Source: Lineus longissimus | Taxonomy: Eukaryota; Nemertea; Pilidiophora; Heteronemertea; Lineidae | Assembly (NCBI RefSeq): GCF_910592395.1 | Contig: NC_088315.1 | Location: forward strand, 20,254,219 to 20,318,218 | Direction of reading: 5' to 3' | Length of the DNA stretch: 64,000 nucleotides | Part shown: positions 1 through 64,000 of the stretch, piece by piece | How the letters are laid out: the number at the start of each line of letters is the position of its first letter | Position numbering within the stretch: the first letter of the stretch is position 1 | Program-made: the position numbers and the translations under genes | The notes under the pieces: generated by a model | What the model saw: only the letters and a program-made list of their open reading frames with translations | The model's database searches: none | Told to the model about the DNA's origin: nothing

Positions 1-259
1 CATCATATTCATGCAATTGGTTGTCCTAATGTCAAAGTACAGATGTACGGAGTTTGAACAAGCTGAACTGCATGCACAAAACCAGAGCACCCCATGCGGC
101 AATAGTAAGAAATTCAAACGACCGAAAGGTCCTTCTGAATACGACCTGAAACATGATAGATCTTCAATGCTTCGATGCGCTTGATTTCACAAACCAGCAA
201 GCCACAGGACGATGCGGACAGTCTCTGAGAATTATTGAAGAGAAAAAAATCAAAATGTT

Positions 260-329
260 CTCCAGGGATTCGAACCCGGGAACTCGGGGTCATATTATGA
301 ACGCTCTAACCGTCTGAGCTAGGGGGGCT
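260..329 (-). repeat. tRNA-like Pol III promoter unit in left foldback arm
   Basis: On the minus strand there is an A-box-like TAGCTCAGACGG followed by a canonical B box, GGTTCGAATCC. The acceptor ends (GCCCCCC and a 3' end near TGGAGAA) do not pair and the anticodon arm is poor, so this is a tRNA-derived repeat module rather than a working tRNA gene. Confidence 0.6.
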
Positions 330-612
330 TTCTTGTGAAATTCTGCCAGCATATAAATCTAATATGAATGGCGATTATGCTTTAGTTTGAGAGATGAGCC
401 AGAACTTCATGTAATAGAAGAAGATACCAAGACAAAGGTGAACATTGCTGGGAGAAAACGTAGACTCCGCATACATAATCACGCACAGCAAAGAAAAAAT
501 GACTTTCTTCCTGCAGTTGCCCACTGGAAGCCGCTCAAAGATATTGAAAAAAGATTACACACAAATGTTTGCACATTCTATAAACGCGTATAAAACCACC
601 AGCGTTTCAAGC

Positions 613-687
613 AGCCCAATGGCCTTGAGGATAAGAGTGTTGGCAAATAAAGCCAGAGGTTTCGAGTTCGAGTCCCGATAAGAGGAC
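613..687 (+). repeat. tRNA-like unit in right foldback arm
   Basis: The A-box-like TGGCCTTGAGGATAAGAG is followed by the B-box-like GAGTTCGAGTCCC and then a T-run near 690. It is a different tRNA-like sequence from the left arm. It is probably a Pol III-derived repeat module, not a tRNA gene. Confidence 0.45.
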
Positions 688-979
688 CTTTTTTTTTTCT
701 TACTTCCAGAATTCTCTGCGAAGGTCCGCATCGTCCTGTGGCTTGCTGGTTTTTGAAATCAAGCGCATCGAAGCATTGGAGGTCTATCATGTTTCAGGCC
801 GTATTCAGAAGGGCCTTTCGGTTGTTTGAATTTCTTACTATTGCCGCATGGCGTGCTCTGGTTTTGTGCATGCAGTTCAGCTTAATAAAAGGGACAATAT
901 TGGTGTATACCGTAGCTTGGCAAGTTAAAGTTAGCTTTCTAAGACGCCAAATGTCGCCCCTTCCAGCAAACCAATTTCA

Positions 980-1020
980 GAGACAAGGCCACAATTGATT
1001 TTTTAAGCCTTTTAGCAGTT
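980..1020 (+). mobile_element. Truncated end of the GAGACAAGACCAC MITE
   Basis: The sequence starts GAGACAAGGCCACAATTG and matches the first 41 bp of the MITE complete at 62,051-62,486. It stops abruptly at ACCTTTTGTTCAC, which is also found at about 30,927 and 56,711. The breakpoint therefore marks the left limit of unit A's homology with units B and 3. Confidence 0.65.
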
Positions 1021-2519
1021 ACCTTTTGTTCACTATCAAGAGCCTGGAAAGGCGTGAAAGAATCTAGGGTCGAAAACAAATCAATTCTCTCCTGATTATA
1101 CAAAGTGTAGAAAAACACTGAATGACTATTGCATAATGACTATTGCATAATTACTAGTAATAAATACCCATCTTTGTGTGCTACATTGAGCAGGCCTCAT
1201 TACCCGACACAATGACACCTGCTGACAGTGGATTTGAGTATTCTATAGCCACCCAAACTGCAGCGCCTATCCACTAAGATCTCTATGTGAAAGTAGACAA
1301 TATAAATTTCATTAGTAAAATATTTTGATTCGCGAAAATATTCTGCCGCGAATATATCCATCTTTCGGCATTCGCGAAAATTTTATGCCGCGAAAATTTT
1401 CCGTTCTACAGTAATCAACTACCCGAGGGGAACTCGAGACTGCTAACATTTATCAATGGAAGCTTATTTCAGCCTTAGGTTTCCACCAGGCCGTTCAAAA
1501 CTCCCAGTTAAAAACCGCGCTCACAGGAAATTGGATAAAAGAATAATGAATGGTCTCCACTTATCAACGGTATGTTCCGCTGAAATCAAGGCGGAACCAT
1601 ACCGTTTTTTCTAGTAAGCCCATCAAAGAAGGCCTGTAAGCATGTGAGATACAAACGAAGATGCCGAGATTGCTGAAGTGGACTGGGAGGGAAAAGAAAC
1701 AATTGATGAGCGACTGCAACAACCTGAGCATTTCTGTGTGTCTTCTCAGTGTGGAAAAACACTGTTGTTGCTCGAATTTTACTTCGGAGTTCCGTACCGT
1801 TTTTCTTCCCGACCTGCCCTCCCAGGCCCAGCTCCTATGGACCTGGTATACGAAAGCGATAGCATTGGCATTGAGGCGTCAGGTATATACGCCCATCACG
1901 TAAATGATATGAAGAGGCTTCGGGACGTGTTTATTAATTTTTTCATTGTAAAAGCCATCATTCCTAAGGTTCTTCATTCGATTGGTTGCCGTTAAAACAG
2001 TATCATATAACTGATTCAGACACACTCGACTGTAACGTAGCATTGATTTATATGCATTATATAATACCAAACATTGAATGTTTAACAAGCTATTGGTGAG
2101 ATAGCACTCAGTTCTAATTTTGAATATAGGGGGCTTTTGTTATTTGATTAGCCTTGATTCTTTCGAGGTTGAACTTATCTCACTGCTTCTGCGTGAATTA
2201 GTTCATCAAGACAGCGTTTTACAAAAGATTTGGCACTGGGCCTCATCGAGGTTCTTATCTTGCTCTGTGCGACATAAAGATCTCGCGGCGCGTTTGCAGG
2301 TCAACTTGTAATCGCCTGGTGAAGTACCGGTCCAATCAAGTGATAAAAGTCGCATGTGCTTGTTGATATAGTGCTATGGTACTATCTCCTAGCAGGTGCC
2401 AAATATTATGTCATTGCAATTCTCTGCATATGAAGATGCTTCAACTCTGCATCTTCCGAGAATGGACTGCATTATATTGTTTAAATATTTTGATTTCCAG
2501 CTCCTGAGATCTGTCCAGA
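1021..2519 (+). other. Upstream region of ankyrin-cGLR gene A
   Basis: This region aligns with 30,927-32,395 and, for its first about 570 bp, with 56,711-57,260. It contains a hairpin-prone stretch at about 1,325-1,405 built from repeated TTCGCGAAAAT and CCGCGAAAATTTT motifs. No convincing TATA box or start site was identified. An in-frame TGA at 2,505-2,507 precedes the ATG at 2,520, which supports that start for an unspliced reading frame. Pyrimidine-rich AG acceptors (near 1,612 and 2,500) leave open the possibility of upstream 5' exons. Confidence 0.5.
1657..1995 (+). other. Possible 5' exon or decayed ORF upstream of gene A
   Basis: An open frame starts near EDAEIAEVDWEG and ends at a TAA at 1,993. 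It also stays open in unit B, ending at 31,871. Between units I count about three silent and four replacement differences, which does not show coding constraint. A potential donor (CAG|GTATAT) lies near 1,880. I recognise no domain. It may be a non-coding leader that is open only because the duplication is young. Confidence 0.15.
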
Positions 2520-5500
2520 ATGCCAGCCACATGGCCTCAACTTGCTCTGATCAATGCAGCAGCATTCGGTTATTATTGGAGAGTCAGATTCCTTCTCTGG
2601 ACTGGAGTAGACGTGAATTGCAAAGATGATGAAGAGTACATGTTTACTCCAATCATCTGCGCCGCTCGTAATGGGCACCAAGAGGTGGTGGATCTGTTGA
2701 TTAAAGCGGGGGCGAATATAGAATGTAAAGACAATGACGGGGATACTCCAATCATCATCGCCTCGATTAAAGGACACCAAGAGGTGGTGAATCTATTGAT
2801 TCAAGCGGGGGCGAATATAGAATGTAAAAACAATAACGGGTATACTCCAATCATCAGCGCCTCGATTAAAGGACACCAAGAGGTGGTGGATCTGTTGATT
2901 AAAGCGGGGGCGAATATAGAATGTAAAGACAATGGCGGGAATACTCCAATCATCATCGCCTCGACTAATGGACACCAAGAGGTGGTGGATCTGTTGATTA
3001 AAGCGGGGGCGAATATAGAATGTAAAGGCAATGACGGGGATACTCCAATCATCATCGCCTCGATTGAAGGACACCAAGAGGTGGTGGATCTGTTGATTAA
3101 AGCGGGGGCGAATATAGAATGTAAAGACAATGGCGAAAATACTCCAATCATCATCGCCTCGACTAAAGGAGACCAAGAGGTGGTGGATCTGTTGATTAAA
3201 GCGGGGGCGAATATAGAATGTGAAGACAATGGCGAAAATACTCCAATCATCTGCGCCTCGATTAATGGACACCAAGAGGTGGTGGATCTGTTGATTAAAG
3301 CGGGGGCGAATATAGAATGTAAAGACAATGGCGAAAATACTCCAATCATCTGCGCCTCGATTAATGGACACCAAGAGGTGGTGGATCTATTGATTAAAGC
3401 GGGGGCGAATATAGAATGTGAAGACAATGTCGGGAATACTCCAATCATCATCGCCTCGATTAATGGACACCAAGAGGTGGTGGATCTGTTGATTAAAGCG
3501 GGGGCGAATATAGAATGTAAAAACAATAACGGGGATACTCAAATCATCATCGCCTCGATTAAAGGACACCAAGAGGTGGTGGATCTGTTGATTAAAGCGG
3601 GGGCGAATATAGAATGTAAAGACAATGACGGGGATACTCCAATCATCTTCGCCTCGATTAATGGACACCAAGAGGTGGTGAATCTGTTGATTAAAGCGGG
3701 GGCGAATATAGAATGTAAAGACAATGGCGAAAATACTCCAATCATCTGCGCCTCGATTAAAGGACACCAAGAGGTGGTGGATCTGTTGATTAAAGCGGGG
3801 GCGGATATAGAATGTAAAGACAATGGCGAAAATACTCCAATCATCTGCGCCTCGATTAATGGACACCAAGAGGTGGTGAATCTATTGATTAAAGCGGGGG
3901 CGAATATAGAATGTAAAAACAATAACGGGGATACTCCAATCATCATCGCCTCGATTAAAGGACACCAAGAGGTGGTGGATCTATTGATTAAAGCGGGGGC
4001 GAATATAGAATGTAAAAACAATAACGGGGATACTCCAATCATCATCGCCTCGATTAAAGGACACCAAGAGGTGGTGGATCTGTTGATTAAAGCGGGGGCG
4101 GATATAGAACATGTCAACGATCAGGGAAGAACTCCGTTAGGGTGTGTTTCGATAGAAGGACACCAAGAGGTGGTGAATCTATTGATTAAAGCGGGGGCGA
4201 ATATAGAATGTAAAGACAATAACGGGAATACTCCAATAATCATCGCCTCGATTAAAGGACACCAAGAGGTGGTGGATCTGTTGATTAAAGCGGGGGCGAA
4301 TATAGAATGTAAAGACAATGGCGAAAATACTCCAATCATCATCGCCTCGACTAAAGGAGACCAAGAGGTGGTGGATCTGTTGATTAAAGCGGGGGCGAAT
4401 ATAGAATGTGAAGACAATGGCGAAAATACTCCAATCATCTGCGCCTCGATTAATGGACACCAAGAGGTGGTGGATCTGTTGATTAAAGCGGGGGCGAATA
4501 TAGAATGTAAAGACAATGGCGAAAATACTCCAATCATCTGCGCCTCGATTAATGGACACCAAGAGGTGGTGGATCTATTGATTAAAGCGGGGGCGAATAT
4601 AGAATGTGAAGACAATAACGGGAATACTCCAATCATCATCGCCTCGATTAAAGGATACCAAGAGGTGGTGGATCTATTGATTAAAGCGGGGGCGAATATA
4701 GAATGTGAAGACAATAACGGGAATACTCCAATCATCAGCGCCTCGATTAAAGGACACCAAGAGGTGGTGGATCTATTGATTAAAGCGGGGGCGAATATAG
4801 AATGTAAAGACAATGGCGAAAATACTCCAATCATCATCGCCTCGACTAAAGGAGACCAAGAGGTGGTGGATCTATTGATTAAAGCGGGGGCGAATATAGA
4901 ATGTAAAGACAATGGCGAAAATACTCCAATCATCTGCGCCTCGACTAATGGACACCAAGAGGTGGTGGATCTATTGATTAAAGCGGGGGCGAATATAGAA
5001 TGTAAAGACAATGGCGAAAATACTCCAATCATCATCGCCTCGAGTGAAGGATACCAAGAGGTGGTGGATCTGTTGATTAAAGCGGGGGCGAATATAGAAT
5101 GTAAAGACAATGGCGGGAATACTCCAATCATCATCGCCTCGACTAATGGACACCAAGAGGTGGTGGATCTGTTGATTAAAGCGGGGGCGAATATAGAATG
5201 TAAAGACAATGGCGGGAATACTCCAATCATCATCGCCTCGATTAATGGACACCAAGAGGTGGTGGATCTGTTGATTAAAGCGGGGGCGAATATAGAATGT
5301 AAAGACAATGGCGAAAATACTCCAATCATCTGCGCCTCGATTAATGGACACCAAGAGGTGGTGGATCTGTTGATTAAAGCGGGGGCGAATATAGAATGTA
5401 AAGACAATGGCGAAAATACTCCAATCATCATCGCCTCGACTAAAGGACACCAAGAGGTGGTGGATCTGTTGATTAAAGCGGGGGCGAATATAGAATGTAA

Positions 5501-8102
5501 AGACAATGGCGAAAATACTCCAATCATCTGCGCCTCGATTAATGGACACCAAGAGGTGGTGGATCTGTTGATTAAAGCGGGGGCGAATATAGAATGTGAA
5601 GACAATAACGGGAATACTCCAATCATCATCGCCTCGACTAAAGGACACCAAGAGGTGGTGGATCTGTTGATTAAAGCGGGGGCGAATATAGAATGTAAAG
5701 ACAATGGCGAAAATACTCCAATCATCTGCGCCTCGATTAATGGACACCAAGAGGTGGTGGATCTGTTGATTAAAGCGGGGGCGAATATAGAATGTGAAGA
5801 CAATGGCGAAAATACTCCAATCATCATCGCCTCGACTAATGGACACCAAGAGGTGGTGGATCTGTTGATTAAAGCGGGGGCGAATATAGAATGTAAAGAC
5901 AATGGCGAAAATACTCCAATCATCATCGCCTCGACTAAAGGACACCAAGAGGTGGTGGATCTGTTGATTAAAGCGGGGGCGAATATAGAATGTAAAGACA
6001 ATGGCGAAAATACTCCAATCATCTGCGCCTCGACTAATGGACACCAAGAGGTGGTGGATCTATTGATTAAAGCGGGGGCGAATATAGAATGTGAAGACAA
6101 TGACGGGGGTACTCCAATCATCATCGCCTCGACTGAAGGACATAAGGATGTGGTGGATCTTTTAATTAAAGGGGATGCTATCATTGAACACAGTAACCAT
6201 CAAAACGACACTCCAATAGTTTGTGCAGCTAAATGGGGTAATGTTGAAATTGTAGACCTTTTGTTGGAAAAAGGTGCTTGTTCCAAAAGTTCTAGTTATG
6301 GATCGATATTAAATATCGGTGCGAAATTTGGAAGACGACGGGTCGTTGAATATCTTCTGAGACGCGAGATGTCCTCAGAAAGCCGTGACTTGGAAGGAAA
6401 TACCCCATTGCAAAATGCAATCGTAAACGGTCATCTCTCAGTGGTCCAACTCCTAATAAATAGTGGAGCAAATACATCCACATTGAACCTTACTTCAGAG
6501 AATATTATGTATTCTGCTGCTTCGTATGGCCATGCCGATATCGTGAAATACTTGGGAAGCAGAGATACACGGAAGTTATTGGATTTGCACAATGCCAGTG
6601 GGTGGTCTCCTATTGCCAAGGCAGTTTCAGGTGGTCATTTTCGGACAGTTAGACAACTTCATCAGCTTGGAGCTGACATCAACTGCAGTGTAGATGGAAA
6701 ACGACTACTTCAACTAGCAGCTGAGTCCGGTTGCCTAGATATCTATCAATATCTCATCATCGCTGGGCTTGACTGCAAACGACCCAACATCCATGGATTG
6801 AGGGCTTACGAATGCTTCCCCTTTCAATCAAAAGTTGATTATCAAGCATGCAATCGATTAGGACATTCCTCCGAACAAGGTCTCTCTTGCGTCATGTCGG
6901 GATTAAATGGCCAAGATGCTACACTCCAGTATAAACACAAACTATCAGAACTATCATGTGTACCGGGACTAGGCAGAGTGAATATTATCGAGGGTGGTGT
7001 TTCAGAAACTGTCATGAAGTTTGTAAAAGAGGAGGAGGTTTTTAAGGATTTAGAGTTATGCGGAAGTTCGGCTGAGGGCACGAAGGTTCAGCTGCCTGAC
7101 GAAATGGATTTCCTTAGATTAACATCTTCCGATCATCTCTCTCGAAACGAAGTGGTTGACACCTTACATGGGTATAAGTATTTACAAACTGAAACAATTA
7201 AGAAGAGGTTTTTATCAAGTAAAGCACTCCATGAGGGTGTAAGCAAAATCGTAGAATTCAGAGCAAAAGCCAAAGAGTCTAAAAAAAGTGGAGAAATCCT
7301 TTCGCAGGCAGTTGCTGGAGGAGGCAGTGCCAGTGTTCCTGTGACTATCAGATGGCCCGATGATAAACCTTCAAAAATAAAATTTGGAAATATATCATCC
7401 AGTCTCCTTGTCTCTGTGGACATAGTACCGATATTGCATGTTGATGATTGGCCAGACGATGCTATCAAGAAGACCTGGAAGATGGACGAGGACACCTTGA
7501 GGAAGAGTGGGTATAGGCTGGTCCTGAAACCGCCACACAAGGACAGTGAGTACGGACGGTTGCTACCCGAGGAAGACAGAGAAAGAATGTTGCGGATCTC
7601 CTTCTCTCATCTAGAACCTGCTACAATCAAACCTTTGGCTCCAAGAATCAAAGACGCCTACATCACAGCAAAGTGTCTGAGGTCGCCTATGGCATGTGGC
7701 GTTGTGATTAGAGACACGGACGGCGTCATACATTTCGTCAGTCACTTCCTTACGAGCTACCTCCTGAAGACAGTCTTCCTCCATAACATAGACGACTTCC
7801 TTGAGACAAACAGGAGCCTGCCAGAGATGGTCTACATCATCTACAGCCAACTTGAGGAGTACCTTGGCAAGGGCAACCTACCGTTCTACTGGCAGCCGAG
7901 CGTCAATCTGCTGGAAGGCTTGAAACTCAACATAGCCAAGTCTCATCAAGTCGCCAAGCTGATGACGGCAACCGTTGGTAGGATGTCCCGCCTGGAGCGT
8001 GGTGGAGAGAACCATGGTGACGACGCGAGGGAAGATGGGCCAGGCATTGAAGCTACTGATGACGAGCCGGACATAGGATGTTACATCGTCAGATTAGAAT
8101 AG
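2520..8102 (+). CDS. Giant ankyrin-repeat / Mab-21 (cGAS-like receptor) fusion protein, paralogue A
   Basis: A single uninterrupted 1,860-codon frame. Residues about 10-50 form a divergent first ankyrin repeat. Residues 52-1206 are 35 exact 33-residue modules of the type GHQEVVDLLIKAGANIEC. About seven degenerate ankyrin repeats follow, to about residue 1,430. The C-terminus (about 1,490-1,830) is a Mab-21/cGAS-like nucleotidyltransferase. It has the GS motif at G1515-S1516 in the context CGSSAEGTK, metal-binding acids E1528 and D1530 (DEMDF), and a third acid D1634 (VSVDIVP). It also has the Mab-21 signatures RISFSHLE (about 1692) and FLTSYLLKT (about 1743). The intact triad suggests an active enzyme; in the family such enzymes make cyclic-nucleotide signals after ligand binding. 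The vertebrate cGAS zinc motif is not evident. No signal peptide or membrane segment is seen, so a cytosolic location is likely. The ATG follows an in-frame stop at 2,505. The domain call is strong; the ligand and product are unknown. Confidence 0.9.
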   Translation: MPATWPQLALINAAAFGYYWRVRFLLWTGVDVNCKDDEEYMFTPIICAARNGHQEVVDLLIKAGANIECKDNDGDTPIIIASIKGHQEVVNLLIQAGANIECKNNNGYTPIISASIKGHQEVVDLLIKAGANIECKDNGGNTPIIIASTNGHQEVVDLLIKAGANIECKGNDGDTPIIIASIEGHQEVVDLLIKAGANIECKDNGENTPIIIASTKGDQEVVDLLIKAGANIECEDNGENTPIICASINGHQEVVDLLIKAGANIECKDNGENTPIICASINGHQEVVDLLIKAGANIECEDNVGNTPIIIASINGHQEVVDLLIKAGANIECKNNNGDTQIIIASIKGHQEVVDLLIKAGANIECKDNDGDTPIIFASINGHQEVVNLLIKAGANIECKDNGENTPIICASIKGHQEVVDLLIKAGADIECKDNGENTPIICASINGHQEVVNLLIKAGANIECKNNNGDTPIIIASIKGHQEVVDLLIKAGANIECKNNNGDTPIIIASIKGHQEVVDLLIKAGADIEHVNDQGRTPLGCVSIEGHQEVVNLLIKAGANIECKDNNGNTPIIIASIKGHQEVVDLLIKAGANIECKDNGENTPIIIASTKGDQEVVDLLIKAGANIECEDNGENTPIICASINGHQEVVDLLIKAGANIECKDNGENTPIICASINGHQEVVDLLIKAGANIECEDNNGNTPIIIASIKGYQEVVDLLIKAGANIECEDNNGNTPIISASIKGHQEVVDLLIKAGANIECKDNGENTPIIIASTKGDQEVVDLLIKAGANIECKDNGENTPIICASTNGHQEVVDLLIKAGANIECKDNGENTPIIIASSEGYQEVVDLLIKAGANIECKDNGGNTPIIIASTNGHQEVVDLLIKAGANIECKDNGGNTPIIIASINGHQEVVDLLIKAGANIECKDNGENTPIICASINGHQEVVDLLIKAGANIECKDNGENTPIIIASTKGHQEVVDLLIKAGANIECKDNGENTPIICASINGHQEVVDLLIKAGANIECEDNNGNTPIIIASTKGHQEVVDLLIKAGANIECKDNGENTPIICASINGHQEVVDLLIKAGANIECEDNGENTPIIIASTNGHQEVVDLLIKAGANIECKDNGENTPIIIASTKGHQEVVDLLIKAGANIECKDNGENTPIICASTNGHQEVVDLLIKAGANIECEDNDGGTPIIIASTEGHKDVVDLLIKGDAIIEHSNHQNDTPIVCAAKWGNVEIVDLLLEKGACSKSSSYGSILNIGAKFGRRRVVEYLLRREMSSESRDLEGNTPLQNAIVNGHLSVVQLLINSGANTSTLNLTSENIMYSAASYGHADIVKYLGSRDTRKLLDLHNASGWSPIAKAVSGGHFRTVRQLHQLGADINCSVDGKRLLQLAAESGCLDIYQYLIIAGLDCKRPNIHGLRAYECFPFQSKVDYQACNRLGHSSEQGLSCVMSGLNGQDATLQYKHKLSELSCVPGLGRVNIIEGGVSETVMKFVKEEEVFKDLELCGSSAEGTKVQLPDEMDFLRLTSSDHLSRNEVVDTLHGYKYLQTETIKKRFLSSKALHEGVSKIVEFRAKAKESKKSGEILSQAVAGGGSASVPVTIRWPDDKPSKIKFGNISSSLLVSVDIVPILHVDDWPDDAIKKTWKMDEDTLRKSGYRLVLKPPHKDSEYGRLLPEEDRERMLRISFSHLEPATIKPLAPRIKDAYITAKCLRSPMACGVVIRDTDGVIHFVSHFLTSYLLKTVFLHNIDDFLETNRSLPEMVYIIYSQLEEYLGKGNLPFYWQPSVNLLEGLKLNIAKSHQVAKLMTATVGRMSRLERGGENHGDDAREDGPGIEATDDEPDIGCYIVRLE
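2673..6137 (+). repeat. Ankyrin module array A: 35 tandem 99-bp units
   Basis: The first GGG-CAC-CAA codons are at 2,673 and the final module (GHKDVVD) starts at 6,138, exactly 35 x 99 bp apart with no indel. Modules are near-identical. Differences cluster in about ten codons: module positions 2, 19-24, 29, 32 and 33, giving variants such as KDNDGD, KDNGEN, EDNGEN and NNNGD, IIIAS or IICAS, and K/N/E at the end. One module (about 4,108-4,160) is the distinct EHVNDQGRTPLG type that is common in gene B. Confidence 0.95.
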
Positions 8103-10767
8103 CGAGCAAGGTAACTCTCTGGGTCAATCATAATGAAGATAATTAGCTTCAAACATAATAATTCACTCATCTTCTCGTACATTGTATGCTGCGAGTTGTC
8201 GTATATTATAGCAGGAAAGAGATTATCCTGATGATGGATCCTCTAGAATTCATTACAAGTTATAATCTAATATTTTGTTGACCTTGAATTTAATGTCATG
8301 CTTGAACTTTATCATAGTCTCGTTATGAGAGTTCCATTGCGTTAGTTACGCTAACTACAGCAAGTACGTATACATGTGAAGACCATATATGTAAAAAACT
8401 TGATTGCAGCACGGCGTAGAAAGAATTCTTTTTAATACTGGTCTGTTATTACAGTGAAAAACGCCCAACTAATTAAAAAATGTATACCCATTGTTTCGAT
8501 AAGAATGTTTGTGGCGTACAATCCACCTAGTAATAGAATGTTTTCACGGCCAGTCATTTTGGAGGGAGGAAGAATGATTTGACTTGCCTGACTTAGCTGA
8601 ATCAAATACTGTCACATGGTCCTTGGGCTTGCTTTCTGTTGTCTGTCCCTCCAGCATGCAAGAAATATACAACCTGCCTGCATTGAGTAATCGCTTTCAA
8701 AAGTACAATGTGCCTGATATCAATACATTAATTTCCAGTATTTCCATATTCATCCCGAAGAACACCTGGTATGCAAGACGGATGCCCCGGTGTAACCACA
8801 TCTATGGTTATTTCCAGGCCACACCCAGCCCGGCCAGTTTAAACCATGACAGTGCATGTGTACGAGTTGGGCCGACGCGACAGGCGCAGCGGTCGGAAGC
8901 GGGTCTCTGGCGGGATATCTTGGACTTTGGTTCGACCACGAAAGCCTCAAGTTCGTCAGGACCTTCAAAGCCAAGTGATAGGGAGTTCGTTCTTGAGATG
9001 ACACGGGGATGAAAATAGCAGCTATATTGACTTCAAGAGAGAGAATGGTGAGGGGTCGTGTAGTGTACAAAGGAAAATAAGCATTGTAAAATTTTAGAAA
9101 ACTTCTGATATTTTTCAGACCCCCCCCGCGATCCTCTCACACTTCCCCGATATTCAGATATGCAATTGCAGAATTGCAGATTTTCCCAGTTTGGGAACAC
9201 ACATCGGTGATGATGTCCAAAAGTTCACCACTTCTGAAAAAAAGACATTTTTGATTTTGGTAAGAATGGATCCTTCCCCTAATTTAAGATGATTTCTGAA
9301 ATTTTACAGTCCATTTTGTGCACCTACAATTCCTAGGAAGAACGAGATTTGGGAGTTTCTCGTTTGTTTTTTGGGGTCGCGGTAGGGTGAGAGGAAGTTG
9401 ATACAAATCAAATGTTGATAATTTCCTGCAGACTTATCATGTCATGTAGTGTTTAAAATACTGGCAACAACTTTGATATTCAATCGATTCTGATATCTTT
9501 AATTCAGTCAACATTTGCATTGACACTTTTCCTTTGACCCGATCTCGATCCCAGATTGCCGAAAAGGCAGCCCCATTCTGTAAAATATTTAGGAGAGCGT
9601 GGATAAGTTCTGGACGCCACGCACGCTTTACAATTAATTGTGATGGAGGACTTTTGATTCCTGTCCTACCAGTAGGCAGAAGACATTTTGACATTTTGAC
9701 ATTTTAAGAGACATTTTGACATTTTACATGTAAGTGATATTTTGACATACTTTAGACTCACCGTTCTAAGACTGGCCAGTTTATTAATTTGAGGCAGGAT
9801 ATGGGTATCCAATCAAAGAAAAAATTATGCTATTCGTACACAGTTTCGCTGATGCCGAACTAATCATGGTGATGACTTTTGCAGTTGTTTAGGCAGGCAG
9901 CAGTGATAACAGCGTATTATGTGATCACCCGCCACCCCTTCCATTTGCCAGATCAACTGCGAATTCAACAACCAAAATTAGTTATGCATGAGCGATATCG
10001 CGTACAAATGAAATAATTTTGTCTTAATTTTGGTTTATGACCGCCCCCAGTATAATATGATTAAGCAGGCCAAGGTCCCTTCATCCTGATTGGCTCAAAC
10101 ATGTCCGTCTTCAGGTTATGGTTGGTCGATTGTGTGTGGTTGGCTTTTGGAATGAACTAATCACTTGCGACCTAACCACTCTATACTTCGATCAGTGGTT
10201 TTAAATGGTCAATCGATTTCCCTGTCTTATAGCCTATGTCTATTGGCAACGAATCTTCAATGAACGAAATCGTATTGATGTTAAAGTACAATCCTTATGG
10301 GCCTATACCATTCTCAACTCTTAACTATGGTATTGATGAAAAGGCGACACATAGGTATTGTTTACCCCGATAGAACATTAGGGAGTTTACGAAAATCCCC
10401 CAAAACACCCACGTGAACGTCTTTTTCATGGTTCGACCTCCTTTAACGATGTCGAACAATGGGATAGGCGTTCACGTTGACGTTTCGGGGCGTTTGCGAA
10501 AACTCCCTACTGTTAAATGGCATCGAACGACGAAGCGCATAATATCAATGGCGGCTTGGCTTACATATTCAGAAACGGTCTTATATCGGTGAATCTAGAG
10601 TATGTAATAGGGAGTTTGATATTTGGGCCTTATCACGGATACTTGTACGTAGACGGATGGAAATGTACACAAAATTAGGCCTGTTTCTTCAGAGTTTTAT
10701 CAATATACGTAAAGATCCTGTATCAGGAGCTGTTCTCAAACTCCCTAACAAAATAGGAAGTTCATTA
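8103..10767 (+). other. 3' flank of gene A, no supported gene
   Basis: This aligns closely with 39,176-42,136. A weak ATTAAA polyadenylation-like hexamer lies at 8,472. A 142-codon open frame at 8,584-9,012 is also open in unit B but resembles no family, and its frame is not convincingly constrained. A short GACATTTT tandem repeat lies near 9,690-9,740. Opposed CCTAACAAAATAGG/CTCCCTAA-type motifs occur around 10,380-10,760, just before the minisatellite. Confidence 0.5.
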
Positions 10768-11742
10768 TATGTGTGGGTTATACCCTTTAATAATGTTCAC
10801 TACCTGAGTGAACACTGGTGTTATATTATATGTGTGGGTTATACCCTTTAATAATGTTCACTACCTGAGTGAACACTGGTGTTATATTATATGTGTGGGT
10901 TATACCCTTTAATAATGTTCACTACCTGAGTGAACACTGGTGTTATATTATATGTGTGGGTTATACCCTTTAATAATGTTCATTACCTGAGTGAACACTG
11001 GTGTTATATTATATGTGTGGGTTATACCCTTTAATAATGTTCACTACCTGAGTGAACACTGGTGTTATATTATATGTGTAGGTTATACTCTTTAATAATG
11101 TTCACTACCTGAGTGAACACTGGTGTTATATTATATGTGTGGGTTATACCCTTTAATAATGTTCACTACCTGAGTGAACACTGGTGTTATATTATATGTG
11201 TGGGTTATACCCTTTAATAATGTTCACTACCTGAGTGAACACTGGTGTTATATTATATGTGTGGGTTATACCCTTTAATAATGTTCACTACCTGAGTGAA
11301 CACTGGTGTTATATTATATGTGTGGGTTATACCCTTTAATAATGTTCACTACCTGAGTGAACACTGGTGTTATATTATATGTGTGGGTTATACCCTTTAA
11401 TAATGTTCACTACCTGAGTGAACACTGGTGTTATATTATATGTGTGGGTTATACCCTTTGATAATGTTCACTACCTGTGTGAACACTGGTGTTATATCAT
11501 ATGTGTGGGTTATACCCTTTAATAATGTTCACTACCTGAGTGAACACTGGTGTTATATCATATGTGTGGGTTATACCCTTTAATAATGTTCACTACCTGA
11601 GTGAACACTGGTGTTATATCATATGTGTGGGTTATACCCTTTAATAATGTTCACTACCTGAGTGAACACTGGTGTTATATCATATGTGTGGGTTATACCC
11701 TTTGATAATGTTCACTACCTGAGTGAACACTGGTGTTATATT
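10768..11742 (+). repeat. 61-bp minisatellite, 16 copies
   Basis: A head-to-tail array of a 61-bp unit starting TATGTGTGGGTTATACCC. Each unit contains the hairpin GTTCACTACCTGAGTGAAC (7-bp stem, 5-nt loop). The 975-bp length equals 16 units with very few substitutions. The orthologous array in unit B (42,137-42,684) has 9 units. Confidence 0.95.
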
Positions 11743-13377
11743 GACTTGTATTCACATCAACATGTATTAACTTTGTGTCCAGTTTTATATATCGTACTCG
11801 TATTATGTATAACTTGACTCGTTTGTGTATTGTTATGAATGTATATTGTATTGACATGTATTAACTTCTGTATTAGGTATAAGGTACTCCTCACAGCTTT
11901 GGGTGTGTCCAAATATTCTGTGGTAGAAGGCAGAAGGCCTTGAGACTGCAAGCTGTTTGAAGCCAGTCTATTATATCATACTGTTGTATTACAAGAGAGT
12001 CAAATTCATTATTATTTATGTTTCGTGTAGAAACATTTAAGTAGAGAGTGTAGCCAGATAGGCCCTGTCACATGGATGTGACAAATTCTAAGTGTCGAGG
12101 TGATTACGGTTTTGTGTACTCTTGTGATGGCTTCATTGGAGATTTTCTGCAAACTTGTGGAAATTGATGGAAATAGATGAATTGTACTCGTTAAGGTGAA
12201 ACTATAGTATTTCCAGTTTGCCAATCTAAGAAATATATAAGAACTTATCCACAATCCACAAAATGTGACCCGTCACAGCAAAAGCAGGCGCATGTCGCTC
12301 TGAGCTTGGCAGGTTGAGACGGACTGTTTGTTCATTTCTCTATTGTCTGCCTTTTGTGAAATATGAGCACATCAATTTCTTCCATTATCTCCTGGAGTCA
12401 TTTAGGCTCATCTTCTGTGCGACATGCGCCTGGTTTTGCTGTGACGGGTCACAAATGGTAAAAGTGTTAGTGGTAGGACATAGTCTGCATTGCTTCCGAA
12501 CAATAGGTATTATGAACAAAGGCTAGCAAATGCTTTCAGTTCAATTTTGAAGTGAAAGGCTTTGTGTAAATGTACATAGAGTTTTAGATAAAACGTTTGC
12601 TAGTCTTGTTCATATCACCCAACGTCTTGTCTAGTTTATGAGTTTGAAAGAGTTCTGGTGGCATTTTACATGTATATAGAGTTGGACTATAGTTTCACCA
12701 TCCAGCTTCAGCTACACCGTTTTTTAACAATCGTTTTGGCGTCTTTTTAGATTTCAAACTATTATGAGTTTCTCTCTAACGTTGTTGTTTATATTGAATC
12801 CGCCTCTAACGACTGATCATAAAATTCTGTTTTATTTAAGCGATATATATTTAGCAATATAATGTACTGTTACGATATTTGCTGAAGTGCCGTGCTATTA
12901 CCTTAGATTATGATTACGTGAATTTGGGAGCGCATGCGCATCAAGTTTTGGACTTATCATTATGTGTTTCGATCAAATCTTAGTCGTTTTACTCAAAGAC
13001 TTTACTGAAATATATAATGCACTAAAGTATTCAAACATGTTAAAGTTACCTGACTGTTCGAAGTGTGACGGTACTGTATTAATATCCTTACGATGGTAAT
13101 ATCAATTACTTGGCATTGCAGTTGTTAATCTGAAACTGATTAATCAGTGAACAGTCTGTCGAGGGAGTATCAATAGATCACCTTGTCATTTAGTATCATG
13201 TCTTCCAAAGGCAAGGGTTTAAGGTAAAGGCTGGGTAATGTGTGGCCGTGAGACCGGTTATAGATCTGGTGCGTTCGGGTGGCAAAGGTGCTCAACAGTG
13301 GCAAGAGTGGTTGTAACAGGGCCGACCAAAGATAGGTGTGGATTATTATTAAATTTACCTTAGCAATATTTCAGTTC
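11743..13377 (+). other. Non-coding flank with one MITE insertion
   Basis: Shared with 42,685-44,124 apart from the 190-bp element at 12,264-12,453. AT-rich, with no convincing gene on either strand. Confidence 0.5.
12264..12453. mobile_element. 190-bp MITE with TGTGACCCGTCACAG termini
   Basis: The termini are inverted repeats: TGTGACCCGTCACAGC at the left and GCTGTGACGGGTCACA at the right. The similarity continues into GCAGGCGCATGTCGC and its complement. Unit B has the uninterrupted sequence CACAAAATGGTAAAAG at 43,198-43,213, an empty site that fixes the ends and implies an AA target duplication. Relatives lie at 55,149-55,317 and 63,716-63,884. Confidence 0.85.
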
Positions 13378-13792
13378 GAGACAAGACCACCATTGAATAT
13401 TAATAGTTTGGAAGATCCCGACCTATGTTTTAACAGTCAAGTCCACATTTGCAGAGGTATTCAAGAGATACTTGCTTTAAGTGAGGAAGTTATCTTTTGA
13501 AAAACAATGTTTTTATAATATTTGCTAATTTGGTAAGAGGGGGCGTTTAAGTTTTCTGCAAGTTGGCCGAAACAGCCGGGTTCAGTATAAACCGACTATA
13601 AATCTTGTCCGATTATCTGAAAAATCCCGTGGACAACGACCACTTTAAATTTCAATAGTTACTCGCCAGACTGTCCGGGAGTCATATCCAAGTTAATGAT
13701 TCAAAACCGCACGTACTTATTGATGCGACGCGGTCAAACTTTGGAAAATGAACTGATGAAAGTCTTTAACAAATCAATGGTGGTTTTGCCTC
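13378..13792 (-). mobile_element. Old, diverged copy of the GAGACAAGACCAC MITE
   Basis: Starts GAGACAAGACCACCATTGA and ends near GGTGGTTTTGCCTC. The internal sequence matches the consensus copy at 62,051-62,486 in reverse but is clearly more diverged. It is present at the same place in unit B (44,125-44,539), so it predates the duplication. Confidence 0.75.
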
Positions 13793-15456
13793 GTTGGACG
13801 AACACGTCCTTCAGTTCTCACCTCCTATTCTAGGTGGCGCTGTCTACCCGTCTCAAAAACATGCGACAGGCGACATTTCAAAAACGAAAGTTCTCATTTT
13901 ACTGTGTGTTTCTGAACGGAAGTCAGTTGCGGTAATATTTTATAGTTCGGCTAATTAAAGCCATTATATGTGTACATGTAATCATGTACAATTTCGCAAC
14001 TCATTTTGATTACAATTCGGAAATGCACAGATGGGGGGAGATTTTGCTTGTAAATGGAATGTCAATAAGACTCTAAATGTGGTCGGTCGTTTTATGTCCT
14101 TTGGTATAGAGTCATCCTAACCGGTGTAGAAGTAGAAAATGTCCGAGGGAAAAACTGTCCACTTTATTGTATTTTGTCAGATTACGGTATTATGGTTCTT
14201 TAGATGACATTACCGTCAATAGGTAAGGGATTAAAGTGCATAATAGAATCCCTTGTTTCCCCGGACATTCTATCCTGGGACATTTCAAACTTCTACACCG
14301 ACTCATTGTCAACACTCGCGTCTCGATACGAGGGCGGTTCGGGCGCGGGGGGGGGGGGGTCTCAGAAGTTACTATATATTTGATACTCTCTGTAGTCGAT
14401 GTGAGCCATAGAGGCTGTAGCACCTGCTTAGATATCATTCGTGTTTATTGTTGCTTTTGTGCTGTTTTGCGGTAATTTAAGATTAATTAATTATCATGCT
14501 GTATGTATACGTGATTGGCGGGATTTGCAACACTTACCAACTGTACGAAGTAAACATTATGAAAGTTGTATTTTATCGACGGCGACTTTGAGGAGTTTGC
14601 TGAGTCCTTGTACTAACTAAGTGTGAAAGCCCATTTACGAGTGTCCCGTAAATGGATTCGCCCTGGACTTGATACCGCTACGTAGAGACCTTCGTATCTT
14701 GTATTTTGTTGCTCATTGCGAAACCTCCCTATTATTTCAATAATTAGATTATAGCCTGAGGCAAGAAAATGACAAATGTTGTTGTCCGAGTTCGATATAT
14801 ATGTAGAGCTATAGTAATTAACAGAGACTGCGGGACACTGTAACTGAGGACGAAGCCTTTGAATGAACATGGACGATCGATGCTCATGTCTCGAAGTAAG
14901 GACTGGACAAGTGAGGCAAGGATATCCGTTTTGGAAATTGCACTAGATCCCCCCCCCCCCACCCCAAACCCGCCCCCCCCCCCCAAACGCCTCGATTCGA
15001 ATATGCAGGAGATACCATGGCGTAGCTGAATCACTTCGTCCGTCCACTGTTGACGGAGCGAATTAGGAAGTCACCATTGAAACTAACAAGAACATGAGCA
15101 GATGCAAGGACCCCAGATGAGGTAGACACGATTGACGTCGTCGAATCGGTTGGTGTAATGGGGAAAATAGCTCAGTCGGGCTACAAGTCGCCCTTTGCTT
15201 TGGGTATCTTTGCTTGACCGCGGACAGATATCCGGCTGATGTGATCTGGTTTGAACGGACCACTAGCAGATGTCTCTTTGACGAGGAGTTGGTCTTTATA
15301 GTGTGGACCTCGTCCTTCTGATGAAACCTAGTGGTTGTCGTTGGCTGTGACCTGGGACAACTCCAAGGTTGTGACAATGTCATCCTGTCCCGGGCAATGC
15401 CCGTGTCTAAGATCTAAGGGTTGTTTTGACACTTCTATACAGTTCTATAGAACCTG
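13793..15456. other. Non-coding flank with homopolymer G and C tracts
   Basis: Includes a G tract at about 14,346-14,359 and two C tracts at about 14,949-14,986, whose lengths differ in unit B (45,080-45,098 and 45,690-45,742). On the minus strand between about 15,040 and 15,390 one frame reads like decayed coding sequence with several stops; I could not assign it. No intact gene was recognised. Confidence 0.4.
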
Positions 15457-15915
15457 CTAGCGCAGAGCCAGCGAAAATTCCGACCACATCGGAATCCCCC
15501 TTCCTGTGCCACTTGGATGGGCGATAAAAATAACATAACGAAATTTGAGACAGTTCAGATGCAACCAGCTGTCCCGGTACGAGTGTCCGACTGAGAAAGC
15601 CTCTTCCAGACCCTGGCCCATCCCTACATTGCTTGATATCAGAAAACACTCACTGTTCGGGAGAAAAAAAATATGGTCATGCGTAGACGCCGTACAAAAT
15701 ACAACATGAATTCCTTTGTTGTTTTGTTTTATCGTATTAGCCAAAACAGGACCGGATGCCCTGTCAGCAAAATGTCCGTCACTTCCTGGTGTAATGATGA
15801 CCCTACCGGATGTGTCAGCCAGCATCTCAAAGCGAGGTGAAGGGCTCATTGCCTCTCTATTCAACAACAGACCATTGTATATTTCAGTCATTTCCTGACA
15901 ACGCTTTCTTGTCAT
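15457..15915 (-). CDS. Hypothetical protein or last exon, 152 codons, conserved between units
   Basis: A minus-strand frame begins MTRKRCQEMTEIYNG immediately after a splice-acceptor-like TTTCTTCAG and runs to a TAG at 15,457. I recognise no domain. The copy at 46,212-46,670 has the same length. Of six substitutions between them I count four silent (GGC/GGA, ACA/ACG, CTG/CTC, CCT/CCC) and two replacements, both V to D. That leans toward constraint, but six events are too few to be sure. It could be a terminal exon of a minus-strand gene. Decayed coding-like sequence continues downstream on the same strand (15,040-15,390). Confidence 0.3.
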   Translation of the reverse strand: MTRKRCQEMTEIYNGLLLNREAMSPSPRFEMLADTSGRVIITPGSDGHFADRASGPVLANTIKQNNKGIHVVFCTASTHDHIFFLPNSECFLISSNVGMGQGLEEAFSVGHSYRDSWLHLNCLKFRYVIFIAHPSGTGRGIPMWSEFSLALR

Positions 15916-18424
15916 CTGAAGAAAGCAGCGTAGCTTTGTAGGGATTTCTTCTGCGGAAATAATGTAACCTTAATATCCCGTGTTGTATTTTGCTCGTCAG
16001 TAGAGTGAATGGAGTTGCCAATATGATGACGGTAATCTTGACCTATGTTATCTGTTTTGTAAAAGGATCTTGGAGAGCAGGAGAGCAAGCTATTACGCGA
16101 TAAGGGAAGAAGCGATATCATTGTTGGATTACACGGATGGCTATTGGCCTTTGTAGAAGACTTGCACTTTCATCTGTTCAAAGTTTACTCCACCGTTCAA
16201 AAGAAATTTGAAAATGAGACTGAATTTGAAAGTTTACAGTTATGATTATATTCAAATATGTACTCAACATAAATGTCACATTGCCGTTGTCTAGATGATA
16301 ACTGAACTGTGGCAATATCTATATCTATTTAGCTGAGCGATGATATGACACGATGAACCTATGGAAATGTTAGTACTATGTCTTCAGAACAAAGGGTTGA
16401 ATCCATTGAGAAAGAAGTTATGTATACAATGTCAAAATGCACTGGTGATTTCGCGGCCCGTAACGACGATAACCGGCGTGACGTATCCGGCGGTCACCAC
16501 CTGTGGTACACGTACTACCAGCCTCGCCCCAATCCCCCTCCGCTTATTCCTGACACAATGTTGGATTGTAGCTGCGTTTCCCGGATCGATCGACCACCAA
16601 AATATCAAGAGATATCGCAGGGAGGCGCCTGGACTTGCCAGGCTGATGTACTATGTCTAAAGCCTTGATCTAATCAAAGCTGTGGGCGGTCGCCTCATTC
16701 TAATTGCTCGCCTGGTTTCCACTACCTTTGATAACTCCGATTGGATTCATGTCACCCATCAGTACACGAACTACTCCTTCAGCCGATTCCACCTCGGCGC
16801 GCAAGATGTTGCCGGGAGAATGGTAATTTTGGTGACTGATAAAACCCAGAACGAGATCATCGAAACAAAACGAAATGGTACAATGAAACCTAACACGTGA
16901 GAGACCCACCAGAAGAAAAGAAGACCCGTTGAAGCAGCAAGGCCTTCAGCCTTATCAACTATACCAACTTCCAACTTTGATGTAGGAATTCGGTGAAATT
17001 TGGAGAGGTAAATTTTCATTTCGATGATTTGGATAATTTCATTCATTTCGACGTTTCGTTTCGTTTCAATCCGTTAGTCATCAGTACCGGTGGGGTTCAT
17101 CAGTGCGCATGAATGCCTGCTTTTGTTTCTGCGTCTGTTCTGCAGAATATGATTAAGAGAAGCTTTTGCCTATGACAGAAAACAGCCATCCGGTCATTGA
17201 CAAACTGAATATTAACCAGGCGTTCCCAATATCCAATCTGATTGTTCTCAATCTAGCTTATTGATGCTTCGAAAGTGTTTTTCATGTCGTTCTGGCAAAA
17301 TGTACTCAGTTGACTTCAGGAATGTGACCAGATCACATTTACCTAAAGATAGTGGTTGCACAACACTAGATTATCCTGAGGTCAGCAGCCAATGAAAATT
17401 GCTTCACCATCATTTCCCCGACCAATGAGAAAGCTGTGAGATGTATTATCCCATCGACACGTCAGGTTTGTGACATTCTTCGATATAGAATGAGAGTTGA
17501 TATCAATGCCTGTCAAATGTTAGCCCAATACCGCTACGCTAGTCGTCCTTTTGGGGAGGAAGTATTGGTCTAGGGCCTACGTGAGGTCCAAGTTTGGCAC
17601 ACGGTATGATATGTATGTGAGATATTAACTGTAGGTTGTGGTTCATAGTTTGTGTTTTAACAATGCTGCCACGCAACATATCAACCGAGGATTTGGTATT
17701 GACGATCATCTATTGTGAATGCAGGTCACCATGTTCAGCCAACTATGGCATCGTCTCAGACACATTGTGTACTGCTTTGCATGTTATTTAGTTCACGAAT
17801 ATGAAAGCCTGCCTGATATACATAAATGCACCCACTCCGGGTGTAATGCTAGTGATGAGAAGGCCCGACGTATTGCATGATATCAAAATTCTTATCTAAA
17901 TCAAAGTATTGTGAGGCCTTGTTTTGAAAATTCATGAAATCGACTGGATTATTCAGTCCCGCACTTTGGTAAGGAATCGACTTAGGTGCGTTGTTAGATA
18001 GATAATCATTTGGTTATCCGACAAGCGCTATTTCGATTTATAATTAGGACAGGGTTGACACATTCATTTCAAAGTTGACACAAGTCGCATCATATTTGCC
18101 GAATTTCTAATGACTTCTGTGTGCTGCTAATGCTGCTATTCCTTGTCTCACTGGACTGCATAAAGTAACTGGCTTCGGGATAAAAGTTCGGGTGGACACG
18201 TTTAGAGGATTTAGTTACCAGTTTGTACCGTTTCATTCAAGATTTCGGAGACAGCTCGTGTGAGGCCGTATTTCATCAACGGAACCTTCAGGAAGTAAAC
18301 GAGTTTCGACCTCATTAGCATTTTAATGATGCATTTCGATGTTGATACTGAGTATGCCAATAAGATCTCTGCGAATCCACAGGCAAAAGAATATCCGTCC
18401 ACGGATAGTGACGGGGATTAATCA
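15916..18424. other. Non-coding flank, no supported gene
   Basis: Aligns with 46,671-49,106. Overlapping open frames around 16,361-17,046 exist on both strands. Differences between the units there include indels in one frame and only replacements in another, so they do not behave as genes. About 90 bp at 17,597-17,690 is missing from unit B (junction at about 48,361). Confidence 0.45.
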
Positions 18425-19432
18425 TGAACGTTCCATCAATCATGGGCCATCCATGGATAGTGGATGGAGAATCTCCATCAGCTATCCATGGCTGGGCCTC
18501 CCTGGATGGAACGTCCATGGGCCATCCATGGATAGCTGATGGAGAATCTCCATCAGCTATCCATGGCTAAGCCTCCGTGGATGGAACGTCCATGGGCCAT
18601 CCATGGATAGCTGATGGAGAATCTCCATCAGCTATCCATGGCTAAGCCTCCGTGGATGGAACGTCCATGGGCCATCCATGGATAGTGGATGGAGAATCTC
18701 CATCAACTATCCATGGCTGGGCCTCCGTGGATGGAACGTCCATGGGCCATCCATGGATAGTTGATGGAGAATCTCCATCAGCTATCCATGGCTGGGCCTC
18801 CCTGGATGGAACATCCATGGGCCATCCATGGATAGTTGATGGAGAATCTCCATCAGCTACCCATGGCTGGGCCTCCGTGGATGGAACGTCCATGGGCCAT
18901 CCATGGATAGTTGATGGAGAATCTCCATCAGCTATCCATGGCTGGGCCCCCGTGGATGGAACGTCCATGGGCCGTCCATGGATAGTTGATGGAGAATCTC
19001 CATCAACTACCCATGGCTGGGCCTCCGTGGATGGAACGTCCATGGGCCATCCATGGATAGTTGATGGAGAATCTCCATCAGCTATCCATGGCTAAGCCTC
19101 CGTGGATGGAACGTCCATGGGCCATCCATGGATAGCTGATGGAGAATCTCCATCAGCTATCCATGGCTAAGCCTCCGTGGATGGAACGTCCATGGGCCAT
19201 CCATGGATAGCTGATGGAGAATCTCCATCAGCTATCCATGGCTGGGCCTCCGTGGATGGAACGTCCATGGGCCATCCATGGATAGTTGATGGAGAATCTC
19301 CATCAGCTATCCATGGCTAAGCCTCCGTGGATGGAACATCCATGGGCCATCCATGGATAGTTGATGGAGAATCTCCATCAGCTACCCATGGCTGGGCCTC
19401 CGTGGATGGAACGTCCATGGGCCGTCAACTAT
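18425..19432 (+). repeat. 75-bp palindromic minisatellite, about 13 copies
   Basis: The period is exactly 75 bp; for example CCATGGATAG recurs at 18,601, 18,676 and 18,751. Each unit contains a near-perfect 41-bp palindrome, in which CCATGGATAGCTGATGGAGA is followed by its complement. A second short palindrome surrounds GGACGTTCC-type sequence. Long open frames on both strands follow from the 75-bp (25-codon) periodicity. Unit B has about one unit left, at 49,107-49,162. Confidence 0.95.
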
Positions 19433-20900
19433 CCGAGGACGGACACTTTTGCCTGTCGACGATCCAGCCGACGGAAAGACTAACCTTGGAATCTGATATT
19501 TGTGTGGTTGACTCTTTGAACCCTGAGCTCCCTGGTGGTAGGGGGTCCCCCACCCTAAGCTCCTGGGGGTAATTTTGGGTATCAAATAGAAATTTTAAAA
19601 GAGTTGGAAGAGGTAACTAAAAGTAAACTGTACTGTATTTATCCATCCTACCGCTTTTACATAGAATAAAGCTTTATTTCTGAATATTATAGCATTTATT
19701 TTATTTTTATTTTTCCCGAGTGTCTTTTTCAGCACCCCTGAGCACCCCCCGCCGGGCACCCTTCTTGAAAAAAATGAAAAGAATAAAACTATTATAGCTA
19801 TAGACATGGAACATATCTTCTCGCCTGGCGCTTCTTTTTTTACTTGATACTAAGCTTTATAGGGGATATTTGGTTGGGTATTTTTTATTTATGTACTGAA
19901 GTTCATGAAAAAAGCTCAATTTTCTGAGTTTTTTGCCGTTTTCAGAACTCAAATCCATCTAGAGGATATGACAAAAAGCCGAATGAACTAGAATCTGCAG
20001 GGGACGAATCTTAGGGTTAGGTCAGATAGAACGGCGCCGCTGATTGGCTGCAATTGAACAAGGAAGTAGCATAGTAAAAAAGGGGATTCCCCGGCCGGTA
20101 GACGCTTCTTGTTTGCGGCACCAAAACCGGGCGCCCGGGTTCTAGCCGTTTTCCCTTTAAAACCTTTCTACATGCTCATAACATTTTTCGAGACGTACAC
20201 CGGGAGGAACGCTTTCAGAGGCAAAATATACCTATCCTAGCCTGTCAAACCATGAAATTTTCATTGCACTTTATGCATGATAATTTCAGGGTTTGGGGGG
20301 TCTGAAGTTAGGGAGGTGATTTTTGACGGCTTTTAACCTGTGAGTCAGCTTTTTCACCACGACGGGTTGAATGGAGCCTCAAAACCACGTAAGTAAGCCA
20401 ATTTGACTGAAACTTCATCATTTTCTTCATTTTAAACACACCTTATTCTCAATTTAAGAAAAATTATGTCTTAAATGGAAAATACCATTCAACTGGTATG
20501 GTGAGACCACGCATTGATCTCAAACTGAACTATTTTCGTGCTGATTGGTTTAATACAGGTGCGTGACCTAGTAGGCACCTGGACTGCGGAAAGGTAGACA
20601 CATTAAAATGTGTCTATCTTTCCGCATGGTTGAATCAAAAAACCTATAAGACTACTTTCTCCTACACAGATGCTGTCACTGGAACGATACGGATTGCCTT
20701 GAGCACGATCGAGGACTCAAATACGATCAGAAGGTATTTAATATTGTTCTGGTTACTTTACCCATTAGAAAACCTTACGTATTATTCCCAATCAAACAAT
20801 TACTTTCGAGGCCGAAACTTTTGAGGAATACATTTCTACTATGTCATATTCATGCAATTGGTTGTCCTAATGTCAAAGTACAGATGTACGGAGTTTGAAC
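19433..20900. other. Non-coding flank to the end of unit A
   Basis: Aligns with 49,163-49,740 and then, after MITE insertions in B, with 50,136-50,226 and 50,567-51,321. It also aligns from about 20,125 with 59,517-61,122 in unit 3. A short palindrome, GACACATTAAAATGTGTC, lies near 20,597. No gene is supported. Confidence 0.5.
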
Positions 20901-21202
20901 AAGCTGAACTGCATGCACAAAACCAGAGCATCCCATGCGGCAATAGTAAGAAATTCAAACGATCGAAAGGTCCTTCTGAATACGGCCTGAAACATGATAG
21001 ACCTGTAATGCTTCGATGCGCTTGATTTCACAAACCAGCAAGCCACAGGACGATGCGGACAGTCTCGGAGAATTATTGAAGAGAAAAATATCAAAATCTT
21101 CTCCAGGGATTCGAACCCGGGAACTCGGGCTCAGAATACGAACGCCCTAACCGTCTGAGCTAGGGGGGCTTTCTTGTGAAATGCTGCCAGCAAATACTCT
21201 AG
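20901..21202. repeat. Foldback element copy 2, left arm
   Basis: Matches 60-350 including the minus-strand tRNA-like box at 21,100-21,170. The element continues on the far side of a large insertion at 29,798-30,122. Homology to the intact copies stops after GCCAGCAAATA at about 21,202. Confidence 0.8.
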
Positions 21203-21396
21203 TTTCGCCTTTTTATGGTGGGTTCCATATATTCAGGCCATACCCCTTCCTGTACTAACTAGATCATGGTAATTTATAGCTTTTGTGTGCATAAGCATGT
21301 ATGGCCAGTCAGAGGTCCTTAGCGCCGTGCGGATATGGGCATTAAACATTACATGACTACTTGAATGATTTCTGGGAAAACTGACGCCAATTACTG

Positions 21397-23442
21397 GATT
21401 TCAACGGGTGTTTCTGAAAAAAATGAACGAAAGGAAATTTGGAAAGCGTGAATGAGGTTTTATTTTCAGAGGGCAATTCAATCAATCTAATGAATTTATA
21501 ACCTTGTTTGTACTTGTCTGACTCCAAAAAGGCAACATAAAATTATGCATGGAATAGAAGTGTCAGATACATCGATTTCATCTTTTGAATTAAGTAGGCC
21601 TATGTTTCATAACCCGGTGAGTTTATAAACCAGTCTTGGCCTCTTTTTCTGCCATATACCGACATCATGGACAACGCAGATGAACCTCTTCCGAAGCGAA
21701 GAAGGAGTTATTCCGTCACGGAGAAAATTCGGTACCTAGAGGACTTTCAGACAGCCCTTTTGAATGGGACGGTGGCCAGCATGACGGAATACGCGAACCA
21801 CTACAAAATATCGATCCACACGTTCAGTAAATGGGACTTACCAAGCTTGGAACGAGGACAACAAGGGAATGAAGGAAGAAGTAGAAGGGTGAAACCGAAA
21901 GATATCGGTTGCTGGCCTCAAGTTGAAAATGAGCTTCATGAATGGTTTCTCCAGCAACGTGAAAAACGCCTACCCGTCGCCGTACAGGACTTGCAAGAAA
22001 AGGCTTTGGAATTCTTCCATGCCTGGTGGGGTGGTCTGACAGATGCCCGGCGAAATGAAATCGTTGAAAAAAGACCAATCTTACATGATTTTCAAGCCTC
22101 GGCTGGATGGGTTGAACTTTTTATGAAGAGAAAACAGATTACCCTGCGTAAAGTGAACAAAAACACTACAACCCTGCCAGCCGATGCTGCAATACGAATT
22201 GAGGTATTCCGCAATGAAGTCACTGGGACTATTGATCAATTCAACATCGCAATGCGATTTATTTTTAACATGGACGAAACTTTCATTCTTTTTGACTTTA
22301 GATCCATGCACTCGTGTAACCGAAAAGGTGCTGCTTCCATTGACATACGTACGTCACGATCGAATGTTAAACTAGGGTGCACTGTGACACTCTGCGTTGC
22401 GGCCAGTGGTGATAAGATGCTAGCCCACATAACGTTTCCGCGTCGTGGGTTTGTACGACAGCTAGCAGCCCTTCAAGCACAAGATTTGCCAGCTAATGTG
22501 GTTGTTACATCATCTGCCACAAGATGGGTAAGACAAGAGACAGCCGAACACTGGATCGAGGAAGTCTATCAACCATACCTAGAGAGGCAGCCAGCAGAGC
22601 AGGTTATCTTGATACTGGATCGTTATAGTGTCCATCGGTCTGAAGACTTCGGTATGCGAGTAACGGAGCTAGGTGGAATCATGCACTTTGTACCAGCAGG
22701 GTGTACATCATTGGTCTAGCCCCTAGACGTTGCAGTTATGAAATTGTTTAAGTCCAACGCACGTAAGGAGTGGAAGTCGTGGAAAACGCAGCATACCAAC
22801 GCAGCAGGACAATGCAACCGTATTGAACTAAATGATGTTGTCACCATTGTCAGTAACGCCTGGGAGGCTGTAACCCCCCAAGTGATCGAAAGCGGGTTTG
22901 AAGCATCCCTCCGCATGGGCGAAATTGAAGGAGGACCACTTCCTCAACTGGACGAAGAAGAGGAAGATGGCATGGCATTCATCGATTTGCTTGACTATGA
23001 AGATGTGGGCCTACAGGAATAAGAAACTGTACTTAGAAGTTACTAAAGATTGGATTAAATTTGCCAGTGACAACTTGCAAAAGAATGAAAAGGTTCGCTC
23101 AGTCCAAAGTTGGTGTCCTTTTCACTTGTTCTAAAATGTGAGTTAAAATACGTATTGAATTTCAAACAGACCTGCATCCTCTAACTGAACGCCATTTTCG
23201 CTTTTTGAGTGGTCTCTGGCAGACCGAGAGTGTAGCGGGGAATCCACGGTCACTTCGCTTGCGACGGCGTTGTGTCGCGCTTGCGGTAGTTAAAATAAGC
23301 TGGCGTCAGCAGCGTTGAGCCGTTCATTTCGATCATTTTGTTCCATCGCAAGCAAGCGCGACGCCTACGCAAGTCAAAATCGCGACAGTGGATCCCGCTT
23401 AAATTGCACCCTTCACTTTTTTGGAAACACCCTGTAGAAATC
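21397..23442 (+). mobile_element. pogo-like (Tc1/mariner superfamily) DNA transposon
   Basis: Terminal inverted repeats are visible: GATTTCAACGGGTGTTTC at the left and the complement of GATTTCTACAGGGTGTTTCC at the right, both followed by an A-rich stretch. They enclose a DDE transposase gene. A flanking TA is visible only at the right end, so exact termini are uncertain by a few bases. GC-rich partly symmetrical sequence (23,220-23,395) lies between the gene and the right end. Confidence 0.75.
21667..23022 (+). pseudogene. pogo/Tigger-like DDE transposase with one nonsense codon
   Basis: The frame runs 452 codons and is broken only by TAG at 22,717-22,719. Residues about 14-60 look like a Psq-type helix-turn-helix (YSVTEKIRYLEDF). 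Residues about 80-150 resemble a CENP-B-type HTH. The DDE catalytic core follows: D203 in FNMDET, D318 in LILDRYSVH and D354 in PLD, a DD35D spacing. The stop falls just before PLD, where relatives usually have Gln, so a CAG-to-TAG change is the simple explanation. The tail is acidic (LDEEEEDG). Only the residues after the stop would restore the third acid, so the copy is presumably dead unless read through. Confidence 0.85.
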
Positions 23443-23502
23443 AGAATAAATTGCCTTCAGCCATGCACGGGCATGACTGGGTACTTGACCCCACAGTAAT
23501 CT

Positions 23503-23692
23503 TTGTTCAACATCTTTGAGCGGCTTCCAGTGGGCAACTGCAGGAAGAAAGTCATTTTTTCTTTGCTGTGCGTGATTATGTATGCGGAGTCTACGTGTTC
23601 ACCTTTGTCTAGGTATCTTCTTCTATTACATGTACTTGAGAAAAGATTTCTGGCTCATCTCTCAAAAATAAAGCATAATCGCCATTCATATT
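23503..23692 (-). repeat. Foldback element copy 2, central part, inverted
   Basis: Reverse complement of the centre of intact copies (compare 380-545 and 51,600-51,790). It abuts the putative BEL target site GTAAT at 23,496-23,500. Confidence 0.75.
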
Positions 23693-23847
23693 AGATATAC
23701 TCCAGTTCCGCCTTTTTATGGTGGGTTCATTAACTTCAGGGACTACCTACATGGATTACGACGAACGGCCCATACTAAATTTAAGTCCGCCCTCTTCACA
23801 TGATTGGATGAATTGTCGGTCTGCCATGAACCCATTGCTTGGGGTAT

Positions 23848-23941
23848 GGTTAAGTGACCTGAATGACATTGTGATTGACAGGTCATGTAAATGAGGTGGG
23901 CCAGCTGCCTCAGGCAAGCTGCACGGTTGGTGATCGCAACA
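23848..23941 (-). repeat. 3' LTR of the BEL element, conserved terminal part
   Basis: About 93 bp match 29,698-29,792 with few differences, ending GATCGCAACA (that is, starting TGTTGCGATC on the element strand). Beyond this the two LTRs differ: the 3' LTR has acquired the transposon, a palindrome and unrelated sequence, while sharing the other terminal 14 bp (TGTGGGGTCAAGTA). Confidence 0.65.
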
Positions 23942-24139
23942 TTCTCCCAAGGGAAAGAATAAATTCGAAGGATTTAAACTAATAATAAGATAATAAACCA
24001 AGGGAGAAATGTCAAGTGAACATAAGTTATTCTCAGAACAGTAGCATATAAACTGGATGAAGACAATCCAAGACAATGATAAAAATGCACTAATAAGTTG
24101 AACCCATGTTAAGTGGGAGTGAATAAACGGATCCAATTA

Positions 24140-25082
24140 CAGTGGAACCCCGGTCGGCGACCACCTCAGTAACGCGACCACCCCGCGAACACGACCAAAA
24201 TTCTCCGGTCCCGAATGGTTTTCTCTCTAATTCCCATTAACTGGCCCTCGCTAACACGACCACCCCGGTACCCAGACCGCGACCACCAGCTGGTCGGTCC
24301 CAAACTGCAAATTAACCCCGCTAACGCGACCATTGCCGTAATCAACCATGACCGCATCGTATCAATTGGCACCTTCTCGCAAATCCGTGTTGATAATTAG
24401 CACCTCGAACACATGGGAATCCATATGAAAATAAATGATGTGTAAGTGAGTTTGATCAAATATAAGCGCAAATAAAATGAAGAATAAACTTTCTTTTCGA
24501 CTCACGGTTTGTTTTTCATCATTCAGTATTAAATTATGTCAAGAGGAATGCGCACGTAGTTTTTAGGACAAATAAATTATGTTGATTAGTAAGAGTACCG
24601 ATACTCAAAGTAAAGAATGCTTACTACGTCGTAATGTTGATAAAATACGTTTTTAAAAAGATGATTTAATCAGTACCAGTTCAAATTGGCTGAAGTTAAA
24701 GCAGGAAGACATCAGGAAGAATTCTCAACATCTTCTCACATCACCTCTCTCAATGTTAGCGGGAATATTAGCTTGACATCAAGAAGGGCAGCTGCCGATA
24801 TTGTGAATTACATGCTTGCTCTAATTAGCATACTCAAGTTTTAATGTAATGTTTGGTCTAATTAGCTTGTTAGTTTATTTACTCATTTACATAAGTTGTA
24901 AATTAAACGCAAAACACTCAAGAAAATGATTTTTTATTCGTAATATACACACAAAATTATCGAATCACCCGGTGGCGTAGTCATTAATGCATGTCAATGT
25001 ACACACAGCATATCTGCTAGGACGATGTTTTGGCGGGAAAACCTATAGTCCCTTGGGTGGTCGTGTTACCGGGGTTCCACTG
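24140..25082. mobile_element. 943-bp pogo-type MITE with CAGTGGAACCCCGG termini
   Basis: CAGTGGAACCCCGGTCGGCG at the left and CCGGGGTTCCACTG at the right are inverted repeats, flanked on both sides by TA (24,138-24,139 and 25,083-25,084). The subterminal region is rich in repeated CGACCACC / AACACGACCA motifs, also inverted at the right. No transposase. It sits in the 3' untranslated part of the BEL element. Confidence 0.9.
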
Positions 25083-25084
25083 TA

Positions 25085-25866
25085 CTAAGTTTACAACTTC
25101 TAAGGATTCATTCAACAAGTTAATTAACTCGAGCATGCATTGTAAACAAGTTCCATATGTAGCAAATAAAGTATTCACCATCCTAAGTCCTAGTACAAAC
25201 AAGGTTACTTTGCACTTTAAAGATCAAAGGGGAAACAGCGTTTCCTATGTGCGAAGAAATTCTGAAGATATCCGGTCAGTTGTCCGAGAAATAATTGAAA
25301 GATTGCGTTGTGTGATTTAATACCATAATCGGAAGTACCAGTTTGAAGAAAGTCACCAGATTAAAGTTCCTAGTCTAAATATTCAAACAAGTGAAATACA
25401 TGGCTAATGCAAAGCAGGAAGCAGGAAGCAGCAGGAAGTGCAATTATCTGCAAGTCTGTTCACAAGATTAGACAAGCAAATGCATCAAATATTGAATGCG
25501 TAGATATTTGAGTCAAATTTAAATTCGATTGCTAATGATAACTAAACCACCGAAGTAAGATTATACCGAAGTACGTTCATAATTACTTGACCTTAGTCAA
25601 AGTTGTACAACTTGTCTCACTCGATAAACCAACAATATGGTGAACGAATGAAATTCAAAGCAAAGTCAAATGTATAAGTATATTAACGATAGTACGACCA
25701 AAGATTCTATTATTCAAATTCAAGTAGTGTACGCAATAGTGAGAGATTTTTAACAATGTAATATGATATAATCCAATGTCTATAAGAATGAAGATTATAA
25801 ATGCGACAAAGTCGCAAGAGTTCTCCAAAAAGAAACGCATAATTAGAGTGTCAGTTCGTCACAACA
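25085..25866 (-). other. BEL 3' untranslated region, no gene recognised
   Basis: Lies between the end of the integrase/DUF5641 frame and the MITE. AT-rich, including a GCAGGAA cluster near 25,415. No domain-bearing frame was seen. Confidence 0.4.
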
Positions 25867-27477
25867 TTAAGTGTGCAGTAAGTCATTTGCCCAGTCTTTG
25901 ATTTTGCTCTGAGCCTTGAGAGCAGATTTGCGCTTTGGCCTTGCATTATCGCGGGCATCAATGTCAGTGTCTTGCGCAATTGGACCGGCAGGGGTTTTAA
26001 TCGGTGTTTTGTTGTCATTTGGCGCATTGAACATGGTTGAGTTCACCTCCAGGGGGTACAGTTTGGCGATCGGGCGGTTCAGTTGACCAGATTTTGTTTT
26101 TAAATCCACAGATCTAATTAGTCCGTCGCGACCGGGGTACACCTTTGTGATCACCCGAAGATTCCATCTAGTGCGTGGGACAGAAGAGTTCTCAATCTGA
26201 ACAACGTCGCCAACTGATACGATATTATGTGTAATACCTTTGCCACTGATACGGTCATTTTCGCGCAGAGAGGAAAGATATTCTGAAGTCCATCTTTTCC
26301 AGAAGTCAGTCTGTATCTTTCCAAGACGAATACACGGTTTCGTAAATCCTGTGGTTTGCCAAATGTTGGATCATCATGTTCATCCGTATCCACGTCGTAC
26401 GGCAGTGCCGTTATAGAATGTCCCATCAGAAAGTGGGATGGTGTCAGCCTGAGTGGTGACACATCAACATCCTCAGAAATATATGTCAGCGGGCGGTCGT
26501 TCAGGCCTGCTTCCACTTCTATTAACAGTGTATTGAGTTCATCGACTGACACAAAGGCCCGACCAAGCACTTTTTTGAGTGACGTTTTTGTTAGTCCTAT
26601 TAGTCTCTCCCAAAACCCACCCCACAAGGGAGCACGTTTGGGAATGTTAATCCAGTGTACTCGACGGTCTGCCAGGTACCTTTTGACTGAACGGGATTTA
26701 AACAGTTCTGCAAGTTCATTTGCTGCTGCCAAATAAGTAGAGCCATTATCCGACACCATTTTGCTTGGAAGCGAACGTCGGGCAACGAATCTCCGGACGA
26801 CATGTCCAGCACTAATTCTAGATGAATTGCGCGCGTGACAGCACACGTGAACAGGCAAATGTATGCCTTTGTCTCCCTTGAGCCATCCTTAACGAACAGG
26901 GCTCCAGTGAAATCAAAGCCTGTTACCGTAAATGGATGGGCTTCCAGTAAACGGAACGATTGCAGTGGTGCAGGAATCGGTTTTCTGTATGGTTTGCCAT
27001 TGATGACCTTACATATGACGCATGTTCGCATAATAGTTTTCACAGTGACGCGGATCTGTGAGATCCAATATCTGTGTCGAATATAAGTGATTGTGGATTG
27101 TAGTCCTGAGTGGTTTGTTTGGGCGTGGCAGTCAAGAATGATAAGAGTTGCGAGTCGGCTTTTCGGTGGAATCAAGATGGGAAACTTATTCTGTAGAACT
27201 TCATGTAACAGTTGTGTTTTTGGTGAATAAAATTATCAATTACAAAAAAGATGGGAAACTTCATGCTGTATTGCATGGGCGCATTATGGGGTCGGCCACC
27301 AACTCTCAAAATGCCATCATTGTCAATGAAGAGCCGTATTTGACGCGCAAGGGTTCCCAGTTTTTCTGCTTTCATTTTCAGATTCTTCATTTCCTCTCTG
27401 TAGTACATAATATGTTTGAGTGTCTCTGATCCATTTTAGTTCCGCCTCATTTATTTCACTGGCATTTAACTCCGGGT
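25867..27477 (-). pseudogene. BEL/Pao integrase region, frameshifted
   Basis: Reading down the minus strand: a pre-integrase segment (EAELKWIRDTQ; then LRVGGRPHNAP); an HHCC zinc-binding part (HAQTNH ... CVIC, about 26,990-27,130); and a catalytic core with D in TGFDFTGA, D in VSDNGSTY and E in GGFWERLIGL. A DUF5641-like C-terminal domain (LTPSHFLMGH; KVYPGRDGLIRSV) ends at 25,867. The parts lie in different frames, with shifts near 27,173, 26,800 and 26,153. Integrase normally joins element cDNA to the host genome; this copy cannot encode it intact. Confidence 0.85.
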
Positions 27478-28674
27478 GTAGGCGATTTTTACAATATCAA
27501 CAAATCCTCTGTCAACTTGATCATGGATGATGCGATGATATACTTTCCTCAGGTCAGGCGTTAAGCGGCGAACCATGTTTCTGGTCCGGGCTCGGCAAAC
27601 GTTGTACGTGTAGTTTGTTGGGAGTGGCGGATGGTCCTCTCTCCATGGTAGCTTGGCGATATAACGGTTGTCTTCCTTGCGCAAATGGGTTTCGGTGTGA
27701 TCCTCATACGTAATGCCCTTTGTCGTAGTCTTGTCCGTTATTCCAATGCTTTCAATGTCCCAGAATTTCTCAAGTTGGGTGGCGACTGATGCGTTCATGA
27801 CATTCGTAGAAAACACTGAAGCGGTAACTGTGGGGATTGGACCCGATAGCAAATATCCAAGCTTGGATGACACAGCAATAGGGCCCTTGCCCCGAACTAT
27901 GTGATTTCCAACGATATTCCAATAATGATCGGCTCCTATGAGTAGGGAGATTTCAAATGTATCCATTTATGTTGGCGGGTGTTCAAGCGTTAGATTACGT
28001 AAGTGTGGCAAGTTAGCAACATCGGGATTCACTAGATTCTGCATGGGCGTAGTGATTTGCGGCACAACAAGAGCGCGTACAGTGATTTCCCCAGGATTAT
28101 CCCGGTCGTGGAGGACAACATTAACAATCGGAAGCGACTGTACCCCTGCCGGTGAACTCGCGCCGAAGGTACTGACACACACATTTTCGTTTCCAATCGG
28201 ATTTAAATCGCGTTTCCGTGCGATACTCTCCGTTATGAAAGTACGCTGCGATCCTTCGTCGAAAAGGACTGTTCCACGTAATGAAGAATTCCCGGCGTAA
28301 AGTTGCGTCACTGCAGTTTTTAGTAAAACAGGGTGACGGCCATCTCCGTTTGAAGTGAAGAGCTGATGAGTTTCCTGTTGTTGTTGTTTCCCTCGCTTGT
28401 CTTCTGGGTTGCTGGTTCGTGGTTGCTCATGACGCTTGTTGTTATCCTTGTGGCGATTTGACTTGTCCTGTTGGGTCTGGCTCAGACAGAGGGAAGTGTG
28501 GTGTTTTCCGCTACAATCACGGCAGCGGAAGACTGACTGACAGTCGTAGTTCGTATGGCGTTTAGAAAAACAGTTCGTACAGAGTTTGGCCCGTTTTACG
28601 ATTGCATTCCGTTCTTGTTTCGAAGTGAGTGGTGCAATGTCCAGATTTATGGCCATGTTGCTTACAGAATACAC
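27466..28674 (-). pseudogene. BEL/Pao zinc knuckle and aspartic protease (DUF1758-like) region
   Basis: Contains a Cys/His zinc-knuckle segment (CTNCFSKRHTNYDC; CRDCSGKHHTSLC), then a retropepsin-like LFDEGSQRTFI, and LLIGADHYWNIVG typical of BEL elements. An in-frame TAA at 27,967-27,969 splits it. The frame ends just after YHRIIHDQVDRGFVDIV, where reverse transcriptase normally begins, and pre-integrase sequence follows at once. RT and RNase H are therefore missing. The protease motif reads DEG rather than the usual D-S/T-G. Confidence 0.8.
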
Positions 28675-29405
28675 AGGGATACGTTTAATCCACGTGTGTA
28701 TGATTTGATGGAATCATAAAATTGGGTCAAACTTGAAAGGGTGCTCGATGGACACTCGAGTTTCCAAAGGGCCTTCATGTAGGCGGCACACACTTTTTGT
28801 TTCTGTCCATAACGCTTTGTCAAGAGTTCTACGGCGTGAGCGTAGTTGTCATTAGTGAGGGGTAGGCCCTCCACTACACGTTCGGCTTCATCCTTCAAAT
28901 GCGCTTTGAGATATTGGAATTTTTGAACATTGTCCAAAGTTGTGTCTCGATCCACTGCCGCGTCAAAACTGTCCTTAAATGACTGCCACTTCAGGATATC
29001 GCCGGTGAAAGGTGTCAAAGACAATTTGGGTAAGTTTACCTTCCTGGTAAAGTTCGATCTGTTTTCTGGTGTTGCTGCTGCTGCACCCATTGTAAGCGGT
29101 TCGGTTTTCGGATCCCATTGTTCTATAAAATGTTCGTAAGTAGCAAGTTTTTCGCTCACCTCGATTTGATAGTCATCGGCTTCAGTAAGAAGTCGATCGA
29201 AGTCATCATCGTTCGCAGCTGCGTTAGCTAAGTCCTCATCGAGAGTTTCAATAGTTTTAACCCGTTGTTGAATGTTCTTGATTGTTTGTTGTAACAGACG
29301 TAAGTCCGAGGTTTCTTCTTCGGCAAGTATAGTATCCGCCTTTACAAATAGTTTCGTTGTTTGTGACCTCTGGTTGTCCCGTCTCTTTAGCGTTCGGTCA
29401 CCCAT
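28662..29405 (-). pseudogene. BEL/Pao gag-like (DUF1759-type) fragment
   Basis: Starts MGDRTLKRRDNQRSQ, has a coiled-coil-prone N-terminal half, then LPKLSLTPFTGDILKWQSF and RYGQKQKVCAAYMKALWKL, typical of BEL gag. It terminates prematurely after YTRGL. The downstream zinc-knuckle region is in another frame, and the usual sequence between them is missing, so a second deletion is likely. Confidence 0.8.
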
Positions 29406-29450
29406 CGTAAATCCGTGGCGTTACGTTGTAATCCACTTCCAGTATTTCAA

Positions 29451-29467
29451 TCCTGGTCACGGCACCA
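29451..29467 (-). other. Primer-binding site of the BEL element
   Basis: The minus strand reads TGGTGCCGTGACCAGGA just inside the 5' LTR, a typical tRNA-primed start of minus-strand synthesis in LTR elements. Confidence 0.7.
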
Positions 29468-29471
29468 ACAA

Positions 29472-29792
29472 TGTGGGGTCAAGTAAGACGGGCACCTTCA
29501 CTTCCACATTGGGTATTCGGGAAAGGAGAGTCCGGGGCCTTCTAGCACGTGGCTTTGCTATTAGATAGATACAACACATAGATATAGAAGGCTCGATATT
29601 CTTACTAACTCTCATTTATTGTGAAACAACATAGTAATATATAAAGTGCATACAACAAGATGATTGGGTTAGACATTATGAAGAAGTAGATATTGATTGG
29701 TTAAGTGACCTGAATGACATTGTGATTGACAGGTCATGTAAATGAGGTGGGCCAGCTGCCTAAGGCAAGCTGCAAGGTTGGTGATCGCAACA
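29472..29792 (-). repeat. 5' LTR of the BEL element (about 321 bp)
   Basis: On the element strand it starts TGTTGCGATCACC and ends ACCCCACA, with an AATAAA polyadenylation-type signal inside. It is bordered by the primer site on one side and by ATAAC plus foldback sequence on the other. Confidence 0.75.
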
Positions 29793-29797
29793 ATAAC

Positions 29798-30122
29798 ACA
29801 CAAATGTTTGCACATTCTATAAAGGCGTATAAAACGACGCGTGTTACAAGCAGTCCAGTGGCCTTGAGGATAAGAGCGTTGGCAAATACAATCAGAGGTC
29901 TCGAGTTCGAGTCCCGGTGAGAGGACCTTTTTGTTTTTTTACTTCCAGAATTCTCTGCGAAGGTCCGCATCGCCCCACGGCTTGCTGGTTTGTGCAATCA
30001 AGCCCATCGAAGCATTGGAGGTCTATCATGTTTCAGGCCGTATTCAGAAGGGCCTTTCTGTCGTTTGAATTTCTTACTATTGCCGCATGGGGTGCTCTGG
30101 TTTTGTGCACGCAGTTCAGCTT
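29798..30122. repeat. Foldback element copy 2, right arm
   Basis: Matches 550-883, including the plus-strand tRNA-like box (29,850-29,926). The left arm is at 20,901-21,202, about 8.6 kb away because of the nested insertions. Confidence 0.8.
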
Positions 30123-30741
30123 TAAGGGGGAGTAAGGGGTAAGATCATGGATGGAACTAACAAATCATAGCCATTAAACAGCATAGTTTAGGTGTAAAGT
30201 AATTTTTTCTGGGATGTATGTTAATAAGACTTTATTTTTCGACCCTCAAAATTTGTATAGGTGGCGCCACCCGTTTTTGGGGGGTCGCGACATGACGCGA
30301 CTCATTTTTTATATGATCCAGCCTAATTTCTTTATTTCAAAAATCAGTATCTATAGGTCAAGTTACATGAGCAGAATGGTTTATTTTTGATTTTTCTTGA
30401 GTAATTAATGAAACCCCCCTACACCTCTTGAGGTCGTAATTAAAAAAAATCAATTTCGCTCATGTAATTTGCAGCAATGTTATAAACATTTTGACACATA
30501 CTGAGCCCATTTCTAACGACATTTGAATTCTGCAGTGGATTGAAATTTTGGTTTGACACTTTATCATCAGATGGCAGCACCGTATTTCAGATATTCAAAA
30601 TTGTTAGCTCTCTTTGATGCCTGTATCGCTTTCATTTGAGTTGTTGCGGTGGTTTAAAATGTTTTATGGTGCTAAAGGGGCCATTCTCTTCAAATTTTGT
30701 CTGTTGGGGGGTGTTTTAGGGGTGTCGCGGGCGTCGCTACG
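30123..30741. other. Unassigned sequence before unit B
   Basis: No open frame of note and no match to units A or 3. The sequence becomes homologous to 56,133 onward at about 30,742 (GAGTGTAGGCTTCTGG). Nothing further recognised. Confidence 0.4.
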
Positions 30742-32395
30742 AGTGTAGGCTTCTGGTATGATGATATGATTATATGACAATGATAATGATTAATGATAGT
30801 CAGCTGAGAATCGATTTGTCCTAGTATTGGTATTAGTGTTTTCTTTTATTGAGACATGTTGTAATAAAGTTGATAACATATTTACAGATTTCAGTATCAC
30901 CTTGGTTGTATGACATCAGGAAAAATACCTTTTGTTCACTATCAAGAGCCTGGAAAGACGTGAAGGAATTTAGGGTCGAAAACAAATCAATTCTCTCCTG
31001 ATTATACAAAGTGTAGAAAAACACTGAATTATTGCATAATTACTAGTAATAAATACCCATGTTTGTGTGCTATATTGAGCAGGCCTAATTACCCGACACA
31101 ATGACACCTGCTGACAGTGGATTTGAGTATTCTGATATAGCCACCCAAACTGCAGCGCCTATTCACTAAGATCTCTGTGTCAAAGTAGACAATTTAAATT
31201 TCATTAGTAAAATATTTTGATTCGCGAAAATGTCCATCTTTCGGCATTCGCGAACATTTTATACCGCGAAAATTTTCCGTTCTACAGTAATCAACTACCC
31301 GAGGGGAACTCGAGACTGCTAACATTTATCAACGGAAGCTTATTTCAGCCTTAGGTTTCAACCAGGCCGTTCAAAACTCCGAGTTAAAAACCGCGCACAC
31401 CGGATACTGGATAAAAGAATAATGAATGGTCTCGACATATCAACGGTATGTTCCGCTGAAATCAAGGCAGAACCATACCGTTTTTTCCAGTAAGCCCATC
31501 AAGGAAGGCCTGTAAGCATGTGAGATACAAACGAAGATGCCGAGATTGCTGAAGTAGACTGGGAAGGAAAGGAAACAATTGATGAGCGACTGCAACAACC
31601 TGAGCATTTCTGTGTGTCTTCTCAGTGTAGAAAAACACTGTTGTTGCTCGAATTTTACTTCGGAGTTCCGTACCGTTTTTCTTCCCGACCTGCCCTCCCA
31701 GGCCCAGCTCCTACGGACCTGGTATACGGAAGCGATAGCATTGGCATTGAGGCGTCAGGTATATACGCCCATCACGTAAATGATATGAAGAGGCTTCGGG
31801 ACGTGTTTATTAATTTTTTCATTGTAAAATCCATCATTCCTAAGGTTCTTCATTCGATTGGTTGCCGTTAAAACAGTATCATATAACTGATTCAGACACA
31901 CTCGACTGTAACGTAGCATTGATTTATATGTATTATATAATACCAAACATTGAATGTTTAACAAGCTATTGGCGAGATAGCACTCAGTTCTAATTTTGAA
32001 TATAGGGGGCTTTTGTTATTTGATGAGCCTTGATTCTTTCGAGGTTGAACTCATCTCACTGCTCCTGCGTGAATTAGTTCATCAAGACAGCGTTTTACAA
32101 AAGATTTGGCACTGGGCCTCATCGAGGTTCTTATCTTGCTCTCTGCGACATAAAGATTTCGCGGCGCGTTTGCAGGTCAACTTGTAATCGCCTGGTGAAG
32201 TACCGGTCCAATCAAGTGATAAAAGTCGCATGTGCTTGTTGATATAGTGCTATGGTACTATCTCCTAGCAGGTGCCAAATATTATGTCATTTCAATTCTC
32301 TGCATATGAAGATGCTTCAACTCTGCATCTTCCGAGAATGGACCGCATTATATTGTTTAAATGTTTTGATTTCCAGCTCCTGAGATCTGTCCAGA
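30742..32395 (+). other. Upstream region of ankyrin-cGLR gene B
   Basis: From about 30,927 it aligns with 1,021-2,519. The earlier part aligns with 56,133-56,710. The TTCGCGAAAAT hairpin region is shortened here by about 20 bp (about 31,220-31,285). A possible upstream frame ending at 31,871 corresponds to the one ending at 1,995. The in-frame stop before the ATG is conserved. Confidence 0.5.
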
Positions 32396-35300
32396 ATGCC
32401 AGCCACATGCCCCCAACTTGCTCTGATCAATGCAGCAGCATTCGGTTATTATTGGATAGTCAGATTCCTTCTCTGGACTGGAGTAGACGTGAATTGCAAA
32501 GATGATCAAGAGAACATGTTTACTCCAATCTTCAGCGCCTCGATTAAAGGACACCAGGAGGTGGTGGATCTGTTGATTAAAGCGGGGGCGAATATAGAAT
32601 GTAAAAACAATGCCGGGAATACTCCAATCATCATCGCCTCGACTAATGGACACCAAGAGGTGGTGGATCTATTGATTAAAGCGGGGGCGAATATAGAATG
32701 TAAAAACAATGCCGGGAATACTCCAATCATCAGCACCTCGATTAAAGGACACCAAGAGGTGGTGAATCTATTGATTAAAGCGGGGGCGAATATAGAACAT
32801 GTCAACGATCAGGGAAGAACTCCGTTAGGGTGTGTTTCGATAGAAGGACACCAAGAGGTGGTTGATCTGTTGATTAAAGCGGGGGCGAATATAGAATGTA
32901 AAGACAATGGCGGGAATACTCCAATCATCATCGCCTCGATTAATGGACACCAAGAGGTAGTGGATCTGTTGATTAAAGCGGGGGCGAATATAGAATGTAA
33001 AAACAATGCCGGGAATACTCCAATCATCATCGCCTCGATTAAAGGACACCAAGAGGTGGTGAATCTGTTGATTAAAGCGGGGGCGAATATAGAACATGTC
33101 AACGATCAGGGAAGAACTCCGTTAGGGTGTGTTTCGATAGAAGGACACCAAGAGGTGGTGAATCTGTTGATTAAAACGGGGGCGAATATAGAATGTAAAG
33201 CCAATAATGGGAATACTCCAATCATCATCGCCTCGATTAAAGGACAACAAGAGGTGGTGGATCTGTTGATTAAAGCGGGGGCGAATATAGAATGTAAAGA
33301 CAATGACGGGGATACTCCAATCATCATCGCCTCGATTAAAGGACACCAAGAGGTAGTGGATCTGTTGATTAAAGCGGGGGCGGATATAGAACATGTCAAC
33401 GATCAGGGAAGAACTCTGTTAGGGTGTGTTTCGATAAAAGGACACCAAGAGGTGGTGAATCTGTTGATTAAAGCGGGGGCGAATATAGAATGTAAAGACA
33501 ATGACGGGGATACTCCAATCATCATCGCCTCGATTAAAGGACACCAAGAGGTGGTGGATCTGTTGATTAAAGCGGGGGCGAATATAGAATGTAAAGCCAA
33601 TAACGGGAATACTCCAATCATCAGCGCCTCGATTAAAGGACAACAAGAGGTAGTGGATCTGTTGATTAAAGCGGGGGCGGATATAGAACATGTCAACGAT
33701 CAGGGAAGAACTCCGTTAGGGTGTGTTTCGATAGAAGGACACCAAGAGGTGGTGGATCTGTTGATTAAAGCGGGGGCGAATATAGAATGTAAAGACAATG
33801 ACGGGAATACTCCAATCATCAGCGCCTCGATTAAAGGACACCAAGAGGTGGTGGATCTGTTGATTAAAGCGGGGGCGAATATAGAATGTAAAGCCAATAA
33901 CGGGAATACTCCAATCATCAGCGCCTCGATTAAAGGACAACAAGAGGTAGTGGATCTGTTGATTAAAGCGGGGGCGAATATAGAATGTAAAGCCAATAAC
34001 GGGAATACTCCAATCATCATCGCCTCGATTAAAGGAGACCAAGAGGTGGTGGATCTGTTGATTAAAGCGGGGGCGAATATAGAATGTAAAGACAATGACG
34101 GGGATACTCCAGTCAGCTGCGCCTCGATTAAAGGACACCAAGAGGTGGTGGATCTATTGATTAAAGCGGGGGCGAATATAGAATGTAAAGCCAATAACGG
34201 GAATACTCCAATCATCATCGCCTCGATTAAAGGACACCAAGAGGTAGTGGATCTGTTGATTAAAGCGGGGGCGGATATAGAACATGTCAACGATCAGGGA
34301 AGAACTCCGTTAGGGTGTGTTTCGATAGAAGGACACCAAGAGGTGGTGGATCTGTTGATTAAAGCGGGGGCGAATATAGAATGTAAAGACAATGACGGGG
34401 ATACTCCAATCATCATCGCCTCGATTAAAGGACACCAAGAGGTAGTGGATCTGTTGATTAAAGCGGGGGCGGATATAGAACATGTCAACGATCAGGGAAG
34501 AACTCCGTTAGGGTGTGTTTCGATAGAAGGACACCAAGAGGTGGTGAATCTGTTGATTAAAGCGGGGGCGAATATAGAATGTAAAGCCAATAACGGGAAT
34601 ACTCCAATCATCAGGGCCTCGATTAAAGGACAACAAGAGGTAGTGGATCTGTTGATTAAAGCGGGGGCGGATATAGAACATGTCAACGATCAGGGAAGAA
34701 CTCCGTTAGGGTGTGTTTCGATAGAAGGACACCAAGAGGTGGTGAATCTGTTGATTAAAGCGGGGGCGAATATAGAATGTAAAGACAATGGCAGGAATAC
34801 TCCAATCATCTCCGCCTCGATTAATGGACACCAAGAGGTGGTGGATCTGTTGATTAAAGCGGGGGCGAATATAGAATGTAAAGCCAATAACGGGAATACT
34901 CCAATCATCATCGCCTCGATTAAAGGAGACCAAGAGGTGGTGGATCTGTTGATTAAAGCGGGGGCGAATATAGAATGTAAAGACAATAACGGGAATACTC
35001 CAATCATCATCGCCTCGATTAAAGGAGACCAAGAGGTGGTGGATCTGTTGATTAAAGCGGGGGCGAATATAGAATGTAAAGACAATGACGGGGATACTCC
35101 AATCATCATCGCCTCGATTAAAGGACACCAAGAGGTAGTGGATCTGTTGATTAAAGCGGGGGCGAATATAGAATGTAAAGACAATGACGGGGATACTCCA
35201 ATCATCATCGCCTCGATTAAAGGACACCAAGAGGTAGTGGATCTGTTGATTAAAGCGGGGGCGGATATAGAACATGTCAACGATCAGGGAAGAACTCCGT

Positions 35301-38300
35301 TAGGGTGTGTTTCGATAAAAGGACACCAAGAGGTGGTGAATCTGTTGATTAAAGCGGGGGCGAATATAGAATGTAAAGCCAATAACGGGAATACTCCAAT
35401 CATCATCGCCTCGATTAAAGGAGACCAAGAGGTAGTGGATCTGTTGATTAAAGCGGGGGCGGATATAGAACATGTCAACGATCAGGGAAGAACTCCGTTA
35501 GGGTGTGTTTCGATAGAAGGACACCAAGAGGTGGTGAATCTGTTGATTAAAGCGGGGGCGAATATAGAATGTAAAGCCAATAACGGGAATACTCCAATCA
35601 TCATCGCCTCGATTAAAGGAGACCAAGAGGTGGTGGATCTGTTGATTAAAGCGGGGGCGAATATAGAATGTAAAGACAATGACGGGAATACTCCAATCAT
35701 CAGCGCCTCGATTAAAGGACACCAAGAGGTGGTGAATCTGTTGATTAAAGCGGGGGCGAATATAGAACATGTCAACGATCAGGGAAGAACTCCGTTAGGG
35801 TGTGTTTCGATAGAAGGACACCAAGAGGTGGTGAATCTGTTGATTAAAGCGGGGGCGAATATAGAATGTAAAGCCAATAACGGGAATACTCCAATCATCA
35901 TCGCCTCGATTAAAGGAGACCAAGAGGTGGTGGATCTGTTGATTAAAGCGGGGGCGAATATAGAATGTAAAGCCAATAACGGGAATACTCCAATCATCAT
36001 CGCCTCGATTAAAGGACACCAAGAGGTAGTGGATCTGTTGATTAAAGCGGGGGCGGATATAGAACATGTCAACGATCAGGGAAGAACTCCGTTAGGGTGT
36101 GTTTCGAAAGAAGGACACCAAGAGGTGGTGGATCTGTTGATTAAAGCGGGGGCGAATATAGAATGTAAAGACAATGACGGGAATACTCCAATCATCAGCG
36201 CCTCGATTAAAGGACACCAAGAGGTAGTGGATCTGTTGATTAAAGCGGGGGCGAATATAGAATGTAAAGACAATGACGGGAATACTCCAATCATCATCGC
36301 CTCGATTAAAGGACACCAAGAGGTGGTGGATCTATTGATTAAAGCGGGGGCGAATATAGAATGTAAAAACAATGCCGGGAATACTCCAATCATCAGCGCC
36401 TCGATTAAAGGACACCAAGAGGTGGTGGATCTGTTGATAAAAGCGGGGGCGAATATAGAATGTAAAGACAATGACGGGAATACTCCAATCATCAGCGCCT
36501 CGATTAAAGGACACCAAGAGGTGGTGGATCTGTTGATTAAAGCGGGGGCGAATATAGAATGTAAAGCCAATAACGGGAATACTCCAATCATCAGCGCCTC
36601 GATTAAAGGACAACAAGAGGTAGTGGATCTGTTGATTAAAGCGGGGGCGAATATAGAATGTAAAGCCAATAACGGGAATACTCCAATCATCAGCGCCTCG
36701 ATTAAAGGACAACAAGAGGTAGTGGATCTGTTGATTAAAGCGGGGGCGGATATAGAACATGTCAACGATCAGGGAAGAACTCCATTAGGGTGTGTTTCGA
36801 TAGAAGGACACCAAGAGGTGGTGAATCTGTTGATTAAAGCGGGGGCGAATATAGAATGTAAAGCCAATAACGGGAATACTCCAATCATCATCGCCTCGAT
36901 TAAAGGACACCAAGAGGTGGTGAATCTGTTGATTAAAGCGGGGGCGAATATAGAATGTAAAGCCAATAACGGGAATACTCCAATCATCATCGCCTCGATT
37001 GAAGGACATAAGGATGTGGTGGATCTTTTAATTAAAGGGGGTGCTATCATTGAACACAGTAACCATCAAAACGACACTGCAATAGTTTGTGCAGCTAAAT
37101 CGAGTAATGTTGAAATTGTAGACCTTTTGTTGGAAAAAGGTGCTTGTTCCAAAAGTTCTCGTTATGGATCGATATTAAATATCGGTGCGACATTTGGAAG
37201 ACGACGGATCGTTGAATATCTTCTGAGACGCGATATGTCCTCAGAAAGCCGTGACTCGAAAGGAAATACCCCATTGCAAAATGCAATCGTAAACGGTCAT
37301 CTCTCAGTGGTCCAACTCCTAATAAATAGTGGAGCAAATACATCCACATTGAACCTTACTTCAGAGAATATTATGTATTCTGCTGCTTCGTATGGCCATG
37401 CCGATATCGTGAAATACTTGGGAAGCAGAGATACACGGAAGTTATTGGATTTGCACAATGCCAGTGGGTGGTCTCCTATTGCCAAGGCAGTTTCAGGTGG
37501 TCATTTTCGGACAGTTAGACAACTTCATCAGCTTGGAGCTGACATCAACTGCAGTGTAGATGGAAAAGGACTACTTCAACTAGCAGCTGAGTCCGGTTGC
37601 CTAGATATCTATCAATATCTCATCATCGCTGGGCTTGACTGCAAACGACCCAACATCCATGGGCTGAGGGCTTACGAATGCTTCCCCTTTCAATCAAAAG
37701 TTGATTATCAAGCATGCAATCGATTAGGACATTCCTCCGAACAAGGTCTCTCTTACGTCATGTCGGGATTAAATGGCCAGGATGCTACACTCCAGTATAA
37801 ACACAAACTATCAGAACTATCATGTATACCGGGACTAGGCAGAGTGAATATTATCGAGGGTGGTGTTTCAGAAACTGTCATGAAGTTTGTAAAAGAGGAG
37901 GAGGTTGTTAAGGGTTTAGAGTTATGCGGAAGTTCGGCTGAGGGCACGAAGGTTCAGCTGCCTGACGAAATGGATTTCCTTAGATTAACATATTCCGATC
38001 ATCTCTCTCGAAACGAAGTGGTTGACACCTTACATGGGTATAAAGATATACAAGCTGAAACAATTAAGAAGAGGTTTTTATCAAGTAAAGCAATCCATGA
38101 GATTGTAAGCGAAAGCGTAGAATCTAGAGCAAAAGCCAAAGAGTCTAAAAAAAGTGGAGAAATCCTTTCGCAGGCAGTTGCTGGAGGAGGCGGTGCCAGT
38201 GTTCCTGTGACTATCAGATGGCCCGATAATAAACCTTCAAAACGCATTGTCTCAGAGCATATAGTAACAACCTTACCTGTAGATGATTGGCCCGATGATT

Positions 38301-39175
38301 GGCAAGATGGTTGGACCGATGATGCACTACAGAAAAAAGAATCTGAAAGTGAGGTAAAAACGGTGGACGTTTGTGTTTATCAACGGAATGGAGAGATCTT
38401 TTCTCAAGCTGATGCTAGAAGAGGATGGGCCAGTGTTCCTGTGACTATCAGAAGGTTTGAAAATGTATCATCCAGTCTCCTTATCTCTGTGGATATAGTA
38501 CCGATATTTCATGTTGATGATTGGCCAGACGATGCTATCAAGAAGACATGGAAGATGGACGAGGACACCTTGAGGAAGAGTGGGTATAGGCTGGTCCTGA
38601 AACCGCCACACAAGGACAGTGAGTACGGACGGTTGCTACCTGAAGAAGACAGAGAAAGAATGTACCGGATCTCCTTCTCTCATCTAGAACCTGCTACAAT
38701 CAAACCTTTGGCTCCAAGAATCAAAGACGCATACATCACAGCAAAGTGTCTGAGGTCGCCTATGGCATGTGGCGTTGTGATTAAAGACAAGGACGGTGTC
38801 ATACATTTCGTCAGTCACTTCCTAACAAGCTACCTCCTGAAGACAGTCTTCCTCCACAACATAAACGACTTCCTTGAGACGAACAGGAGCCTGCCAGAGA
38901 TGGTCTACATCATCTACAGCCAACTTGAGGAGTACCTCGGCAAGGGCAACCTACCGTTCTACTGGCAGCCCAGCGTCAACCTGCTGGAAGGCTTGAAACT
39001 CAACATAGCCAAGTCTCATCAAGTCGCCAAGCTGATGACGGCAACCGTTGGTAGGATGTCCCGCCTGGAGCGTGGTGGAGAGAACCATGGTGACGACGTG
39101 AGGGAAGATGGGCCAGGCATTGAAGCCGCTGATGACGAGCCGGACATAGGATGTTACATCGTCAGATTAGAATAG
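32396..39175 (+). CDS. Giant ankyrin-repeat / Mab-21 (cGAS-like receptor) fusion protein, paralogue B
   Basis: A single 2,259-codon frame, 399 codons longer than paralogue A. Residues 52-1536 are 45 exact 33-residue ankyrin modules, followed by the same degenerate ankyrin cap. The C-terminal NTase keeps GS (G1845-S1846), E1858 and D1860 (DEMDF), a third acid D2033 (ISVDIVP), RISFSHLE (about 2091) and FLTSYLLKT (about 2142). A 69-residue insertion at about 1949-2018, between the E-x-D motif and the third acid, repeats the local GEI(L/F)SQ ... ASVPVTIR ... VDDWPDD segment. The first copy of that repeat lacks the aspartate of VDIVP. The spacing E-x-D to D is thus 173 residues against 104 in A, which may affect folding or activity. 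The enzyme class is well supported; the biological role is inferred. Confidence 0.9.
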   Translation: MPATCPQLALINAAAFGYYWIVRFLLWTGVDVNCKDDQENMFTPIFSASIKGHQEVVDLLIKAGANIECKNNAGNTPIIIASTNGHQEVVDLLIKAGANIECKNNAGNTPIISTSIKGHQEVVNLLIKAGANIEHVNDQGRTPLGCVSIEGHQEVVDLLIKAGANIECKDNGGNTPIIIASINGHQEVVDLLIKAGANIECKNNAGNTPIIIASIKGHQEVVNLLIKAGANIEHVNDQGRTPLGCVSIEGHQEVVNLLIKTGANIECKANNGNTPIIIASIKGQQEVVDLLIKAGANIECKDNDGDTPIIIASIKGHQEVVDLLIKAGADIEHVNDQGRTLLGCVSIKGHQEVVNLLIKAGANIECKDNDGDTPIIIASIKGHQEVVDLLIKAGANIECKANNGNTPIISASIKGQQEVVDLLIKAGADIEHVNDQGRTPLGCVSIEGHQEVVDLLIKAGANIECKDNDGNTPIISASIKGHQEVVDLLIKAGANIECKANNGNTPIISASIKGQQEVVDLLIKAGANIECKANNGNTPIIIASIKGDQEVVDLLIKAGANIECKDNDGDTPVSCASIKGHQEVVDLLIKAGANIECKANNGNTPIIIASIKGHQEVVDLLIKAGADIEHVNDQGRTPLGCVSIEGHQEVVDLLIKAGANIECKDNDGDTPIIIASIKGHQEVVDLLIKAGADIEHVNDQGRTPLGCVSIEGHQEVVNLLIKAGANIECKANNGNTPIIRASIKGQQEVVDLLIKAGADIEHVNDQGRTPLGCVSIEGHQEVVNLLIKAGANIECKDNGRNTPIISASINGHQEVVDLLIKAGANIECKANNGNTPIIIASIKGDQEVVDLLIKAGANIECKDNNGNTPIIIASIKGDQEVVDLLIKAGANIECKDNDGDTPIIIASIKGHQEVVDLLIKAGANIECKDNDGDTPIIIASIKGHQEVVDLLIKAGADIEHVNDQGRTPLGCVSIKGHQEVVNLLIKAGANIECKANNGNTPIIIASIKGDQEVVDLLIKAGADIEHVNDQGRTPLGCVSIEGHQEVVNLLIKAGANIECKANNGNTPIIIASIKGDQEVVDLLIKAGANIECKDNDGNTPIISASIKGHQEVVNLLIKAGANIEHVNDQGRTPLGCVSIEGHQEVVNLLIKAGANIECKANNGNTPIIIASIKGDQEVVDLLIKAGANIECKANNGNTPIIIASIKGHQEVVDLLIKAGADIEHVNDQGRTPLGCVSKEGHQEVVDLLIKAGANIECKDNDGNTPIISASIKGHQEVVDLLIKAGANIECKDNDGNTPIIIASIKGHQEVVDLLIKAGANIECKNNAGNTPIISASIKGHQEVVDLLIKAGANIECKDNDGNTPIISASIKGHQEVVDLLIKAGANIECKANNGNTPIISASIKGQQEVVDLLIKAGANIECKANNGNTPIISASIKGQQEVVDLLIKAGADIEHVNDQGRTPLGCVSIEGHQEVVNLLIKAGANIECKANNGNTPIIIASIKGHQEVVNLLIKAGANIECKANNGNTPIIIASIEGHKDVVDLLIKGGAIIEHSNHQNDTAIVCAAKSSNVEIVDLLLEKGACSKSSRYGSILNIGATFGRRRIVEYLLRRDMSSESRDSKGNTPLQNAIVNGHLSVVQLLINSGANTSTLNLTSENIMYSAASYGHADIVKYLGSRDTRKLLDLHNASGWSPIAKAVSGGHFRTVRQLHQLGADINCSVDGKGLLQLAAESGCLDIYQYLIIAGLDCKRPNIHGLRAYECFPFQSKVDYQACNRLGHSSEQGLSYVMSGLNGQDATLQYKHKLSELSCIPGLGRVNIIEGGVSETVMKFVKEEEVVKGLELCGSSAEGTKVQLPDEMDFLRLTYSDHLSRNEVVDTLHGYKDIQAETIKKRFLSSKAIHEIVSESVESRAKAKESKKSGEILSQAVAGGGGASVPVTIRWPDNKPSKRIVSEHIVTTLPVDDWPDDWQDGWTDDALQKKESESEVKTVDVCVYQRNGEIFSQADARRGWASVPVTIRRFENVSSSLLISVDIVPIFHVDDWPDDAIKKTWKMDEDTLRKSGYRLVLKPPHKDSEYGRLLPEEDRERMYRISFSHLEPATIKPLAPRIKDAYITAKCLRSPMACGVVIKDKDGVIHFVSHFLTSYLLKTVFLHNINDFLETNRSLPEMVYIIYSQLEEYLGKGNLPFYWQPSVNLLEGLKLNIAKSHQVAKLMTATVGRMSRLERGGENHGDDVREDGPGIEAADDEPDIGCYIVRLE
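32549..37003 (+). repeat. Ankyrin module array B: 45 tandem 99-bp units
   Basis: From GGA-CAC-CAG at 32,549 to the GHKDVVD module at 37,004 is exactly 45 x 99 bp. Twelve modules are of the EHVNDQGRTPLGCVS type, spaced 297, 297, 297, 594, 198, 198, 594, 198, 297, 297 and 693 bp apart, so a three-module higher-order repeat is visible. Other modules carry KANNGN and QQEVV variants that are rare or absent in A. Confidence 0.95.
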
Positions 39176-41613
39176 CGAGCAAGGTAACTCTCTGGGTCAA
39201 TCATAATGAAGATAATTAGCTTCAAACATAATAATTCACTCATCTTCTCGTACATTGTATGCTGCGAGTTGTCGTATATTATAGCAGGAAAGAGATTATC
39301 CTGATGATGGATCCTCTAGAATTCATTACAAGTTATAATCTAATATTTTGTTGACCTTGAATTTAATGTCATGCTTGAACTTTATCATAGTCTCGTTATG
39401 AGAGTTCCATTGCGTTAGTTACGCTAACTACAGCAAGTACGTATACATGTGAAGACCATATATGTAAAATACTTGATTGCAGCACGGCGTAGAAAGAATT
39501 CTTTTTAATACTGGTCTGTTATTACAGTGAAAAACGCCCAACTAATTAAAAAATGTATACCCATTGTTTCGATAAGAATGTTTGTGGCGTACAATCCACC
39601 TCGTAATAGAATGTTTCCACGGCCAGTCATTTTGGAGGGAGGAAGAATGATTTGACCTGCCTGACTTAGCTGAATCAAATACTGTCACATGGTCCTTGGG
39701 CTTGCTTTCTGTTGTCTGTCCCTCCAGCATGCAAGAAATATACAACCTGCCTGCATTGAGTAATCGCTTTCAAAAGTACAATATGCCTGATATCAATACA
39801 TTGATTTCCATTACTTCCATATTCATCCCGAAGAACACCTGGTATGCAAGACGGATGCCCCGGTGTAACCACATCTATGGTTATTTCCCGGCCTCACCCA
39901 GCCCGGCCAGTTTAAACCACGACAGTACATGTGTACGAGTTGGGCCGACGCGACAGGCGCAGCGGTCGGAAGCGGGTCTCTGGCGAGATATCTCGGACTT
40001 TGGTTCGACCACGAAAGCCTCAAGTTCGTCAGGACCTTCAAAGCCTAGTGGTAGGGAGTTCGTTCTTGAGATGACACGGGGATGAAAATAGCAGCTATAT
40101 TGACTTCAAGAGAGAGAATGGTGAGGGGTCGTGTAGTGTACAAAGGAAAATAAGCATTGTAAAATTTTAGAAAACTTCTGATATTTTTCAGGCCCCCCGC
40201 GATCCTCTCACACTTCCCCGATATTCAGATATGCAATTGCAGAATTGCAGATTTTCCCAGTTTGGGAACACACATCGGTGATGATGTTCCAAAAGTTCAC
40301 CACTTCTGAAAAAAAGACATTTTTGATTTTGGTAAGAATGGACCCTTCCCCTAATTTAAGATGATTTCTGAAATTTTACAGTCCATTTTGTGCACCTACA
40401 ATTCCTAGGAAGAACGAGATTTGGGAGTTTCTCGTTTGTTGCAGGGGTCGCGGTAGGGTGAGAGGAAGTTGATACAAATCAAATGTTGATAATTTCCTGC
40501 AGACTTATCATGTCATGTAGTGTTTAAAATACTGGCAACAACTTTGATATTCAATCGATTCTGATATCTTTAATTCAGTCAACATTTGCATTGACACTTT
40601 TCCTTTGACCCGATCTCGATCCCAGATTGCCGAAAAGGCAGCCCCATTCTGTAAAATATTTAGGAGAGCGTGGATAAGTTCTGGACGCCACGCACGCTTT
40701 ACAATTAATTGTGATGGAGGACTTTTGATTCCTGTCCTACCAGTAGGCAGAAGACATTTTGACATTTTGAAATTTTAAGAGACATTTTGACATTTTACAT
40801 GTAAGTGATATTTTGACATACTTTAGACTCACCGTTCTAAGACTGGCCAGTTTATTAATTTGAGGCAGGATATGGGTATCCAATCAAAGAAAAAATTATT
40901 CTATTCGTACACAGTTTCGTTGATGCCGAACTAATCATGGTGATGACTTTGCAGTTGTTTAGGCAGGCAGCAGTGGTAACAGCGTATTATGTGATCACCC
41001 GCCACCCCTTCCATTTGCCAGATCAACTCCGAATTCAACAACCAAAATTAGTTATGCATGAGCGATATCGCGTACAAATGAAATAATTTTGTCTTAATTT
41101 TGGTTTATGACCGCCCCCAGTATAATATGATTAAGCAGGCCAAGGTCCCTTCATCCTGATTGGCTCAAACATGTCCGTCTTCAGGTTATGGTTGGTCGAT
41201 TGTGTGTGGTTGGCTTTTGGAATGAACTAATCACTTGCGACCTAACCACTATATACTTCGATCAGTGGTTTTAAATGGTCAATCGATTTCCCTGTCATTT
41301 AGCCTATGTCTATTGGCAACGAATCTTCAATGAACGAAATCGTATTGATGTTAAAGTACAATCCTTATGGGCCTACCATTCTCAACTCTTAACTATGGTA
41401 TTGATGAAAAGGCGACACATAGGTATTGTTTACCCCGATTGAACATTAGGGAGTTTACGAAAATCCCCCAAAACACCCACGTGAACGTCTATTTCATGGT
41501 TCGACCTCCTTTAACGATGTCGAACAATGGGATAGGCGTTCACGTTGACGTTTCGGGGCGTTTGCGAAAACTCCCTACTGTTAAATGGCATCGAACGACG
41601 AAGCGCATAATAT
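39176..41613 (+). other. 3' flank of gene B, no supported gene
   Basis: Collinear with 8,103-10,546 with scattered substitutions and small indels. A 129-codon frame at 39,696-40,085 parallels the one in unit A but has no recognised domain. Confidence 0.5.
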
Positions 41614-41914
41614 ATATAATAATGAGTCTTTTTATATAGCGCAATTCCGTGACACTATAGTTCTCGCTCAAAGCGCTTTGGGATATCATATTATTACCCC
41701 GGTCTCCACAGAAATCAATCAGGGGTTTCAAGGAGCAACCAGAAGGTGCTCACTTGAACTCGACCAGTAGGGGAACTAAGTAGTGACTCGGCCGGGAGTC
41801 GAACCCACGACCTCCTGATCATGAGGCCGACTCTCTTCCACTGCGCTACCGCTGCCCCCATATATATATATAATATAACACCAGTCCATATAATATAACA
41901 CCAGTCCATAAGAC
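41614..41914 (-). mobile_element. tRNA-derived SINE, present only in unit B
   Basis: The minus strand has a tRNA-like head (41,790-41,858) with A box TAGCGCAGTGG and B box GGTTCGACTCC. A body follows with CAAAGCGCTTTGAGCG and GCGCTATATAAAAAG, then an AT repeat. The flanking CATAATAT at 41,606-41,613 and 41,915-41,922 is a target duplication. Unit A has a single CATAATAT at the corresponding site (about 10,539-10,550). The exact tail boundary is blurred by TA repeats. Confidence 0.85.
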
Positions 41915-42136
41915 CATAATATCAATCGCGGCTTGGCTTACATATTCAGAAACGGTCTGATATCGGTGAATCTAGAGTATGTAATGGGGAGTTTGATATC
42001 TGGGCCTTATCACGGATACTTGTACGTAGAAATGTACACAAAATTAGGCCTGTTTCTTCAGAGTTTTATTAATATACGTAAAGATCCTGGATCAGGAGCT
42101 GTTCTCAAACTCCCTAACAAAATAGGAAGTTCATTA

Positions 42137-42684
42137 TATGTGTGGGTTATACCCTTTAATAATGTTCACTACCTGAGTGAACACTGGTGTTATATTATAT
42201 GTGTGGGTTATACCCTTTAATAATGTTCACTACCTGAGTGAACACTGGTGTTATATTATATGTGTGGGTTATACCCTTTAATAATGTTCACTACCTGAGT
42301 GAACACTGGTGTTATATTATATGTGTGGGTTATACCCTTTAATGATGTTCACTACCTGAGTGAACACTGGTGTTATATTTTATGTGTGGGTTATACCCTT
42401 GAATAATGTTCACTACCTGAGTGAACACTGGTGTTATATTATATGTGTGGGTTATACCCTTTAATAATGTTCACTACCTAAGTGAACACTGGTGTTATAT
42501 TATATGTGTGGGTTATACCCTTTAATAATGTTCACTACCTGAGTGAACACTGGTGTTATATTATATGTGTGGGTTATACCCTTTAATAATGTTCACTACC
42601 TGAGTGAACACTGGTGTTATATTATATGTGTGGGTTATACCCTTTAATAATGTTCACTACCTGAGTGAACACTGGTGTTATATT
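42137..42684 (+). repeat. 61-bp minisatellite, 9 copies
   Basis: Same unit and same position as the 16-copy array in unit A. 548 bp equals nine units. Confidence 0.95.
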
Positions 42685-45600
42685 GACTTGTATTCACATT
42701 AATATGTATTAACTTTGTATCCAGTTTTATGTATCGTACTCGTATTATGTATAACTTGACTCGTTTGTGTTTTGTTATGAATGTATATTGTATTGACATG
42801 TATTAACTTCTGTATTAGGTATAAGGTACTCCTTACAGCTTTGGGTGTGTCCAAATATTCTGTGGTAGAAGGCAGAAGGCCTAGAGACTGCAAGCTGTTT
42901 GAAGCCAGTCTATTATATCATACTGTTGTATTACAAGAGAGTCAAATTCATTATTATTTATGTTTCGTGTAGAAACATTTAAGTAGAGAGTGTAGCCAGA
43001 TAGGCCCTGTCACATGGATGTGACAAATTCTAAGTGTCGAGGTGATTACGGTTTTGTTTACTCTTGTGATTGCTTCATTGCAGATTTTCTGCAAACTTGT
43101 GGAAACTGATGGAAATAGATGAATTGTACTCGTTAAGGTGAAACTATAGTATTTCCAGTTTGCCAATCTAAGAAATATAAGAACTTATCCACAATCCACA
43201 AAATGGTAAAAGTGTTACTGGTAGGATACAGTCTGCATTGCTTCAGAACAATAGGTATTATGAACAAAGGCTAGCAAATGCTTTCAGTTCAATTTTGAAG
43301 TGAAAGGCTTTGTGTAAATGTACATAGAGTTTTAGATAAAACGTTTGCTAGTCTTGTTCATATCACCCAACGTCTTGTCTAGTTTTTGAGTTTGAAAGAG
43401 TTTTGGTGGCATTTTACATGTATATAGAGTTGGACTATAGTTTCACCATCCAGCTTCAGCTACACCGTTTTTTAACAATCGTTTTGGCGTCTTTTTAGAT
43501 TTCAAACTATTATGAGTTTCTCTCTAACGTTGTTGTTTATATTGAATCCGCCTCTAACGACTGATCATAAAATTCTGTTTTATTTAAGCGATATATATTT
43601 AGCAATATAATGTACTGTTACGATATTTGCTGAAGTGCCGGGCTATTACCTCAGATTATGATTACGTGAATTTGGGAGCGCATGCGCATCAAGTTTTGGA
43701 CTTATCTTTATTTGTTTCGATCAAATTTTAGTCGTTTTACTCAAAGACTTTACTGAAATACATATTGCACTAAAGTATTCAAACATGTTAAAGTTACCTG
43801 ACTGTTCGAAGTGTGACGGTACTGTATTTTATCCCTACGGTGGTAATATCAATTACCCGGCATTGCAGTTGTTAATCTGAAACTGATTAATCAGTGAACA
43901 GTCTGTCGAGGGAGTATCAATAGATCACCTTGTCATTTAGTATCATGTCTTCCAAAGGCAAGGGCTTAAGGTAAAGGCTGGGTAATGTGTGGCCGTGAGA
44001 CCGGTTATAGATCTGGTGCGTTCCGGTAGCAAAGGTGCTCAACAGTGGCAAGAGTGGTTGTAACAGGGCCGACCAAAGATAGGTGTGGATTATTATTAAA
44101 TTTACCTTAGCAATATTTCAGTTCGAGACAAGACCACCATTGAATATTAATAGTTTGGAAGATCCCGACCTATGTTTTAACAGTCAAGTCCACATTTGCA
44201 GAGGTATTCAAGAGATACCTGCTTTAAGTGAGGAAGTTATCTTTTGAAAAACAATGTTTTTATAATATTTGCTAATTTGGTAAGAGGGGGCGTTTAAGTT
44301 TTCTGCAAGTTGGCCGAAACGGCCGGGTTCAGTATAAACCGACTATAAATCTTGTCCGATTATCTGAAAAATCCCGTGGACAACGACCACTTTAAATTTC
44401 AATAGTTACTCGCCAGACTGTCCGGGAGTCATATCCAAGTTAATGATTCAAAACCGCACGCACTTGTTGATGCGACGCGGTCAAACTTTGGAAAATGAAC
44501 TGATGAAAGTCTTTAACAAATCAATGGTGGTTTTGCCTCGTTGGACGAACACGTCCTTCAGTTCTGACCCCTATTCTAGGTGGCGCTGTCTACCCGTCTC
44601 AAAAACATGCGACAGGCGACATTACAAAAACGAAAGTCCTCATTTTACTGTATGTTTCTGAACGGAAGTCAGTTGCGGTAATATTTTATAGTTCGGCTAA
44701 TTAAAGCCATTATATGTGTACATGTAATCATGTACAATTTCGCAACTCATTTTGATTACAGTTCGGAAATGCACAGATGGGGGGAGATTTTGCTTGTAAA
44801 TGGTATGTCAATAAGACTCTAAATGTGGTCAGCCGTTTTATGTCCTTTGGTTTAGATTCATCCTAACCGGTGTAGAAGTAGAAAATGTCCGAGGGAAAAA
44901 CTGTCCACTTTATTGTATTTTGTCAGATTACGGTATTACGGTTCTTAAGATGACATTACCGTCAATAGGTAAGGGATTAAAGTGCATTATAGAATCCCCG
45001 GACATTCTATCCTGGGACATTTCAAACTTCTACACCGACTCATTGTCAACACTTGCGTCTCGATACGAGGGCGGTTCGGGCGGGGGGGGGGGGGGGTGGT
45101 CTCAGAAGTTACTATCTATTTGATACTCTCAGTAGTCGATGTGAGCCATAGAGGCTGTAGCACCTGCTTAGATATCATTTATGTTTATTGTTGCTTTTGT
45201 GCTGTTTTGCGGTAATTTAAGGTTAATTAATTATCATGCTGTATGTATACGTGATTGGCAGGATTTGCAACACTTACCAACTGTACGAAGTAAACAATAT
45301 GAAAGTTGTATTTTATCGACGGCGACTTTGAGGAGTTTGCTGAGTCCTTGTAGTAACTAAGTGTGAAAGCCCATTTACGAGTGTCCCGTAAATGGATTCG
45401 CCCTGGACTTGATACCGCTACGTAGAGACCTTCGTATCTTGTATTTTGTTGCTCATAAAGATTGCGAAACCTCCCTATTATTTCAATAATTAGATTATAG
45501 CCTGAGGCAAGAAAATGACAAATGTTGTTGTCCGAGTTCGATATATATGTAGAGCTATAGTAATTAACAGAGACTGCGGGATACTGTAACTGAGGACGAA

Positions 45601-46211
45601 GCCTTTGAATGGACGATTGATGCTCATGTCTCGAAGTAAGGACTGAACAAGTGAGGCAAGGATATCCGTTTTGGAAATTGCACTAGATCCCCCCGTCCCC
45701 CCCCCCCCCCCCACCCCAAACCCGCCCCCCCCCCCCCCCCAACGCCTCGATTCGAATATGCAGGAGATACCATGGCGTAGCTGAATCACTTCGTCCGTCC
45801 ACTGTTGACGGAGCGAATTAGGAAATCACCATTGAAACTAACAAGAACATGAGCAGATGAAAGGACCCCAGATGAGGTAGACACGATTGACGTCGTCGAA
45901 TCGGTTGGTGTAATGGGGAAAATAGCTCAGTCGGGCTACAAGTCGCCCTTTGCTTTGGGTATCTTTGCTTGACTGCGGACAGATATCCGGCTGATGTGAT
46001 CTGGTTTGAACGGACCACTATCAGATGTCTCTTTGACGAGGAGTTGGTCTTTATAGTGTGGACCTCGTCCTTCTTATGAAACCTAGTGGTTGTCGTTGGC
46101 TGTGACCTGGGACAACTCCAAGGTTGTGACAATGTCATCCTGTCCCGGGCAATGCCCGTGTCTAAGATCTAAGGGTTGTTTTAACACTTCTACACAGTTC
46201 TATAGAACCTG
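42685..46211. other. Non-coding flank of unit B
   Basis: Collinear with 11,743-15,456 but without the 190-bp MITE. It includes longer C tracts (45,690-45,742) and a G tract near 45,080-45,098. No supported gene. Confidence 0.5.
44125..44539 (-). mobile_element. Old copy of the GAGACAAGACCAC MITE in unit B
   Basis: Orthologous to 13,378-13,792; carries the same diverged sequence with a few substitutions. Confidence 0.75.
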
Positions 46212-46670
46212 CTAGCGCAGAGCGAGCGAAAATTCCGACCACATCGGAATCCCCCTTCCCGTTCCACTTGGATGGGCGATAAAAATATCATAACGAAATT
46301 TGAGACAGTTCAGATGCAACCAGCTGTCCCGGTACGAGTGTCCGTCTGAGAAAGCCTCTTCCAGACCCTGGCCCATCCCTACATTGCTTGATATCAGAAA
46401 ACACTCACTGTTCGGGAGAAAAAAAATATGGTCATGCGTAGACGCCGTACAAAATACAACATGAATTCCTTTGTTGTTTTGTTTTATCGTATTAGCCAAA
46501 ACAGGACCGGATGCCCTGTCAGCAAAATGTCCGTCACTTCCTGGTGTAATGATGACCCTACCGGATGTGTCAGCCAGCATCTCAAAGCGAGGTGAGGGGC
46601 TCATTGCCTCTCTATTCAACAACAGACCATTGTATATTTCAGTCATTTCCTGACAACGCTTTCTTGTCAT
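46212..46670 (-). CDS. Hypothetical protein or last exon, 152 codons (unit B copy)
   Basis: Same length, start context and stop as 15,457-15,915. It differs by two V-to-D replacements (in SDGHSYR and FRYDIF) and four silent changes. No recognised family. The splice-acceptor-like TTTCTTCAG before the ATG is conserved. Confidence 0.3.
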   Translation of the reverse strand: MTRKRCQEMTEIYNGLLLNREAMSPSPRFEMLADTSGRVIITPGSDGHFADRASGPVLANTIKQNNKGIHVVFCTASTHDHIFFLPNSECFLISSNVGMGQGLEEAFSDGHSYRDSWLHLNCLKFRYDIFIAHPSGTGRGIPMWSEFSLALR

Positions 46671-49600
46671 CTGAAGAAAGCAGCGTAGCTTTGTAGGGAT
46701 TTCTTCTGCGGAAATAATGTAACCTTAATATCCCGTGTTGTATTTTGCTCGTCAGTGGTGTGAATGGAGTTGCCAATATGACGGTAATCTTGACCTATCT
46801 GTTTTGTGAAAGGATCTTGGAGAGCAGGAGAGCAAGCTATTATGCGATAAGGGAAGAAGCGATATCATTGTTGGATTACACGGATGGCTATTGGCCTTTG
46901 GAGAAGACTTGCACTTTCATCTGTTCAAAGTTTACTCCACCGTTCAAAAAAAATTGAAAATGAGACTGAATTTGAAAGTTTACAGTTATGATTATATTCA
47001 AATATATGTACTGAACATAAATGTCACATTGCCGTTGTCTAGATGATAACTGACCTGTGGCAATATCTATATCTATTTAGCTGAGCGATGATATGACACG
47101 ATGAACCTATGGAAATGTTAGTACTACGTCTTCAGAACAAAGGGTTGAATCCATTGAGAAAGAAGTTATGTATACAATGTCAAAATGCACTGGTGATTTC
47201 GCGGCCGTGACGGTGGCCCGTAACGACGATAACCGGCGTGACGTATCCGGCGGTCACCACCTGTGGTACACGTACTACCAGCCTCGTCCCAATCCATTGC
47301 CCCTCCGCTTATTCCTGACACAATGTTGGATTGTAGCTGCGTTTCCCGGATCGATCGACCACCAAAATATCAAGAGATAGCGCAGGGAGGCGCCTGGACT
47401 TGCCAGGCTGATGTACTATGTCTAAAGCCTTGATCTAATCAAAGCTGTGGGCGGTCGCCTCATTCTAATTGCTCGCCTGGTTTCCTCTACCTTTGATAAC
47501 TCCGATTGGATTCATGTCACCCATCAGTACACGAACTACTCCTTCAGCCGATTCCACCTCGGCGCGCAAGATGGTGCCGAGAGAATGGTAATTTTGGTGA
47601 CTGATAAAACCCAGAACGAGATCATCGAAACAAAACGAAATGGTACAATGAAATCTAACACGTGAGAGACCCACCAGAAGAAAAGAAGACCCGTTGAAGC
47701 AGCAAGGCCTTCAGCCTTATCAACTATACCAACTTCCAACTTTGATGTAGGAATTCGGTGAAATTTGGAGAGGTAAATTTTCATTTCGATGATTTGGATA
47801 ATTTCATTCATTTCGACGTTTCGTTTCGTTTCAATCCGTTCGTCATCAGTACCGGTGGGGTTCATCAGTGCGCATGAATGCCTGCTTTTGTTTCTGCGTC
47901 TGTTCTGCAGAATATGATAAAGAGAAGCTTTTGCCTATGACAGAAAACAGCCACCCGGTCATTGACAAACTGAATATTAACCAGGCGTTCCCAATATCCA
48001 ATCTGATTGTTCTCAATCTAGCTTATTGATGCTTCGAAAGTGTTTTTCATGTCGTTCTGGCAAAATGTACTCAGTTGACTTCAGGAATGTAACCAGATCA
48101 CATTTACCTAAAGATAGTGGTTGCACAACACTAGATTATCCTGAGGTCAGCAGCCAATGAAAATTGCTTCACCATCATTTCCCCGACCAATGAGAAAGCT
48201 GTGAGATGTATTATCCCATCGACACGTCAGGTTTGTGACATTCTTCGATATAGAATGAGAGTTGATATCAATGCCTGTCAAATGTTAGCCCAATACCGCT
48301 ACGCTAGTCGTCCTTTTGGGGAGGAAGTATTGGTCTAGGGCCTACGTGAGGTCCAAGTTTGGAGGATTTGGTATTGACGTTCATCTATTGTGAATGCAGG
48401 TCACCATGTTCAGCCAACTATGGCATCGTCTCAGACACATTGTGTACTGCTTTGCATGTTATTTAGTTCACGAATATGAAAGCCTGCCTGATATACATAA
48501 ATGCACCCACTCCGGGTGTAATGCTAGTGATGAGAAGGCCCGACGTATTGCATGATATCAAAATTCTAATCCAAATCAAAGTATTGTGAGGCCTTGTTTT
48601 GAAAATTCATCAAATCGACTGGATTATTCAGTCCTGCACTTTGGTAAGGAATCAACTTAGGTGCGTTGTTAGATAGATAATCATTTGGTTATCCGACAAG
48701 CGCTATTTCAATTTATAATTAGGACAGGGTTGACACATTCATTTCAAAGTTGACACAAGTCGCATCATATTTGCCGAATTTCTAATGACTTCTGTGTGCT
48801 GCTAATGCTGCTATTCCTTGTCTCACTGGACTGCATAAAGTAACTGGCTGCGGGATAAAAGTTCGGGTGGACACGTTTAGAGGATTTAGTTACCAGTTTG
48901 TACCGTTTCATTCAAGATTTCGGAGACAGCTCGTGTGAGGCCGTATTTCATCAACGGAACCTTCAGGAAGTATACGAGTTTCGACCTCATTAGCATTTTA
49001 ATGATGCATTTCGATGTTGATACTGGGTATGCCAATAAGATCTCTGCGAATCCACAGGCAAAAGAATATCCGTCCACGGATAGTTGACGGGGATTAATCA
49101 TGAACGTTCCATCAATCAACTACCCATGGCTGGGCCTCCGTGGATGGAACGTCCATGGGCCGTCAACTATCCGAGGACGGACACTTTTGCCTGTCGACGA
49201 TCCAGCCGACGGAAAGACTAACCTTGGAATCTGATATTTGTGTGGTTGACTCTTTGAACCCTGAGCTCCCTGGTGGTAGGGGGTCCCCCACCCTAAGCTC
49301 CTGGGGGTAATTTTGGGTATCAAATAGAAATTTTAAAAGAGCTGGAAGAGGTAACTAAAAGTAAACTGTACTGTATTTATCCATCCTCCCGCTTTTACAT
49401 AGAATAAAGCTTTATTTCTGAATATTATAGCATTCATTTTATTTTTATTTTTCCCGAGTGTCTTTTTCAGCACCCCTGAGCAACCCCCGCCGGGCACCCT
49501 TCTTGAAAAAAATGAAAAGAATAAAACTATTATAGCTATAGACATGGAACATATCTTCTTGCCTGGCGCTTCTTTTATTACTTGATGCTAAGCTTTATAG

Positions 49601-49740
49601 GGGAGATTTTGTGGGGTATTTTTTATTTATGTACTGAAGTTCATGAAAAAAGCTCAATTTTCTGAGTTTTTTGCCGTTTTCAGACCTCAAATCCATCTGG
49701 AGGATATAACAAAAAGCCGAATGAACTAGAATCTACAGGG
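46671..49740. other. Non-coding flank of unit B with a collapsed 75-bp repeat
   Basis: Collinear with 15,916-19,990. It lacks about 90 bp found at 17,597-17,690. At 49,107-49,162 only about one unit of the 75-bp minisatellite remains. No supported gene. Confidence 0.5.
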
Positions 49741-50135
49741 GAGGGAGGCCTATCTATTAGACGAGTGCATGTTTTTAACTCTCAAGTACATATTTGGAGA
49801 GGTATTGAAAAAATATTTGCTGTGGCAAGTCTACAGATATAAATAAATTGTTTGGTAAAAAAATTTATTTTGAATTTTGCCAACCTGGCCATAGGGGGTG
49901 GTTCAAATTTGGAGTGAAAATGGCCGAAATGGGTAAAAATGTCCACTTGTGTCAAACTTGTCAATTTAAAAAAAAAATTTCCGTGGTCAATCACCAGTTT
50001 AAATCGCACCAGTTAATCGCAAGACTAACCCGTGTAACATATCCGAATTTCAGTTTCACAAGCGAACGCAGTATTTGATGGCGGGCATTTGAAATAACTG
50101 GAAATGGCTTGGAAAATCAATTGTGGTCTTGTCTC
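49741..50135 (-). mobile_element. GAGACAAGACCAC MITE copy, left end truncated
   Basis: Ends ATTGTGGTCTTGTCTC at 50,135. The left edge begins inside the element (GCCTATCTATTAGACG). It lies between sequences that are adjacent at about 20,000-20,017 in unit A, so it inserted after the duplication or was lost from A. Confidence 0.75.
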
Positions 50136-50226
50136 AGGATTAGGTCAGATAGAACGGCGCCGCTGATTGGCTGCAATTGAACAAGGAAGTAGCATGGTAA
50201 AAAAGGGGATTCCCCGGCCGGTAGGC

Positions 50227-50566
50227 GAGACAAGACCACAATTGATTTTTTAAGCCTTTTAGCAGTTCAATTGTCAATGTTTGACCGCGACGCATCAAAT
50301 ACTGCGTGGGGTTGTGAATCTGAAATTTTGTTATGATATTCCGGACAGTCGGGCAAGTAAATGGTGAAAAAAAAACTGGTAGTTGACCACGGAAATTTTT
50401 TGATAATCGACAAATTAGACAGACATTGATATTTCCACTCTTTTCAGCCAACTGGCAGAAAAATCTCAAAACACGCCCCCTATTACCAAATTAGCAAAAT
50501 CCGAAATTAATTTTTTCATCAAATAATTTCTTTATATCTGTAGACTTTCATTAGTGGTCTTGTCTC
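50227..50566 (+). mobile_element. GAGACAAGACCAC MITE copy, internally deleted
   Basis: Starts GAGACAAGACCACAATTG and ends ATTAGTGGTCTTGTCTC. About 100 bp before the right end is missing compared with 62,051-62,486. Unit A has an empty site at GGTAGACGCTTC (about 20,098). Confidence 0.85.
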
Positions 50567-51321
50567 AGACGCTTCCTGTTTGCGGCACCAAAACCGGGCG
50601 CCCGGGTTCTAGACGTTTTCCCTTTAAAACCTTTCTACATGCTCATAACATTTTTCGAGACGTAATCCAGGAGGAACGCTTTCAAAGCCAAGTAGACCTA
50701 TCCTAACCTGTCAAACCATGAAATTTTCATTGCACGTTATGCATGATCATTTCAGGGTTTGGGGGGTCTGAAGTTAGTGGGGGGGGGGGACTTTTGACGG
50801 CTTTTAACCCGCGAGTCAGCTTTTTCAGCACGACGGGTTGAATGGAGCCTCAAAACCACATCATTTTCTTCATTTTAAACACACCTTATTCTCAATTTAA
50901 GAAAAATTATGTCTTAATTGGAAAATACCATTCAACTGGTATGGTGAGACCACGCATTGATCTCAAACAGAACTATTTTCGTGCTGATTGGTTAAATACG
51001 GGTGCGTGACCTAGTAGGCGTTAATGTGTCTACCTTTCCGCAGTCCAGGTGGAATCAAAAAAACCTAAAGACTACTTCCTCCTGTACAGATGCTGTCGCT
51101 GGAACGATACGGATTGCCTTGAGCACGATCGAGGACTCAAATACGATCAGAAGGTATTTAATATTGTTCTGTTTACTTTTCTTCTTTAGAAAACCTTACG
51201 TATTATTCCCAATCAAACAATTACATTCGAGGCCGAAACCTTTGAGGAATACATTCCTACTATGTCATATTCATGCAATTGTTTGTCCTAATGTCAAATT
51301 ACAGATGTACGGAGTTTGAAC
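50567..51321. other. Non-coding flank shared by all three units
   Basis: Aligns with 20,101-20,900 and with 59,517-61,122. No supported gene. Confidence 0.5.
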
Positions 51322-52012
51322 AAGCTGAACTGCATGCACAAAACCAGAGCATCCCATGCGGCAATAGTAAGAAATTCAAACGATCGAAAGGTCCTTCTGA
51401 ATACGGCCTGAAACATGATAGACCTCCAATGCTTCGATGCGCTTGATTTCACAAACCAGCAAGAGAAAAATATCAAAATGTTCTCCAGGGATTCGAACCC
51501 GGGAACTCGGGGTCATATTATGAACGCTCTAACCGTCTGAGCTAGGGGGGCTTTCTTGTGAAATTCTGCCAGCAAATATATATCTTATATGAATGGCGAT
51601 TATGCTTTATTTTTGAGAGATGAGCCAGAAATTTTCTCAAGTACATGTAATAGAAGAAGATACCAAGACAAAGGTGAACATTGCTGGGAGAAAACGTAGA
51701 CTCCGCATACATAATCACGCACAGCAAAGAAAAAATGACTTTCTTCCTGCAGTTGCCCACTGGAAGCCGCTCAAAGATGTTGAACAAAGATTACACACAA
51801 ATGTTTGCACATTCTATAAACGCGTATAAAACCACCAGCGTTTCAAGCAGTCCAGTGTGTTGGCAAATAAAACCAGAGGTCTCGAGTTCGAGTCCCGATG
51901 AGAGGACCTTTTTTATTTTTTTACTTCCAGAATTTTCTGCGAAGGTCCGCATCGTCCCACGGCTTGCTATTGCCGCATGGGGTGCTCTGGTTTTGTGCAT
52001 GCAGTTCAGCTT
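51322..52012. repeat. Foldback element copy 3, arms partly deleted
   Basis: Same termini as copy 1 (AAGCTGAACTGC ... GCAGTTCAGCTT). The left arm lacks about 35 bp after CAAACCAGCAAG and the right arm lacks about 90 bp after CGGCTTGCT. The tRNA-like box at 51,482-51,552 (minus) is intact; the plus-strand one is shortened. Confidence 0.8.
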
Positions 52013-52106
52013 TAAAAGGGACAATATTGGTGTATACCGTAGCTTGGCAAGTTAAAGTTAGCTTTATAAGACGCCAAATGTCGCCCCTTCCAGCAAACCA
52101 ATTTCA

Positions 52107-53599
52107 GAGACAAGGCCACAATTGATTTTTTAAGCCTTTTAGCAGTTAAATTGTCAATGTTTGACCGCGACGCATCAAATACTGCGCGGGGTTGTGAATC
52201 TGAAATTTTGATATGATATTCCGGACAGTCGGGCAAGTAAATGGTGAAAAATAAACTGGTAGTTGACCACGGAAATTTTTGAGTAATCGACAAATTAGAC
52301 AGACATTGATATTTCTGGCAGAAAAATCTCAAAACACGCCCCCTAATACCAAATTAGCAAAATTCGAGATTAGTTTTTTCATTAAATAATTTCTTTATAA
52401 GCCCCCCTCTTAGGAGGGGCTCTTAAGATACACTTGTGTGCGGGAGTATATAATGAATGATTAGAAATAGGCCTAAAGAGAGTAACTATTGTATATCCTA
52501 CAAACAATTTTTTTTGGTATTTTTCTGAATTAACTCCGTTGAGTTTACCGATTTCTCCACGATCTTCCGGTGGTGGATCCCATTGGTTGAAATTAAGTTA
52601 AATAATAAATTTAAATCTTCATGGGAATTCGCTACATCATATCATGATATGCCTAAGAAATTGGCCAATTATATTAATATTTTTATTAGAGAAATATCCG
52701 TCCTAAATAATGACAGAAAAGGGTGGTTTATTTCAATTTTGTGTCGACATGGTCGAGGTCACGTGACATAAACAACACAATCGCACACACCCGTCCAAAA
52801 AAGGCACAAATACGTTTTTCCTGCTTAAAACCACACTGACGACTAAGTTATTTTAGTCTTCTACCCAAATCTGAAGTATCAAAATGAATTACAAACTAGA
52901 ACTAGCTCTATTTAGCAAAAGTTGCGTGAAAATTTCGGGTGAGCGACATTCTGAACCCTAGCGGCCAATAATTAAACTACTTTCAGCCGTCTGCTCCGGT
53001 CTCGTTAGGGAGTTTTTCCCAAATGTACGCGATGATGACGTGCCCCATTAACAGGACGTAACATCTATTTTAAAATGCGTTTCCAAAGTGAATGCATGAG
53101 GACAATCCATTTAAGTGTCGTATATCACTGGAAACGCCCGATTCCCGTAAATAAGGACAATCACAATGTATTACATTACCAAAACAAAAATGTGTCGGAA
53201 GGAATTATATGGATGGTCCCATCGCACCCCCCCCCCCCCCCCTCCAGCAGTATGACACAGAAGGGCTAGTTGACTGTCCACCGGGGGGGTTTGGGGGAGC
53301 TTCCCCCCAACGCACTGGTAAAAACCTATGTCGACGGAGGGGGGTTTGGGGGGTGTCCCCCCATTGTAACAGCTGTAGTTGTTAGAGCTTGCACTTAACA
53401 TATGCTCGTAGGGGGGTTCGGGGGAGCTCCCCCGACCTAAAGGGGGGCTCACTAAGTCCTTGACTTTACATATTATCTGTAGACTTGCCACAACAAATAT
53501 TTTTTCAATACCTCTCCAAATATGTACTTGAGAGTTAAAACATGCACTCGTCTAATTGATAGGCCTCGACCTATGAATATTCATTAGTGGTCTTGTCTC
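52107..53599 (+). mobile_element. GAGACAAGACCAC MITE split by an insertion of about 1.07 kb
   Basis: Starts GAGACAAGGCCACAATTG and ends ATTAGTGGTCTTGTCTC at 53,599. Homology to the intact copy is interrupted from about 52,398 to 53,467. The insert begins AGCCCCCCTCTTAGG and ends near AAAGGGGGGCTCAC, possible short inverted termini. It contains no recognised gene; a 62-codon frame at 52,583-52,771 has no family. Confidence 0.7.
53225..53445. repeat. G-rich, C-rich repeat cluster
   Basis: Three degenerate repeats of the form GGGGGGTTTGGGGGAGC ... CCCCC follow a C tract at 53,227-53,242. Each can form a local hairpin or, on the G-rich strand, a quadruplex. Part of the insertion within the MITE. 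Confidence 0.6.
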
Positions 53600-54225
53600 T
53601 TCAAATCTCCGCGAACACTCCTGAAGCATTGCTGTTAAGTGCAAAGCGACACATAGCAGGCCTAGACCGTGTATTCGCCGGGATTCTGGTCATATCAGGT
53701 TCACATCAGGTGAATCGGTTTTGGGACAGCAGGGGTGGGATTGGTTAGCAACGGCATACATGTAAAGAAGCTAATGTTTAGTTCAACGCTTTTGAAGGCC
53801 ATTTTGGTCGTTAGAAAGTGATTGACCTCATAAACAACTAATTCCCGTGTTTTTCAGCTGGTGCGTCCCGGCTTTAATTAGTCCGTGGTACGCACATTTC
53901 ATTCATGGGTGGCTATAATGTTTGGCACTGTACCGCGCAAGAAGCATAAAAATAGCTTGGAAAATTAAACAATGTTTAATTCGTTTCACATAGCGCTCAC
54001 AGTCATAAAATGGCATCGGGACTTCTGGTTACCGTCCGCCAAGTAGGCTTACTGGAAAAATAGGTATGGTTCCGCTTCAGCGGAATATGGAGCACTCCTT
54101 GATGACTGAACTGGGCACAAAATGGTGTCTGGCATGGAACAAAATCCCCTTTAACGAACCGAACCCATCCCACCATTACGGTGGCCCATAGAGGACATCC
54201 GTTTATTTTCAATATATTAGAATAT
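53600..54225. other. Non-coding sequence duplicated at 62,487-63,070
   Basis: Near-identical to 62,487-63,070. Contains the short palindrome GGTTCCGCTTCAGCGGAA near 54,070. No supported gene. Confidence 0.5.
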
Positions 54226-54668
54226 TTTTCTTTTTATAATGCGATTTTTTTCTCTCGAATTACCACCGTCGGATTTATTTCTCACCGCTGAAAAAATAAT
54301 TCCTACCGCCGGGTTAAAAATAATAATTCCCACCACCGCCAAGGAAAATAATATCCCACCGCGGTGGAAAATAATATCCACCGCGGTGGAAATTAATATA
54401 TCCACCGCGGTGGAAATAATATCCACCGCGCTTCAATTGTTTTCATCCTTGCGATGTCAATAACGAATTAGCTCCCGCTCCGATCTTTCTTATGTTGTTA
54501 CTCTCCTTGACCTGATACTAGTCCAGCCACAATCGTGGTTGTAAACATTTCTCACCGCGGTGGATATCATTTCCACCGCGGTGGATATTAATTTCCACCG
54601 CGGCGGTGAGAAATAAATCCGACGGCGGTTGTAATTCGAGAGAACAAAATCGCATTATAAAAAGAAAA
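54226..54668. repeat. Foldback element with a core of CCACCGCGGTGG palindromes
   Basis: About 60-bp terminal inverted repeats: TTCTTTTTATAATGCGATTT at the left and its complement before 54,668, each followed inward by the CTCTCGAATTACCACC-type sequence. The centre carries several perfect CCACCGCGGTGG palindromes spaced by AATAATAT-like sequence (54,357-54,430 and 54,554-54,600). It is absent from the paralogous stretch near 63,075. Confidence 0.85.
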
Positions 54669-55148
54669 GACAAGATATCCCACCTCTTTTATGGCTGCGA
54701 AAGGCCTATTATTGTGTCCGGTTGTTTAGGCTCGACCCATCGAGGCGGAAGTAGAAATCGGTGATTGTCGGGCTTGGGATCTTATCGGCGAGTGGATCCA
54801 GTATCATGTCAAAGTCTTCTTACACCACTGGATACAGACAGAAATCAGCACATGTTATGTCATGAGTGTACGAACTCGAGGCCTGCAGCATGTACAGTTA
54901 ATTTGCGTGATCATCGAGCAACCTGGAAGTCAATTTTCTTAGTCCATATAAATGTAAACCATCTGCGTATGTTGTAACTACCTGGAATCAAGGTTACAGT
55001 TTAAAGAGATCCAGTCGTGGCACAAGTCTTTGTTTAGACTAGCTGAACGTGGTAAAATAACTAAATTGGTGATTACTTCTTATGCAGCTCATTGGCTGCC
55101 GGGTTGGCTGCATATTGTAAAACTGAACAAATTCGCATTCGACTATTT

Positions 55149-55317
55149 GTGACCGTCACAGCAAAACCAGGCGCACGTCGCACAGAAGATGGGCCTAAAT
55201 GTCACCAGGAGATCAAAGAAAAAAATTGATGTGCCCATATTTCACAAAAGGCAGACGATAGATAATGAATAAACAGTTCGTATCAACCTGCCAAGCGCCC
55301 TGGTTTGAAGGGTCACA
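55149..55317. mobile_element. Relative of the 190-bp TGTGAC MITE
   Basis: Begins TGTGACCGTCACAGCAAAAC and ends AGGGTCACA. The interior is the reverse complement of much of 12,264-12,453. A near-identical copy is at 63,716-63,884. Confidence 0.7.
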
Positions 55318-55934
55318 TTTATTTACATTGTTAAAATGAAGATAATTTAATGGCGGCATATACCTGTCATGCTTGGTATGTGTGATGTCCAATATGTCAA
55401 AGAAATCAATAGATAAGATGATCATAATCTGGAATGTTTATTAGCCGACTATAACAAGACTTTGAAGAGAGTTTTTTCAGTATTTGAATTTGTTTTACTT
55501 TATAGAACACCATGTCAACCGTCAGATTGAGGTATATATGTCAGATATAAGTCAGATTGAGGTGTGTCTATTGAGGCGATTCATGATCGTACAAGTTTGA
55601 ATAACTTGACGTGAAACAGGTTTGCGCACGTAGGCTTTTGCTCTGTGTTTTTTTTTTTGCATACTTGTACACCTCAGTCAAAAGTAAGCGAACACTTGAA
55701 ATTTCCACATTATACCTCCTAAAACATGTACTCCCCTCAAAAAGTTTGGGAACACCTACGCCACATTTTCTGTTCCCTCTACAAGTATGGGTCGGTTGAA
55801 TATCACAGTTCGGTATAGGGTTTACAATCGACCTTTACAAACACCTCATCTAAATATACATTTCAAGAAACGTCTTGTCAATTAGCACGTATGATAATTA
55901 CCCCTAACAAACACAAATTCCACACCTCTTGAAT

Positions 55935-55969
55935 GTAAGTCAGTAAGTCAGTAAGTAAGTAAGTAAGTC

Positions 55970-56000
<31 letters not shown>

Positions 56001-56012
56001 TAGTAAGTAGGT
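55935..56012 (+). repeat. (GTAA)n microsatellite
   Basis: A run of GTAA with GTCA and GTTA interruptions, followed by AAAATTTTATTGTCC, which may be the tail of a retroelement. Confidence 0.85.
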
Positions 56013-56132
56013 AAAATTTTATTGTCCGATCTTACAATGAGACAATGCAATATAAAAAATACACATACACAGCACAAGACAATACATATATAAAACTGGT
56101 GAAATTGGAAATGGGTCAGGACGATAATAAAC

Positions 56133-57260
56133 AGAGTGTAGGCTTCTGGTCTGATGATATGATTATATGATAATAATAATAATGAGAATGATAGTCAGGT
56201 GAGAATCGATTTGTCCTAGTATTGGTATTAGTGTTGTAGAGCCCAGCTCTGATAAGAAGTGATCATAGGCCTTAATCATTATATCGCCGAGACCTGCATT
56301 TTGACTTGTGTAAGGTTTGATAATGTAGACTTTGAATATCGAATGATATTGTTTATCAGGTTGGCCTGGGCGATTTGCAATATTGCCATGTAAGTTAAAA
56401 GGGAGTATGGAGAGCGATAGCTAGGCGAACGGATCGGAATCCTGTCTTTGAGGCCTAGTGTACTCCATGGTGTACCGAATCAATTCCCGATTCGTCTATT
56501 AAAGTGACCTTGATATTGGAAGATTGACGTCAAGAGTATATATTACTGCTGATGTTCACCTCGGATCTTCTATCGTTCCGAGGGAGAACAAGGACCCGTT
56601 AGCGAACTACGACATTAGTGTTTTCTTTTATTGAGACATGTTGTAATAAAGTAGATAACATATTTACAGAGTTCAGTATCACCTTGGTTGTATGACATCA
56701 GGAAAGATACCTTTTGTTCACTATCAAGAGCCTGGAAAGGCGTGAAGGAATCTAGGGTCGAAAACAAATCAATTCTCTCCTGATTATACAAAGTGTAGAA
56801 AAGCACTGAATGACTATTGCATAATTACTAGTAATAAATACCCATCTTTGTGTGCTATATTGAGCAGGCCTAATAACCCGACACAATGACACCTGCTGAC
56901 AGTGGATTTGAGTATTCTGATATAGCCATCCAAACTGCAGCGCCTATTCACTAAGATCTCTGTGTGAAAGTAGACAATTTAAATTTCATTAGTAAAATAT
57001 TTTGATTCGCGAAAATATTCTGCCGCGAATATATCCATCTTTCGGCATTCGCGAAAATTTTATTCCGCGAAAATTTTCCATTCTACAGTAATCAATTACC
57101 CAAGGGGAACTCGAGACTGCTAACATTTATCAATGGAAGCTTATTTCAGGCTAAGGTCAACCAGGCCGTTCAAAAGTGCCAGTTAAAAACCGCACACGCT
57201 CGATATTGGATAAAAGAATAATGAATTGTCTCCAGTTATCAACGCTAGGTTCCGCTGAGG
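56133..57260 (+). other. Ghost third unit: 5' flank without its gene
   Basis: Aligns with 30,742-31,475 and 1,021-1,590, including the TTCGCGAAAAT hairpin region. It breaks off at TTCCGCTGAGGTCAAATTCC, which corresponds to a point about 940 bp upstream of the gene A start codon. MITE sequence follows immediately. Confidence 0.75.
56235..56614. mobile_element. Candidate solo LTR, about 380 bp
   Basis: TGTAGAGCCC ... TACGACA is flanked by TTAGTGT on both sides (56,228-56,234 and 56,615-56,621). Unit B has the uninterrupted TATTAGTGTTTTC near 30,832. TG...CA ends plus a target duplication suggest a solo LTR. The family is not assigned, and a 7-bp duplication is longer than usual. Confidence 0.6.
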
Positions 57261-57280
57261 TCAAATTCCTTATCGTCTTA

Positions 57281-59509
57281 TATTTTTTCAATACCTCTCC
57301 AAATATGTACTTGAGAGTTAAAAACATACTCGCGTCTAATTGATAGGTCTCGACCCTCCAACCTATGAATATTCATTGGTGGTATTGTCTCATTTATTTT
57401 TCGCTTCGCGCTTCTACCGGTAAGCAAAACAAAAGCCATTTTGTGCCCAAGGACGATTTTTCAGCAACTCCCCAAGTTTGTTTGACTTTCATATTTTTTG
57501 CCACTGGGTGTCCACAAACTAAAGAAAAACACGTACTAGTATTCTTCGCAGAACGTTACTCATACTGTTGGACCAAATTAATGTTACCCGTTGTTTTTCT
57601 GGAAATTGACATCCTATCCTTACTGAGATGTTCACATTCTGGGCGCACCACTGGCCTCCTTCGTAGACTAACAGGTCAAAAACAAGAAACTGACAAACTG
57701 CTGGGTCCAGTAAAAATCGCGCGCTAAAACAAAAGAACCGCTCCAGGTAGTTCATCCAGTGTGAATGCTGGCTAAAGTACCTGGAGACAAGGTACCTAGT
57801 CTTGATTATCTCTGTCAACCTCGTTCGCCTGTTGCCTCTCAGCTTGCACCCACTGAGACATGCGAGACGAAATGGGGATTCCCATAACCTCATTCGTATG
57901 AATGAATTATGACACGTGTGCCAAATATGGGAAACAAAATGGCGTCGCCTGGTGTGAAAAAAAATAAATGAGACAAGACCACAATTGATTTTTTAAGCCT
58001 TTTAGCAGTTAAATGTCAATGTTTGACCGCGACGCATCAAATACTGCGTTCGGTTGTGAATCTGAAATTTAGATTATGTTATTCCGGACAGTCGGGCAAG
58101 TAAATGATGAAAAATAAACTGGTGATTGACCACGGAAATTTTTTGATAATCGACAAATTAGACAGACTTTGATATTTCCACTCTTTTCAGCCAACTGGCA
58201 GAAAAAACTCAAAACACGCCCCCTATTACCCAATTAGCAAAATTCGAAATTAATTTTTTCATCAAATAATTTCTTTATATCTGTAGACTTGCCACAACAA
58301 ATATTTTTTCAATACCTCTCCAAATATGTACTTGAGTTTTTTTTCTCATTATTTTAGCTTGTTTTGACCTTAAATCATCAGCAATACAATATTCTGATAG
58401 AAAATTTCAGATTCACAACCCCACGCAGTATTTGATGCGTCGCGGTCAAACATTCACAATTGAACTGCTAAAAGGCTTAAAAAATCAATGGTGGTCTTGC
58501 CTCCATTTACACTACATTTTGGGTCAATTTAGTGAAAAATTTGAATGTACTCAAATCACTCTAATTCATTTAGAATATTGTATTGCTGATGATTTAAGGT
58601 CAAAACAAGCTAAAATAATGAGAGAAAAAACTTAATTTGACCCAAATAAGAGTCAACCTAACCCCGGTCTAAGTTCGGTTTGATTTTTACAAGTCTTGTT
58701 GTGTTGCCATTCATTTTGTAATTTCTTTGAAACTACTAAGGCCTTGATTCTGAAAGTTGTATCCTTAGCAGCAAAGATATTTTTAAATCACATCCTAAAT
58801 TTTCAGCTCCATAGCTTGCTTATTCTGGCCAGGGCTGGTCTTTGAACTTGGTGCTGTTTGCTACAAAATCATGACTTTTTGTCGATTTTGTCCTCTTTCG
58901 TCGCTTTTAGCACAGTTGTACCTCTCTTGGAAATGTCTCTCATTTCTCCAAAAATGTCCAGATATCACTTTCCTTTGTTGAAGAGTTGTGGGATGTCATC
59001 TACATTAGGAAAATCAAGTTTGAAAAAATTCTCAACTTTTTAACCCCCTGAAATCTACCTTCATTGAGACAATACCACCAATGAATATTCATAGGTTGGA
59101 GGGTCGAGACCTATCAATTAGACGCGAGTATGTTTTTAACTCTCAAGTACATATTTGGAGAGGTATTGAAAAAATATTTGTTGTGGCAAGTCTACAGATA
59201 TAAAGAAATTATTTGATGAAAAAATTAATTTCGAATTTTGCTAATTTGGTAATAGGGGGCGTGTTTTAAGATTTTTCTGCCAGTTGGCTGAAAAGAGTGG
59301 AAATATCAATGTCTGTCTGATTTGTCGATTATCAAAAAATTTCCGTGGTCAACTACCAGTTTATTTTTCACCATTTACTTGCCCGACTGTCCGGAATATC
59401 ATAACAAAATTTCAGAATCACAACCCCACGCAGTATTTGATGCGTCGCGGTCAAACATTGACAATTTAACTGCTAAAAGGCTTAAAAAAATCAATGGTGG
59501 TCTTGCCTC
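57281..59509. mobile_element. Nested MITE cluster replacing the missing part of unit 3
   Basis: Fragments of the GAGACAAGACCAC MITE lie at 57,281-57,391 (plus), 57,970-58,336 (plus), 58,405-58,502 (minus) and, full length, 59,066-59,509 (minus). Between them are 57,392-57,969 (a 120-codon frame without recognised domain) and an inverted repeat with arms 58,334-58,395 and 58,571-58,635. Unassigned AT-rich DNA fills 58,640-59,065. Confidence 0.65.
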
Positions 59510-61122
59510 AAATCGCTCGGGTTCTAGACCAGGTACCTGTAATCAAGTTTCAAGCCGTTTTCCCTTTAAAACCGTACTTTCTACATGCTCATAACTTTTT
59601 TTTAGACGTACTCCGGGAGGAACGCATTCAAAGCCAAATAGACCTATCCTAACCTGTCAAATCTAGAAATTTTCGTTGCACGTTATGCATGATAATTTCA
59701 GGGTGGGGGGGGGGGGGGGTCTGAAGTTAGGCGGGGGGGGTTGACGGCTTTTAACCCGCGAGTCATTATTTTCACTACCAGCCTCAAAACCACATAAGTA
59801 AGCCAATTGGACTGAAACTTTATCATTTTCTTCATTTAAAACACACCTTAGGCTATTCGCAATTTAAGAAAAATTATGTCTGAAATGGAAAATACAATTC
59901 AACTGGTATGGTGAGACCACGCATTGATCTCAAACTGAACTATTTTCGTGCTGATTGGTTTAATACAGGTGCGTGACCCAGAAGTATTAAGGTAGCAGGA
60001 AGGGTTGGGCGTTTGTGGTTTCTGAGTCTGAGGGGGTTGGTGTCTGTTGACTGTGCTTTAAGAGAGACTAGGCATGGCGCCAGTCTCTCTTAAAACACAG
60101 TCAACAGGCATTTGGTCTTAGTATTTGGGTAAGTACAGAATCAAGGCAGCTCAGAGAGCAATGATTGAACGATGCTGTGGACAAGTCCAAGGATACTGCA
60201 TCATTCACGACCAACTTCTCATCAGAAAGCGTCACCACCAGCATATTCAATGTTCAGTTCCAACCTGTACCAGTCCAATGCACGCCTGTCATGGTCAGCA
60301 GTGGTCAGCTTAGCGCGATATGGAACATTCTTCCGAAACTCAAGCGAGGGAAGTCTGCTCATTAGCATATCTCGCGCACTGCTCCTTCTTGTCAAACATC
60401 GTAGTGAAATCGTAATGGAAAACGTCTGGCTTTGCGCCAGACATTGAGACTAATAAGTGACGAACTAATAGGTAAAGAACTTCTACTTGCGCGAGACTGC
60501 TGTGATAAAATTATCATTGCAGAGACTCCGGTGACGTACACATATATTTTTTACAATCAAAAATGCCCTCAAAAGACGACATGGAATGATTATTTTATTG
60601 ATATTTCCTACTATATACCTTCCAATTATCACTTTATATACAAATAGATCGGCGTTAGGTCGCATGCTTTTTTTTCCTGGTGACACTATAAAGCAAAATA
60701 GTTGCAACCCCGTAAATGCGCTATAAGTCCAATAATAAGTGACGGTGACCCGTTATAAATGTTTCGCCAGCTTCGTTTTTTTGCCGCTACGCGGCGCTTT
60801 GGGCCCTTGCGTCTAGTAGGCGTTAATGTGTCTACCTTTCCGCAGTCCGGGTATAATCAAAAAACCTATAAGACTACTTCTTCCTATGCAGATGCTGTCA
60901 CTGGAACGATACGGATTGCCTTGAACACGATCGAGGACTCAAATACGATCAGAAGGTATTTAATATTGTTCTGTTTACTTTACCCATTAGAAAACCTTAC
61001 GTATTATTCCCAATCAAACAATTACATTCGAGGCCGAAACTTTGGAGGAATACATTTCTACTATGTCATATTCATGCAATTGGTTGTCCTAATGTCAAAG
61101 TACAGATGTACGGAGTTTGAAC
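59510..61122. other. Ghost third unit: 3' flank
   Basis: Resumes homology at the CGGGTTCTAG sequence equivalent to about 20,130 and continues to the foldback copy at 61,123. About 60,000-60,800 is an insertion absent from units A and B. It includes a 62-bp hairpin at 60,045-60,106 and a short open frame at 60,165-60,365 that looks protein-like but is unassigned. Confidence 0.6.
60045..60106. repeat. Long hairpin
   Basis: TGTTGACTGTGCTTTAAGAG and the following GACT pair with AGTCTCTCTTAAAACACAGT and CAACA across a short loop, with one or two mismatches. Possibly the end or whole of a small MITE. Confidence 0.75.
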
Positions 61123-61956
61123 AAGCTGAACTGCATGCACAAAACCAGAGCACCCCATGTGGCAATAGTAAGAAATTCAAACGATCGAAAGGTCCTTCTG
61201 AATACGACCTGAAACATGATAGACCTCCAATGCTTCGATGCGCTTGATTTCACAAACCAGCAAGCCACAGGACGATGCGGACAGTCTCGGAGAATTATTG
61301 AAGAGAAAAAAATCAAAATGTTCTCCAGGGATTCGAACCCGGGAACTCGGGGTCATATTATGAACGCTCTAACCGTCTGAGCTAGGGGGGCTTTCTTGTG
61401 AAATTCTTCCAGCAAATAAATCTAATATGAATGGCGATTATGCTTTAGTTTGAGAGATGAGCCAGAAATTTTCTCAACTTCATGTAATAGAAGAAGATAC
61501 CAAGACAAAGGTGAACATTGCTGGGAGAAAACGTAGACTCCGCATACATAATCACGCACAGCAAAGAAAAAATGACTTTCTTCCTGCAGTTGCCCACTGG
61601 AAGCCGCTCAAAGATATTGAAAAAAGATTACACACAAATGTTTGCACATTCTATAAACGCGTATAAAACCACCAGCCTATCAAGCAGCCCAGTGGCCTTG
61701 AGAATAGGAGTGTTGGCAAATAAAGCCAGAGGTTTCGAGTTCGAGTCCCGATAAGAGGACCTTTTTATTTTTTTACTTCCAGAATTCTCTGCGAAGGTCC
61801 GCATCGTCCCACAGCTTGCTGGTTTTTGAAATCAAGCGCATCGAAGCATTGGAAGTCTATCATGTTTCAGGCCGTATTCAGAAGGGCCTTTCGGTCGTTT
61901 GAATTTCTTACTATTGCCGCATGGCGTGCTCTGGTTTTGTGCATGCAGTTCAGCTT
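61123..61956. repeat. Foldback element copy 4, complete
   Basis: The most complete relative of 60-883 (834 bp), with both arms, both tRNA-like boxes (61,322-61,392 minus; 61,684-61,759 plus) and the full centre. Confidence 0.8.
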
Positions 61957-62050
61957 TAAAAGGGACAATATTGGTGTATACCGTAGTTTGGCAAGTTAAA
62001 GTTAGCTTTCTAAGACGCCAAATGTCGCCCCTTCCAGCAAACCAATTTCA

Positions 62051-62486
62051 GAGACAAGGCCACAATTGATTTTTTAAGCCTTTTAGCAGTTAAATTGTCA
62101 ATGTTTGTCCGCGACGCATCAGATACTGCGCGGGGTTGTGAATCTGAAATTTTGATATGATATTCCGGACAGTCGGGCAAGTAAATGGTGAAAAATAAAC
62201 TGGTAGTTGACCACGGAAATTTTTTAATAAATCGACAAATTAGACAGACATTGATATTTCCACTCTTTTCAGCCAACTGGCAGAAAAATCTCAAAACACG
62301 CCCCCTATTACCAAATTAGCAAAATACGAGATTAATTTTTTCATTAAACAATTTCTTTATATCTGTAGACTTGCCACAACAAATATTTTTTCAATACCTC
62401 TCCAAATATGTACTTGAGAGTTAAAAACATGCACTCGTCTAATTGATAGGCCTCGACCTATGAATATTCATTAGTGGTCTTGTCTC
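62051..62486 (+). mobile_element. GAGACAAGACCAC MITE, complete reference copy (436 bp)
   Basis: Starts GAGACAAGGCCACAATTG and ends ATTAGTGGTCTTGTCTC, so the outer 13 bp are imperfect inverted repeats. No coding capacity; a 94-codon minus-strand frame is incidental. At least eight copies or fragments occur in the window. Confidence 0.85.
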
Positions 62487-63125
62487 TTCAAATCTCCGCG
62501 AACACTCCTGTTAAGTGCAAAGCGACACATAGCAGGCCTAGACCGTGTATTCGCCGAGATTCTGGTCATATCGGGTTCACATCAGGTGAATCGGTTTTGG
62601 GATAGAAGAGGTTGGGTTGGTTAGCAACGGCATACATGTAAAGAAGCTAATGGTTAGTTCAACGCTTTTGAAGGCCATTGTGGTCGGGAGAAAGTGATTG
62701 ACCTCATAAACAACTAATTCCCGTGTTTTTCAGCGGGTGCGTCCCGGCTTTAATTAGTCCGTGGTACGCACATTTCATTCATGGGTGGCTATAATGTTTG
62801 GCACTGTACCGCGCAAGAAGCATAAAAATAGCTTGGAAAATTAAACAATGTTTAATTCGTTTCACATAGCGCGCTCACAGTCATAAAATGGCATCGGGAC
62901 TTCTGGTTACCGTCCGCCAAGGAGGCTTACTGGAAAAATAGGTATGGTTCCGCTTCAGCGGAATATGGAGCACTCCTTGATGACTGAACTAGGCACAAAA
63001 TGGTGTCTGGCATGGAACAAAATCCCCTTTAACGAACCGAACCCATCCCACCACCTATGGTGGCCCATAGAGGACATGCGTTTATATCAACATTCCAGGA
63101 ATGACACATGTCAGGTATACTGAGC
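62487..63125. other. Non-coding sequence duplicated from 53,600-54,190
   Basis: Near-identical to 53,600-54,190 with small indels. No supported gene. Confidence 0.5.
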
Positions 63126-63362
63126 CACTCACCAATAAGATCCCAAGCCTGACAATACCCTATTTGTACCACCGCCTCGATGGGTCGAGCCTAAACAGCC
63201 GACAATAGTAGGCCTTTCGCAGCCAAGATATCCCAAGACAAGATATCCCACCTCTTTTATGGCTGCGAAAGGCCTATCATTATGTCCGGTTGTTTAGGCT
63301 CGACCCATCGAGGCGGGAGTAGAAATCGGTGATTGTCGGGCTTGGGATCTTATCGGCGAGTG
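63126..63362. repeat. Long inverted repeat (about 110-bp arms)
   Basis: The left arm, 63,126-63,235, includes AAGATCCCAAGCC, CCTCGATGGGTCGAGCC and GGCCTTTCGCAGCC. The right arm, 63,238-63,362, carries their complements in reverse order. Only the right arm survives in the paralogous position at about 54,669-54,793. Confidence 0.85.
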
Positions 63363-64000
63363 GATCCAGTATCATGTCAAAGTCTTCTTACACCACTGGA
63401 TACAGATAGAAATCAGCACATGTAATGTCATGAGTGTACGAACTCGAGGCCTGCAGCATGTACAGTTAATTTGCGTGATCATCGAGCAACCTGGAAGTCA
63501 ATTTTCTTAGTCCATATAAATGTAAACCATCTGCGTATGTTGTAACTACCTGGAATCAAGGTTACAGTTTAAAGAGATCCAGTCGTGACACAAGTCTTTG
63601 TTTAGACTAGCTGAACGTGGTAAAATAACTAAATTGGTGATTACTTCTTATGCAGCTCATTGGCTGCCGGGTTGGCTACTTACTGTAAAACAGAACAAAT
63701 TTGCATTCGACTATTTGTGACCGTCACAGCAAAACCAGGCGCATATCGCACAGAAGATGAGCCTAAATGTCACCAGGAGATAAAAGAAAAAAATTGATGT
63801 GCCATATTTCACAAAAGGCAGACAATAGATAATGAATAAACAGTTCGTATCAACCTGCCAAGCGCCCTGGTTTGAAGGGTCACATTTATTTAAACTGTTA
63901 CAATGAAGATAATTTAATGGCGGCATATACCTGTCATGCTTGGTATGTGTGATGTCAAATATGACAAAGAAATCAATAGATAAGATGATCATAATCTGGA
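63363..64000. other. Non-coding sequence to the window end
   Basis: Matches 54,797-55,434. It contains the TGTGAC MITE relative at 63,716-63,884. No supported gene. Confidence 0.5.

Follow-up and report, generated by a model that had tools for sequence, protein, structure and literature searches.

Ankyrin repeats have been described on animal enzymes of the cGAS-like type. Some animal cGLRs contain ankyrin modules, regarded as possible protein-interaction modules, and three cGLRs of S. pistillata have additional ligand-interacting domains, ankyrins and death domains among them (Li et al., 2023, preprint PMC9980059). According to the sections of that preprint consulted here, a more positive character is predicted for cGLRs that sense nucleic acids (Fig. 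2D legend), and many cGLRs of animals seem to lack activity in vitro, probably because the right ligand was missing; nucleotide messenger synthesis by Mab21L1-related proteins is described there as not understood (PMC9980059). To judge from those sections, the joining of ankyrins to a Mab-21/cGAS-like nucleotidyltransferase (NTase) is already described and is not new. A second described system is an oyster protein in which, according to the excerpt available, a Mab-21-like domain is joined to HEPN, Ig, DED, TRADD-N and TPR domains (PMC8195603).

The window analyzed here, 64,000 nucleotides of Lineus longissimus DNA (NC_088315.1, 20,254,219–20,318,218), contains two genes of this general kind, designated copy A and copy B. 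Both share with the ankyrin-containing cGLRs of PMC9980059 the fusion of ankyrin repeats to a Mab-21/cGAS-like NTase, but they display a homogeneous array of 36–46 modules, an arrangement as a tandem pair and variation at the level of the module, features that go unmentioned in the consulted sections of that source. The oyster protein resembles them in having interaction partners and differs in the identity of those domains; an ankyrin array is unmentioned in the excerpt available. A limited literature search returned no published title or abstract on a homogeneous, rebuilt array attached to such an enzyme, which is a weak negative. Copy A is laid out as follows.

2490–2500, plus strand: acceptor-like splice site ttgatttccag, read by eye
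2520–8102, plus strand: copy A, ankyrin array and Mab-21 nucleotidyltransferase, a single open frame of 1860 aa
2631–6194, plus strand: array of 36 in-register 33-aa modules, residues 38–1225 (TRF and in-register count)
6195–6809, plus strand: degenerate C-terminal ankyrin region, about residues 1226–1430 (Pfam; boundary approximate)
6867–7994, plus strand: Mab-21 NTase domain, about residues 1450–1825 (Pfam and profile matches; boundaries approximate)
7062–7067, plus strand: GS motif, residues 1515–1516
7101–7109, plus strand: ExD, E1528 to D1530
7419–7421, plus strand: third acid, D1634 (SVDIVP), aligned to cGLR1 8gjw
7743–7925, plus strand: Mab-21_C (PF20266) match, residues 1742–1802 (Pfam)

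From the N- to the C-terminus, copy A comprises a short unique segment, the ankyrin array, the degenerate ankyrins and the Mab-21 domain. TRF counts 35.6 copies of a 99-bp unit (2645–6171), and 36 modules stand in register, the first and the last being imperfect. Many Ank families match the protein in Pfam, and the Ank profile matches together with the 33-aa register identify the modules as ankyrin repeats. The sequence-only reading had reported 35 near-identical ankyrin modules and a C-terminal NTase in one frame. That reading holds with the count raised by one; GS, E1528, D1530 and D1634 lie exactly where it placed them, and the RISFSHLE and FLTSYLLKT signatures it named are present. Pfam rows for EPSP synthase, a response regulator, DUF3093 and YfmQ were inflated by the repeats, no single stretch passing on its own, and were discarded. 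Antisense frames run through the array, the longest being a minus-strand ORF of 687 aa (4121–6184); they were set aside on judgement as probable by-products of the repeat.

The 5′ end of copy A shows an in-frame stop at 2505, after which 2520 is the first in-frame ATG. As the acceptor-like site ends at 2500, just upstream of that stop, 2520 is a plausible start and the gene plausibly has a single large coding exon; the site would fit a 5′ untranslated exon further upstream. Another acceptor-like site, tctgtccag, ends at 2518 (by eye) and, if used, would make an upstream coding exon possible. Downstream of the array about 640 non-repetitive codons are open, for which the chance under uniform codon usage is 4.5e-14. 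Together with the same open layout in a paralogue 30 kb away and in other Lineus proteins, this places the frame beyond chance. The paralogue, copy B, and the duplication that contains both genes go beyond the account given by the sequence-only reading.

32396–39175, plus strand: copy B, paralogue of copy A, 2259 aa (ORF list, Pfam)
32507–37060, plus strand: array of 46 in-register modules, residues 38–1555 (TRF and in-register count)
37928–37975, plus strand: GS (1845) to ExD (1858–1860)
38243–38449, plus strand: 69-aa segment between ExD and the third Asp (ends approximate)
38492–38494, plus strand: third acid, D2033
1020–20004: segmental duplication unit A, interrupted (self-comparison); a weaker 86% match goes on at 20100–21196
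30926–49742: segmental duplication unit B, interrupted (self-comparison); a weaker 86% match goes on at 50567–51578

Self-comparison of the window shows that units A and B form a tandem segmental duplication. Gaps apart, the upstream flanks of the two genes are 97.1% identical (1467 positions); on the downstream side identity is 98.7% in the adjacent flank (2392) and 98.4% beyond it (5119). The coding parts are 95.9% identical before the array (121 positions) and 97.3% (1201) and 96.7% (703) after it. The coding parts are thus not better conserved than the upstream flank and are less conserved than the downstream flanks. The post-array region has accumulated 40 nonsynonymous and 20 synonymous changes between the copies (omega 0.61). 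Omega is 0.18 for the stretch running from the third acid to the C-terminus (9 nonsynonymous, 14 synonymous), whereas it is 1.77 in the C-terminal ankyrins (11 and 2), 1.60 in the linker (16 and 3) and 1.23 at the start of the NTase (4 and 1), the last three values resting on small counts.

The duplication units contain further repeats. A 61-bp satellite with 98% matches is present in both units at different copy number (10764–11742, 16 copies; 42133–42684, 9 copies), and a 75-bp satellite of 13 copies is found in unit A (18441–19423) but not at the matching site of unit B, at about 49112. Between the units lie a transposase ORF (21667–22719) matching HTH_Tnp_Tc5 and DDE_1, which continues in frame beyond a stop, over 22720–23022, and a minus-strand stretch (25867–29420) with DUF1759 and DUF1758 matches in pieces and integrase-like frames by eye, a putative BEL/Pao-like retroelement. 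Beyond unit B, 54343–54603 consists of 22-bp repeats with a palindromic CCACCGCGGTGG core. The stretches at 56614–57264 and 61066–62092 are partial copies, respectively, of the 5′ flank (91% to 1017–1589 and 30832–31465) and of window positions 3–1021 (97%); the ORF list shows no array-size ORF at either.

Three relatives were recovered among 4473 candidates in a protein homologue search covering lengths of 0.55 to 1.75 times that of the query. Two are Lineus longissimus proteins named 'ankyrin repeat domain-containing protein 50-like': P0004, which matches 67% of the NTase query at 83% identity, and P0005, which matches 60% of it at 81%. They have the layout of copies A and B and the 69-aa segment of copy B, but differ in carrying 14 and 15 modules (by a looser regular expression), another N-terminus and a name that is silent on the NTase. 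The third, P0006, an ankyrin protein from a JGI source, is 34% identical over 97% of the NTase query. It resembles copy A in its ankyrins, a similar junction and the GS, ExD and third D at a spacing of 104; it differs in lacking a homogeneous 33-aa array (one match to the regular expression) and in scoring below the cut-off for Mab-21_C (21.0 versus 24.1 bits). Ankyrins precede the NTase in all three relatives and the ankyrin–NTase junction is recognizably conserved in P0006, which makes an assembly accident an unlikely origin of the fusion. Scans of viral contigs, prokaryote genome contigs and phages found no relative, which says little as these are non-animal collections.

The 69-aa segment is present in copy B, P0004 and P0005 and missing from copy A and P0006. 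Part of it repeats sequence found around the third acid (ASVPVTIR ... VDDWPDDW in copy B) and so is an internal duplicate. Since copy A is closer to copy B (94% identity) than to P0004 (86%), the simplest scenario has the segment arising first and copy A losing it afterwards; gene conversion is a possible alternative.

The C-terminal domain belongs to the Mab-21 family. Both copies score 31.2 bits against Mab-21_C (PF20266), above the curated cut-off of 24.1 (2.5e-7 in copy A). The sequence-only reading had proposed a profile search for Ank and PF03281. The Ank families and PF20266 bear out the family assignment, but PF03281 itself was reported for the NTase piece of copy B (29.6 versus 24.1 bits, 9e-7) and for P0006 (5e-7), and not by Pfam for copy A, whole or as its NTase piece, for whole copy B or for P0004. 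Single-sequence comparison of copy A matched cGLR1 8gjw (0.0024) and 7lt2 (0.0041). A profile search was initially swamped by ankyrins; an NTase-only profile of four sequences was used instead and matched 8gjw at 3.8e-7 and 7lt2 at 9e-4. The 8gjw profile match spans the third acid and the C-lobe, with the GS/ExD half in register but contributing −2.8 bits alone. That half is supported instead by conservation: when copy A is aligned with P0006, the 18-residue window with the highest conservation is the GS-to-ExD block, GSSAEGTKVQLPDEMDFL, where 15 of 18 residues agree, compared with 37.5% of the 405 aligned positions.

All five proteins keep the GS, the E and D of the ExD and the third D. The published cGLR motif was taken in its strict form, h[QT]GS X8-20 [DE]h[DE]h X50-90 h[DE]h (Li et al., 2023, PMC9980059), and was unmatched in the four proteins tested. 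In place of the motif's Gln or Thr before GS, the Lineus-type proteins have Cys and P0006 has Val, and the spacing from ExD to the third acid is 101 in copy A, 170 in copy B and 104 in P0006 against the published 50–90; the 11 residues from GS to E lie inside the published range. A relaxed motif that allows a spacing of up to 110 matches copy A and P0006 but not copy B and P0004. As 717 of 5000 shuffled sequences match it too, the motif alone was rejected as proof of activity. AlphaFold2 gave a mean pLDDT of 34.5 for the copy A domain, with no residue above 70, and of 43.3 for whole P0006, with residues 627–1103 all below 50. PADLOC returned no match for the domain from the window.

The pI of the NTase is 7.65 in copy A and 6.22 in copy B, values that are no surface map; the domain is predicted to be not clearly basic, unlike the tendency of nucleic-acid-sensing cGLRs. 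An apparently active cGAS-like (Mab-21) enzyme had been claimed from the sequence. The family domain with its GS, ExD and third D, and its fusion to ankyrins in three relatives, uphold the first part of that claim; activity is not established, given the unmatched strict motif, the not clearly basic domain and the unusably low confidence of both structure predictions for it. Because the strict motif is unmatched we do not file the protein as a cGLR: we place it in the Mab-21 family, as a protein whose ankyrin array is joined to an NTase and which may act in a cGLR-like manner.

The modules of the array differ from one another mainly at particular positions. Their 33-aa register aligns to designed ankyrin proteins (5lec) with no gaps within modules. 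Positions 2, 3, 5, 13, 14 and 33 are, we assume, those randomized in DARPin libraries. All six differ among the aligned modules of 5lec, in which 6, 18, 29 and 31 differ too. This set was adopted after the variable positions had been seen, so that the tests are not blind, but it was not fitted to them. The counts exclude the module at either end of each array, leaving 34 inner modules in copy A and 44 in copy B. Mean entropy at the six positions is 1.02 in copy A versus 0.22 elsewhere (permutation P 0.00035), and 1.09 versus 0.38 in copy B (P 0.007). Five of the six are among the nine positions of copy A with entropy above 0.7 (1, 3, 4, 5, 10, 13, 14, 16 and 33; P 0.0028), and five are among the 14 most variable of copy B by the same threshold (P 0.037); position 2 is nearly invariant in copy A. 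Beyond the six, variation is seen at 1, 4, 10 and 16 (in both copies or one) and, in copy B, at 8, 9, 11, 21, 29 and 32. The arrays share with DARPins the 33-aa register but are natural, and the likeness lies in the variable positions as read from sequence alone. The suggestion of the sequence-only reading that the ankyrin modules set the input of the protein would be compatible with this position-specific variation.

Whether selection has shaped these positions was addressed at the codon level. Distinct nonsynonymous codons fall at the six positions in 14 of 32 cases in copy A (P 0.0007), 12 of 33 in copy B (P 0.010) and 17 of 44 when pooled (P 0.0012). At the six positions copy A has a pN/pS of 5.59, against 0.73 in the rest of the module, computed over module pairs that are not independent; the corresponding values for copy B are 1.16 and 0.74. 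Copy B contains a second module type (NDQGR..., 12 of 44) with many linked differences, and the 32 modules without it give 1.52 and 1.57. Synonymous codons are few, four in copy A and eight in copy B. The nonsynonymous codon excess is not significant in copy A (P 0.07 and 0.10) or copy B (P 0.40 and 0.41), nor is the enrichment of nonsynonymous over synonymous codons at the six positions (Fisher P 0.15). On these grounds positive selection was not accepted as a firm conclusion; the pattern alone does not amount to positive selection, since exposed positions also tolerate neutral change.

The arrays also bear marks of turnover. Modules of copy A are on average 0.909 identical in DNA (minimum 0.606, 630 pairs), and the three-module block 6–8 recurs exactly as 18–20. 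None of the 36 x 46 module pairs between the copies is identical in DNA; the best pair reaches 0.990, a copy A module and its closest counterpart in copy B are on average 0.958 identical, and two amino-acid module types are common to both. At the divergence of the downstream flanks, 7–10 of the 36 modules would be expected to be identical. At a divergence of 2.7%, nearer that of the upstream flank and the coding part, the expectation is only 2.4 of 36, and with the upstream flank at 97.1% the case for faster turnover of the array is weaker. The array is very acidic, with a charge of −99 in copy A (pI 4.47) and −64 in copy B.

We tentatively favor, at a probability of about 0.4, a reading in which the tandem pair encodes receptor-like enzymes whose acidic array recognizes a protein ligand and thereby controls nucleotide synthesis. 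The acidic solenoid would bind a protein, or another non-nucleic-acid ligand; binding, probably by gathering several molecules on one ligand, would turn on the NTase; and the NTase would produce a nucleotide messenger, to be read by a STING-like protein or another receptor. Gain, loss and shuffling of modules would adjust what the protein responds to, with the C-terminal enzymatic half kept under constraint. A protein ligand is favored because the array is very acidic and the NTase near-neutral or acidic, whereas nucleic-acid-sensing cGLRs are, in the figure legend cited above, predicted to be more positive (PMC9980059). The charges would argue weakly against nucleic acid as the ligand, and they count in the same way against a cGAS-like nucleic-acid sensor whose ankyrins serve location or assembly only. 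That reading draws on the likeness to family members among the cGLRs whose ligand is dsDNA or dsRNA, and we consider it improbable. Ankyrins that bind the nucleotide messenger itself, as product feedback, are a very remote prospect. The ankyrins of RNase L bind 2-5A, and RNase L (1wdy) is among the PDB ankyrin matches, which shows a shared ankyrin fold only; 36–46 near-identical acidic modules would be unlike one nucleotide pocket.

The chief rival to the receptor-like reading is neutral turnover of the array, about as likely as the best explanation: a coding minisatellite that grows and shrinks through unequal exchange, its exposed positions tolerating change, on an ordinary ankyrin–Mab-21 protein whose module identity is little informative. 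The 99-bp tandem arrays with TRF matches of 92% (copy A) and 84% (copy B), the blockwise duplication in copy A, the array lengths ranging over 36, 46 and, by the looser expression, 14 and 15 modules, and the non-significant dN>dS tests all fit it. The position-specific variation in both copies speaks against it, although structural tolerance could give the same pattern, as does the pN/pS contrast in copy A, with the non-independence noted above. The Mab-21 half might instead be a catalytically silent scaffold, an account that we regard as somewhat doubtful and that is not exclusive of the others. The Cys in place of Gln or Thr before GS, the long spacings of 101 and 170, the insert in copy B, P0004 and P0005 and the linker omega of 1.6 point that way; the retention of the GS and all three acids in five of five proteins, and of the GS-to-ExD block as the best conserved window against P0006, point the other way. 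A bolder extension of the receptor-like reading, which we think rather unlikely, is a natural counterpart of the DARPins wired to a second-messenger enzyme. In that case unequal exchange would rebuild the array, inside each tandem copy and perhaps from one copy to the other, with ligand-facing residues diversified, so that individuals or species would differ in the ligands they recognize and report them through a nucleotide signal.

The variable array provides a testable lead to what ankyrin–Mab-21 proteins recognize. If it changes at binding positions while the enzyme is constrained, this would point to protein ligands and provide a natural set of receptors that differ in input but share one output; if the array is a neutral minisatellite, it would make a good control for the evolution of coding repeats under structural constraint.
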